Below are positions 1 to 64,000 of a stretch of DNA of 64,000 bases, one piece after another. The notes beneath the pieces are model-generated. The model made no database searches and was not told where the DNA came from. It saw only the letters and a list, made by a program, of their open reading frames with translations. Numbering within the stretch: position 1 is the stretch's first letter; the number at the start of each line of letters is the position of its first letter. The position numbers and the translations under genes were made by a program. Source of the stretch: Zygnema cylindricum (taxonomy: Eukaryota; Streptophyta; Zygnematophyceae; Zygnematales; Zygnemataceae); assembly GCA_037447655.1 (NCBI GenBank), contig JBBHKE010002729.1:226858-290857 (forward strand), in the 5' to 3' direction.

Positions 1-59
1 CGGAGAATGTATACGGTGTATTACAGGAGGAGAGTTTCAAGGAGGTACAAGGTGCCGAG

Positions 60-561
60 GTTAGTCTGCTATAAAAGGTGACGGGCAAAGAAGAAGGAAG
101 GACTTTTTTTTTTTTCGTCTCTCCGTATGTGTGTTCTTTGCGACACTTAACTATATTACTCTAACGTAATAATCTAGATAACGTGTTACAACATAATAAT
201 ATATTGATATGAATAATGTGAATAAAATCGCAATAGTCTATATTATATATAAATATATATATTATATATATATGTGTATACATATATGTATGTATAAACA
301 TTATATATGATAACGCTATAATAAGTATAATAAGTATAATTATGTAATGATACAATGTTGTGTAATAAATCTAATAACATATATATCTATATATGTATAT
401 ATATATATAAATATATATTATATCTTATAACGCTAAAATAAGTATAATAAGTATAGTTATATAATAATACAATATTGTACTATAGATCTAATAATGCAAT
501 CTCATTATATCAATTCACAGCGTTTCTTGTGTGTATGCCTCTCTGCTTTTTTTTTTTTCAG
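60..561 (+). other. probable intron upstream of the protease exon
   Basis: This AT-rich stretch with long TA-repeat runs (about 235-420) ends in a polypyrimidine tract and CAG at 559-561, a strong splice acceptor. A GAG|GTTAGT donor-like site lies at 59/60, so bases 1-59 may be a preceding exon. The frame phase of that candidate does not join convincingly to the next exon, so I leave it unassigned. Confidence 0.4.
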
Positions 562-835
562 GAAGGAAGAAGAAACGGGCAGTGGAAAATATCGTCTGAT
601 TGGAGCCGTGGAACATGGAGGAACTTTGAGAGGAGGACATTATGTGGCATATGTAAGAGGCAATGATAATAGTTGGAGAGACGGTTTAGAAAACGATAAT
701 TCTCAACAATGGTACTATATTAGCGATTCACATGTCCGTAAATCGAGCTTAAAAGATTTGTTAAATTGCGAGGCTTATTTGTTGTTTTACGAGAGAGTGG
801 AGACGGAGGGAGAGAATCGTAAAGGTTTATCTTGA
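562..835 (+). CDS. ubiquitin-specific protease (UBP/USP), C-terminal exon
   Basis: This is the last exon of a deubiquitinating cysteine protease of the USP family, which removes ubiquitin from proteins. The exon follows a T-rich tract and CAG acceptor and runs about 91 codons to TGA. It contains the family's histidine box, GGTLRGGHYVAYVR (about bases 620-660), with the catalytic His in GGHY. The downstream WYYISDSHV segment (about 712-738) supplies the catalytic Asp region, and the chain ends in the typical EAYLLFYERV block. The catalytic Cys box would be in earlier exons, outside the window. The wording resembles plant UBP1/UBP2-type proteins (compare SKYRLVGVVEH-type text), but subfamily is inferred. 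A GA microsatellite starts right at the stop codon. I see no break in the exon. Confidence 0.8.
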
Positions 836-1003
836 TAGGGAGGTTAGAGAGAGGGAGGGACGAAGGGAGAGAGAGGGGGAGAGAGAGGGAGGGGAGAGAG
901 AGGGAGAGGGAGAGAGGAGGGGAGAGAGAGGAAGGGGGAGAGAGATGGAGCGAGAGAGGAAGAGGGAGAGATGGAGAGAGAGGGAGAGGGAGATATTTTG
1001 AAG
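836..1003 (+). repeat. GA-rich polypurine microsatellite
   Basis: Nearly pure purine on the + strand, built from GAGAGG and GAGGGA words. It lies in the 3' flank, probably the untranslated region, of the protease gene. Open frames across it are low-complexity artefacts. Confidence 0.9.
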
Positions 1004-1100
1004 CGATTGGAATTGAAATATAAAGCACAGGAAATGAGAGGTTTTTTGAGTTACATTGTGAAATTTTGTCTTTAGTCTGATGGTTGGTTTTAGTTAATTG

Positions 1101-1362
1101 AACTCTAGAAACCCTAAAAACCCTAAAAACTCTAAAACTCTAAAAACCGTTAAAACCCTAAAGACCCTAAAAACCGTAGAAACCCCAAAACCCGAAAAAC
1201 CCTAAAAACCCTAAAGGCCCTAAAAACCCTAAAAACCAAAAAAACCCTAAAACCCTAAAAACCCCGAAGACCCTAAAAACCGTAAAAACCCCAAAAATCC
1301 GAAACACCCTAAAAACCCTTAAAACCCTAAAAACTTTAAAAATCCTAAAAACATGGAGATAT
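1101..1362 (+). repeat. interstitial telomere-like tract, C-rich strand
   Basis: About 260 bp of degenerate CCCTAAA/CCCTAAAAA words (plant telomere repeat TTTAGGG read on the other strand), with variants such as CCGTAAAA and CCCGAAAA. The unit is mostly 8-10 bp rather than a strict 7 bp. Confidence 0.7.
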
Positions 1363-1929
1363 ATCTTTCCGTTTTCGGTTTTCACAAAAAAATTTCAAAC
1401 ATGTGACTAATTTTTTTTTTACAAAAAAATATAAATGACGACGATTTGGTGTCGATTTTTTTTCATGATACACAAAATAAAAAATAAAAATAAAAAGAAA
1501 AATGTGCCATAAACTATATATATTTTAATTTAGTGTTCTGCATTGTACCGAAATGTCGGCGAAAAAAATAAAAATGAATAATAATAATAATGCATTATAC
1601 AGGATTCGTGCGATAATTGAATATCGGTAGAGGGAGTATCCCTCACCCTCTCCCCCTCCCTCTTCCTCTCTCTCTCTCGCTCTCCTCCTCCCCCCACCTC
1701 AATTCCTCTCCAAAATATTTGAATTTTTTCTTTTTGATTTTTATTTCTGATTTTTCTTTGCGATTTTTTCCGGTTCCCGGTATCGTAAATTTTAGGTATT
1801 CTATATTATTAGTATTTTGATATTATTAGTTTTATTAAAAATGCTAAAAGTACATAATAGCGTTGAATTTTTTATTTTTTTTTCACATGGCTTACATGTG
1901 AAATGAAATTTCCGGCGTAATTGTGTCTT
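1363..1929. other. AT-rich spacer between the two telomere-like tracts
   Basis: A-runs and T-runs, a short CT-rich patch near 1640-1700, and no recognisable gene. Confidence 0.5.
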
Positions 1930-2240
1930 TTTTAGGGTTTTTAGGGTTTTTTAGGGTTTTTTTGGAGCCATTCTTTTAAAAAATTTATAGGGTATTTTGG
2001 GGTTTTCAGGGCGCTTATCTTCTCAAGGATTTTAGGGTCTTTTATAGGCAATTTTGAGTTTTTTAGGGCTTTTTCTAGGGTTTTTTTTGGTTTTTACCAG
2101 GTTTTTTAGGGTTTTCTGCCGAGCTTTTCCTTTTTGGTGTTTTTTCAGGGTTTCTGTTTTGGGTTTTTTTTTCTAGGGTTTTTATACTGGATTTTTGTTT
2201 AGGCTTTTTTTTTAGGGTTGTGTCAGGGTTTTTGTGGAGT
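1930..2240 (+). repeat. interstitial telomere-like tract, G-rich strand
   Basis: Degenerate TTTTAGGGTTTT words on the + strand, in opposite orientation to the tract at 1101-1362. Divergence is high, with many single-base variants and interrupting sequence. Confidence 0.6.
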
Positions 2241-3399
2241 TTTTAAACTCGAAATTTTTATTGCTTTAAATTACTTTTTTGGTATAACCTTTTTTTTCTT
2301 TTATATACCCACTAGCACGTGATACTAACTCATCTTCAAACTTTGAGTAGCTCGAGAGCCAATTTTAGTTGACAAAACATTTACATACATGCCACATGTC
2401 ATTGAATTTTTTTGCACGAGGGAGAGTACATAAAGCAACCTATACAAAAAAAAAAAATTGCAGGGTTCTCCGACAACCAATGTCATCTCGCAAAAGTGAA
2501 ATTGCCTCTCCGTATCTCTCACAGTCTCTCACACTCTCACACTCTCACACTCTCTCACACAGTCCCTCATAATCCATGTCTCGTGTTCTAACACACTATA
2601 TATAAAGAGTTCAAGTAACAGTAGCTTGTATGGAGTGTTGAATTGGGAGGAGGTTGCCGTTCAACATTGGGGTCTAATGTGGTCCGGCCACACTCAAAGG
2701 CGCCCAAAAAAAAGAGCGAAAAAAAAATGAAAAAAAAATGGGTGAGGACCAGCAAAATTAAAAATTGAGGTGCTGGCGCAATATTTAGCACATTCATAGC
2801 TTAAGGGAAAGGTCCCAGGTTTGAGCGCCAACGCAATTTTCCCTAATATGGGACATGCCGAATCTCAAAGTCTTCGTAAATCTTAAGGCACAATTAAACA
2901 ACTAACATTCAATTAATAATAGAAATAGAATTATATATATATTTTTAGCTCTTAAGTAATAAAGCTAGATTGTCCTCCTAAGATTTAATCATGTATCTCT
3001 GTATATTCAAACGATTTCTCTTAAATTATTGGATGAATGTTTGTGTGAGATTATCTTTCTCTAATGCCTCGGTGCATTTTATATCCCTTTGTGTCTGCAT
3101 ACATTGAAACACCTATTTGTGCGTGTTTATTACTTGCGGTGTAAAGGAATCTCGAGAGTAGTGTTTTGCAGTTTTGAGATATTTCAAGAGATGTCTCAAG
3201 AGTTACCCACAGTAACACAAAAACTCTAAAAACTTGAAGCTCATCCTACTGAACAACAAACTGGTCAAAAAGTCATCCGGTTTTTTATTCCGTTAAGTAG
3301 AAGCGTGTTTGAGACCATATAGTATATGAGTAGTTTACATACAAGATGTTCTTTACCAGTTTCTACGTATTTTTTTGGTTGTTTCATGGATATTACTTC
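2241..3399. other. no gene recognised
   Basis: AT-rich sequence with a short CTCACA repeat near 2515-2570 and poly-A runs. Short open frames here show no family motif. Confidence 0.4.
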
Positions 3400-3842
3400 T
3401 AATTCTCCATGCAAAAAAGGAAGTTATGACATCCATCTCGTGCATCTCCATATCCTAAATTATTAGAAGTATTGTTAAAAGCATTATTACAACGGGGAAA
3501 CAGACAATTGAAAAGAAGGTTTCCTCAAAGTCCAACCTTTCTTTGTGATTATATCCTTTTGCAACAAGTATTGCCTTATACCTTTCTATTGTGTTATCAA
3601 GATTTGACTTCACTTCAAAACCCACTCTCGATTTGGAGGAAACTACACCGACTCCCATATTTGTGCCACCATGATGGATTTCATTTCACCATTTGCGGTG
3701 TTCTTTTTCACAAACGAGATATTTTAAATATTTTCATATAATTTATGATATTTCTAGACCCTCTCTTGTTCCTTCTTTACCCATTTTTTCAAGGCTATCA
3801 ACATGCACGTGTCCTAGTATTTTATGCGATAAGTCAATTTTA
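3400..3842 (-). mobile_element. copia retrotransposon remnant (RT and integrase scraps)
   Basis: On the minus strand 3455-3658 reads as a decayed Ty1/copia reverse transcriptase N-terminal piece, with DNTIERYKAILVAKGY and a following FEETF segment. The next bases, 3400-3450, continue as a degraded copy of the VHQMDIKTAFLHGE block. A separate scrap at about 3755-3842 matches the integrase HHCC region (GHVHVDSLEKM-like). The two pieces are closer together than in an intact element, so intervening pol sequence has been deleted. Compare the better copies at 44.3-48.5 kb and 59.6-63.9 kb. Confidence 0.7.
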
Positions 3843-3950
3843 GAGGGAGAGGGAGGCGGAGGAGGGCGAGGAGGTAGAGGGAGGTGGAGGGGGGGGAGGG
3901 CGAGGAGGGAGAGGGAGAGGGAGAGGGAGAGGGAGAGGGAGGGCGTGCTT
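3843..3950 (+). repeat. GA-rich polypurine microsatellite
   Basis: GAGGGAGG and GAGAGGGA words abut the copia scrap at its 5' (minus-strand) side. Confidence 0.85.
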
Positions 3951-4631
3951 TGATCACTCTAATTTATTCAAAGTAACATTGTTGATTCCGCATCCCAGCA
4001 AACGAAGGGCGAAACGTATCCCCAACAAGAAGGATAGAGAGGCCAGCTCAACCAAATAGTCAAATCGATCGCTCTAACCCAAAATCCAACTACGAGCTTA
4101 TTAATTGCAACAACGCAAACATACCCAATTAGAGCTAGAGTTACCGCAACTGCTGGTACCAGACTTGCTATCCAATGGGTTCTTGTTAAGGGATTTAGAT
4201 TGTACTCATTCTAATTACCAGACTCATATAGCCTAATATTGTTGTTTATTGTTAGTACCTTCTTTTGTCAGGGTTAGATAATTTGCGCGTCGGCTGCTAC
4301 CAATCAGAAGGTAAGCGATAATTGTCATGTTTTCCTTAAATTTACATATATGACACTGTGACATATGTAACATATTCCGATGAAGATTTTCCCTTAAATA
4401 ACTTGGGCTCATTGGGTTAACTTTCGGCTCAAAACAAGCTCGTATTTTGCGATGACGTGATTGGCTGACCTGTTGTATGATGCGATTCATTATCCGCCAC
4501 GTGGCGAAAACAGCGAAAAAAAAAACTGAACAGCGGGAAGAATAGAGAATTGTTAAAAAAAAAAAAATTTAGTCTCCTTTACGCGTCGAAGATCCCAAAT
4601 TTGGGCGACTACAGTACCGTACAGTACATTA

Positions 4632-5699
4632 CACCGTGAATCGTTGTTCGCGTAAAGGTTTCTTTAGCGTGTAGGAACAATTACCGTTATTTACGCTAAT
4701 TGAGAATTTGGATTTAAAAAAAAAAAACAAACATACTGGATATTTACTTATACTAATTTGGATTAAAAAAAAATTAAACACCCACCCCAAACTTGTTTAC
4801 ACTAATATCGGTTCTGTTCAAAATCTGACAAATAGTACACAAATCGTACGTTCACACGGTCGAAATGCGGTTAATCTGACAAATAGTACACAAATCGTAC
4901 GTTCACACGGTCGAAATGCGGTTGTCGGACGAATATGTGAGAACGTGATTTTTGACAACCCGATTTCATCCCCTTTTTAGAGCGCATATTCTCATGCGTC
5001 CGTGGTTACTAAAACCCATTAATTATGCTTTCTCACTTAAAAAGGTACAGTTTTGTACGGTCTGACAGTAGCCGTACAACACTCTATTTAGATGATAAAA
5101 ATTGGAAAAGAACCCTAAATGGCGTAAAAGAAAAAACAGAATAATTTATGTTGTTTAAGAATTTGGGAAAAAAAAAGGTATCTTAAATAACGTCCATATA
5201 GGAATAATTACAATGATTTACGCTAATTAGGAATTTGAAAATTTTCAAAAAAAACATACATTCTAATTGTTTGCTAATGCTAATTTGGGTCTTTGAAAAA
5301 AATATATGTTGGTCACAAACATGCTTACACTAATATAGGTACTTGTACAAAATCTGACAAATCGTACACAAATCGTACGTTCACACAGTCGAAACGTAGT
5401 TGTAGGACGAATATGTGTGAACGTGATATTTGACAGCCCGATTTCATCCCCTTTTTAGATCGCATATTCTCATACGGCTGCGGTTACTAGAACTCATTAA
5501 TTATATTTTTTCACTTAGTTTGACACTTATCGTACACCACACTATTTAAATGACAACGTACTTTCGTTTTTATGCTAATTGGACAAAAAGCCCTAAATGG
5601 CGTAAAGGAAAAAACATAATAATTTATGCTATTTAAGAATTTGGAAAGAAAAAAGTGGGACCGAATTAGCATTCAATACGCTAATAGCGATTGGCGGTG
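4632..5699. mobile_element. 1.07 kb non-autonomous TA-flanked inverted-repeat element
   Basis: The left end is CACCGTGAATCGTTGTTCGC and the right end is the inverse of CACCGCCAATCGCTATTAGC. Both are flanked by TA (4630-4631 and 5700-5701), as expected for a TA target duplication. Internal sequence (GTACACAAATCGTACGTTCA, and a CGAATATGTGAGAACGTGAT segment) recurs in the element at 16052-16616, so the two are one family. No transposase frame is visible, so it is non-autonomous. The TIRs are imperfect. Confidence 0.65.
4822..4923 (+). repeat. perfect 51 bp tandem duplication
   Basis: Units 4822-4872 and 4873-4923 are identical by eye. A third, diverged copy lies around 5352-5402. All are internal to the miniature element. 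Confidence 0.85.
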
Positions 5700-5701
5700 T
5701 A

Positions 5702-5724
5702 CACCGCGAATCGTTATTAGTGTC
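5702..5724 (+). repeat. second element terminus, head to head with the previous one
   Basis: CACCGCGAATCGTTATTAGT starts immediately after the shared TA that ends the 4632-5699 element. No matching right terminus was found downstream, so this is a truncated or solo end. Confidence 0.5.
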
Positions 5725-6609
5725 AAAGTCATTAATTTGGGTTCTTAAAATTTTAATTTTTTTCCTCAAATAGTATACATGATTTTAAATTTTCATTGAC
5801 GTTAATTGAGGTACCGTACAAAATAGCGTGAAGTCCAAAAGTACATTAATATATAATTAGTGTGGTGTATGGTCAATGTCAAACCGTATATAAATGTAAC
5901 TTTTGAGTTGAAATTTAGAAAATTAAGTTTTAAATTATACGCGCATGCATACGAACGTGCGCCAAAATAATATATTCAACCTCGTCGCCAAAAAACAAGT
6001 TCGCACACATTCCCCTACAATCGCCTTTTTTGCATTGTAAATATAAAATATGTTCGCATGTGGGAAGTCACGATCTTTCAGTTAAAGAAGTGAATTGTGT
6101 GTAGTTACACGCCCACATACTACGTCTTGAAACTGCAAACTCACTATAACATGCTTTGTGTCCAATTAGCGTCAATATGTATCCTGTTTCGGTGCAAACG
6201 AACGAATTTACCGTAAATGTTTATTCTATTATGGTGTTTAGATGTGATTTCACCATGAATTAGAATTAATGTATACGTTAATAAGGGGTCAAAGTGACAA
6301 AGGGACCACAAATTAAAATTAATGGGTTATAATAAATAGGATAAAAATACAACATTTGGCGTTGGTGATATTTGGGTCGAAGTAACGCCAAATGCGGACT
6401 ATACATAGAAAAATGGATATTTTTTGGACAAATCACATCCAACCAATTTTTTTTCTTTTTAGGGATCTGATGCTGCGCCGTCATTTTGGCTAACAGACAG
6501 ATTTCATTCGTTTCATGAGAAAGCAGGCGAAAATACCGCCGCCGCCTTCATGTCACTTCCATGGATTCGCAGTCGCATGTGGCGTCTGCTTCTCCCTCGT
6601 CATGTGTGG
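5725..6609. other. no gene recognised
   Basis: AT-rich sequence without motif-bearing frames. It includes a few words shared with the neighbouring miniature element (GCTAATT, GTACAAAAT). Confidence 0.4.
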
Positions 6610-7655
6610 CGTCCCTCCATTTCCCTCTACATTGCCTCCGCCCCTCTTTCCCCCTCCCTTTTCTCTCGAACGTACCTATGCTGATTTCCCTTTTTTCTTT
6701 TTGTGGGTTTTTTAAAATGTGCTCCCTCTCCTTGTTGCCCTCTCCCTCTACCTCTCTCTCTCCCTCTCAATCTATCTCCATCCCCTATCCCTTTCGCTCT
6801 CCCTTTCCCTTTCCCTCTTCCTCTCCCTTTCCCTGTCCTTTTCCCTCTCGTTCTACCTCTCCCTCTCCCTGTCCCTCTCCCTCTCGTTCTACTTCTCCCT
6901 CTCCTTGCCCCTCTCCATCTCCCCCTCCCTCTCCTCACACTCTCGATCTGCCGCACTATCTCCCTCCCCCTCTTCCTCTCCCTCTCCCCACTCCCTCGAT
7001 CTGCCGCTATCTATGCCTCTCCCTTTTTAGTTGTCACACTATCTTCATTTTACTATGTTTTTTTATCTCATATAATTCTCATTTTTATTTTGTCTGTCTC
7101 TCTCTCCCTTATGGTACTCAGTGACGAGACTGTATCATCGTTGAATGTTATGTTTTTTTATCTTGCCAGTCAATGACGAGATTGTCTTAGCGCTGAATGG
7201 CATTTTTCCCTCTCCTATCCTCTCCCTCTTACCCTCTCGATCTATCGCTCTCTCTCCCTCTCCCTCTCCCTCTCCCTCTCCCTCTCCTCCCTCTCTTGAG
7301 TTGCCGCTATCTCTCCCTCTCCCTTTCCCTCTCCCTCTCTAATTTTTTCTCTCACCTTGCCGCACTCGCTCTCTCCCCCCCTCTTCTCTTCCTCTCCCCC
7401 CTCTCTCTATCTACCGCTATCTCTCCCTCTCTTTTTCCCTATCCTTTCCCTACTCTCTCTCCCTCTCTCCCTTTCCCTCTCCCTCTCACCCTCTGGACCT
7501 ACTGCACTATCTCCCTCCCTCTCTCCCTCTTCCTCTCCCTCTCCTGTAGAAATTGCTGTACTCTTTAATTCTCGATCTCCCTCTTACTTTCCCATTTCCT
7601 TTTCCCTACACTCAAAATCCTGTGGTTTCTCCTTCCCTTTCTCCCTCTCCCATTT
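6610..7655 (+). repeat. CT-rich polypyrimidine array
   Basis: About 1 kb of CTCTCCCT, CCTCTCCC and CTTTCCCT words with two short interruptions (about 7030-7200). The many long open frames here, rich in Pro, Leu and Ser or Arg and Gly, are simple-sequence artefacts. Confidence 0.9.
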
Positions 7656-9049
7656 AATTGCCCACTAAAATTACACGTTAATGTAGTAATTTTTTTAACT
7701 AACTCCATTGTTGTTTTTCTTGTTGTATTTCTTTCTTTGTTGTAGGCACTCGATTTCATTTAGTGAGCTGATTGTAATGGAGGAACACACGGATGGATTG
7801 TGGGAATGTCAACAAGTTTTCTTTACTCCATTTAATAATAGGACTTCCAAACAAATTTCTACATGAGTTTGAGAAGGTTATTAGATTAGCATTTGTTACA
7901 AAGGATAATTTTTAATGGGCGATGTACTTTTCGTTCATGTAGACGAATATTTTATTTACGTTTGAAAAACAGGTATTTGGTTGTACTTATTGTATTCATT
8001 TTACGGTGAACTTCTTTGTGATTCTTAGGCAAAAAGAATTGAATTTATTTCCAAGTGTATTATTGTAATAATTTTATAATTGTAATTCATTTTGATGTTG
8101 TATCAATCACGGGTGTTTGATTTTATTTCTCCATGTTTTGTAAATGTTAAGCAATACTCGTGATGAAGTGTGTGGCTATTGTTAACTATTTTGGTTGTCG
8201 CCCATTTGATTGTTCTCTCTCTCTCTCTCTTTCTTTATTTTTGTCATTGTCACCCTATTTTTATTTTAGTTTTTTTTTTCTCTGTCAATCTCCCTTTTTA
8301 TTTTTTCTGTCTCTCTCTCCCTTATGGTACTCAGCGACGAGATTGCATCGTCGCTGAATGGTATGTTTTTCTATCGTGCCATTCAACAACTTGAATGTCT
8401 CGATGCTGAATGTCATATTTCATTTTTCACCATTCATCACCGACACCGTGTCAACACAAGGTGTTAGAACCCATTTCTCCATCCAATGATTATTTGTCTC
8501 TTATTTTCCATCTCTGTTTAATATTGAACTTTACAACACTATCCGTCCCTCTAGTCCTCATACTCTCCGACTTGTTTTTTTATGCTTCACACTTCATTTT
8601 TACATCTTTAAAATCCAGCTTTTTAGTTTTCTCTTTTCCTATCTGTCACTATTCGATTTTCTTTATTTTTCTTTCCCTTTCTCTCTCATGGTCTCTCTAC
8701 TTTATACCTTTGTCTCTCTTACCTTTGTTATCTTTAAAGCATACCATAACTTACTGCCATCCAGCGACGATGCTATGTCGTCACTGAATGGTACACCTTG
8801 AATCGTTATTAGCGTATAGAAATTATTAGTGTAAAGAAAAAATTAGCGTCATTTATTCTAATTTAGTGCCAGAAGACGTGGCACATTATGGTCCACGTCC
8901 TTAAATAGTGTAATTTATTATATTTAAGGTATCAATGTCAAAATTTTGGGGTGCCGATATAGCGTACATAAGGCTAATAACGATTCACGGTGTATATTTC
9001 ATATTCGGCCAATCGGCGACGACAATTTGTCGTTGCTGAATGGCAGCAT
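7117..9049. repeat. six dispersed copies of a short hairpin motif
   Basis: Copies lie at about 7117-7150, 7166-7202, 8329-8363, 8376-8417, 8757-8791 and 9011-9049. The best copy (8329-8363) reads CAGCGACGA, a 7-base loop, then TCGTCGCTG followed by AATGG, giving a 9 bp perfect stem. Copies 1 and 3 share the preceding CTCTCTCCCTTATGGTACTC, so part of the flank was copied too. The rest of 7656-9300 contains no recognised gene. Confidence 0.65.
8794..8992. mobile_element. 199 bp miniature inverted-repeat element
   Basis: The left end is CACCTTGAATCGTTATTAGC and the inverted right end is CACCGTGAATCGTTATTAGC. It is flanked by TA at 8792-8793 and 8993-8994, and the terminal family is the same as at 4632 and 16052. 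It sits one base beyond a hairpin-motif copy. Confidence 0.75.
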
Positions 9050-9299
9050 GATACTACAATTTAGAATACGTTTTCCCAACATCACTACAAATAGATTTCA
9101 TCCATTATTTTGGCCATTCAACTTGCGTAGACAAAATATGAAAACAAAAAAACAAAGAGGGATATATAATATTTAATGTGAAAGAAAAAAATACAATTAA
9201 TAGTGCATACTGCAGTCAAAGAAGAGTACAAATATTAGCCTACCAATATAAAACTACTAAAAAAAGCCAAACAAATCCACACTATTATTAAATTTTTTT

Positions 9300-9764
9300 G
9301 CAAACGCCCATTATCTATTTCACCACCCCTCCTTGTCTATAAAGTGCCTCAAAATCACTGTAGTCCTCTAACTCTTCGTCATGATTGGCTTCATCCTCTT
9401 GAATGTCGGCCTCTCAAAGGAGTCAGAGTAAATCGCGTGCGGGAGCCGAAGGAGGTGACACCTTGTCGCCCTCAAAATGGTTTCGCCATTTCATGATTAT
9501 GACATGCAAATCTTACGTAAGCATACTCTATTCCCATTTCTTATCCATTAATGACAATCCACATTGAATTATCGCCTTCCGTGCATACCCCATGCCATTC
9601 TTGTCCTTCATTTCGTTCACCTTGCAAATTGAATCTGTTAAAATTTGTTTATTTTCTAGGTCTGAATTTATTCTATGTGTTTCTATGGTCTTGTCAAAGT
9701 CATCCATACTTGTCGTATTCACTGGAAGACAGACTGAGATAGACATGGCTGTCGCCATAGTCAA
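9300..9764 (-). other. decayed minus-strand coding-like segment, unidentified
   Basis: On the minus strand a frame starting MDDFDKTIETHRIN and ending at MDKKWE is followed, in a shifted frame, by an acidic tail (EDEANHDEELEDYSDFE) and a stop near 9320. The composition is protein-like and could be the C-terminal part of a DNA transposase. No diagnostic residue is visible, so I do not assign a family. Confidence 0.2.
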
Positions 9765-10085
9765 AAAGAAACATGCTGACAGACTAATAGATGACCAAAA
9801 TGTTAACCCTAATCGGATTTTATCTTAAGTCCGTCAGGGTTTAGGCTGTACGGCGTAGCCGTGCGCTTTATCCCTAAGGTCTTGACGAAACAATACACAT
9901 ATATGGTTTGGCATTTATTTAAAAAGCCTGGCAACGTCACTTTCACTTAAACAGACCAAATTCACGAAACGGCACATATAGACAACGACGCTCGCGGACG
10001 CGAATCTAACCATGTAAAATATATGATCGGATAGACGTCGTCGCCGCCGCCACCCTGAGTGAATCTTTGGCGGCCTTCGTGTTGA
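9738..10085 (+). repeat. LTR fragment related to the element C LTR
   Basis: The order of blocks matches the LTR at 38540-38900 and 50140-50490: a CATGGCTG...CGCCATAGTCA core, then CAAAATGTT..CCCTAA, an antisense tRNA-like patch, ACGACGCTCGCGGACG, and CTTTGGCGGC. The ends are lost, so it is an old remnant. A weaker LTR-like stretch follows at about 10385-10620. Confidence 0.6.
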
Positions 10086-10190
10086 AAAAGGTATTTTATA
10101 TTCTTGATCTTTTGCTCATGGTCTTACTGCAGCCCTCATAGTTGTCGTAGTCATATAGTTGTCGCAGTCACGGAGGACTTGCAGGCAGCC

Positions 10191-10377
10191 ATGGGTGCCC
10201 TATGCAGACAAGAAGACAGACATGGGTGCCCTATGTAGACAAGAAGACATACATGGGTGCCCTATGCAGACAAGAAGACAGACAGACACGAGCAAAGGAC
10301 CCAGCTCCTGCAAAAGAAAGATGGCCAGGACTACGAGCAAAGGACCCAGCTCTTGCAAAAGAGAGATGGCCAGGACT
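10191..10377 (+). repeat. two short tandem arrays, 31 bp x 3 and 45 bp x 2
   Basis: Units starting ATGGGTGCCCTATGCAGACA begin at 10191, 10222 and 10253 (31 bp period). Units starting ACGAGCAAAGGACCCAGCTC begin at 10288 and 10333 (45 bp period), with few mismatches. Confidence 0.85.
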
Positions 10378-10639
10378 AAGGTATGATCCTGTGACGTCCC
10401 GGATAGTAACCGTACGGCATAGCCCTTGGTCTTATCCATTAAGTCTTGATGATCCTTGCCGTATATTGGGTACGATTAATACTTAAACATTACAGGGCGG
10501 CATATTCCATTTAACTTAACTACGGGAAAAATTGGACATGGAAACGTACGGGTCCGCACAAAATCCAAACCGCACATAATATACAAAACACCATTTAATT
10601 TCGACAGACGAAATCGAATGGCTGGATTAGATCGAAAGC

Positions 10640-11452
10640 CTGAAAAATGAGATAGAGGGAGAGGGAGAGGAGAGGGAGAGGGAGGGGGAGAGGGAGAGGT
10701 AGAGGAAGAGGGAGAGGAAGTGGGAAAGAGAGAGGGAGAGGGAAAAGGGGAGGGAGAGGGAGAGGGAGAGGGAGAGGACAGGAAAGGAAAGGGAGAGAGG
10801 GAGAGGGAGGGGGAGAGGGAGAGGGAGAGGGAGAGGGAGAGGGAGAGGGAGAGGGATAGGGATATGGAGAGAGAGAGGGGGAGGGGGAGGGAGTGGGAGA
10901 GGGAGGGGGGAGAGTGAGAGGGAGATGGAGGGGGGGAGGGAGAGGGAGAGGGAGGGGGAGAGGAAGTGGGAAAGAGAGAGGGAGAGGGAAAAGGGGAGGG
11001 AGAGGGAGAGGGAGAGGGAGAGGACAGGAAAGGAAAGGGAGAGAGGGAGATGGAGAGGGAGAGGGAGAGGGAGAGGGAGAGGGATAGGGAGAGGGAGGGA
11101 GAGGGAGAGGGAGAGGGAGAGGGAGTGGGAGAGGGAGGGGGAGAGGAGAGGAAAGGGAAAGGGAGAGAGAGAGAGAGAGGGAGAGGAGAGGGAGAGGGAG
11201 GGGGAGAGGGAGAGGTAGAGGAGGGAGAGGGAGAGGGAGAGCGAGAGGAAGAGGGAAAGGGAGAGGGAGAGGGAAATGGGGAGGGAGAGGGAAAGGGAGA
11301 GGGAGAGGGAGAGGGAGAGGGAGATGGAGATGGAGAGGGAGAGGGAGATGGAGATGGAGAGGGAGAGGGAGAGGGAGATGGAGATGGAGAGGGAGAGGGA
11401 GAGGAGAGGGAGAGGGAGAGGGAGAGGGAGAAGGAGAGGGAGAGGGAGAGCC
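10640..11452 (+). repeat. GA-rich polypurine array with internal higher-order duplication
   Basis: About 0.8 kb almost purely of GAGAGGGA words. A roughly 240 bp block around 10720-10880 (AGTGGGAAAGAGAGAGGGAG through GAGGACAGGAAAGGAAAGGG) recurs around 10960-11090, so the array grew partly by segment duplication. It is the complement-type counterpart of the CT array at 6.6-7.7 kb. Long frames on either strand are artefacts. Confidence 0.9.
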
Positions 11453-12179
11453 AATCTTTTTTTTTTTCCTAATCACAAACTCAAAGCAGGTCCAAGATTC
11501 GGTTGTTTGAATAAATTTGAAATCCAATTTTTCCTTATTTAATTGTTCTAATGTTAGATATTTAAAAAATTTAAATCGATCATTATGACGATTATTAGTG
11601 CCAAATAAACAAATTTCCAAAAACAAGAAAACAATGAAAAAATAAAATATGATTTAAATAAATAAATAGACATGGCGAGAATATAATTTCCACAATTAAA
11701 ACCTGAAAAAAATGTAATAATTATTTTCCACAAACTTTGCTTTGAAAAGAAGAAAGACCAACAAGAGACATAAAAAAATAAAAAATATGACTAAATTTAC
11801 TTCTTTCTGGTTTTTGTTACAAACTTTTTTTTTTTTTGTTTTTTTTACTGTTTTGGGTATTGGGTGAATCGACAAGATCTTATCTTTATTATTTGCTTCC
11901 ATAAAAAAATTAAAAACCTATTTATACCATTTGCAATATTATTTATTATCATATACTTCCTTTCTCTAAAAAAAAAAATTATAGACTAAATAAATATTAC
12001 ATTAAAAAAAAAAAATCCTTTCAAAACAGCAAATTTTGATAACAACTAAATGTACATAAAAGGAAAACATGATCTTAAGAAAAAAAAAATCCAACTAGAT
12101 TATTCTTTTTTCAAAATTTAAAAGCTACAACCTTAACCTACAACCAACAATTTTCCCCCTATGAGGAAAAAAAATGGAA
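11453..12179. other. AT-rich spacer, no gene recognised
   Basis: Poly-A and poly-T runs and AAATAAATAA words. The short frames have no motif. Confidence 0.5.
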
Positions 12180-12256
12180 AGGAGGGATAGGGGGAGGGAG
12201 AGGGGGAGAGAGAGGGGGAGGGAGAGGGGGAGGGAGAGGGGGAGGGGGAGGGAGAG
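12180..12256 (+). repeat. GA-rich polypurine microsatellite
   Basis: GAGGGGGAGGGAGAGG words, followed by a C-run and A-run near 12310-12350. Confidence 0.85.
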
Positions 12257-12499
12257 GTATAGGATAGTAAACTACAAAACCCCCCAGAAGTGAAAATCCC
12301 ATCCCCTCCCCATGCCCCCCCGCCCCCTTGAAAAAAAAAAAAAAAAAAATGGGAAAATTGAAATGTTCTTTATCCTCATTAACAACATTTCCACTCCCAT
12401 TGTTTTTTTTTTTTTTTTTGAAGTTATAAACTCAAAGCAAGTTCAAGATTCGGTTCCCTCTCCTCCCCTCCTCCCCACCCCCTCAGAAACTTCTCATTT

Positions 12500-14745
12500 G
12501 CTGAAGTGGCACATGCTGACGTAATTTTCTCCAGAAGTGACGTGGCATATGGTGATGCTGACGTCACTCCTGCTGATGTGGCAATCATGTCATGACGTGT
12601 CAAATCCGAATCCGCTATTTTGTCTTTTTCCATGTAATCTAGTGCCCTCCGATAGTCCAGAAGCGACAAAGAAGAAGAAGAAGAAGCAGCAGAAGGCGAC
12701 AAAGTGTATTTGTCTTCATCCAAAATGGGAAATCCCGAACCTAATTCTCCCTCCGATTCCGAACCTGTCTTCCCAATCAGGTGATGCCACGTGACAGATT
12801 CGAATCCCGTGGAAGTGAGGGGAGAGCAGGGGGAGGGAGGATAGAGTGCCACGTGGCAGCTACTGGGAAGAGAGACACTAGATCTGCCACGTGGCATGAT
12901 TGGCTCGGATCCCTCAGCTTTGTCCACGTGGCTAATCCTCCACACGCGCGAAAAAAAATTGTCGGTATCAGGTCGGGCGTTGACTGCTGACGTGGCACTG
13001 CTGACGTGGAGAATATAGAAGGCCTCCATGATGACGTCATCCGCAAGTCTGCTGACGTGGCAGGGAGAGAGGCTCGAGAAGCCGCCCGCCGACGACGGGA
13101 AGATTTGGCCGCCGGTGTTTGAAACTTTTCTGAGCTGCCCGAAGTTTCGGGCAGTTTTTTCAATTGTTGACTTCGTTGACTTTTATTCTTTTTTGTCTTT
13201 CTCGGCGGCTCCTGGATCGGGTGGCGGTCGTTTCTCAGGATCTGACGCCGTACGGAATCCGTACAAAGTGTCTCCATGTACCTGCCGACGTCATTAGATG
13301 CCGACTGCTCCGTACGGGTTTCCTGCGCCGTACGGATGTTCTGTACGAATTCCGCCTGTCGGCGGTACTCATTTTCTCGTTCTCGGCAGTGTACGGATTC
13401 CTCCCAAAGTACGGCTCGCAGGCGGAGAGTGGCGACCGGATCGCAAAACTCGCTTCGCACGTGCGGATTCGCTTCCTGCCGGTGCCGCGGCGTGACGTCA
13501 CGATCCAGTTTGTCGTTTAGCTCGGCCGCCGTGGCTGCCAGCTGAGTCGGTCGCGAGGAGCCGAAGGCGAGATTTTGGAGAGCGGAAGGAGATGCTGAGG
13601 TGGCAAGATGGCATGCTGACGTGGCAGAATCGTATGCTGAAGGGGCAACGTGACGTGGCAGCCGGATCGGATCGAGGCTGCATGTGGTCAGGGGCTGGCT
13701 GAGGGCAAGAGGCTTGCTGACGTGTCAGGTTTGGAAGAGTGAGATAGGAGGATGCGAGGGAGAGGCTGAGAGGAGGTGCATGACGGGGAGAGGATCGAGA
13801 GGAGACGAATAAAGGTCAAAAAGATAGGGCGATCCGAGGATTCGAGTTATGGAGGAAGTGGGATAGGTGAGAGGGAGACGAGTTTCGAAAATGGTTACGA
13901 TTTTAGATTTCCTTTCTTCTTATGCCACCGATTTCGCACTAAAAAAAGTACAGTCGAACTACGCAGTTGTCTATTTTTTCGTACGAAACAAACGCGTACG
14001 GTCGTACGCTTGTTCACTGTTCTTGATGAGTCCAAATCTTTGCCGTACGGCCCTAATCCACATTAAATAAGTTTTTAAAAAAAGGACAACTGTCGCCGCA
14101 CGAGTCAGGCGAATATCGGCGATTCATCCATTGGACGGCTGAAAATATTTCAATCGGACGGTACGGATTGGTTCCGTGATTTTCGGAGAGTTGTGCGGCG
14201 TAGCTCGCTCCACTTTCTGCAACTTTTCCTTTCGCCGTTGGCAGCTGGAGAACCAACCGGGAGATGCCACGTGGAAACCGACAAAATAATGGGAGCTGAG
14301 AGCATCCAGAGATTTTTAAGGTCAGAAAAAGACAAATGCATATTTATGAACGTGGATTTTAGAAACAGGGAATCTAAAAGAAAATCTTTACTCCCGAGAG
14401 ATTCGATCGCGTCTGATTCTTGAATCTACGATACTTCCAAGCCGACAATAACCGACAAATACTTTTTTTGATACACGTGGCTTCTGACTTTGACGACGCG
14501 TTACCATAGGACAACAGACACTGTTCCCCTGCTGACCGACCGTTTAATTGCAGCTTTCCGGGAGATGCCACGTGTATAGCTACCATAAATATGCATGTTC
14601 TCTGAAACGTTTCTTTAGGGTTGACTTTTTTTAGGGTTTGACTTTCAAAATAGGCTCATTTTTTGTCGGATCGTACGGTCTACCCTAAAAAATTTCCTTG
14701 ACCCTTGCAGTATGCAAGTACGACTTTTGTACACGTGGCACACAA
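12500..14745. promoter_or_regulatory. dense cluster of ACGT-core words (TGACGTGGCA / GCCACGTGGC)
   Basis: More than fifteen copies of TGCTGACGTGGCA, GCCACGTGGC, TGACGTCA or CACGTGGC lie on both strands, e.g. near 12507, 12538, 12850, 12886, 12922, 12983, 13030, 13490, 13605, 13650, 13715, 14268, 14475, 14568 and 14732. ACGT cores in this context are classic plant bZIP (G-box/ABRE-type) sites. The region is GC-richer than its flanks. Frames of 60-230 codons on both strands show no family motif. Whether this is regulatory DNA or a decayed repeat built on the word is not decidable here. Confidence 0.45.
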
Positions 14746-16051
14746 AGAGCCGAGAATACTCCAACGCGTGTATTATTTCCTCAGCTGTGTAAAGTACAAT
14801 CGTACACATTTTCGATGGGTGTACGGTCTGAACCGGGTGTGTACGATTACCTTAGCGCGTAGCTGGAAAGATGCGGCCAATGGAAGACGATAAGCTCGAC
14901 GTTCTGCCGTCCGTACGGTTGTCGCGTATTCAGGAAAGTACAGTACCGTACATTCCAGTATTATTCCGTACAGAGTCGACCAAGAATAGCCTCCAATTGT
15001 CCTTCTTTCGAACAGACCACATGGGCGAAAAAAACAAAATGGTGGCTACGGAGAACGGACGCACCTTGATTCGATCAAATCTTCTCCGGCCAGAACAATA
15101 TTTCTTGTCGTATATGATTAAAGTACGATGGTATTTGAACTGTCAGCCGACCGTTATTGTACGTCAGGAAGAGTACGGAGAACAATCTGACCGACCGCTC
15201 GGGCAGGAAAACCTGGAAGAGCGCTGCCGGCTAGTAATGACTGGCATGTTTCTGACGCGTCACGTCCACATACGACAAAAATTAGGCGGTCATCTGCGCT
15301 TCAATTTTTTTTTTGTCGTCAAGTGGGCTTCTATTGTTTTGTTTTGTGTGGACATTGTGGCTTCCATTGACTTTTCGTACCACTTTGATTGGTGGATCCC
15401 TTTCAGAATCTAGAAAGAGAATCTCGTACTTACTTTCTATAGGCGACATTACCGTACGGTCACGTCCGTTTTAATTTTTGGAGGCAAAACAGACAAAATC
15501 AACTTTTTCTTTTTGTGTCCTATCCAATAAAGGTTGTCCTGACGGTCAGGATTTACTCCCTGACACTGCCGCGAATTAACGTTTTTATTAACGATTAGGT
15601 CTCAGAATTGCCGGCAGATACATCCACATTTGACGGCCGTCTTTACACATTCCCTGCTTGGGATTTCCGTCAGATTGTCCGTACCTTGGCAGGTCCGTAT
15701 GAATATGACGACTTGCTACACAGAATCATGTAGATTCGGTCTGCACAAAAGACTTGGATGTGTCCTTACTTTTCCCCAAAACAAACAAGCTAAATTCCGT
15801 ACAAAGCTGTAAATTTTTGTCGCCATTGTACCATAAACAGGGAATTGGGGATGAACCCGAAAGTAGAAAAAAGGGTAATAGAAGCAAAAATGGGAAACGT
15901 ACGGCCAAGATTAAACATGCAATAAAGGACGCGACAAAAGGACGGACCTCTTTTTAAGGGTTTATAGGAGCGTCAGCATGACGTCACGTAGCGTACGGAA
16001 TACTAACAGTTTAGCTTTGTAGAATCTTTAATGATATAAAAATATACACTA

Positions 16052-16616
16052 CACCGTCAATCGCTATTAGAGTAAAGGAATAAATAGCGTAAAAAAAAAG
16101 TAGCGTTATTAACACTAATCGGGATTTTTTTTTTTTTGAAAAAAATATATATACTGATTAATCCCTAACTGTAATTTGGGTTGTCCTGAATAATAAATAC
16201 TCGCCCTTTCGATATCTACAGAAATATCGATATCTACAGAAATATGTGTATCGTACAAAATCTGTCAATTCGTACGCCGTCGCGCTGTTCACACGGTCGA
16301 CGGACGAACATATGAAAACGTGATTTTTGTCGACGAGTTTGCATCTCTTTCTTCCAGTGCACATTCACATGTGTGCGCAACAATTTTAAATGTCTTTTTA
16401 TGCCTTTGTAATTCAAATTGTACCATATCGTACAGAAATATTCTGTCCGTACGCCACACTATTTCCATTGAAGTGTACTTTCATTATTAACGCTAATTGA
16501 AATAAAAACAAAATTAGAATAATGGAAAAAATAGAATTATGGATTGTATTTCGGGTTTTATTTTTGAAAAAAGGGCACCGAATTGGCGTTATATACTCTA
16601 ATAGCGATTGACGGTG
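16052..16616. mobile_element. 565 bp miniature element with perfect 23 bp terminal inverted repeats
   Basis: The left end is CACCGTCAATCGCTATTAGA(GTA), and the right end is its exact inverse for 23 bp. TA flanks both ends (16050-16051 and 16617-16618). The interior shares CGGACGAACATATGAAAACG-type sequence with the 4632-5699 element. No transposase is present. Intact ends suggest this is the youngest copy in the window. Confidence 0.85.
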
Positions 16617-16935
16617 TAACTTACAAAACAGGAAGATTCGAATCCATAGAATCTCCGTCATTAACCCAGAATCTAAAATGGAGCTAGGCGACAATGTAAT
16701 TTAGGACAATTTTGAAAAAGTAGTCTTGATCGTACACTTTGTAGGTTAAAAAGTACTTTACGGCACTTGCGATGGAATTTCATGATGACATAAGAAGATC
16801 TTTTCTCAAGACACATACACGCTGACTACAGTCCCTTCGAAAAAGTTAAAATTATGAAGCAAAGTGTAAAACAAAATAAAAAAAAATTGACCAAAATAAC
16901 TTGTACGGTGAAAATAGACAAACCGCGTAGAAGTA

Positions 16936-17110
16936 CACCGTGAATCGCTATTAGTGTTAATATTTTTTTCGCCACTTAGAACATATTTTCTCCGTACACA
17001 CTTGTGCGAGTTTCAATTTGAGACCGCCAATCGGAAGCTGAGAATATTGCCTTTCAATCACAACCGTCAGATCGACAATCGGACACGTGTATACGGAGAA
17101 ATAATGTTTT
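16936..17110 (+). mobile_element. miniature element, left end only (second subfamily)
   Basis: CACCGTGAATCGCTATTAGT after TA at 16934-16935 leads into GCCACTTAGAACATATTTTC and TTTGAGACCGCCAATCGGAA. The same interior is seen next to a right terminus at 34765-34918. The right terminus is missing here. Confidence 0.55.
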
Positions 17111-18392
17111 AAGTGGCTTCAAAAACACTAACACAAAATTTATTTTTACCATATAGGTACTCATTAGCACAACGCCTTTTTATTTTTTTTCCGATTTGTT
17201 TCAATAATTTTTTGTGTTTTTGGGTAAAGATTGTCGTGTTAGTGTGCATAAAGTCGTCACGGAAAATAAAGTTAGGGTTTGTAAAGTCGTCATGGAAAGT
17301 TAAGTTAGTGTACTTTCGCATGTAACCGAAACTTAGTTTTGTTACTTGTTTTTTAGCGAAGATTCTCCGTACAACTTTCAGAGCATTCGGATGTAAACGC
17401 AAATAACTTGTCACTTAAAAAAGTGACTTACGTACACGTGTACGAAACATTGTGACAATTGAAGTGGTACACAAAATGAGGCGAAACTTCCACTCAACTT
17501 CAATTTGAGGCGTTTATCCAAACGTTGTACAATTTTTGTGACTTCGTAATGTCCGTACGCCACATTGTCGACGTGTCTAAACCCTATTATACCTTTTAGT
17601 GTCGCACAGAAATTCGGTTTCGTTTTTCATTTTACCACATGTCCACAGGTGGCCAATGTTTTTCATACGCCGAATAAGTGAAGACACGTGTGTTTGAGAG
17701 AGACGGCTCTGTACGGAAATCGGCGCACGGAAAACAGTACGCACAGGCTGGAAAGGTGCAGGGTTTTTTTTTTTGTACTTCGCGCACAAAAATTGTAAAA
17801 AACTTCAGACACGTGCAACAGCGTATGCCTATTCGCTCAACTTATTGGAATTTATTTCAAATCACCTCGCGAGGTGATTTGTTGTAAAGGTTGAACATGT
17901 GTTGAAAGGGCGCGAAAGTGGGTCGAAATGCGCTAGACGACATATTGTAACGCCCTAGACGACAAACTATTGTACGTAAAAAGTTTCAATGTAACGCAAC
18001 TTGTACGGTGGTAATTTCTATTTTTTGGTACGGCTGCCGATTTTCTCTTATTTTTCTAAGTTATGGAGCAAAATGACAGAAAATAACTGTAATTTTAGCA
18101 CATGCGAAAGTACCCTTAGGATTTGTAAAGTCGTCACGAAATATAATGGTCCGCTTGTTCCATCGTTCAAACTAAAACCGGAAGATATCGAAGACTTTTT
18201 CAAAGTTGTCATAAAGTTTTTTGTCGATAGCTCTATCTTAGATTCTGATCGATGACAAATATTCTAGTGAATCGGTACGGATCTCGCCCTAGGTAATAAC
18301 GGTTTGTCGCATCGAGAAATACCTGTACGGCATCGGAACCGTTTTCTAGCGTCATTTTTAGTCCTTCAGAAGTTTAAACGACATCTGTGGTA

Positions 18393-18474
18393 CACCATGA
18401 ATCGCTATTACTGTAGTACAAATGTTTTTTTTGCCACTTAAAACTTCTCTTAATGCTAATAGCGATTCACGGTG
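18393..18474. mobile_element. 82 bp miniature element
   Basis: The left end is CACCATGAATCGCTATTACT and the inverted right end is CACCGTGAATCGCTATTAGC, with TA on both sides (18391-18392 and 18475-18476). At 82 bp it is little more than two termini and may fold as one hairpin. Confidence 0.75.
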
Positions 18475-18876
18475 TACCTTGTGTTTGGCTGATTCTGTTT
18501 TGTCTTTCTTATAACTGTAACTACTAAAATCTGTTCGGGAAAAACGCAGACATGCTATTCGACACGGAAAGAAGCCGACAAAGCGAGAATGCTTTTTCGT
18601 TTTTGTAATTTTCAGTTGCATTTATCCAAACTGTATTCGTACGTCTCATTGTGGTTAACGGATTTGATTTGTCGTTTAGTTAACTGCTTTTTCTTTTTCT
18701 GTTCGGAAAAAACGCGGGTATGCACTGTGCGTAAATTTACCTTAGACGACATGAAAAAAGAAGCCACAAATCGGGAGAACTTTGTCGTTTTGTACCCTAA
18801 AAAAAAAATATCACCTTGTGCCAGTTTGTATTAGATTATATGAGACAAAATAGACAAAAATGCCAAGATAACCAAA

Positions 18877-19011
18877 TTACACAGAAGAAGTGTCCTTTCC
18901 GCTACCTTTCCTGTACGGTTGCTCTTTGGCAAAATCCACGAGCTTTGAATCCTTGTTCGTCCTCAGCTGCAGTTCCTCCTCAGTGAGGTAAGATGCAAAG
19001 TAGGCAACTCC
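18877..19011 (-). CDS. unidentified C-terminal exon
   Basis: On the minus strand a TAG acceptor-like site at 19012-19014 is followed by 44 codons to TAA at 18877. They read GVAYFASYLTEEELQLRTNK and onward through LVDFAKEQPYRKG. Composition and the absence of simple repeats make it look like a real exon. The same frame extends upstream past the TAG (IDAIVELE) to 19041, where the minisatellite starts, so the TAG may instead be a nonsense change. I do not recognise the family. Anything further upstream is replaced by the minisatellite and copia element F. Confidence 0.4.
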   Translation of the reverse strand, partial: GVAYFASYLTEEELQLRTNKDSKLVDFAKEQPYRKGSGKDTSSV

Positions 19012-19040
19012 CTACTCCAATTCCACTATGGCATCAATAC

Positions 19041-20647
19041 CTCACAATATTTTTCTCCTCCCTCACAATCTAATATTTTTTCCTCACAATATTATCTTCT
19101 TCCTCACAATCTTATTTTTCTCCCTCTAATCTTATCTTTCTCCCTCCAATCTTAACTTTCTCCCTCCAATCTTATTTTTCTTCCTCATAATCTCATCTTT
19201 CTCCCTCCAATCTTATCAATCTCCCTCACAATATTATCTTTCTCCCTCACAATCTTATCTTTCTTCCTCACAACATTATCTTCTTCCTCACAATCTTAAC
19301 TTTCTCCCTCACAAGCTTATCTTTCTCCCTCACAAGCTTATCTTTCTCCCTCACAAGCTTATCTTTCTCCCTCACAAGCTTATTTTTCTTCCTCGCAATC
19401 TCATCTTCTTCCTCACAATCTTATCTTTCTAACTCACAATCTTTATCTTTCTTCCTCACAATTTTATTTTTCTCCCTCCATTCTTATCTTTCTCCCTTAT
19501 AATCTTAACTTTCTTCCTCAGAGTCTTATCTTCTTCCTAACAATCTAATTTTTCTTTCTAACAATCACATCTTTCTTCCTCACAATCTTATTTTTCTCAC
19601 TCCAATCTTATCTTTCTCCCTCCCAAATTTATCTTTCATCCTCACAATCTTATCTTTCTTCCTCACAATCTAATCTTTCTCCCTCCAATCTTATCTTTCT
19701 TTCTCACTAGCTTATCTTTCTTCCTCACTAGCTTATCTTTCTCCCTCCAATCTTATCTCTCCCTCCAATCTTATCTCTCTCCCTCACAACCTTACCTTTA
19801 TTCCTCACAATCTTTTCTTTCTCCCGCCTCACAATCTTATATTTTTTTCTCCTCACGATCTTATCTTTTTCCCCCATCACAATCTTATCTTTTTTCCTCA
19901 CAATATGATATTTTTCCTCCCAATCTTATCTTTCTTCCTCACAATCTTATCTTTCTTCCTCACAATTTAAACTTTCTTCCTCACAATCTTATCGTTCTCC
20001 CTCCAATCCTATTTTTCTCCCTCCAATCTTATCTTTCTCCCTCCAATCTTATCTTTTTTTCCTCACAAGCTTATCTTTCTCCCTCCAATGTTATCTTTCT
20101 CCCTCCAATCTTATCTTTCTCGCTCACAACCTCTTCTTCCTTCCTCACAATCTTATCTTTCTTCCTCACAATCTTATCTTTCTTCCTCACAATCTTATCT
20201 TTCTTCCTCACAATCTTATCTTTCTTCCTCACTATCTTATCTTTCTTCCTCACTATCTTATCTCTCTCCCTCCAATCGTACCTCTCTCCCTCCAATCTTA
20301 TCTTTCTCCTTCCAATCTTATCTTTCTTCCTCACAGGCTTATTTTTCTCTCTCCCAATTTTGTCTTTCTCCCTCCAATCTTATCTTTCTCCCTCGAATCT
20401 TATCTTTTTCCTAACAATCTTATCTTTCTTCCTCACAATCTTATCTTTCTCCCTCACAATCTTATCTTTTTTCCTCACAATCTTATCTTTCTCCCTCCAA
20501 TTTTACCTTTCTTCCTCACAATCTGATCTTTTTCCATCCAATCTGATCTCCCTTTCTCACAATATGATCTTTTTTCCTCACAATCATATCCTTCTTCCTC
20601 ACAATCTTATCTTTCTCCCTCCAATCTTATCTTTCTCCCTCCAATCG
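19041..20647 (+). repeat. 20-21 bp minisatellite, about 1.6 kb
   Basis: Roughly 75-80 imperfect copies of CTTATCTTTCTTCCTCACAAT (21 bp) or CTTATCTTTCTCCCTCCAAT (20 bp). The two unit types are interspersed, with local runs of each. On the minus strand the 21 bp form stays open and would read as a KDKIVRK repeat. The array joins directly to the truncated coding sequence of copia element F at its right edge. Confidence 0.95.
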
Positions 20648-23600
20648 TTACCTCTAAGATCATCATCTACTCGGAAACCTGAATAGATAGGAAGCTCAAA
20701 GTCATCACAATTTTCTGACTCAAATCTGATTTTGACTGTCTTTGTATGCTTAAAGGGATTTATAGATTTCCCTTCATCCATAACCACTTGATGCTTCACT
20801 GGGATTATATCTTCTCTCTTGAGATCATAGACTCTATATCCCTTTACATCTTCATCATATCCTAACATATATCCTGGTTTTCATTTTGGATCTAACTTCC
20901 AATTTGACTGATCTGTGTCTAGGCTAAACACTTGACTACTAAAAACCTTTGAGTATGAAACATCTGGTTTTCGGCCAGTCCATCTCTCATAAGGTGTTTG
21001 GCCTTTTACAGGTGAAGTAAGAACTTTTTTCTTGAGATAATTTGCAAAGTTAATAGCTACAGCCCAAAATCTCTTTCCTATCTTCTTATCTGGCAACATA
21101 CTCTTAGCACTATCACTTAATGTTCTATGTAACCTCTCGGCTACACCATTCTGCTCAGAATTTTTAAGAATTGTCTTTTAGTGTTGTGCTCCATCTTCTC
21201 TCATAAATTCCTCAAATTGATTGGAGGTATACCCACCCCCATTATCACTCTTTACTCTCTTAATAGAGGTTTCAAGGAGTTTCTCACTTCATGCTTTATA
21301 TTCCTCAAAAACCTGTGGGGCCTCTGATTTATTTTTCAAAAAATACATTGTAGAGTATCGAGACCAATTGTAGTGACTGTCATCATAAACCTCTTACCAC
21401 CGGGTGAGGGCACTTTGGCCGAACCCCAAATATCTGTGTGTACCAACACTTTTTCTCCTCTATAAGTGGCTTCCTTTGGGAAGGGTATATTGTGTGCCTT
21501 ACTTTGAGCACAACCACTACAGTCATTCAGGTTTTCATTTTCTTCAAAGTGAATTCCTTCCACTTTTCTCATCTTTTTCATTTCTTTTAACTTATCTAAA
21601 TGCACGTGTCCAAGCCTCTTATGCCACAACATAATATCATGAACACCAACATAGTAAAGTTTCTTCTTTATATTGCTTAAACTCAGCCAAAACATCCCTT
21701 GGCTACCTTTTTCAGCAGTGAAATAAACTTCCTCCTCAAAGGTAGCAGCAAATGTTCCCTTTCCTAGTGCTAGTCTCAAAACCTTTATAATCTAATACAC
21801 ACGTTGAGATGAGGTTTTTGTTTAACTCTAGGGTAAAAAACACACCAAAGAATCTCACTATGGATATATTTCCCTCCATTAAGACTTTCAGATCTACCGA
21901 TCCTACCATAGTAGTAGTGACTACCCTCCCATCCCCATACTGTATCTCTACGGTAGGAATCCACAATTCAACCCCCTTCACCTTCCAAACCTCTGAAAAC
22001 ACATTTTTGCTTGCGAGGAATTTTGACATCTGTCATCGCCTCCAACTCCTCATCCTTTGATCCTCAACAAGAGCTCACCGTCCTCGTCCTCACATTCTTC
22101 ATTGCTTACCTGAGTCACAAGAGCCTTTTTCTTTCCTCTAGGAGGTCCACCGATCTGCCCCTCGTTTAACCGAAGTTTGCTTAGCTTAGTGCACTCCGCC
22201 ATATAGTGCCTTCGTTTCTTACAAAATTGACAAAAACCCTAGGGAGCCCTCGGTCCGAACTCGTTAGTTTGATTATTTTGCCCCCCCCCTCCATAATTTC
22301 TGACTGGTTTCCTAGAATCATTGTTCCTCCAATCGGTCCTTGCTGCCAAGGCTTGCCCACTCTTTCCTCCCCTTTAGATCTCAATCGTGTTCTCCCAAAC
22401 GAGAATCATCCCTACCACTGAATTCTATATTCACCTTGAGTCCCACAAGTCATGGAAACGGTTGACTATGTTTTCGAACTCATGTGGTTACTTCATGAGC
22501 AAGCAGTTAACTTTTATCTTTTCACTTTCAACATGTCCTCCATAAAAGGTGTTGCAAGCTCATTACAAAAATCCAACATTTTCCCCCCTTTGTATACCTA
22601 TGTCTCAATTTTGTGATCAACCAACTGTTGTTGCTGAATTGTACCACTTCGGTACATCTCTATGAGAGCCACCCAAAGATCGGATGCCCTTTCTTCTTGC
22701 AATTGAGGAGATGCAAGCCCTTGAGTAAGATGGCGGAGGATGAAGTGCTTTGTCGCCATATTGTTGTAGTACCAAGTATTAGTATCATTCTCCTAGTTCC
22801 TCTGAATAAATGACATGAATGCAGAACCTGTTGCTACAAGTGTGATCGTCTTCTTCTTCTTTCCTTTGTCCACCACCTCCCCTTCCTTTGCTTCGTGTTG
22901 GAGATGCATTTGCATCTTTGGTGAATTTGCTTCCTTCAAACCCTGGAGGGATGCCAAGACCAGACGGACGCCTCACCCGTCCACTCACAATTCCCCAAAA
23001 TCTTTTCTCACATAGAGCTCCAATCATCTTACTTTCCCACTATATGAAGCCAGTTCTATTAAAGATGGGCACCCTAGAGGGTGGGCCCATAAGTTGCAAT
23101 TTTGAGACCTCCATAGGTCCTCAAAATTGGCAGCTCACACGAAGCCCTTAGGATAACCCTGACCCCTTTGTGTTTCAGCAAAAATAAGTACCACCCTGGC
23201 AGACAAAAACTTTGACCACCTCCACCCTTGTGAAGGCAAGACTCCCTTGTGTTGATAGCAAATAAAATCTCTAAATTTGCTCCCTTGAATAATCAGTTAC
23301 GAATGGTCAAAGTTGACTTTTTGTACAGGAGCTCTTTGGGATAGAGGCGGCTACCTACTTAATTTTTTGAAGTCCTATCTTCTTCTCTTATCCCTTACTA
23401 TTGACGTATGGCACCAATCGAAGTATTGTATCGTATATTATCGTATATAAAGGTACAAGTGTTGGTGTACTTTGTGTACGGCCATTGTACAACATGGCCA
23501 AAAGTTGACACATACGATATTTGGATTCGTTCCTATAATCCCCGGAGATGGCGCGAGCCAATGTGGTTGTACCACATGTCAATTGATGTGGCGGTGACCA

Positions 23601-24201
23601 AAAACCACCAAAAAAATAATTATGCAATCTTGGCATCTATCGTGGCTGTTAAATCAGATCCAGCTTTCAATTGTAGCCTTCGAAATTAGATGCGTGGTAT
23701 TTTATTTGTTGTTTAAACAAATGCGCGTTAAGGGTTTTTGTCTGCCAGGGTGGCAGTTATTTTTGCTGAAACACAAAGGGGTCAGGATTATCCTAGAGGC
23801 TTCTTGGAAGCTGTCTACTCTGAGGACTTATGGAGGTCTCAGAGTTTCATTTGTCTACGTGTAATTATTTATATATTTGTCAAACTCCATTTACTGTAAC
23901 ATTCGTCCTAGACTTATAGGCTAAGGCTAACAGCTACTAGTTAACTTGACGGGCGGCCGGTACCAGGATTGAATCCTGCGTGCGTTAGGGTACCTTTTTG
24001 GTAAACCTTCCAAACTATTGTCTGTCTCTCTATAGACATCATAGGTAGCCATGGCTCTAGCTCACTCTCGAACCTTCATTGACTGCGACAAGTGTGGGAG
24101 TTGAAGAGAGGAGTTAGTGGCAGACTGTCTTTACTTATTTTTTTCATTATTTATACAGTTTAAGACCTAGAAAATACTAACAAGAACCATTAATTCCTTC
24201 A
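20648..24201 (-). mobile_element. truncated copia retrotransposon F
   Basis: Minus-strand Ty1/copia element with its 5' LTR at 23095-24201. Gag begins around 23027 (MIGALCEKRFWG). The zinc-knuckle region near 22200 is decayed. The integrase has an HHCC-type domain (HKRLGHVHLDKL and CSGCAQSKAH, about 21500-21610), VHTDIWG (about 21440) and a downstream GKRFWA/PYERWTGRKPD block (about 20960-21080). Several frameshifts and stops split the frame. The coding sequence is cut after YSGFRVDDDL at about 20660, where the minisatellite starts, so reverse transcriptase, RNase H and 3' LTR are missing. Confidence 0.85.
23095..24201 (-). repeat. 5' LTR of copia element F
   Basis: It reads TGAAGGAATTAATGG... 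to ...CTCAAAATTGCA on the minus strand, and it aligns block by block with the LTRs of elements A and B. These blocks are the CCATGGCT core, the tRNA-like patch near 23910-24000, and the AACCCTGACCCCTTTGTGTTTCAGC segment near 23153. The sequence following the LTR is ACTTATGGGCCCACC, as in A and B. Confidence 0.75.
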
Positions 24202-24779
24202 CCCTTGTCGACGTTTTTATTTGACACTTATTTTGTACGTCTGTACAAAATAATAAATGCTTTTATTAAAATTTGATACAATTCGTACATTCCACTTTTT
24301 AAAAGCAATCGAAATTAGAGTAGCTTACGCATATTAACGTAAAACAAAAATAAGTTTGATTAAGTTGTAGTAGTATTTTTTTTTGATGTTTTTATATTTT
24401 AATATTTTATTATAAAGCAAATGTCGGACAACGCATTTTATAAAGTTTTGACTTTTGTTTCATGCACATATTTTTATTTTTTTGGCATTTCATGCGTGTT
24501 TTTTATGTAGATGAGACATTTATGTTGTAATGGTATGATAAATGGCCAGACAAATTCACCGTCACGCCAAAATGTCGTGTTATCAATATATATATAAATG
24601 AAACCATATGGGGGAACAATCGTCCATTGAAACGACACGAAACAATGAAACGACAGAGTAAATCATATCATACGATAGAAGAAGATAACAAAAATAAATA
24701 ACCGCAATACAACCACGTTCACGTAACAAAAATGAAAGAAACAAATAAAAATAATAAGATAAAAAAGAAAACACATTAG
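24202..24779. other. AT-rich spacer, no gene recognised
   Basis: No motif-bearing frame was seen. Confidence 0.45.
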
Positions 24780-25251
24780 ACTTAACTAGGATTCAACCAA
24801 CTTCCCTAGACCTAGAAGGTTGAAACAACATCATTATTGGCTCGATGGCTAACTAACACTCCAACCACGTATTTTCATTTATATTTTTTGATAGTTAAAA
24901 TATGTTGATTACTTTAAGAACCTTTTTTTATTTTCGATCAAGCACCTTAGTCGAAGACCCAGATGGTTGCATAAACATCATTATCAGCTCAGATGGTTGC
25001 ATAAACATCATTATCAGCTCAAAGTCTGACTAACATTAGAATCATTTAATATATATTAATTTTCGTTGTTTACAATAGTAGATTGATTACTTTGAGTACT
25101 TTGTTTTTCTTTTTCTTTTTTTGTGATAAACCAACTTAGTGCTAAGACTTGGAAGGTTGCATAAACATCACTATAAACTCGGAGGCTGACCAACATAACA
25201 AACACTTGTTTTCATTCATAATATTTGTTTGTTAGATTGCATAGTTACTTT

Positions 25252-25291
<40 letters not shown>

Positions 25292-25600
25292 TCAATCAAC
25301 CAACTTAGTCTTAAGACCAAAAAAGCTGTTGAATATCATTATCAGCTCAAAGGCTGTCCAACATTAGAAACATTGGTATATATATATATATATATATATT
25401 TTTTAAATACAACACAAAGACTTTCACTACTTTGTTTTGGTGATACTTGATTACTTTGTTTTTTTTTATGTGACCAACATTATAGAAATTGGTTTTTATT
25501 TTATTTTTGAAATACAATACAAATACTTTGAATACTTTGTTTTGGTGATACTTTGATTTTTTTTTTTTTTTTTTACGATGTTACTTGCAAGTTAGCAAGT
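24780..25600 (+). repeat. degenerate tandem array, units about 140-190 bp
   Basis: The block ACCAACTTAGT..AAGAC, then GGTTGCATAAACATCATTAT, then CAGCTCAAAGGCTGACCAACAT recurs near 24795, 24938, 25125 and 25290, and partly near 25470. Within it, AGATGGTTGCATAAACATCA plus ten more bases is duplicated exactly in tandem at 24960-25019. TA-repeat runs at 25253-25282 and 25378-25399 sit inside the units. Confidence 0.65.
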
Positions 25601-25795
25601 ATTTACTGATATTTTTGTTTATGTGGAAAAACATGACAAATACTTTGTTTTTAATAGCCTAAAAATATTAATGACTAAAAAAAAAATTCTAGAACCCTAA
25701 ATTGGGTATTAATCAAACCCGTATAAACCTTTAATCACCCAATGATAATGAGCTAATCAAGCCCCTAAAACCCCAACAAACTTATCTTCGAGAAA

Positions 25796-25798
<3 letters not shown>

Positions 25799-25841
<43 letters not shown>

Positions 25842-25855
25842 TATATATTAAACTA
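25799..25855. repeat. TA dinucleotide repeat
   Basis: Uninterrupted (TA)n of about 35 bp followed by a second run. Confidence 0.9.
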
Positions 25856-25859
25856 TATA

Positions 25860-27975
25860 AATAAAAAACAAAAAAAAAGTTTGTTGTCGTAATTTTAGAA
25901 AACAATAACACTCTAATTTAACCATTAGACCAACAAAGATAGCAAGTCCACCAGTAGAAGGAGTTTCTGCAGTCACCACTCATAAATCTGCTAGAAAAAA
26001 AGAGAAGAAGGGAAATTGAGGCTCGGTCCGAGAGAGGATAAGGAAGATTATAAGAAAATTAAAAGGATCAAGAATCAAGTTACTGAAACGGTAATCTGAA
26101 ACTCCCAAATCCAACCGAGAACAAAACTCTAGAAAAATCCTCATAGATCTCACAAGTTGTGGGAAACAAGCAGAAGAGAAAGAATAAGTACACGGAAAAG
26201 GGAGGATTGTCCAAACTCACCATAAATTCGAGATTTCGATGACAGTGGGAGTGCAAAAGAAGCCATTCCACACGAGGGACTTCCAGTGTCTAGATAGATT
26301 TATCTTGCAAAGAAAAGAGGCAGAAGGTCAGCAAGTCAAAAAGTGGAGTTGCCGAAGAAAGAAAGAAAAAAGTTAAATTCATTCACTATCATAAAGTAAT
26401 GCAAAGAATCTAAATCTGATTGCTGGACACAGGTGGAGCAGCCCAAAGACAATCATGTCTTACCTTGGAGAGACAGATGCCGAAACCGAATACCCACACC
26501 AAAGAAGTGCGGGAAGTGCCAAAGTTCAACGAGCCACACCTCCTATGAAAGTGACCCTGTAAGAAAGAGCATTGAAAAAGGTGATCACAAAGGAGGAAGT
26601 AAGTAAGATAGAAACCCTAAAACCACCATCCAATCCCCAAACTGAAAACAAAAACGGAAAACCAAAACTTTTAGAGGGAGATAAAAGCTCAGACAAATCG
26701 AGAGGGGAAAATCTCAAGAGATGAGTTTCCAAAAGAAGGAAAACAGAAAACAGTAACAAGGACACCTTCAACCATAAAATTGAGGAAGGGAAAGGAAACA
26801 GACCTTTTCTAAAAACAGCTGAGAGACATCATAATTTCTCCCAGAATAGGAGTCCCAAGATTATGGCCGTAGCGGAATACGTCGTTGGGAAGAAGGAAAA
26901 GAGACTCCTCCACAGATTAGGGTTTGGAGGGGAAGTCATAAGGCTAGCTTATGGGAAGGAAACTAAAAAGGACGACCTCAGCAGAAAGAGGACCTAAGTT
27001 TTTACTCTGATTGGCAGGCATTAAAATATGACAGCCTGAGAGAGATTAGAAAAATTGAAGAGGACAGACAAAAATTCAAAAAAGAACTTCAAAGGAGAAG
27101 CTTTGAAGAAGAAAAGTATCGAAGGACAGAAGCATCTCTACCTATATAGGGACAACAGGGGCCTAGGTCAAAGTACATTTTGTGGAAAGCGATAGCAGCG
27201 CAAAGCGACAAAGGCGGCGTATATTGAAACTGCCGAAACGACATCTGCACCTCCAACTTCGAAATCAAACGGTGTAGAAACGGATTGATACGTGAAGGAG
27301 TACATGTAATTTCTACGACAAATTGTGCTGCTCCTATCGGTCCCCGACGAAAATCAATTAGCAATGACATTGATCGGACAAGGGTCACAAGATTTCAAAG
27401 TGTGTGGGCGAGATTTACGTTCCAGTTTTTGCAAAATTGTTTGCAAAGAACGAGGCCGCCAGCACCAGAAGTACTTCGAACAACAGACAACGTCAAGGTG
27501 GCCACGAGTTGTCAAGGTGGCCACGACAAGTACCAGGATGGCATCGATGCGAGTCAACCGTATTAAACAAGTGAAATGTTATCGTAGTGACAGTGGCGAG
27601 AACAGGCGATTGCGACAGCAGCGACGAAAGCGACAGCATACACGAAAATTAACGTATTTTTTAGAAACCGCATATGGCTCCCTGGATACGGACACACAGT
27701 TATGAAACGACTGACTAAATCGAAACACGCAACTAAAGTTAACATCTAATAAATATATATTATGAAAACGACAAGATGTTGGTATATAATAGGTAAAGGG
27801 AAAAAGGAAAAAAGAAAATCACAGTAAATTCAAATGATTCAACATTAATATTAGTATATAAATGAAGCAAAACACGCATCAAAATAAAGATAGGAAAACA
27901 AAATCATACCTTAATGGCATTTTGCACTTTTGGTCGGTCACTACACAAAAAAACGAACAAAGGAGAAAGTCATAT
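25860..27975. other. no confirmed gene; one possible short first exon on the minus strand
   Basis: On the minus strand 26263-26219 reads MASFALPLSSKSRIY and stops at a TATG|GTGAGT donor. It is shaped like the start of an organelle-targeting peptide. A possible second piece follows a GCAG acceptor near 25975. The evidence is thin. I looked here for the missing C-terminal FKBP exons (GGKR..PPEAGYG-type text) and did not find them. Confidence 0.2.
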
Positions 27976-28169
27976 CAAATTACATGAGCAATGACCCGAT
28001 TCTCTCCAATGAGTTTTGACTCTCTACTGGAAACCACTGTCAAAGATTTGTGAACATAATCGAAATGAACCTGCAAAAAAATGGAAAAGAAATGAAATAA
28101 ACAGAAAAATAATAAGCCACTCTTCCCTCCCTTCCAAGAAAAGAGTTAAAAGTTACCGCGACATCCCTA

Positions 28170-28260
28170 CACCATGAGTCGCTATTAGTGTTAATAACAA
28201 TAATTCAATGTTATTTCTTTTTTGCCCGCTAACCACAAAATAACGTTGATAATACTAATT
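28170..28260 (-). mobile_element. miniature element left end inside intron 2
   Basis: CACCATGAGTCGCTATTAGT after TA (28168-28169), lying in the intron between exons 2 and 3 of the FKBP16-4-like gene. No right end was recognised. Confidence 0.45.
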
Positions 28261-29790
28261 CTTTTCTTAACAGTAATTATTTAAACAGTTCAAAACCAAC
28301 CACGTTATACTAAAATAAATTAGATTTAAAAATGATAAAATAAGCCCCACGATAACAATTTCTTTTCTCTAATAGATTCAATCGAGCTTCATATACCCAA
28401 AAACATGCCTAGGTAGATATTAACATACATTCCTTTTCCCGCAAAATTACTGTGCCATAATAAACTAGAAAACAAAAAGCAATGTGAACTGAAGTACAAT
28501 GTGAATAACTTTTAGAGGTGAACAACAATCAACATAAGGATTGTATTAGTGTTAATAATTGTTTTAGCATTAATAAAAAAATAGTATGAGGATTGCTTTA
28601 ATGTTAATAAACAATTAGTATGAGGATTGTTTGTGTTAAAAAAAAATTGTACGAGGATTGTTTTAGTGTCAATAATTGTATTTATAGTCCCGATTAATTG
28701 TATTTCTAGTCCAGATTCGGTGGATAATTCTGGACCGCAAAAAAAACTAGGTCTAAGACGAAACCACTTAGTATCAACTACTTTCCATTCTGTTTATAAT
28801 CCAAAACCAGCTAAATAACATTGACAAGTAAAACCTCAAGACATCATTTCTACAAAAAAATTTACAGAGTGCAATAATACCATATTAAGTGAAACTTTGA
28901 GATTTTGAATTGGAAATGTAGAGAAAACCAAACTTTTCCACCTGATATCCTTGTCATGATGTGAAAATGATGCTTTTGACTAATGAGCTTGTACTCAATG
29001 ATACATCTTTCACAATAATCAGTCGACCAATAAATTGATTCATGATAAATCTTTAATTGTTTTGATTTAGAAAAACAAAATGCTTTACTCTGAAATGTTC
29101 TGATGGGAAAGCAAAAAAAATTAACAAAAAATTTAGCACTCCTGAGTATATTCAAAATATAAAAAATTATTGTTGTGTGAAAACATAAACATAAACGCAA
29201 ACATAAATATAAACGTAAACATTAAGGAGGCCGCAAGGAATACATACAGAAACTAGAGTTCTTTTTTTTTCCACTTCTCCTTTTCCATCCAAATAAGCGT
29301 AGTATTTCAGACCATCTTCTGTAAAGTCAAGGGGAAACATGAGTTAACATATATATTAGCCATAACAAAAATACACTTTTTGTTTAGGCACTCAAAAGTC
29401 CTTTTTCTCATTACAAATTTATCCGATATTTAATATCGATATTAGGATCAACAGGTGAGACCAGTACCTTTGGATTGCTCCCATCAAAAATTAAAACACG
29501 GTTGAAAATGAAGTTAAAGACGTTTCAACAAAAATGTCTAACACTAATAGCGATGATAAACACGAGGTGATTAACAAACAACCAAAACAAAAAAAATGGT
29601 GTTTATACCAGTGTTGCTAAGACTGTTTATGAAATAATATTTATATAATACTGTGGTTTCTAAAGCAATTTTAATTATGTTGGAAAATTTTAAATGCAAT
29701 TGTGCAACTACAACTTTCCGAAATCAAGTAGGTCCCATGCTAACTTGTATCGTACTACACATATCACCCTTGGTCATAACAAAAAACTAT

Positions 29791-30020
29791 AGTGTGTATT
29801 GTTATTAGCGCCATTTTTTTTTGTCCATTTTAACCAGCTATTTTCTGTGCATATGTCTCCAATTTATGTATCCAATTTCAGTTTTGAAACCGCCAAACAA
29901 AAGGTAATATCCTTAACTTTTCATGGAAGCCGTCGGATTAATAATGCAACAAGTGTGCATGGAGAAATGATGATTAACGTGACAAAAAAAACGTTGACGC
30001 TAATAATGATGCGAAGTGTA
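29791..30020. mobile_element. miniature element remnant inside intron 1
   Basis: The decayed left end GTATTGTTATTAGCGCC and right end GACGCTAATAATGATGCG enclose the second-subfamily interior (GTTTTGAAACCGCCAAACAA and CCGTCGGATTAATAAT). Confidence 0.45.
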
Positions 30021-30576
30021 TTAAAACAAACACATATCATGAGTTTAAACCACATTACAGTGTGGATAAAAGTTGACATAAAAGATGACTGGCTCATCTC
30101 TGCATTAATAAATTAGCTTATTAGAAGCTGCTTCTGAACGGTTATGACAAACATTTAACAATTTAAATAGATAAAAAGTTATCCAAATTAGTATCCTAAT
30201 ATCTTTGATTGATATTTTAGCTAATTTGAAAATTTAAAGAGTACATAAAGTAAAAAAATAATGCTCCATCATTACAAAAAAAACAGAAAATAGAATAAAC
30301 AAAAACTATGTGAATCGTCCACATGCCACGGACAAGAAAATATAAAACTGTATATCATATAAGGGTAAAAATGTATCATTTAAAAATGAAAACTAAATGT
30401 GAGGTAAGACACTCAGAAGCGTCCAAAATAAATGCTTCTCTTCATAGGTTTCAAAAATGATTCTATTTTTTTTTTATTTCACACAAATAAAATAAATGAA
30501 ATTTTTACCAATGTTGTTATTTTTTATACAATATAGACAAATTATTTGGCATTGCAAATGATATCTCCACACTTAT

Positions 30577-30626
30577 CATGAGGGAGAGAGAGAGGGAGAG
30601 GGAGAGGGAGGTGGGGAGGGAGAGGG
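30577..30626 (+). repeat. GA-rich microsatellite next to the exon 1 donor
   Basis: GAGAGAGAGGGAGAGGGAGA lies about 10 bp inside intron 1. On the transcribed strand it is a pyrimidine tract. Confidence 0.8.
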
Positions 30627-31086
30627 GAAAACTACCTCATGTGTTGTAATCCTCTTCAAGAATAATCTTTTGTTTCCTCTTCTCCCTCGCCGAAGCTTCC
30701 TCTCCTATGGATGAAAAAGAAATGGCAGTCAAAAGAGAAAGAAAAGCTCTTCTGTCAACTCTTTTCAAATCTGATTCAAATTTTAAATTCACTTCGGATT
30801 TTGAAACTAATTCTGTCGTCGTAGGAAAATCATATCGACATTTTGGTGAAGTTATTTCCCCTTTACAACAAATTCTGACGCTTACCCACTTTGTCTTCCC
30901 TGGAAAAAGACTACTTTTTCTGCTAATATCACTACCGTACATTTTATCAGTTCCGTACAATTTACTGAGACGTGTATTTGTTGGAAGCAGGTTGACTGCA
31001 GTGGAAGCCATAGAAGGAGGAAGCAAAAACTCCGAGCAAGAAACTTATTGATGTCACATTTGCAGGAGAAGCTCTACAATACAGTA

Positions 31087-31200
31087 CATACCGAATCGTT
31101 ATTTGTGTTGATATTTCTTTTGCCAATAAAGACATCTTTTGTCCGTCCACACATGTCGGATTGTGGATCTGACGGTTGTAATTGAAAGGTATGATTCGTT
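31087..31200 (+). mobile_element. miniature element remnant upstream of the FKBP gene
   Basis: TACCGAATCGTTATTTGTGT, then the TTGCCAATAAAGACATCTTT and CTGACGGTTGTAATTGAAAG interior shared with the 16936 copy. There is no right end. Confidence 0.4.
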
Positions 31201-31829
31201 CAAAAAATACTAAATCGTACCGCGTTTACGAATATCTCTAAATTTAATTTTGTATCGCACGTGTGAAAATGGATGGTCATACGCGCGAGATTGGACAAGC
31301 TGTTAACTTCTCGCTTTCATCCATTCTTGCGCGACAAGTCAACATCTTGAAAGCGCACAAAAACGACAAACATTGTCCATTATCACGCGTGTGAAAATGC
31401 AAAGTGTTGTGTCGTTTTCAAATATGGACAACGCGCGTACGGACAAACAAATGCCTATTAAAAGGTTTTCAGAACGACGACCAAATGTCTATAAATAGTA
31501 TAGAGATTCGGGTACGGCCGAGTACAAGTAGTCGCGACAATCGAGTTTCGGTTAACTTTTTTTTTCGTAAACGCGTGTCGCGTAACAATTTAGGAGCGTG
31601 ACATAACGCGGCCGGATTTCGGGTGTTCAGATTTTGAAAAAAAAAAATTGTCGGATTCGGGCAACTAAAATTTTGACTTTTGCGACCTCTGCCGCACACC
31701 CGCTGTTAGGACATTTGTGGAATCGGGTGTTAGACGATTCAGTCTTTTGTTCGATTTCTCGGCTAAGTCTTGTATGTCGTTTCGCGTCACGTATATTTGT
31801 TTGTTCGGTACGGTAGTATGTTTGTTGTA

Positions 31830-33915
31830 GGCACACTCACATTTATCCAGGATTTCCGAACCCCTTTTTAATGCGTACGGTTGTTTTGAAAGCTTTAGTC
31901 CTCAGCATTTACCTGAATTAGTGTGACAGTAAATAGTGCGGGAGTACACTATGTATCATATTTTCTCCAGCTCTCATGTCGGCTTTCTACCGCCAACGCA
32001 TCTCTGTCGCCCTTCAACATTCCCAAGCTTCGGCCATTATCCGACCGAGCACGGTGGTGAATGATGGTCGAGGACTGCGAGACTTACCGCCGCGCCACCC
32101 GGCGCATATAGACGATATCCATAGTTTTGGTCTTTAGATAGGTATAGTTTGAGGGTTTAGCGTCTAGGTTAGTTTGTAGTGTTTCCATAGTTTGGTTTTG
32201 TTGTACTTGCTTTCTTTCATTCCTTTTAGGCTTTTCACGCATTTTTGTTGTGTTTTTAGTCCTTTAGGATTTTGGTCTTTAACCTTTGTTGGTCATCAAT
32301 ACTTTTTAGTGACAATCATGTTTTGTACTTTGATGGTATTACCATCGCGTTTTTGGAAATAAAATCTTTCTTTCTTTTACATGCGCCAGCAGACTAAGAT
32401 GAGACGCTTCACAAGTTTTGGTTCTACGACTCAGATTCACCCACATACCGAGGTGTCACACAAAGTTTCATCTTGGATGAAACTTCTAAAAGATGGACGG
32501 CGGAGATTTCTTGCCGACGGAGGCTGGTCAACAGGGACCACGTCTACAATTATCTGACGGGTTTTCTATAGTAAAGTGTGACAATACATATCACTGTTTT
32601 GTACATGAGCGTGTTTTGTTTGATTTATAATTCAGTACAGATTCATCTTTTTATGACATACCTTTAAATATTCAGGTATCCTCTTAGTCCTAGTAGATAT
32701 TATTTGATGCATGGCTGGTATGCCTCCTTAGCTTAGTCACGTTAGTGGGTGGCTGCTATCTCTTAGAAAAATAGATCTTTTAGGTATAAGAATAGGACTA
32801 AACCATTTCAGAAGTAGGAACTTGTTGTATCAAATTATGCTTTAGCATTTTGATATCTTTGACTAAGAGTTTCTCTCAAATATCTTTGCAGATTTATGAG
32901 TAAATTTGCACTTTTGTTCCTCTTTGAATTATCTGCATTATGTCAGATTTGTAGGCCATTTGGTTGCCTAATTTATCGTTGGTTGTGTTCCAAAGTTGTA
33001 TGTTTTCTGATCATCTGTGAGAGCTTCTTGCTTGTCTTAATTTTGTGATGACTACTCCTGCCTCATCTTCATCTTCATCTTCAGTGGGTGTAGTATCCAT
33101 AGGACAACAACCAGTGTACGGATAATGGGGTGTAACAAACCGGACCGGATTCCTCTATTTTCACACGAAGCGAGACGCAATTTGGTTCAAGCCTAACAGA
33201 GGCCGGACAACCAAGTTGTTCCGCTTGCAATCTAACCAAGATATTTCGCTTCCAAGATTGCAGTTTCACCACATGGAAGCAATTTCCCACATCCTTAGCG
33301 GAGGATACATTGTGGACTTGCACGTAACCTTTGGGATTGTAATCTAGGTTATGCTGTTAAACGTCACTAAAACTTCAGTTTAGGTCTAACCAGCTTGCGT
33401 TTCCTTAATTTTCCTAGGTCAAAGTCTGGTGTTTCATCGCCGCTTAAGTACTTTTGATAGATTAGTGGATCCGATTTGAACTCTCCGCCACGGATCTAGC
33501 CAGAGTCTGAAGTTGAACTTTTTTCCTTGAGTGTGGCACGGCCTTATTTGTCTTATGTTAGTTTGATAGCAATTGCCCTCCGCTCATTGGCTCGTTGCAT
33601 AACGTTGACCTTTTGGACTTGAACTGGATAGACTCAGTAGTATAAGGCACTTGGGGCCAAAGAAGAGATGTTGTTGTTTTCAGTAGTGTCTCTTAAGAGA
33701 AAACCTAGAAATTTCATAGCAAACTTTCTTTTGGAAATCTTTTGTCTTGTTTGTTGTGACTGATTTGGAATTCTCTCTTATGGAAATCGTTGTTCGGTTG
33801 GGTAATTGGTATTATCTTTCCCTTGGGTGGTTTGAGTTTTTTTGTTGTTCAACCTGGGAAGTGTGTGATAGTTTCTGTGTCGCGGAAGCCGAGGGGTGAA
33901 GAAGGACCTACCGCC
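31830..33915 (+). repeat. LTR-like repeat R2, copy a (interrupted)
   Basis: The left part 31830-31880 (AGGCACAC...GATTTCCGAACCCC) and the right part 33116-33915 match, in order, the uninterrupted copy at 35842-36670. Shared blocks include CTAACGGAGGC-like text, CACATTGTGGA, CCGCTCATTGG, TATAAGGCACTTGGGGCC, and CCGAGGG-TGAAG. The 1.2 kb between the parts is a solo LTR. R2 ends just upstream of the element E gag region in copy b, so it may be the E-type LTR. Confidence 0.5.
31881..33115 (+). mobile_element. solo LTR inserted in repeat R2
   Basis: It matches the solo LTR at 39017-40204: GAAAGCTTTAGTCCTC at its left, TGGCTGGTATGCCTCC in the middle, GCAGATTT-like text and a CAACAA end. GTACGG occurs immediately before (31875-31880) and after (33116-33121), and removing the segment restores the R2 sequence. 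An unrelated reading frame near 32400-32580 is not assigned. Confidence 0.55.
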
Positions 33916-34764
33916 CTCCAGCCTGTGCCGTTTCACGGTTGAAGAAGATGCGTTTTTACTTTGCGTCTATTGTCGGCTCGACGTGAAATGGCATCGGAAC
34001 CTTGAGACCCCTGCAAAAAAAAATCCCGTACCTGATGGAAAAGGACAAAACAAAACAAACTATGTACTTCTCTTTGTCGTATTAAACAAAAACGGACAAA
34101 ACATAGCGAATCGTGTACTCTTCACGTCGCTTGAAATCGTTTGAATTTTTTGAACAAAACAATACACGTGCGAATGCGTGTTCCTATTTGTTTATTGAAA
34201 ATCCCTAATTTTAAAACACATCGGCCCTGTGTTTTAAAGATAAGATTGAAGATGACGTTTTTTGTCGTCAAAGTGGGTCGAAGAACACAAGACGACAAGA
34301 TGTAGTACATTTTAAATTCGATGATGACGCAAAATGTACTTCTCTTTTTTTCTATTTTATTGTAAGGTTGAAACTTACGCGGTACGGCTCTAAATTTTAC
34401 AGGAAAACGACAGAAAAAAACCCTTACTTAAGCACACAGAGACGCACCCTAAGCGTCAAAGTTTTTTTTGCCACTTTAAACCATAGTTCAAAAGTAGGTG
34501 AAAGTAGGCCCATACAATATGCCAATTGTATGCAAAACATACAATATGACCTAAAGACCCATATTGTATTCCGATCAAATTGAGCCAATTAAAACATTCG
34601 GAACAAAGGAATTTATAAACACCGTCAAAATCGGACGATCAAACGGTCGAACGGTCACTGATCAGAGTAGCGATCTAAGAAGATCACATGAAAAGCCAAT
34701 AACACAACTTACGCTAAAGGCGCCGGCCAAAGGCCTACTAAAAAACGCCTACTTTTGAACTATG
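33916..34764. other. no gene recognised
   Basis: Mixed sequence with frames of up to 82 codons that show no motif. Around 34405-34560 there are words from the miniature-element interior (TTTTTTTTGCCACTTTAAAC). Confidence 0.35.
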
Positions 34765-34918
34765 CTTTAAACATCTTTTCTCCTTACACACTTGTTGGAT
34801 TTTCAATTTGAGATCGCCAATCAGAAGCTGAGAATGTTACCTTTAAATCGCAACCGTCAGACCACAATACGACAATTGTGTACGAAAAAAATATTGACGC
34901 TAATAGCTATTCATGGTG
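34765..34918. mobile_element. miniature element, right part (second subfamily)
   Basis: TTTGAGATCGCCAATCAGAA and CGCAACCGTCAGACCAC match the 16936 copy. The right end ATTGACGCTAATAGCTATTC runs to GGTG followed by TA at 34919-34920. Confidence 0.55.
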
Positions 34919-35343
34919 TACTGTACTGAACCTTGCGATTTTCGGCCTCCAGAAGAAGTGTAGGCGTGTGGGACTATCCACCAGAAGCAGCCACGTCGCC
35001 CCCCTTAAGTTTCGTTTTACGACGCGCAACGCCGCGCGGACGTTTTCGAAACCCAAAACATTTGAAGTGCCCGTTGAGTTTTCGAAATTTTCAAACTTTT
35101 CAACCGTGAGATCGTGTAACAGATCAATCGTTTTTTCATTCTTGTATTATCAGCTTTCCCTCACACGCATCGTGCCCCGTCTTTCTATCAGCCCATTTCT
35201 TCCTTGTTTTGCCCTCCACTGCCTTTTTCGCTTGTTTTCATCGTTTAAACCCAAAAAAAAATGTATTCACCTAAAAAGATAATAACACTTTGTGAGTGTT
35301 AAATTGTTGTGTGTCAGATTACAGTTTTTAATCATTGTGTTCT

Positions 35344-35565
35344 ATGGAGGACCTTGCAAGTAGGGCCCTTAGAAGTAGGGTCAAAAAAATACGCGTTCGT
35401 AACCAACTTGACAAAGGAACAAATGCAAATAGTGAAAACGTTGGTACTTCACAACCTAACAGGAGAAAAAGACGAGAAAATGTTGTGCCTGGATATGAGG
35501 GGAGGGAAAGGGTGGACGATGCGGGACCAAGTAAGGGCACTCAGGCGGGTTATGGAAGATGAAGA
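35344..35565 (+). CDS. unidentified basic ORF
   Basis: The frame starts MEDLASRALRSRVKKIRVRN. It has a basic cluster (PNRRKRREN) resembling a nuclear localisation signal, and a duplicated DDAGPSKGTQ unit. The DNA of that unit (GATGCGGGACCAAGTA..GGCACTCAG) is repeated in tandem near 35518 and 35569, which puts the second copy out of this frame. I recognise no family. It may be part of a transposon or a first exon. Confidence 0.25.
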
Positions 35566-35841
35566 CGATGCGGGACCAAGTAGGGGCACTCAGAGGAGTA
35601 TAGTGGAACAAGCCTCGTTTACAACGGACACCGAAGAAACCAGACGAGAGGCAGTTTCTAATCAAAAAAAGATAGTTGGGGCGGAAACCTTCTTACAGTA
35701 CTCGCGAAGCATGCCATAGAAAAATGTGCTGGGCAAACATGTACTCATGTTTTTAATGTTTTGGGTGGATATTGAGCAAATTTGAATAATTTTTTATCTC
35801 ACGAATGTGTCATGTCACGCTCAAGTGCTTTTCAGGCACAC

Positions 35842-36670
35842 TTCTACATTACCGAGGATTTCTGTACCCTTCCGACCGTACTATTCTCAGATTACGGGGA
35901 AGCCAGCACAACCTGCCGGAAGGATTAAAGTATTTCCTCTACTGAACAAGACGCTCTTTGTTTCGTGCCTAACGGAGGCTGGACGACAAAGTTCTACCGT
36001 CTGAAAGATCGCAGTTCCGCCACATAGTACTAGCTCCCACCAGCCCTAGTGGAGGGCACATTGTGGATTGCCACGTAGACTTCCGGACTGTGATCTAGAG
36101 TTTGCAGTTAGCTGTCTGTGTCAATTCAGTTCAGATTCAGCTGACCAGTGGTTAAGTAATTACATTAAGTCAAAGCTTGGCACTTCCGTGTCCTTTTCTT
36201 GGTGGTTTGGCTTATAACTGCGGATCAAATAATAACTTCCGGCCGCAAATCTAGCCGTAGCCAGATGTTCCACTTTTTGCCCCAAGCGTAGTACGGACTA
36301 TTTGGTCCTCTGTCAGTTCGATTGCTCTTGCTTGCCGCTCATTGGTTCATAGCATAGTTCTGACCTTTGGACCTGATTTTGGACAAACTTTGATGTATAA
36401 GGCGCTTGGGGCCGAAGGAGACAGGTTGCTTTTCAGTACTGTCTCCTGTGAAAACCCTCAGAAATTCCAACAACCTTCTTTTGGAGAATCTTTGTGTTGT
36501 TTGGACTCTATTGCCATCTTTGTTTTGGATTTGTCCATTTTGGGAATCATAGCACGGGCTGGTGGTTGGCACTACTATCCCTTTGGGTGATTTTTGGATT
36601 TTTCGCTTTTTGAAACTGAGAAGAGTCTAGTCGGTTCTGAGTTGCGGACACCGAGGGTTGAAGGAGTACC
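35842..36670 (+). repeat. LTR-like repeat R2, copy b
   Basis: Uninterrupted counterpart of 31830-33915. It contains an inverted CCAAT-type word (GCTCATTGG), then a TATAAGGCGCTTGGGGCC block, as an LTR promoter would. It directly precedes the gag-like region of element E. Confidence 0.45.
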
Positions 36671-37128
36671 ATACCTATTTACACTGCCATCCGGAGAGAT
36701 TTCGCGTTTCTTCATTGTCATCGTAAATTGCCGGGGTATGTTCAGCTTGCTTCGCCATCTTTTATATCTTCCATCTTCTATTTTATTTCTGTGGTCAAGG
36801 TGATATTGTTAAATCTGAAACAGCCATTCTTATTTATTTTTATATGTCCACGTGGTAGTGCATTTGTGTCTTCAGTTTAAGTCTCTTTTGCTTTGGCGGA
36901 AACTTCCCGGGGCAAAACTGCAATTTCCCGGCATTGGAAACAGTGGGTTTTTAGGGAACGAGTGCTATAGACTTCCGGTGGAATAAGCACAATTGGGGCA
37001 CCGACCTGATTACTGAGAACCCAACCCCTTTCCCCGGCTTCATGGGGAAAGTAAGGGGGAGGGGAGATCTTTTCGCTTCCCCATGCACTCATCCCTATTC
37101 CCTATCCTAGTGCCTCTCCTACCTGTGC

Positions 37129-37653
37129 ATGCATGCCTATTGGAAGGGATGGGGTCAGCAGTGGGCATTATCATTATTATGGGACGCATTCGCATTGGTG
37201 GGTTCTTTGCAGGACCCCGAGACAGGCCAGTCTGGGCAGCGGGCCCTTCACCTGTGTTTCTCTGGCACGCACGCTCGACAGAAACAAGAGTTGTTGCATA
37301 AGCTAGCCGACTTGGAACAAGAAGCCACAGCGAGTGGAGACGATGACGATGTTATGTGGTGGGACATGGAACCTCCTAAAACCCACCATCCCCGCACCTA
37401 TATGTTAAGAGCTTGGAATATGGGAGTGGGGGACAATTTTCAGCAGCTATGCTATTTAACATCAGAGCAAAGAAAAGATAAGCAAAAAATGGACCAAAAG
37501 GACCACAACAAGAAAGTGACTCGACCTTTATCTTTTACTCCCCGTTCGGTAATCGTGAACACTTATGTATACCTTGGCGTGAAGTCAACACAACCACCTC
37601 CAACACCTAATCCAAAAAGTGCCACCAGGCTTCAAACATTTTCAAGCGGATAA
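37129..37653 (+). pseudogene. gag-like region of element E
   Basis: A 174-codon frame with a low-complexity acidic run (ASGDDDDVMWWDMEPP) and a proline-rich end. It is followed in a shifted frame by a basic, coiled-coil-like stretch (KKKRLEKEALEKQIEKYL, about 37650-37730). Position between the LTR-like repeat and the protease suggests gag. No zinc knuckle is visible, and similarity to the D gag is not evident by eye. Confidence 0.35.
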
Positions 37654-37893
37654 GAAAAAACGGTTGGAAAAGGAGGCCCTTGAAAAACAAATTGAGAAAT
37701 ACCTTGCTGAACAGCCGGATAGCAACCCTCAAGGCACACCTCCGACCGCATATTCCGATATCGACAATGAGAAAGGCGGGGGGAGGAACAAGAAAAACCA
37801 GAAGAACCCATTTCACCGCCTGAAACTCAACCTCCATACTCCAAGCAAGCGATGAGGTTAGTAAGACACCTAATGCCATAAGCTCTCACCCAC

Positions 37894-38390
37894 GTGAAAA
37901 CCCTAGCTTCCTCCTATATCTTGCCAGAAGACATCCTCATTCAAGCCTTGGGGGAAGAAATTCATATAGGAAGAGAGAAAGTTGCTCTAGCAAACCTGTC
38001 CGAGACAGTCATTATGTCTTTGGAAGCAAAGACCCCTATTGTGGATAAGGATTACAAGGCTTTATTGGTGGCCCTCATTCTCAATCGAACTGGAAACTTC
38101 AAACTCAATGGATACACAGGATATCATGACGCCGTGGTCGATACCGGCACTTCCTTAGTTGATAATCACTTTGGCTCTGCAATAGATGCTCGAGGAACTC
38201 TGGTCTCATATTTGCCCAAGCGACATTTGCCTGAGCACGGTTAGCAGCGGAAGCCAACCAGTCCACAAGATTATTAAAGCCATGACCATTGAGTTTTCCA
38301 ATGACGCTGGCCAACAGGTCCGGATTCAACTCCCTTTCCTGGTGGTGCAAGGTAAGTAGTTCGAAATTATGTTGGGGATAGCTACGTGGA
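37894..38390 (+). pseudogene. retropepsin-like protease of element E
   Basis: The frame leads into HDAVVDTGTSLVDNHFG, where D-T-G (Asp codon 38140) is the catalytic triad of retroviral-type aspartic proteases. After a frame change near 38244 it continues as MTIEFSNDAGQQVRIQLPFL, then FEIMLG at 38372, which fits the C-terminal L-G turn of retropepsins. One TAG interrupts it near 38360. The D-T-G spacing to the methyltransferase is discussed under element E. Confidence 0.6.
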
Positions 38391-38490
38391 CACGGCTAAA
38401 TATGGGGCTAAGCATTTGGAAAGAACAATTAATTGTCTGAGATCTTGAAGATCCTTAGGGGACCAAGGTGGTGGTCTCCTTAGCATTGTA

Positions 38491-40400
38491 TGTTGAAAAA
38501 AATTAATTAAGATTCACTTCTTAATTTAGACTTTAGAGTGAAAAGAGAGAGAGAGAGTCATTATGGCTGCCGCCATAGTCAGAAAGAAACTGGCCGACAT
38601 GCAAACTGATTGATACATTGACAAAATGTTGCCCTAAACTAGATTTAAACCTAGGTCTACGAAGTGCTATGTAGACATATGCGTGAACCATTATGGCGTT
38701 AACAAAACGATACACGTATTTAGTTCGCTATGTATTTAAAGTGTTACGCAAAACGTCACTTTAATTAAAACTGATCAAAATTGACGAAACGGCATCTATA
38801 GTCAAACGACGCTCGCAGACGCATATCTAACCGTGTAAAATACATGATCAAACGGACAACGTCGCCCCCCGCCAAATCCAAATGACTCTTTGGTGGCTTT
38901 CAAACATAGCGGCGCGCTGTGCCACGTGGCGCCACATCATTAAATGTTGGAAAAGATAGGAGGAGGAACGATGGCTCCCATGTTGACAAGTGTCAACAAA
39001 AAAGCCATGTTGTACATGTTGGTTTTTGGAAACCTTTAGTCCTCTCTATATCACATTGCTATGTTGCCATGCTGCGCTGGTTATACCGCAACCATAGCAG
39101 CTTGTGTACTAGGTACTAAGTGTATTAGAACGTACAAAATTGGAATTCAAGTGACGAGAAGAAACATAGACGAAAAGTACGGTTTGCGTAAAGGGAAATG
39201 GACGGCGCTACACTTCAAATACATGTGTCACTCCGTGAGGAAGTCAAGATTGGTTGTTCTCGATGGAAAAGTACAGTTTCATTTTGGGGACTGGATTTAC
39301 ACGTGGAGGTTCATCTTCGGTGATGAAAGAATACGTGGAAGGCGGACAGAGTCCGCCGTCATTTTTGGAAGAGAAATATCTAATGTGCTGTCATTTTATG
39401 TCGGCCGTATGAAACATAATGCGGTGGTCAACATGTGATGAATTGGACTCCACCGGAGCAACGGATTGCAAGGCCGTCAACTATGTCAATTTGGTGAGGG
39501 ACTCAAAATCGCGTCCATCACATGTTATTTATCATGGACGGTCCAGATTCATTTGACAAAACTCGTATGGTTTGTAAATAGTTACAACAATGTTTTTGTC
39601 CTACGTGCATTAATTATCAGTGTAGATTCATTCATCCTGACATATCTCGAAGTATTTGGATATACTCACATTAATACAGATAGTTGATTGATTACGTACG
39701 GCTGGTATGCCTCCGTACATAGAGTAGTAAGCTCTAGTGTATATTTGTAGGACTTAGTCATTTTCAGGTTTAGGAACTTTTTGGACGTAAACTGTTTGCT
39801 TCTTTTTGGGAATTTCATCTGAGAATTGCTCTCATTTTTATTGGCACAATTATCTGAAATTTTGCATGTGTGTTCCTCCTTGTATTGAAAATATCGTAGC
39901 AAATTTGCAGACCTATTGTGTGTCTGAATTGCTTGGGGCTTCATTTTGAAGCTGGTCATATTTATCAAAGTTCTGGCAGGTTGTTTTTCTGCAACTTTGA
40001 CTAGGTGTTGTGATTATTCGGTTAGGTATTGTTATATAAAATCTGGTGGGAATACTTAGTGGCCTTGGAACTATCTGGTTGAGTAGTTTCAGCTTGTTTA
40101 GGTTAGTCTGTAGACTTCTGAGTGGAATCAAAGGATGCTGTTTTGGGGTAGTTTGTGGTGCTTCCGAGGGTACATTCATGGGCTGAAAATGGATATGAAC
40201 AACAGTACAATGGTCGTACAACAAGTACAATCGGCCACTGTACCTTCTTGTACTATACACCCTTTTGATTGGCCGAGGGTAGAGTAATAAGTAGTTGTGA
40301 GTAAGAGTTAAGGGACTTAGCGTGTTTGAGGCGCCTCTTTCCAGGTGACATTTTGTATTTATATGCCATCTATGGCTAGCCCTAACTTATTGCTTAGGCG
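38491..40400 (+). repeat. 5' LTR of element C (with a solo LTR inside)
   Basis: It starts TGTTGAAAAAAATTAATTAAG. It matches the 3' LTR block for block up to AACTTATTGCTTAGG near 40395, after which the LTR end is deleted. The extra 1188 bp at 39017-40204 has no counterpart in the 3' LTR. Confidence 0.8.
39017..40204 (+). mobile_element. solo LTR, 1188 bp, with GTACA target duplication
   Basis: It begins TGTTGG and ends CAACA (short inverted termini, TG..CA). It is flanked by GTACA at 39012-39016 and 40205-40209, and the 3' LTR of element C shows the uninterrupted site. It is homologous to 31881-33115. No internal coding region remains, consistent with LTR-LTR recombination. The 125-codon frame at 39061 has no retroelement motif. 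Confidence 0.8.
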
Positions 40401-43254
40401 AGGAAAAAGATGACGTAACCTAACTGAAAGAAGAGATTGTGGAGCTACTTCTTAAACCAAAAGCCATCGAGAAGCATGCGGACATTCTACAGAGACAAAA
40501 GTGTGCTTTCGGAGGTAAGAGGGATCCACCTGAGGATGGGTTGATCAAAGACTCAGGGGCCGGTTTACTAAATTAAGAAAAATTCCAACAGTTGAGATAG
40601 AGTATGGAGATGATAGAGTAGAAACCATAAGTCTTATTTGATTGGTTGATTTAAAAGTTCTAGTTGATGGAAAGGCTTCACTTATAACACTCTCAGATGT
40701 TCTTTACATTCCACAGCTTAGCAAGAATTTAGTCTCTACAGCTGTTCTAGATGAAAAAGAGTTCGAAACCGGAACTAAGAATGGAATCTTCACAGCTAGC
40801 TTTGATAATGAGGTTTATTTCATAGCTAAAAAGGGTAGTCAAGGAATTTTCAGAATTGTACTTTGCTATAAAAAGGGTGTTCTCTACTCATGTGGAAGTG
40901 ATATGATTTGGCACAAGAGGTTAGGGCATGTGAATCTAGATAGATTAAACAAAATGAAGAAAAAGGGAATATTGTATAGAATTGAGTTTAGAGATGATGA
41001 GACCTTAGATGATTATAGTGGATGTGCCCAAGGAAAGATTCATAAACTTCTATTTCCAAAGGCATCCACATTTAGAAAAGAGAAAGTATTAGATCTAGTT
41101 CACATTGATGTTTGGGGACCAGCTAGGTATGCTTCACACGAGGGGAAAAGATGGATGCTAACCATTACAGATGATTGGTCTTAATACACTAAGGTATATT
41201 TCCTTAGACATAAGTCAAAGGTACTAAGGTGTTTCAAAGAATAAAAAGTATGGAGTAAAAAATTACATGAAACCTCACTAAAGGAGATAAGAAGTGATAA
41301 TGGGAAAGAATACACCTTAAAGGAATTTGAAGAATTTTTTAAAGAAGAAAGAATCCATCATGAGAAAACTGTTCCTTATAATCCAAAACAAAATGGAGTA
41401 GCGGAAAAAGTTAATAGAAATTTAGGAGATATGTTGAGAAGCATGCTAACGGATAAAAAAATAGGATTGAATTTTTGGGCTAAGTTTATGAACTATGCTA
41501 ACTTCATCGAAAATAGAGTGTTAACTTCGGCAAATAAGGAGGAAACTCCGTATGAAAGGTGGACAAGAAGAAAACCAGATTTGTCTAGTTTGAGAGTGTT
41601 CAAAGTCAAGTCTATAGTTTAGATTCCGATAATACTAAATGGAAGTTAGAAGGAAGAGGGAAACCAGGATATCTTGTAGGATATGATGAGAGCACAAAAG
41701 GATAACGAGTGTATGACTTGAAAAAGAGAGATATCATTTTGGTAAAACACATAGTGGTGATGAATGAAGTAAAGTCTATTGATCCTGTCAAATATAACAA
41801 AGAAGTTAAAATCAGATTTGAATCAAGTCAGTATTCTGACTTTGACTTGGGAAATGAAGAGAAGGAAGACGCTCAGAAGGAAAAATCTGCATATGTGCCA
41901 ACGGAGAAGGACGAAAAGACAACATCCGAGGTGACACCACAATACTAAGGGGAAACCGACGAGGAACTTGATCAAACACCGGAAATGGAAGATAGGGGAG
42001 ATGAAAATCTTACAAAACAAAACCCGAGGATTCCTTCTATGCTGGCGTCAAATTTTGAAGGAGGAAAAAAAAGCAGTAAACGGCTTTAAGAAAGACATGT
42101 AAATGACAAACTTACAAAGATGTCTCACTCAGAAGAACCTCATACATACTTTGAGGCCATAAATACTCAAAAAGAAGCCGGTGGATCACTGCCATCAATG
42201 AAGAAACGACCTCTATCATGGAAGCCAATACATGGGAGTTGGTAGATTGTCCACCAGACAGAAAACCGATTGGGTGTAAGTGGGTTTTTAAGCTTAAACT
42301 AAACCCGTATAATACCATTGAAAGATATAAGGCTATGGTGGTGTTTAAAGGTTATACTTAGAAAGAAGGAATAGACTATGAAGAAACCTTTACACCCGTA
42401 GTCAGATTCCCTTCTGTCAGAATCCTCTTAAGTTTAGCCGCAACATAGGATATGGAAATACACCAGATGGAGATTAAGACCGCCTTCTTAAAAGGAGAGT
42501 TGGAAGAAGAAATCTACATGAGACAACCGGAAGGATTCGTTGAAAGTGGCGAAGAAAGCAAGGTGTGCAAAATGATAAAGTCACTTTATGACATTAAGCA
42601 AGCCCCGCGGCAATGGAGCATAAAATTGGACGAGTTTTGACAAGTTTGGGATACATTAAAATAAGTTCAGATCACTCGATATATATATTTGAGGATGAAA
42701 ATGGAGTGATATTTATTGCTATTTATGTTGATGATTTGTTAGTCTTAAACAAGTCCTTAGATAAAATTAACAAACTCAAACAAGATTTGAGAAGTCGGTT
42801 TGGCATGAAAGATCTCGGCGAAGCAAAATATATTTTGGGGATTCAAATTGAGAGGGATAGAGGGTACATAATTATAAGACTCACTCAAAAAGATGTTATT
42901 GATAATATGCTGGAAAAGTTTTAGATGGAGAAAGCAAATGGGTGTACCACTCCCATGGATCTAAAAAAATGTATCGCAGGGGAGTGAAGAGGGAGGGATA
43001 TTGATTTTGAATGATAAGGTGGATAAAGAATAAAAGAGGTTTATGGAAGGAATGGCTTATAGGCAAATTGTAAGCAGTTTAATATACTATGAATTGTACA
43101 CGTCCAGACATAGCTGCGGCTGTAGGTGTTCTCAGTAGACGTCTAAATGAACCTATGAAAGAAGACTATGAAGCAGCCAAAAGAGTGATTAGATATTTGG
43201 TTGGAATAAGGGAGTTATGGTTGCATTTGGGAGGGGAGCACAATGACATCACCA
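40401..43254 (+). pseudogene. copia pol of element C, first part
   Basis: Ty1/copia polyprotein remnant. Near 40550 is a decayed protease D-S-G-A. Integrase at 40880-41620 has HKRLGHVNLDRLNKMKK, CSGC-like YSGCAQGKIH, VHIDVWGP and PYERWTRRKPD. Reverse transcriptase at 42440-42924 has [19 protein letters not shown] and a YVDD box at 42724-42735. The RNase H start (LGGEHNDITT) ends at the B insertion. TAA, TAG and TGA stops and frameshifts recur (e.g. 41182, 41620, 42638, 42922). It belongs to a different subfamily from A, B and F, judged by wording. Confidence 0.85.
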
Positions 43255-44299
43255 TGAAACTCTGAGACCTTCCTAAGTCCTCAGAGTGGACAGCTTCCAA
43301 GAAGCCTCTAGGATAACCCTGACCCCTTTGTGTTTCAGCAAAAATAACTCCCACCCTGGCAGACAATGACTCTTACCAACTTCACCCCTCTGAAAGCAAG
43401 ACTCCCTTGAGTTGATAGCAAAAAGAATCTCTAAATTTGCTCCCCTAAGCACTAAGTTATGGAGGGTCAAAGTTGACCTTTTGTACACAAGCTCTCTGGG
43501 AGAGAGGGTCCTATCTCCTAATTTTTCTAAGTCCTATCTCTCTCACAAACTCTATCTACTGATGTACACAACCAATCAGATTACAGTTCCGTACACAAAA
43601 GTACAGTTGCCGGTGTACTTTCTGTACTAACACTGTACGACATGGCCTAAATGTCGACACGTGGTATGTCCGAATTCGCTCCTATAATCCTTGGAGATGT
43701 CGCGATCCAATGTAACTCCGCCACGTGTCATCTGATGTGGCGATGCCCACAAACCGCCGAATTCTTCTCCCGCGATCTCGGCGCTAATTCAGGCCGTCCG
43801 ATTAAATTCACATTTAATCGTAGCCGTAATAAATACATGCGCGTTATTCGTTTCATAAAAGAAATAAATGCACGGTATTGGTTTCTTTCCGTACCGTAAT
43901 CCGTACTTTTACATTACTGGATCTATGTATACCATAAATAGTTACACTTTAATGAATTATCCAAATTGATAATGTTTAATTAATTATCGAACTACATATG
44001 TCGTAACACTAGTCTAGAGTTAATCGGCTAAGGCTACCGACTATCGGCAGTTTGCCAGCCGGCAGGTACCAGGATCAAATCATGTGGCCGGTACATACCT
44101 TTTAGTTAAAAACCCCTAACTAATATATATTTCCCATAACCTCTGGATAGCCTAGGTAGCCATGGCTCGAGCTCCCTCTCCAATTTCTCAGTGACTGCAA
44201 CAAGTTTGAGACTTAGAGAGAGAAGTTAGAGATAGACTGCCTCGGCTTCTTTCTATTTAGACCTAGAAAATACTAAAAAATGGACCATTAATTTCTACA
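43255..44299 (-). repeat. 3' LTR of element B
   Basis: On the minus strand it runs TGTAGAAATTAATGG to ACTCTGAGAGTTTCA-type end (plus strand TGAAACTCTGAG at the left edge). It carries about 75-90 bp (near 43915-44000) that the 5' LTR lacks. The tRNA-like patch is at about 44013-44100. Confidence 0.9.
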
Positions 44300-44312
44300 C
44301 TCCCGTTATTTT

Positions 44313-47300
44313 CTAGTCAATCTTTAATTTCAGACCACACTTCTCCCTGCAGAAAATTAGCTTAGGGGAAGGCACAGGTTTGGTCATCATATATGCTACC
44401 ATCTCACTATCTGGTCGGTACTCTAAACTGATTATTTTGTTTCCTACTTTCTCTCTAACAAAGCTGAGTCTAATGTCCATGTGTTTGGCTTTAAAATGAT
44501 GTTTAGGATTGGCAGAAATAGCGATTGCTGCCTGATTATCACAAAATATTTTCTGCACACCACTCTTAAGGTGACCAAGCTCACCAAGCAAAGACTTGAC
44601 CCACATCAATTCTTTTACAGCAGAGCAAGAGGCCATATACTCAGCCTCCATGGTGGACTGAGCAATAACCTTTTGCTGTTTGCTACTCCAACAGCAAGCC
44701 CCATCACCCACATATAATACATATCCAGAAAGTCATCTCCTCATTGGAGCATCACCATAAGTGGCATCAATCCAAGTTGTGATATCAGTATTCTCCCCAC
44801 CCAAATGCAACCATAGATCCCTAGTTCCTATCAAATATCTAACGACTCTCTTAGCTGCAGCCCAAACCCTTTTAGTGGGAGCATTTAGACTTCTACTCAA
44901 CACTCCTACAGCTGCAGCTAAATCCGGCCGGGTACAATTCATAAAAAAGATTAGACTTCCCACTACTTGCCTGTAAGGAAAAGTCTGCATGAACTTCTGT
45001 TCTTCAAGAGATAATTCATCGTCTAAGACTATGACTCCTTCTTCCTCACTCCCCTCACTTCCTTTGTTCACTCCATTGGAGTTGTACAACTATTATCTTT
45101 ATCAATTTGAAATTTTTCAAGCATGTTCGCTATTGCTTCTTTTAGAGTCAATCTTATAATTTTTCTTTTTCGGTCTCGTTCTACTTGAATTCCCAAAATA
45201 TTTTTTGCTTCCCCCATATCTTTCATTTCAATTCTCCCCTTAAGATCGGTTTTCAGTTTATTATTTTTTCCCATTGATTTACTTAAAACAAGCAAATCAT
45301 CAACATAAATTTCAAAAAATATAAAACCTTCCTCATCATCGAAAACATAGATTGAGTGATCTGAGCTGATCCAGATATATCCCAGACTGGTAAGAAACTC
45401 ACCAAGCTTCTTATTCCACTGTCGAGGCGCATGTTTCAAACCATAAAGAGATTTAATCAGTCGTCATACCTTACTCTCCTCTCCTTCCTCCACAAAACCT
45501 TCGGGTTGTCGCATGTAGATCTCCTCTTCCAATTCTCCATGCAAAAAGGCTGTCTTGATGTCCATCTGGTGCACTTCCATGTCTTCCGCTGCTACCTGGC
45601 TGAGAAGTATGTGGACGGAGGGAAATCTGACCACCGGGGCAAATGTTTCCTCGTAGTCAATTCCCTCCTTTTGTGTAAATCCCTTTGCCACTAGTCGGGC
45701 CTTGTAGCGCTCGATTGTGTTATCTGGGTTCAGTTTTAATTTGAAAACCCACTTACAGCCGATTCGTTTTCGGTAAGGTGGACAATCCACGAGCTCCCAA
45801 GTATCGGCTGCCATAATTGAGGCCATCTCCTCATTGATGGCTGTCTTCCACCGATTTTTTTCTGGACAAGTCATCGCCTCTCTATGAGTTTGAGGTTCAT
45901 CTTTATGAGATAGTTTAGTTACCTTGTTATTAACCTCTTTTTCTTGCAGTCTTTTGATACTTCACCTTCCTCCCTCAAAATCTATGGCCGGAATAGATGG
46001 TTTTCGTGGGTTCTTTCGAACAATCTCGACATCTCCCCTTTCCCTTCATTCCGAATTAGTTTCCACCACCTCTTCCGCTTAGGTAGAGTTGTCACTAGAG
46101 TTTCCTTAGGCGAGTTCTTTTTGGTCTGATTTACGCGTGCAAGAATGTCATCTTCTCTAAAACTTGGATAGTTAGGAAGTTCTAAGTCATCGGAATTTTT
46201 TAACTCAAATCTGATTTTTACTGACTTTGTATATTTGAAGGGATCCATGGACTTTTCTTCATCCATAACTACTAGATGATTTACTAAGATTATATCTTCC
46301 CTTTTTAGATCATAAACTCTATATCCTTTAACATCCTCATCATATCCTAATAAGTATCGCGGTTTTCCTTTAGGATCTAGCTTCTAATTAGACCGATCTG
46401 TATCTAGACTGAATACTTGACTGCCGAAAACCTTTAAGTGAGATATGTTTGGTTTTTGGCCTGTCCATCTCTCATAAGGTGTTTGATCTTCTATAGCTGA
46501 AGTAAGAACTCTATTTATGAGGTAATTAGCACAATTCATTGTTTCGCCCAAAACCTTTTTCCTACCTTCTTTTCTAACAACATACTTGTAGCACTATCAC
46601 TTAGTGTTCTATTTAACCTTTTAGCTACCCTATTTTGTTTCGTGTTTTCTGGAACTGTCTTTTGGTGTTGGACCCCATCTTCCCTCAGAAAATCCTCAAA
46701 CTGGTTAGAAGTATACTCTCCACCATTGTCACCCCTTATTCTCTTGATTGGAGTTTCATGTAGTTTTTCGCTCCATGCTTTATATTGTCTAAAACAATCC
46801 TAAGTTTCGGACTTGTTTTTCAAAAAATACACTCGGGAATATGGAGACCAATAATAAGTGATAGTCATCATAAATCTCTTCCCCCCCGGTGAGGGCACTT
46901 TAGCCGGTCCCCAATTATCAGTGTGTACTAGATCTAGAATTTTTTCTCCCTTATAGTTGGCTGTTTTAGGAAAGGGTAATCTGTGTGTTTTACCTTAAGC
47001 ACATCCACTAGAATCACTTATATTATCACTCTCATTGAACTTAATCCCTTCCACCACTCCCATCTTTTTCATCTCTCTTAACTTGTATAGATTCCAATGC
47101 CCAAGCCTGTTATGCCATATCATAATATCATGAACACCTGCATAATAAAGTTTCTTCGTTTCATTACTTAAAACCAGCCTTAACATCTCATGGCTACCTT
47201 TCTCAGCAATGACATAGACATCCTCCTCAAAACTAGCAGTAAAGACTCCTTCCCTAGTGCTAGTAAAAAAACCCTTATCATCTAATAAGGATGTAGAGAT

Positions 47301-48530
47301 GAGGTTTTTGTTCAGCTCCGCAATAAACAATACATCAGAGAATGTTACTATGGATGTCTTTCGTTCTACTAACACTTTCAAATCTACCGATCCTACAAAA
47401 GTAGTGGTGACTATCCTCCCATCCCCGTACTCTATCTCTACGGTGGGAATATTTCTTATCCTAGTGAACAGGTGCCTATCCTTACACATGTGCATGGAGG
47501 CACCTGAATCTATAATCCTGCCTGCTTCACCTTTTAATCGAACGTAAGCACATTTCTGCCTTCGTGGAATTTCGACCTCATTATTCGCAACCAACTCCTC
47601 ATCTAAAAAGAGCTCATCGTCCTCGTCCTCGGATTTCGCCTCATGTACTTGTGTCACAAGGGCCTTTTTCTTTCCTCTTGGGGTACCACCAGTCTTCCCC
47701 TCCTTTAACCGAAGCTCGGTTAGCTTAGTGCACTCTGCCATATAGTGCCCAGGTTTCTTACAAAAATGACATAAACCTTTGGGAGCCTTTGGTTCGAACT
47801 CGTTGGTCTGATTTTTCTGCTCTCTCCCCCCATAGTTTTCCGACTGATTTCCGAGAATCCTTGTTCCTCCAATCGGTTGCAGTTGCCAAGGCTTGGCCAC
47901 TCTTTCCTCCCCTTCGAATCTCAATCGTATTCTCCCGAACGATAATCAACCCTACCACTGAGTTCCATATCCACCTTGAGTTCGGCAAGTCCTGCACACG
48001 GTTGACTATGTTCTCGAACTCATCGGGTAACTTCATCAGTAAACATTTAACCTTTTATTTTTCACTAAAATATTTTCCCGCACTCTCTAGCTCCATGAAG
48101 AGTGTAGCAAGCTCATTGCAAAAATCCAACATTTTCCCCCCTTTGTATACATACTCCTTAACTTTCTAATCAGCCAGCTGTTGTTGCTGAATCGTACCAC
48201 TTCGGTACATCTCTATGAGAGCCATCCAAAGATTGGATGCTCTTTCTACCTGCAAACAAGGACATGCAAGTCCTTGAGTGAGATGGCGTAGGATGAAGTG
48301 TATTGCCGCCATATTGTTGAATTCCTAGGTTTCAGTATCATTCTCTTCGTTCTTCGGAATAGGTGAAATAAATGTCGAACCAGTTGCTATTGGTGTGGTC
48401 GCCTCCCTCTCCTTTCCTCTGTCCACCACCTCTCCTTCTTTTGTTTCCTCCGTTGAAGGTGGATCCTCTTTCTTGGTGAATATGCTTCCTCCAAACCATG
48501 GAGGGATTCTAAGACTTGATGGACACTCCA
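44313..48530 (-). pseudogene. gag-pol of copia element B
   Basis: Read on the minus strand. Gag runs from about 48530, with an intact C-X2-C-X4-H-X4-C knuckle (CHFCKKPGHYMAEC, about 47730-47770). Protease IIDSGASMHM lies near 47510. Integrase N-terminal HNRLGHWNLYKL and SGCA occur near 47000-47110, then DNA for VHTDNWGP near 46930. RT at 45068-45874 has EVHQMDIKTAFLHGELEEE and YVDDLLVLS. RNase H at 44313-44711 has STMEAEYMASCSAVKELMWV and ends CGLKLKID. Breaks occur near 46990 (stop), 46540 (GGCGAAAC shift), 45990, 45465 and 45070-45090. All catalytic blocks are recognisable, so it is a recent but inactive copy. Confidence 0.9.
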
Positions 48531-48648
48531 ACCATCAACTCAGATCCCCCAAAACCTTTTTTCGCATAGAGCTCTTATCATCATACTTTCCCAGTATATG
48601 AAGCTAGTTCCATTAAAGATTAGTATCTTGGAAGGTGGGCCCAAAACT

Positions 48649-49606
48649 TGAAACTCTGAGACCTCAATAAGTCCTCAGAGTGGACAGCTTCCAAGAAGCC
48701 ACTAGGATAACCCTGACCCCTTTGTGTTTCAGCAAGAATAATTGCCACCCTGAAAAATAAAAACTCTAACCACCTTCACCCTTATGAAGGCAAGACTCCA
48801 ATGAGTCGATAGCAAAAAGAATCTCTGAATTTGCTCCCGTGAGCAGTAAGTTATGGAGGGTCAAAGATGACCTTTTGTCACAAGCTCTCTGGGAGAGAGA
48901 GTCCTATCTCCTAATTTTTCTAAGTCCTATATGTCTCACAGATTCTATCTACTGATGTACGGAACCTATCAGTATACAGTTCCGTACACAAAAGTACAGC
49001 TGTCGGTGTACTTTCTGTACAGACACTGTACGACATGGCCTAAATGTCGACACGTGGTATGTCTGGATTTGCTCCTGTAATTCTCAGAGATGCCGCGATC
49101 TAATGTAACTCCGCCTTGTGTCATCCGATGTGGCGATGACAACAAACTGCCGAAATCCTCTTCCGCGATCTCGGGGTTAATTTTAGCTGTCCGATTATAT
49201 TCACATTTAATCGTAGCCGTAATAAATAAAAGCGCGTTATTCGTTTCATAAAAGAAATAAATGCGCGGTATTGGTTTCTTTCCGTACCGTAATCCATACT
49301 TTTACATTACTACATATTTCGTAACACTAGTTCTAGAGTTAATCGGCTAAGGCTACCGGCTACCGGCAGTCTGCCGGCAGGCACCAGTATCAAATCCTGT
49401 GGCCGGCACATACCTTTTAGTTAAAACCCCTAACTAATATATATTTCCCGCGGATAGCCTAGGTAGCCATGGCTCTAGCTCCCTTTCCAATTTCTCAATG
49501 ACTGCGACAAGTTTGAGACTTGGAGAGAGAAGTTAGAGGTAGACTGCCTCGGCTTCTTTCTATTTAGACCTAGAAAATACTTAATAATGGACCATTAATT
49601 TCTACA
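48649..49606 (-). repeat. 5' LTR of element B
   Basis: Same ends as the 3' LTR (plus strand TGAAACTCTGAG to AATTTCTACA) and followed inward by the conserved TTGGGCCCACC. It is shorter than the 3' LTR by one deletion of about 75-90 bp. Other differences are scattered substitutions, so insertion is not very recent. Confidence 0.9.
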
Positions 49607-49611
49607 CACCA

Positions 49612-50040
49612 CTTAGAGTGATACCAGTTATGGGGATGTGTCTTTGTGACGATGTACAACTGGATATGTGTTACAAATTGGATTTGGTGTATGCTGTTGG
49701 AGTAGCAAACAGCGGAAAGTAGTTGCTCAGTCCACTATGAAGGCTGAATACATGGCTTCATGCGCTGCCACTAAAGAATTAATGTGGGTAAAATCTCTAC
49801 TCGAAAAACTTATGTTCATGAAATCTGAACTCATAATGTCTTTTGTGATAATCAAGCTGCTATCTCTATCGTAGCTAATCCAAAACACCATTTCAAAGCT
49901 AAAAATATAGATATAAGACTATGCTTTGTCAATGAGAATGTTGAGAGTAAAATAATTAAACTGGATCATAAAAGTGATAAAGAGATGAATGCAGACATGA
50001 TGACAAAACCGGTATCTTCTCCTAAGTTAAAATTTTGAAG
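49612..50040 (+). pseudogene. RNase H end of element C pol
   Basis: It continues the frame broken at 43254. After removing one CACCA the DNA reads DITT, a TAG, then SDTSYGDVS, a TGA, RCTTGYVLQIG, and on to WSSKQRKVVAQSTMKAEYMA. The end FRAKN/HFKAKNIDIR near 49890 matches the copia RNase H tail. A TAG also occurs near 49871. Confidence 0.85.
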
Positions 50041-50087
50041 AGAAAATTGTGGACTTAAATAAAAAGTTGACTAACAATCAAGGGGGG

Positions 50088-51049
50088 TCTTGAAAAGAAA
50101 TAATTAATATTCACTTCTTAATTTAAACTATAGATTGAAGAGAGAGAGAGAGTCGCCATGGCTGCCGCCATAGTCAGAAAGAAACAAGCAGACAAGCATA
50201 TAGATTGATAGATTGACAAAATGTTGCCCTAAACCAGATTTGAACCTAGGTCTACGAAGTGCTTTGTAGACGTACGCCTTAACCATTATGGCGTAAAAAA
50301 AAAGATACACATATTCAGTTTGCTATGTATTTAAAGTGTTACGCAAAACGTCATTTTCATTAAAATTGACCAAAATTGATGAAACAACATCTATAGTCAA
50401 ACGACGCTCGCGGACGTGAATCTAACCGTGTAAAATACATGATCGGACGGACGTCAACGCCCCTGCCAAACCCGCATGACTCTTTGGCGGCTTTGAACAT
50501 AGCAGCGCGTTGTGCCATGTGGCGCCACATCGTTGGACGCCGAAAAGGATGGGAGGAGGAACTATGGCTCCCATGTTGACAAGTGTCAAGCAGAAGGCCA
50601 TGTTGTAATATGGTCGCACAAGAAGTACAATCGATCACTGTACCTTCTTGTACTATACACCCTTTTGATTGGCCGAGGGTAGAGTAGTAAGTAGTTGTGA
50701 GTAGGAGTTAAGGGACTTAGCGTGTTTGAGGCGCCTCTCTCCAGGTGACATTTTGTATATATATGCCATCTTTGGCAAGCCATAACTTACTGCTCAGGGG
50801 AGCAAGGTGACATTTTGTATATATATGCCATCTTTGGCAAGCCATAACTTACTGCTCAGGGGAGCAAATTTAGTGAATCTTTTTGCGTTTGACTCAAGGG
50901 AGTCTTGTCCTCACAAGAATGAGGGTGGTGAGAATATTTGTGTGCCTTGGTGGCACTTAATCATTGGGAAATTAAAAGAGTCAAATATTATCTTAGAGGC
51001 TTTACATAGGCTGCTCATTCTGTGGGTTAATGGAGACCACACAATTTCA
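50088..51049 (+). repeat. 3' LTR of element C
   Basis: It begins TCTTGAAAAGAAATAATTAA after an AAGGGGGG tract and ends GGAGACCACACAATTTCA, followed by TTGTG. A 56 bp unit around CAAGGTGACATTTTGTATAT to GCTCAGGGGAG is tandemly duplicated near 50740-50865. The antisense tRNA-like patch is at 50226-50294. Confidence 0.85.
50226..50294 (-). other. antisense tRNA-like (A-box/B-box) patch in an LTR
   Basis: On the strand opposite to the element the DNA has an A-box-like TGGTTAAGGCG and, about 35 bp on, a B-box-like GGTTCAAATCTGG, with a pairing GTCTAC/GTAGAC between them. No complete tRNA cloverleaf forms. Equivalent antisense patches sit in the LTRs of A, B, D and F. Confidence 0.4.
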
Positions 51050-51054
51050 TTGTG

Positions 51055-51342
51055 GAATACGGGAAGGACTATTGTTTCCGTTGTTTAGGTGCTACCATGT
51101 CTATGCCACAACCACTCTTGCAGATCTCTTTGCTAGCTCAACAAATATAGCCTAGGCGATTTAGCAATTCCCTATTTCTAAGTAGTGGGTAAAGAAATAC
51201 CAAAAAAGATTATTATAGGTAGCCAAACTTCGGTGAGAGGTAAACCAAACTTGCAGCGATAATACCCAAAGGCACGATGTACCTTAGGTCATAACCTTTG
51301 GATCTCCCCACCGACGGTAAGAGATTCAACTAACAAGTGGTG
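51055..51342. other. protease-methyltransferase linker of element E, decayed
   Basis: No continuous frame. The length matches the linker of element D when combined with 38391-38490. Confidence 0.4.
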
Positions 51343-52144
51343 TAATTGATGATTCTGGAATCAAGACTCTGAATTTATCTCTATTTTATGGAATCACTTT
51401 TGATATGGAAGCAATTCTGAAGGCAGGATACCTGGTGGAGGACTATGCAGCGGTAGAAATAGCATCAGAAGCTCGAGATGTCAGTGACCACCATCTCCAA
51501 CAACTTTACCAGCTGTATCTGCAACAACTACCTGTGTCCTCCATTTCCAACTCTCACATGAAGCTCCCCCAGAATGTGGACAACATTATGACCTCTCATT
51601 TATAAAGTCTGGGGAAGGGTGGATCTCGTAATGTCTGGCTGGCCTTGTCAAGGATACTCCTTAGTAGGACAAGAAAAGGGACACCAAGATAGCCAAAGTA
51701 AAACTTTCTTCGAGATGATTCGGTTGATCTCAAAAATAGAATTCAACGAGGAAACGCCAGTGGGGTACGTATTAGAAAATGTTCACCCAACACATGACAA
51801 AAGGAAACATGTTGCCAGCAATTGGTATCAAATCAAGCATATTTTGGGGGCACCATTAGTTTTTGATGTACCACTGATGGGATAGAGGTCACATAGAGTT
51901 AGAGCTTATTGGACCAACCTAGTACCACTCTCAATTCTCAAGCAATTATTGGCTAGACAAGTTCTACACCCCCAAATTATGGTCCAACTAATTCTGGGGA
52001 AGGGGCGGATGGCTACACCTGTGACCACAACTGACAGGTCCCCGTTTTTTCCGTTGTAATACACCACGAGTCCCAAGACGAGCATTTCCAGCCCTAGTCT
52101 CTTTCCCAAACAACCACGATTACAATGAAGGAGCCCCAAAAATG
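51343..52144 (+). pseudogene. cytosine-5 DNA methyltransferase domain of element E, broken
   Basis: C5-methyltransferases transfer a methyl group from S-adenosylmethionine to cytosine in DNA. Motifs are in canonical order. Motif I is LSLFYGITFDMEAILKAG with GIG decayed to GIT (51375-51430), followed by YAAVEIASEARDV (motif II region). Motif IV is SGWPCQGYSLVGQEKG with the catalytic Cys codon at 51646-51648. Motif VI is YVLENVHP (Glu codon at 51775). Motif VIII is SHRVRAYWTNL (about 51890-51923). A motif IX-like PRRAFPALVSFPNNHDYNEG lies at about 52068-52130. At least two frameshifts (between I and IV, and near 52045) plus TAA and TAG stops break it, and D's LTR removes motif X. No BAH or chromodomain is seen. 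It is not DRM-type, because the motif order is not permuted. Confidence 0.8.
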
Positions 52145-53331
52145 TGTTGAAATCAGTAGATTTATAGTGTATTTTGTAGGTATAGATAGTTTAATAGGAA
52201 AAAAAAGGAAAAAACGAAGGCAGTCTACCTCCACCTCTTTCCTCTATCCCCCATACTTGTTGTAGTAATTGAAAAAGAAAGAGAGTAGTGGAGCCATGGC
52301 TGCCTCAGCTCCATAGCAGAACTAGAGAGTGACATAAGTCACTCTAAACAAAAGGTTGAGTTTGGCGAACTCAAACCTCCAACCGATAGAGCGAGGCGTA
52401 GCCGTCAGCTCTAACCAGTTTGTCATAAGAATCCGTTAAAATACATAAGGTGTGATAAATACTTAAACTGTATTATGATCTATAATCGGATGAACGCAAT
52501 TATGAATGAGGGGATACAAAACTAGTTAATATATAGTGCGAACATGATCCCGCACGAAACAAATGAATCAAACATTTGATTCGACGGCTGAAATTAAATG
52601 TCGCTTTGATCCAACGGCACACATCGCTGCAGAGATCGCAGAATGGTCACTTTGGAGATTTCGGATGTGGCATGTGTCATGCCGCATCATGTCGGCGCAC
52701 CAAATTTTATTTATTTGCATGGTAATGGTCCTTGCTATAAAGGACGCCACACTAATTTACTCATTGGGAAATTTTGGTGGCGATAGGACCGTACAAATTT
52801 TAGTCCGACGCCGTAAAACCCGGGGACGTTTCAGTTTCTATCCGTGAAGTCGTCATTCGCCAAAATTTACGCAAACCGATTTGGTTTGCTGTCCAATTTT
52901 GGCGAACTGACATACTTCGTCGGCCAAAATTTCCGCGACCAAGTTTGAATCGACGTACGGACGGTAGCGAACCGAAACAACAACTCCAAATAATGTCGAC
53001 GCAAACGTGGATTCGAACGCAAATCTACGGCCACGAATGATGTAGACAAATGGACGATCCGGATGCGAACTACACCCGTCGACGCTGATTCGTTCATTTT
53101 AAGTCGTGGACCCTTGGAGGTCGCACACATTCACATGTAGTGTAGGAAGGGTTGTTATCCTTAAGCTGTAGATTTTGTAACGGAAGGCATATGATTCTGG
53201 TCGCCTATTGGCCAGAATCCAAACTAGGCGCAGACAACTACATAGAACGTATGTATGTACAATAAGTTAGGCGCTAAGTTGTAGACTCTTTACTTAGTGA
53301 ATTTTAGGTGAATTCGGTGCTCACAATTTCA
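52145..53331 (+). repeat. 5' LTR of element D
   Basis: It starts TGTTGAAATCAGTAGA and ends GCTCACAATTTCA, ends like those of the element C LTR (TGTTGAAAA, ACAATTTCA). It shares the LTR blocks GGCAGTCTACCTC, CCATGGCTGCC and an antisense tRNA-like patch at 52377-52432 (TGGTTAGAGC and GAGGTTTGAGTTCG on the minus strand). The 3' partner is outside the window, so the end is inferred. Confidence 0.65.
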
Positions 53332-54934
53332 AGAGCAGAAGAATTCATGCTTTCATTCTTTCTTTCTCTCATTTTGGAAGATTTGACCTAAACTTTGAGG
53401 ATTTTTCTTGTGAAATTGTCAAGATAGTTTTAGTGACTATTTTTCTGGTCATTAAGCATTCCGCTGCTTAGCTCTTACTTTCTTTCTTTGTAATCTGCGT
53501 TGCAATTCAATCTACGCGGCTCACGCCGAAGCCTAACCGGTTTCCTTTCACTTCTTCGCTCGTCCTATGAAGCGGATTGCTGCTCAACCTTCTTTCTTAG
53601 GCTGTTGCTAAACCTTGGATTGCGATTGGACAAATTTGGGTTTGCTTGTGTGGTTTACTAGGGGATAGTGGATTAGGGTTGGCTTTCCTTATATGTTTTG
53701 TGTGTGACTAAATCTGGTTATCTCAGATTTGCTTGCAGTTTGCTTCATTTTTAGTTTATGTGTTGTGATATTAGGTTGAATATTTATTTAATGAACTCCT
53801 GTAAGGAATATAAACTAACCAAGGAGCCTACTGGCTATCCGTTGACTTAATATTCATGTGCTCTTGAAATTGTGAGCACTTTCTATTTCGTGTAATTTGG
53901 CATTGTCTGTCTTGCTCTATTTTCTGCGATTCGACATTGTCAGTGTGATTCTTTTTTTCGCAATTTTATGTTGACAATTTTTCTATATACTCTGTAATTT
54001 AAAATTGTCAGTTTTTCTCTATTTTGTTCTATTTAGATTTTACATTACTTTTGTGTGTTTGTGCGATCTGATTATAGATCCTTGCATTTTGCAATATTCT
54101 TCTAAGTTGTACTTGTTTGTTTGAAAAAAAAATAAACTAAAGAAAAAAAAAATCTATAACTAGTTTTGCAATTTTAATTATTGTTTGCTTGTTAGTTGAC
54201 AAAATCATCTCATTGGCATGTTTTTCGGCCAAAAATATACTACACTAATTTGGGTATTTGGGGTTTTCCTTGCTAGCCCCTTGTTGATCGGAGGCATCGA
54301 TCTTTCACATTGTGACATACCTCACCAAAGAGTGGAGAGAGTGGAGATGATTCGTTTTTAGGAGCTCTGCAAATCTCCGGTTGGAGTAAACAACCGCAGT
54401 TCACCCTTCGCAATCACCAGATTGCTAAGAGTGGTTTGTGAGTTCACTATGCCTTGCGGGTGTAGGCGCGTGTCAAGATAGTGGTTGATCGTTTAAAGGG
54501 GACGTGAGTGGATTGGGTCCACCTGGACCTAATTGTATTGAGCATTTGCACTGTCCTCACTTTCAATGCTTGCCATCTTGCCGTGAGTGGCCTTGTGTTT
54601 TTCTTGTTGTCTGTTTCGCGTGGAATTTTATTATTAGATCTGGCCGTTGGTGGCCTTAGATAGAACTATTTCCTGCCTGTGGAGCTTTAGATCTACACCT
54701 CCGGGTGCTTGTTTAGCAGTTTTCTGCTTTTATAGATCTGGCCTTTTGGCCTTGCCCACTCGTTTGCAGAGTAGATGTTTCAAAAAAGGCGACCTCTTGA
54801 CTAGATCTTGCCATTATGGCCTTGTTAGAGACTTTTTGAGATTGTTGCCTACGTATGTGGTATGGTTTGGCATTTGTTGCACCTCGTATAAGGCGTATCC
54901 ATTAGCAGATTAGTTTGTTATCTCAGTCATTTTT
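53332..54934 (+). other. leader of element D, non-coding
   Basis: T-rich sequence without a long frame. At 53860-53879 it holds an exact inverse of 53317-53336, the 20 bp spanning the LTR end and the first leader bases. Confidence 0.5.
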
Positions 54935-56407
54935 ATGCCCACTAATTGGGATAATTTTGACCACTCATACGGATCTACACATAGTGGTGGAACTTTCCTT
55001 TCATCAAATTTTGATCAATCTAATTCATCAAATTCGGTTCCTTTAACGTTAAGTCCTTTAATCAAATCTATAGCGTCTTCTACTCGTTCAGATTTAACCA
55101 CTGTATCATCTTTGTCATCCATTTTTTCCACGCTATCTGTGGAAGAGGTTGATAACGAAAGGGAACCCTACTCAGATTTTCTTTCTTTTTGGTCTCTGTT
55201 AGCACAGATTCAGGCTTGGAATTTGACTAACTTGTGTCTTTTGATGGCCTCCACATCGGAGGGTACTCCTGGTAAACTTCTATTATGCTTTTCCCGAATG
55301 AAAGATACCATGTGTTTATCTCATTTTTGAATGTTATTCGACACTGAAATGCGAGATCTAGCTTTCCGTTATCAAGATAGATTTGACATGCGTGTTGCTT
55401 TCTCCCTTCTCGGGCATTACCTTTGCGGGTTCGCCCTTACCTTATATTCCCGCAAGTATGATGGCATACTTGCGATGACTGAATATTCTCCACAGTTTGT
55501 TGGTACGCGTGAGGTAATAGGTCAAACAGAAATTCCGTATGAAGCTGTTATTTCCGAGGCCTTGGATACGCATGACAATATTATTTACCCGGCTGTGGCG
55601 GAGGTCCCCCACAAATATGCTATTGCAGCCCGAGCCGGCGTCCCGGCACGACCCGGGATGACTATTCCGTTACGAGACCCTCTCACCATAATGTTTAATT
55701 TGTTACAAGAGGAGTATCGCATGCAAAATCTTGACCAAGTTAAGGAATTAATGAATTTTGAGCGTAAACCGGGCAAAACTTCCCCCGCTTTACGAGCCCG
55801 CATAGAGACCTTGCGGGAAGCGTTACCCGATTTGATATCAGATGTCAAAGTTGCCCAAAAAGTTGTGGGACAGTTTCTTTTCCAGTCAAAGAAATTTATT
55901 CAAAGCCATTTTACCCAAACATACGGTCTCAACTTTACGTTCGACCAGGTAGCTCAATACGGCATAGAACACGAGATGACGAATTGTTGGTGGGAGGCCC
56001 ATGATCCACCAAAAGCCCCTCAAAAAGAAACTAACTCTTTCAATTTCCCAAATCCTCGTAACTTGGGGCCAAATAATCGGCCACCAAGGGTCCCAGCCAT
56101 GGGGACCCTTCCAAATCAACCATCTAATCGGATTTGTTTCCGATGTGGCAAGATCGGGCATGATGCTCGGATGTGCCCGGATAAATCTGCAACCTGTACA
56201 TACTGCAAACAAATCGACCACTTTGTGTATCATTGTCACATCAAAAACCTTGAATTTTCATATCAAAATCAGATTCAAAATGGTGGAATACCCGCTGGAT
56301 CTGCAAAGGTATTCCAACCAGTTAAGAGCCACAAAAAAACTCTCCACCTAAAATGTCTCGGAGAGAAAAAGAAAAAGAGAAAATGCAAACTCAAATGGCC
56401 ACTATGA
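54935..56407 (+). pseudogene. gag of element D with two zinc knuckles
   Basis: One frame from MPTNWDNFDHSYG, interrupted by a single in-frame TGA at 55328-55330, running about 490 codons. The Ser-rich N-terminal part is followed by a helical capsid-like region. Two C-X2-C-X4-H-X4-C knuckles, CFRCGKIGHDARMC (about 56135-56176) and CTYCKQIDHFVYHC (about 56195-56236), bind nucleic acid in retroelement nucleocapsids. The frame then shifts at an A-run near 56331, after which the product continues in another frame (REKEKEKMQTQMATMIKD). Two tandem knuckles separate it from the single-knuckle copia gags in this window. Confidence 0.85.
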
Positions 56408-56429
56408 TCAAAGACTAGTTTGCAGCCCT

Positions 56430-57250
56430 TATGGCTCAAATGAAACTGCCAACTCTCCTAGCCGGTATTGCTCATACAATTGTCCACCTTCCCACGCTAG
56501 CTGGTCGAGTTTTACGAGATTCAACCATTCAAAAGCGGGCAACCACGTTTGGCAAGGGGACCGTTGATCACAATCGCGAGGGTAAACAGTCTAGCACCCG
56601 TCTACCATTATCATTTTTCAAAGAAACTGGAAACAATTTGCCCGAAACAGCTTCCACCATCACGGCTGAAGCACTCACTATTCAGGACCGCTCTATTCAC
56701 GACAGCCATAGGGTTAAGGAAAGATTATGTATTTTGTCTACTATGATTTTTGATTCACCCAACCTAAAAACTACGGTCACATCCATCCCATTTGCAGCAT
56801 TACATGCTTTACAAATGAACCATAATCTTGACGCTCTTAGGCCTATCTCTACCAACGAGCTTAGTTCACTTAACCCACACATCAGTTTTTTAGATAATGG
56901 GAAGGGTGCATTTTCAGTCAATGGTGTCATTCCGTCATTACCACTTATGGACACTGGTGCGAAACCAGTTATTTTGGGGTCATCTTTTGCAGTAAAACTA
57001 GGTCTCATAGCTGAAAAACTTCAGTCCACTTCCACACGTTTACTCACCTCAGCGAGAACAATCAAACCAGTTTTGGGCATTACAAAGGATCCACTCAGTT
57101 TTTCGGTTTCACAATGGTACAAAATCTGATTTTGCAAAAGTTCATGCTCACGCGTTGGTCACCAAATGTAGTGATTACGAGTGTTTAGTGGGGCAAGATG
57201 TGATTTTCAGAGTAAGAGGCGACGTTGATATGTAGGATCAGACATTTTCC
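56430..57250 (+). pseudogene. retropepsin-like protease region of element D
   Basis: The frame 56431-57129 contains PLMDTGAKPVILGSSFAVKL, the D-T-G-A active site (Asp codon 56950). After a frame change near 57115 it continues with DYECLVGQDVIF, the typical retropepsin C-terminal block, then a TAG at 57233. Position between gag and the methyltransferase fits a gag-pol protease. The first 150 codons are linker without motifs. Confidence 0.8.
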
Positions 57251-57322
57251 TACCATCTTACCAATTATCCGGAAAAGAAAATTTTTCTCCCTCTAACTTC
57301 AGCACGCCAACCCATACCCATT

Positions 57323-58519
57323 ATGGCTCACGTAGCCCAATCTGTGCCTGCTTATTCTAGAAATTTGGTGGGATTTGAAATTTTTCATTCTCTTTCCGCA
57401 AAGGAAATTTTGCCCGACATTCCTTCTTTGCCTGAACTTTTCAATAATTCAGGTTTTATTATTGATTCTCCAGAGTTAGATCACATCTACAAACACACCC
57501 TTCAGATTCCTTTATCGCGGGTTCCACCTCTTCCTCTTATTTTTGTAGATCCTTCCGGTTTTCTTCCCATTAATTGGAAACCAACCCAAGTCAAACCTCA
57601 TCTGTATGGTCTGGTCATTTTAGACCTATTTGCAGGCATAGGTACCTCTCTACTCTCATGCCTTCGCAACGGATTACTTATCAAGCACTACTACTCAGTT
57701 GACACTGACCCTTTAGCTCGGAAAGCCCAAACACATCAGTGTAATCTTTTACACAGACAATATCCACACCTTTTCCCTAAATCTGCCTTTGCTCACAAGC
57801 ATACAGCCTTACCTTAAGATATCCGTTTGATAGGCAACTAACACTTTCTCGATGTGGAACCATTTAACCTTCTCTTTGCCGGTTGGGAGTGTCAAGGAAT
57901 GTCACGAGCAGGCAAAGGTCTAGGCTTAGCTAACCCTCGCACAAAATTATTCTTTGAATTACTTTGCATCATGCATTTTTTGCAATCATTCGATCGACCA
58001 TTGGGATATTTTTTGGAAAAAGTGGCAGCCTATAACGATCCTCGACCTACAGTATTAGCTGATTACAAACGTATAAAAGCATTAATTGGTCCTCCTCTTA
58101 TCATTAATGCCACTCACCACCGCTCCTAAGCTCATCGTGTTCAATCTAAATGGAGTAACTTGATTGATATTGGATGCCTTAGAGAAGGAAATCTTTGTGT
58201 CACACCCTTTTTTACGGATATTCAGACTGCACTTTTTCCTTTTCACAAAGTCCAAACTTGTCTACAACCTGATCACCTGTCAAATTACAACATTAACTTC
58301 TCAGGCCAACCACTCAAAGTTCTCCCCACTCTAGTGTTTTATTCCCACTCTCACGCTTTCTCTAGTGATGGGCCTCGCATGCTCAGAAATAGTCATAAAG
58401 GCGGCCTAGATGAACCTACAGCCACAAAACGAGAACACCTTATGCATTTCCTTCCCAACATTACGGCTGCCCATGGATACACAGAACGACAGCGCTGCAT
58501 CCTTTTATGTCATGTCATG
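57323..58519 (+). pseudogene. cytosine-5 DNA methyltransferase domain of element D
   Basis: A single reading frame from 57323 to the A insertion, broken only by three TAA codons (57815, 57839, 58127) and no frameshift. Motif I is LVILDLFAGIGTSLLSCL (about 57611-57664, Phe codon 57629), followed by YYSVDTDPLARKAQ (motif II region). Motif IV is FAGWECQGMSRAGKG, where the usual P of PCQ is E and the catalytic Cys codon is 57890-57892. Motif VI is GYFLEKVAA with Asn replaced by Lys. Motif VIII-like AHRVQSKWSNL lies near 58130. A short recognition region follows, then PTLVFYSHSHAFSSDG (IX-like), LDEPTATKREHLMHFLP and RQRCILLCHVM (X region), cut at 58519. About 140 residues upstream of motif I have no known domain. 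The missing P and N and the stops suggest inactivity. Confidence 0.85.
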
Positions 58520-59540
58520 TGTAGAACTAATGGTTTTTAAGTATTTTCTAGGTCTGAAAAGAAATATAGAAGCCAAGGCAGTCTATCTCTAACTTCTCTC
58601 TCCAACTCTCAAACTTGTCGCAGTCACTGAGAAATTGGAGAGGAAGCTAGAGCCATGGCTACCTAGGCTATCTTGAGGTTTACGGGAAATTTATATTAGT
58701 TAGGGTTTATTTGTTTAAAAGGTATGTGCCGGCGATAGGAATTGATCCTTGTACCTACCGGCCAGCAGACAGGAAATAGCCGGTAGCCTTAGCCGTTAAG
58801 TCTAGGATTCATGTTACGTAGTATATTGTTTTATAATTAATAAAATATGTATACGTACGATTATTCATTTAACTATAATAGATTACGTGATACATAGATC
58901 CGCTAATATATAAAGTACGGATTACGGTATGGACTAAAAATCAATACTGCGCATTTGTTTTGTAAGTGAAACAAATACCGCACATGTATTTATTACAGCT
59001 TCAATTAAATTAGATTTTCATCGGACGGCCGCATTAAGCGCCGAGATCACGGAGGAAGATTTCGGCGGTTTGTGCCGAAATTACGTTGGATCGTGGAATC
59101 TCCGGAGATTATGGCACCGAATCCGGATATGACATGTGTCGACATTTAGGCCTTGTCGTACAATGTCCGTACCTAAAGGACACCGGCAGCTGTACTTTTG
59201 CGTACGGAACTCAATTCTGATTGGTTCCGTACATCTGTAGATAGAGTTTGTGAGAGAGATATGACTTAGAAAAATTAGAAGATAGGACCCCCTCTTCAGA
59301 GAGCTTCTGTACAAAAGGTCAACTTTGACCCTCCATAACTTACTGCTCAGGAAAGCAAATTCAGAGATTCTTTTTGCTATCAACTCAGAGAAGTCTTGCC
59401 TTCACACGGGTGCAGGTGGTCAAGGTTTTTTGTTTGCCATGGTGGCAGTTATTTTGCTGAAACACAAAGGGGTCAGGATTATCCTAGAGGCTTCTTGGAA
59501 GCTGTCTACTCTGAGGACTTATGGAGGTCTCAGAGTTACA
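58520..59540 (+). repeat. 5' LTR of element A
   Basis: It runs TGTAGAACTAATGG to TCTCAGAGTTACA. It contains the AAGCCAAGGCAGTCTATCTC block, CCATGGCT, an antisense tRNA-like patch (58727-58802), an inverted CCAAT word (TGATTGG near 59217) and GTACGG words. The same LTR family occurs at B and F. Confidence 0.9.
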
Positions 59541-59579
59541 AGTTATGGGCCCACCCTCTAGGGTACTAATCTTTAATGG

Positions 59580-62500
59580 AACTGGCTTCATATACTGGGA
59601 AAGTATGATGATAGGAGCTCTATGCGAAAAAAAGGTTTTGGGGGATAGTGAGTGGACGTTTGGGGCGTCCATCAAGTCTTAGAATTCCTCAAGGGTTTGG
59701 AGGAACCAGATTCACCAGGTAAGAGGATCCACCTTCAACGGAGGAAACAAAAGAAGGAGAGGTGGTGGACAAAGGAAAGGAGAAGGAGACGACCACACCT
59801 ATAGCAACTGGTTCGATATTCATGTCACCTATTCCGAGAAATGAGGAGAATGATACTGAAACCTGGGACTTCAACAATATGGTTGCAAAGCACTTCATCC
59901 TACGCCATCTCACTCAAGGACTTGCATGTCCTCATTTGCACGTAGAAAGGGCATCCGATCTTTGGATGGCTCTCATAGAGATGTACCGAAGTGGTACGAT
60001 TCAGCAACAACAGTTGGCCGATCAGAAAATTAAGGAGTATGTATACAAAGGGGGAAATATGTTCGATTTTTGCAATGAGCTTGCTACACTCTTACTAGAG
60101 CTAGAGAGTGCGGGAAAAGATTTTAGTGAAAATGAAAATGTTAACTGTTTACTGATGAAGTTACCTGATGAGTTCGTGAACATAGTTTACCGTGTGCAAG
60201 ACTTGCTTGACTCAAGGTGGATATGGAACTCAGTGGTAGGGATGATTCTCGTTCAAGAGAATACAATTGAGATTGAAAGAGGAGGAAAGAGTGGCCAAGC
60301 CTTGGCAATAGCGTCTGATTAGAGGAACAGGGATTCTCGAAAACCGGTCGGAAACTATAGGGGTAGGGAGCAAAAAAAACAGGCCGACGAGTTCGAACCA
60401 AGGGCTCCCAAAGGTTTATGTCATTTTTGTAAGAAACCGGGGCACTATATGGGAGATGGCACTAAGCTAACCGAGCTTCGGTTAAAGGAGGGGCAGACCA
60501 GTGGTACCGCGAGAGGAAAGAAAAAGGCCCTTATCACACAGGTACTTGAGGCGGAATCCGAGGACGAGGACGATGAGCTCTTTTTGGATGAGGAGTTGGA
60601 GGCGAAAAATGAGGTCAAAATTCCACGAAGGCAGAAATGTGCTTACGGTGGATTGATTGGTGAAGCAGGCTGGATTATAGATTCAGGTGCCTCCATGCAC
60701 ATGTGTAAGGATAGACACCTGTTCACTAAGATAAAAAAGATTCCCACCGTAGAGATATAGTACGGGGATGGGAGGATAGTCACCACTACTCTTGTAGGAT
60801 CGGTAGATCTAAAAGTGTTAGTAGAAGGAAAGACATCCATATTAACATTCTCCGATGTATTGCTTATTCCGGAGCTGAACACAAATCTTATCTCTACATT
60901 AGTAGTAGATGATAAGGGTTTTTTCACTAGCACTAGGGAAGGAGTCTTTACTACTAGTTTTGAGGAGGATGTCTATTTCATTGCTGAGAAAGGTAGCCAT
61001 GGGATGTTTAGGCTGATCTTATGTAATGAAAAGAAAAAACTTTATTATGCTGGTGTTCATGATATTATGATGTGGCATAATAGGCTTGGGCATGTGAATC
61101 TAGATAAGTTAAGAGAGATGAAAAAAATGGGAGTGGTGGAAGGGATTAAGTTCAGTGAAAGTGATGATATAAGTGATTGTAGTGGATGTGCTCAAGGTAA
61201 AGCACACAGATTACCCTTTCCTAAGTCAGCCACCTATAAGGGAAAAAAAGTTATAGATCTAGTACACACAGATATTTGGGGACCGGCTAGAGTGCCCTCA
61301 CCGGGGGGGAAGAGATTTATGATGACTCTAACTGAAGATTGGTCTCGATATTCCCGGGTATATTTTTTTAAAAACAAGTCCGAAGCTGAGGATTGTTTTA
61401 GACAATATAAAGCATGGAGCGAAAAACTCCATGAAACTCTAATCAAGAGAGTAAGGAGTGACAATGGTGGAGAGTATACCTCTAACCAGTTTGAGGATTT
61501 TTTGAGGGAAGATGGGGTTCAACACCAAAAGACAGTTCCTGAAAATCCGGAACAAAATGGGGTAGCTAAAAGGTTAAATAGAACACTAAGTGATAGTGCT
61601 AGAAGTATGTTGTCAGATAAAAAGATAGGAAAAAGGTTTTGGGCATAAGCAATGAACTGTGCTAATTACCTCAAGAATAGAGTTCTTACTTCAGCTATAA
61701 AAGATCAAACACCTTATGAGAGATGGACAGGCCAGAAACTAGACATATCTCACTTAAAGGTTTTCGGCAGTCAAGTGTTCAGTCTAGATACTGATCGGTT
61801 CAATTGGAAGCTAGATCCTAAAGGAAAACCGGGATACTTATTAGGATATGATGAAGATGTTAAAGGATATAGAGTTTATGATCTAAAAAGGCAAGATATA
61901 ATCTTAGTAAAGCATCTAGTAGTTATGGATGAAAGAAAGTCTGTGGATCCCTTCAAATATACAAAGTCAGTAAAAATCAGATTTGAGTCAGAAAATTCCG
62001 ATGACTTTGAGCTTCCTAACTATTCAGGTTTTAGAGAAGATGACATTCTTGCAAATATAAATCAAACCGAAAAGGACTCGGTTGTGGAAACTCTAGTGAC
62101 AACTCTACTCGAAGCGGAAGACGTGGTGGAAGTTGTTTCTGAATCAAAGGATAGGGGAGAAGCCGAGTTTGTTCGAAAGAATCCACGAGAACCATCTATT
62201 CCAACCTCAGATTTTGAGGGGGGGAGGAGAAGTAGCAAAAGACTGTCAAGAAAAACAGGTTAATAACAAGGTAACTAAACTATCTCATCAAGATGAACCT
62301 CAAACTTATGGAGAGGCGATGACTTGTCCAAAAAGAAATCGGTGGAAGACAGCCATCAATGAAGAGATGGCCTCAATTTTGGCAGCCAATACTTTGGAGC
62401 TGGTGGATTGTCCACCTAACCGAAAACGAATCGGTTGTAAAAGGTTTTTTAAATTAAAACTGAACCCAGAAAACACAATCGAGCGCTACAAGGCCCGACT

Positions 62501-63881
62501 AGTGGCAAAGGGATTTACACAAAAGGAAGGAAATGACTACGAGGAAACCTTTGCCCCGGTGGTCAAATTTCCCTCCGTCTGCATACTTCTCAGTTTAGCA
62601 GCGGCGGAAGACATGGAAGTGCATCAGATGGACATCAAGACAACCTTTTTGCATGGAGAATTGGAAGAGGAGATCTTCATGCGACAACCCGAAGGTTTTG
62701 TGGAGGAAGGAGACGAGAGTAAGGTATGCCGGCTCATTAAATCTCTTTATGGTTTGAAACAGGCACCTCGACAATGGAATAAGAAGCTTGATGAGTTTCT
62801 TACCGGTCTGGGATATATTCGGATCAGCTCATATCACTCTATCTATGTTTTTGAAGATGAGGAAGGTTTTATATTTATTGCAATTTATGTTGATGATTTG
62901 CTTGTTTTAAGTAAATCAATGGAAAAAATTAACAAACAGAAAACCGATCTTAAGGGGAGATTTGAAATGAAGGATATGGGAGAAGCAAGATATATTTTGG
63001 TAATTCAAGTAGAGAGAGACCGAAAAAGGAAAATTATAAGACTGACTGAAAAGGAAGCAATAGGGAACATGCTTGAAAAATTTCAAATGGATAAAGCTAA
63101 TAGTTGTACAACTCCAATGGAGATGAAGAAGGGAAGTGAGGGGAGTAAGGAAGAAGGAGTCATAGTCTTAGACGAGGAATTATCTCCCGATGAACAGAAG
63201 TTCATGCAGACTATTCCTTATAGGCAAGTGGTGGGAAGTCTAATCTATTTTATGAATTGTACTCGGCCAGATTTAGCTGTAGCTGTAGGAGTGCTGAGCA
63301 GAAGTCTAAATGCTCCCACTAAGAGGGATTGGGAGGCACCTAAAAGAGTCCTTAGATATTTGGTAGGAACTAGGGATCTATGGTTGCATTTGGGTGGGGA
63401 GAATATTGACATCACTACTTGGAGTAATGCCAGTTATGGTGATGCTCCGATGAGGAGATGCACTTCAGGATATGTATTATATATGGGTGATGGGGCTTGC
63501 TGTTGGAGTAGCAAAAAGCAAAAGGTTATTGCTCAGTCCACCATGGAGGCTGAGTATATGGCCTCTTGCTCTGCTGTAAAATAATTGATGTGGGTCAAGT
63601 CTTTGCTTGGTGAGCTTGGTCACCTTAAGAGTGGTGTGCAGAAAAATTTTTGTGATAATCAGGCAGCAATCGCTATTTCTGCCAATCCTAAACATCATTT
63701 TAAAGCCAAACACATGAACATCAGACTCAGCTTTGTTAGAGAAAAAGTTGAAAACAAAATAATCAGTTTAGAGTACAGACCAGATAGTGAGATGGTAGCA
63801 TATATGATGACCGAACCTGTGCCTTCCGCTAAGCTAATTTTTTGCAGGGAGAAGTGTGGTCTGAAATTAAAGATTGACTAG
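59580..63881 (+). pseudogene. gag-pol of copia element A
   Basis: Gag from MIGALCEKK (59608), frame changes near 59680, main gag frame 59762-60322 ending in TAG. The zinc knuckle CHFCKKPGHYMGDG (about 60420-60460) has lost its last Cys. Protease WIIDSGASMHM lies near 60672-60704, and a TAG follows at 60758. Integrase 60815-61648 has HNRLGHVNLDKL, CSGCAQGKAH, VHTDIWGP, VRSDNGGEYTS and PENPEQNGVAKR, then TAA at 61646. RT 62133-63400 has EVHQMDIKTTFLHGELEEE and an intact YVDD box (62886-62897), after a frame change near 62200. RNase H has STMEAEYMASCSAVK, then TAA at 63582 and a tail to 63881 ending CGLKLKID. The polymerase core is open and catalytically plausible. Confidence 0.95.
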
Positions 63882-63894
63882 AAAATAAGGGGAG

Positions 63895-64000
63895 TGTAGA
63901 AATTAATGGTTTTAAAGTATTTTATAGGTCTGAATAGAAATATAGAAGCCAAGGCAGTCTATCTCTAACTTCTCTCTCCAACTCTCAAACTTGTCGCAGT
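63895..64000 (+). repeat. 3' LTR of element A, partial
   Basis: It begins TGTAGAAATTAATGG directly after the polypurine tract AAAATAAGGGGAG (63882-63894) and continues to the window edge. It matches 58520-58625. Confidence 0.9.

What the first reader, a model, noticed from the sequence alone, without database searches (positions are those of the whole stretch)
56430..58519. An LTR retrotransposon that encodes its own cytosine-5 DNA methyltransferase (element D)
Seen: in one element, a gag with two zinc knuckles, a D-T-G-A protease, then a cytosine-5 methyltransferase with motifs I, II, IV, VI, VIII and X in canonical order, in one frame apart from three TAA codons. Known: as I recall, capture of cytosine methyltransferases by retrotransposons was reported for the dinoflagellate Symbiodinium and the charophyte alga Klebsormidium (de Mendoza and colleagues, 2018). 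Inferred: this window holds a related or independent capture. An element-borne methyltransferase could mark its own copies, or CG sites generally, and so change how the host silences it.
Basis: partly seen in the sequence, partly recalled or inferred. Interest (0 to 1): 0.92.

Follow-up and report, generated by a model that had tools for sequence, protein, structure and literature searches.

The report
Jumping gene carrying a DNA methylase
The stretch is a worn-out copy of a jumping gene from a green-lineage genome that carries its own DNA-methylating enzyme; an open copy elsewhere in the genome also carries a finger domain of a kind that reads histone tails, and related elements or pieces of them turn up in green algae and a liverwort.

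Summary
Element D (window 54860-58519) is a decayed Ty3/Gypsy LTR retrotransposon whose pol carries a DNMT3-type cytosine-5 methyltransferase between protease and reverse transcriptase. This copy is dead: three TAA codons, two frame changes, damaged motifs VI and VIII, and a Copia element inserted behind the methyltransferase; D resumes outside the window with RT. The family is large and was recently mobile: at least 114 D-type and 116 E-type scored DNMT places, one element with identical 931-bp LTRs, one uninterrupted frame gag-PR-DNMT-RT-RH-IN-PHD. The DNMT is as constrained as RT (median dN/dS 0.10 and 0.09, open copies). Relatives include records named Klebsormidium nitens, Closterium, Marchantia (PR-DNMT only) and Haematococcus, and many unnamed ones; 53 of 64 with DNMT and integrase carry a PHD finger. 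DNMT lies before RT or after RNase H. The published precedent is KnitGypsy-Dnmt3 (de Mendoza 2018), so this is a new variant of a known kind. New here: the PHD finger, the wide green distribution with DNMT and pol histories that agree, and the two DNMT positions. Likely role (inferred): de novo methylation of new copies or insertion sites. C-to-T decay gives no sign of self-methylation by D.

The parts
54860..56338 (+). D gag region with internal stops; open frame 55331-56404
   Evidence: tblastn to residues 21-517 of the uninterrupted D frame, 51.9%; zf-CCHC E 0.00036
56135..56236 (+). two CCHC zinc knuckles of D gag
   Evidence: read directly, positions
56332..57102 (+). D gag-to-protease stretch, shifted frame; DTGA protease motif in 56947-56967
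   Evidence: tblastn residues 516-770, 59.7%; Asp_protease_2 E 0.0023, 19 bits, under its cut-off
57101..58519 (+). end of protease and the DNMT3-type methyltransferase, back in the first register; motifs I-X, three TAA codons
   Evidence: tblastn residues 770-1242, 67.0%; family profile
58534..64000 (+). Copia element inserted in D directly behind the DNMT; 5' LTR to about 59540, 3' LTR from about 63900 to beyond the window; D resumes at C2053:291800
   Evidence: L018:1-1001 is 92.9% identical to window 58567-59540; from L018:1001 on, matches to D residues 1241-1781
51165..52144 (+). piece of a second, E-type DNMT retroelement, ending inside its DNMT domain upstream of D
   Evidence: tblastn to the E pol frame, 57.8% and 49.0%; family profile
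37882..38241 (+). open frame resembling the protease-side frame of E elements, perhaps the same E copy split by later insertions
   Evidence: by eye against the L011 frame

Best explanation
D is a dead copy of an old Ty3/Gypsy lineage of the green lineage that has kept a DNMT3-type catalytic domain inside pol and usually a PHD finger behind the integrase. Shown: domain order, the DNMT3 fold of a relative, purifying selection on the DNMT equal to that on RT, correlated histories of DNMT and pol, recent mobility. Inferred: the polyprotein is cut so that the DNMT travels in the particle or preintegration complex; the PHD finger docks the integrase on histone H3 tails, probably unmodified at lysine 4; the DNMT then methylates the new DNA copy and/or the insertion site de novo. 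The likely gain is that the newcomer looks like already silenced chromatin, escaping defences against unmethylated foreign DNA or limiting harm to the host.
For: Uninterrupted frame with DNMT-RT-RH-IN-PHD by Pfam, knuckles and DTGA protease motif in front of it (by eye); E-type pol DNMT-RT-RH-IN-PHD (PHD there 21.5 bits, under its cut-off of 24). LTRs 931 bp, 100% identical. 24 of 30 D loci PR-DNMT-RT. 114 D-type matches and 117 E-type matches from 116 scored candidates. Median dN/dS among open-frame D copies: DNMT 0.10 (27 pairs), RT 0.09 (11), spacer 0.23 (18). Best PDB matches DNMT3A/3B for D and DNMT3A, 3C, 3B for E; a model of relative P0080 (pLDDT 92.4) has only DNMT3 entries in the 50 rows shown. 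DNMT and RT distances correlate (r 0.71, 0 of 2000 permutations as high), like RT and IN (0.67). The D PHD matches PHF12, BAZ2B, WSTF, KDM5, PHF21A and others.
Against: No activity, expression or methylation data. CpG observed/expected is higher in D (0.88-0.94 in five copies; 0.74 in the window copy) than in the window's Copia without DNMT (0.55-0.59), the reverse of self-inflicted CG loss; E is near Copia (0.62-0.63, and 0.42 in the short window piece). D and most class-B enzymes have Glu instead of Pro before the catalytic cysteine. 11 of 64 proteins with DNMT and integrase show no PHD to the profile. The E-type PHD is divergent. That the PHD relatives read H3 unmodified at lysine 4 is recalled.
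Confidence: 0.5

Rival explanations
1. The DNMT acts on RNA or an RNA:DNA hybrid (genome RNA, tRNA primer or first-strand cDNA) and aids replication rather than chromatin.
For: The change PCQ to ECQ at motif IV is widespread and could shift the substrate; no excess CG loss in D; de Mendoza raised RNA methylation for SymbioLINE (PMC5890265, read).
Against: DNMT3 fold and DNMT3 first in the searches; E-type enzymes keep PCQ.
Confidence: 0.2
2. The DNMT marks host DNA broadly, or keeps the element in check, so that selection for low damage keeps it.
For: Two large subfamilies in one genome; D copies and 2 of 3 Copia pairs show CG and CHG decay.
Against: The same decay follows from ordinary host methylation; no methylome.
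Confidence: 0.15
3. The domain no longer catalyses and is kept as a structural or nucleic-acid-binding part of pol.
For: Glu before the cysteine in D and most class B; the window copy has lost motif VI and VIII residues.
Against: Among 35 D rows, broken copies included, motif I is intact in 19, WECQGMS in 21, LENVAA or LENIAA in 24 and AHRVRSKW in 20; dN/dS 0.10 among open copies.
Confidence: 0.13
4. A chance join of a host methyltransferase gene and a retroelement in this window.
For: The window copy is broken and interrupted.
Against: PR-DNMT-RT in 24 of 30 loci and DNMT with RT in proteins from other organisms.
Confidence: 0.01

Closest known systems
KnitGypsy-Dnmt3 of Klebsormidium nitens (de Mendoza et al. 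2018, PMC5890265)
   Same: LTR Gypsy element with an unrearranged DNMT3-type domain inside pol under purifying selection (paper); a K. nitens record, KFL_009030040 partial (P0034), presumably this element, has PR-DNMT-RT-RH-IN and falls on the class-A side
   Different: D has plain direct LTRs where the paper's figure legend gives a DIRS-like repeat structure; D has a PHD finger (the paper's main text has no PHD; P0034 ends before that place); two subfamilies of over 110 scored copies each; ECQ at motif IV, where P0034 has PCQ
SymbioDIRS-Dnmt3 and SymbioLINE-Dnmt of dinoflagellates (PMC5890265)
   Same: retroelements with DNMTs; SymbioDIRS uses DNMT3 type
   Different: tyrosine-recombinase or LINE machinery, not an LTR element with rve integrase
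Integrases with C-terminal chromodomains (chromoviruses; recalled)
   Same: a histone-reader module at the integrase C-terminus
   Different: a PHD finger here, and a DNA methyltransferase in the same polyprotein
Animal DNMT3A/3B with ADD domain (recalled); closest solved folds
   Same: DNMT3 catalytic fold combined with an H3-reading finger
   Different: reader and enzyme stand in one polyprotein with RT and IN between; presumably split by the protease

Membership tests
Ty3/Gypsy LTR retrotransposon | pol order RT-RH-IN with rve integrase | tested here: met
   one D-type and one E-type frame
Ty3/Gypsy LTR retrotransposon | direct LTRs | tested here: met
   931 bp, 100% identical in L009/L015; LTRs of the window copy were not resolved
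Ty3/Gypsy LTR retrotransposon | RT closest to Ty3 | tested here: met
   E-type RT, best PDB match 4ol8, E 2.6e-77; the same stretch in 7q5b is named Ty3; D-type RT not run there
Ty3/Gypsy LTR retrotransposon | target-site duplication | tested here: inconclusive
   flanks of one element show no clear duplication by eye
DNMT3 class | better similarity to DNMT3 than to other solved C5 enzymes | tested here: met
DNMT3 class | branching among eukaryotic DNMT3 in a tree with native genes | tested here: inconclusive
   only a partial human DNMT3A and one DIRS-like enzyme as outgroups, support 36
DRM (domains rearranged) | rearranged motif order | tested here: not met
   motifs I to X in order in the window copy and in D and E frames
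KnitGypsy-Dnmt3 | DNMT in pol of a Gypsy element, grouped with the K. nitens record | tested here: met
   class A in RT and IN trees, supports 99 and 97; in the DNMT tree the class-A clades are a grade around the B clade
KnitGypsy-Dnmt3 | repeat layout like DIRS (as the paper states) | tested here: not met
   direct LTRs at both ends of one D element
SymbioDIRS-Dnmt3 | tyrosine recombinase | tested here: not met
   rve integrase
H3K4me0-type PHD reader | binding to unmodified H3 tail | not testable with these tools
   only similarity

The most novel reading that the evidence does not exclude
An old lineage of Ty3/Gypsy elements in green algae, liverworts and their relatives carries a chromatin reader and a DNA-methylation writer in one polyprotein: a PHD finger behind the integrase and a DNMT3-type enzyme in pol. 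The enzyme was captured once, long before Klebsormidium, stayed with pol since, and moved once inside pol (before RT in class A, between RNase H and integrase in class B). New copies would be delivered to chosen chromatin and methylated on arrival.
Probability: 0.4. Interest if true: 0.8.

Novelty: new variant of a known kind. Interest (0 to 1): 0.64.

Why it matters
Cytosine methylation is a standard weapon against transposons, so a successful element that keeps its own methyltransferase under the same selection as its reverse transcriptase is a paradox that can be tested. The published green case was one alga, read as a separate acquisition; here elements or pieces of this kind appear in records named for two streptophyte algae, a liverwort and a chlorophyte, with DNMT and pol histories that agree. 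The PHD finger suggests a ready-made reader-writer pair for locus-specific methylation, and a natural experiment on what an element gains by methylating DNA.

Tried and rejected
Chance or a one-off fusion: rejected. Self-methylation read from CG loss: tried, not supported for D; the C-to-T context bias is shared by 2 of 3 Copia pairs of the window (Copia pairs CG/CHG/CHH 10.9/10.9/5.1%, 20.0/18.9/12.2% and, for the most diverged pair, 40.8/18.3/21.7%; 16 of 28 D loci and 1 of 4 E loci gave an alignment there, because only plus-strand alignments were allowed). Viral or stand-alone origin: two viral-contig scans with single proteins found no relative, an alignment scan could not be run. Of the 41 short database hits, 13 show another retroelement domain and 28 only the DNMT, some on long contigs; stand-alone genes among these 28 are therefore not excluded. 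Against viral structures the best hit (a phage C5 enzyme, E 3.1e-20) has an E-value like that of DNMT3A (1.7e-20) at lower TM (0.60 against 0.69). Rooting class A against B with Ty3: unresolved. Rows dropped before trees: 55 proteins had DNMT, RT and IN; 50 entered; 7 partial proteins were added to the DNMT tree. P0077 was labelled A from its protein record but groups with B at near identity. One genomic place (L004 = L046) stands twice among the 35 D rows and the D rows. The E_MT row 'window' has D letters at its end and was not used. Host identification by 18S: not completed; SBP domains point to the green lineage.

Full report
What is there. The element is longer than the coordinates given: 54860-58519 aligns to residues 21-1242 of an uninterrupted 2395-residue frame elsewhere in the same genome, in three pieces of 51.9, 59.7 and 67.0% identity; the middle piece lies in a shifted frame. 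The two zinc knuckles are at 56135-56236 and the DTGA protease motif in 56947-56967. Directly behind DNMT motif X a Copia element interrupts D; its two LTRs are 92.9% identical over the 1,002 columns compared. On the far side, outside the window at C2053:291800, D resumes with residues 1241-1781, that is spacer, RT and the first half of RNase H. The integrase part of this copy was not found in the 4 kb read there. The copy is dead: stops, frame changes, EKV in motif VI and HRVQ in motif VIII.

What an open relative looks like. Pfam on the uninterrupted frame gives PF00145 (44.4 bits, cut-off 22), RVT_1, RNase H, integrase zinc finger, rve and PHD (38.1 bits, cut-off 24) in the order DNMT-RT-RH-IN-PHD; zinc knuckles and a DTGA motif precede the DNMT (by eye). 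The element has 931-bp LTRs that are identical, so it moved recently. A second subfamily, E, has DNMT-RT-RH-IN-PHD in a 1525-residue frame, with gag-like and protease-like frames apart from it. A piece of an E element also lies in the window at 51165-52144, ending inside its DNMT domain, so D may sit inside an E element; this was not proven.

Numbers. A PF00145 search of the 352.8 Mb genome found 782 first-look candidates and scored 123, all over cut-off. With the D DNMT as query 114 of 1882 candidates were scored and matched at 64-100% identity; with the E DNMT 116 of 1875 were scored, giving 117 matches, most at 61-100% identity. By the tool's own words the counts are lower bounds; a few rows look like assembly duplicates. 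The window copy is in the D list at 69% identity. Of 30 fetched D loci, the best of the list, 24 show PR-DNMT-RT, 5 PR-DNMT and 1 DNMT-RT within the fetched flanks.

Selection. Of 35 D rows (34 places), 10 have no stop in the DNMT. For pairs of these with dS between 0.05 and 1.2, median dN/dS is 0.10 for DNMT (27 pairs), 0.09 for RT (11), 0.20 for protease-to-DNMT (26) and 0.23 for the spacer behind it (18); with at least one broken copy the values are 0.20, 0.20, 0.35 and 0.31. Pairs share ancestry and are not independent. The E-type DNMT gave 0.12-0.39 among close pairs, E-type RT 0.08-0.24, so E is somewhat less constrained in DNMT than in RT.

What the enzyme is. Both DNMT types find DNMT3 entries first in the PDB by sequence, then bacterial C5 enzymes, with DRM2 weak and only for E. 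A model of P0080, a metagenome relative with 47% identity to the E DNMT, has pLDDT 92.4 and only DNMT3 structures in the 50 best fold matches shown. The D enzyme itself was not modelled. The motif order is not rearranged. The residue before the catalytic cysteine is Glu in 8 of 15 class-A and 28 of 33 class-B rows where the motif was found, and Pro in the others (P0077, counted under A, belongs to B by the tree). That this Pro is otherwise nearly invariant in C5 methyltransferases is recalled.

Relatives. Three database searches gave 119 proteins. Named ones are Marchantia polymorpha, Closterium sp. NIES-53, Klebsormidium nitens and Haematococcus lacustris; most others are unnamed metagenome or EukProt entries. 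Sorted by domain order with D and E (121 in all), 18 have DNMT before RT (class A), 49 have DNMT behind RNase H (class B), 25 are partial but lean to A (17) or B (8), and 29 show only the DNMT to these profiles. The four Marchantia records (P0003, P0007, P0014, P0019) are PR-DNMT proteins without RT in the record. Of 55 with DNMT, RT and IN, 45 are B and 10 A. A PHD finger was found in 53 of 64 with DNMT and IN. The Closterium protein and its three relatives lack it; the K. nitens record ends before that place; P0001 has a degenerate one by eye. The genome tool examined only the window's own genome, so copy numbers in the named species are not known.

History. In RT and IN trees classes A and B are separated by one branch (supports 99 and 97); in the DNMT tree B (with P0077) is one clade (98) beside several A clades. 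The clades E+P0001, D+P0044 and Closterium+P0024+P0045+P0052 recur in all three. Of 47 inner splits, 25 are shared between DNMT and RT trees, and distances correlate as well between DNMT and RT (r 0.71) as between RT and IN (0.67; 49 elements). Median A-B identity is 36.8% for DNMT, 41.5% for RT and 41.1% for IN, against medians of 25-30% to DNMT3A and to one DIRS-like enzyme. This favours one capture followed by a move inside pol; two captures from one source are not excluded, because native green DNMT3 genes and DNMT-less sister elements were not in the trees and the root is unresolved. Supports are from quick trees.

Function. The PHD of D is closest to those of PHF12, BAZ2B, WSTF, KDM5 and PHF21A, several of which read H3 unmodified at lysine 4 (recalled); that of E is weaker and closest to Cph2 and MLL3. 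A tether on the integrase plus a DNMT3-type enzyme in the same polyprotein suggests delivery to chosen chromatin and methylation on arrival; this is inference. The DNA record does not show self-methylation by D: CpG observed/expected is 0.88-0.94 in five D copies and 0.74 in the window copy, 0.62-0.63 in two E copies, 0.42 in the short window E piece, and 0.55-0.59 in two Copia copies. Derived C-to-T is 6.2% at CG, 7.8% at CHG and 3.1% at CHH in D copies. Of three Copia pairs two show the same pattern (10.9, 10.9 and 5.1%; 20.0, 18.9 and 12.2%) and the most diverged pair shows CG excess only. That looks like host methylation in CG and CHG.

Host. The genome has SBP domains, 7 matches at 4 places; these are known from green plants (recalled), and none of the 14 control genomes rang, but the call has no named eukaryote among its controls. 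With the CHG signal a streptophyte is likely. The species was not identified; the rRNA search did not complete.

Literature. Read: PMC5890265 (parts 1-4 of 7, and passages); passages of PMC12344493, which mentions DNMT3 in 'LTR Copia and DIRS' elements citing the former; passages of PMC12477816. Other papers were seen as listings only. Searches of the open library for DNMT-bearing retrotransposons with PHD or beyond Klebsormidium and dinoflagellates listed no title or abstract start that reports such elements; subscription papers are not covered, and figures and supplements were not seen.

Verdict. It is a new variant of a known kind; its interest lies in the PHD finger, the wide green distribution, the two DNMT positions and the equal constraint on DNMT and RT in D.

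Noticed in passing
window 51165-52144 and 37882-38241: Pieces of a second (E-type) DNMT retroelement; D may be nested inside its methyltransferase domain, with Copia elements in between.
   Followed up: partly
window 58534-64000, 44300-47945 (-), 40642-41619, 21339-21791 (-): Several Copia copies; 2 of 3 pairs compared show C-to-T excess at CG and CHG like D, suggesting host methylation in both contexts.
   Followed up: partly
window 4119-4354 (-): A decayed fragment matching eukaryotic SSU rRNA (90.1 bits); no other rRNA match in the window.
   Followed up: no
motif IV of D, the Closterium group and most class-B enzymes: Glu in place of Pro before the catalytic cysteine (ECQ), found in several clades of these retroelement DNMTs.
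   Followed up: partly
protein P0041: A metagenome protein, DIRS-like by its look, labelled with both a C5 methyltransferase (PF00145) and PF05869 (Dam adenine methylase, recalled): perhaps two DNA methylases in one element.
   Followed up: no
protein P0112: A DNMT fragment cluster of 320 member sequences in JGI metagenomes, pointing to a very abundant unnamed host of such elements.
   Followed up: no
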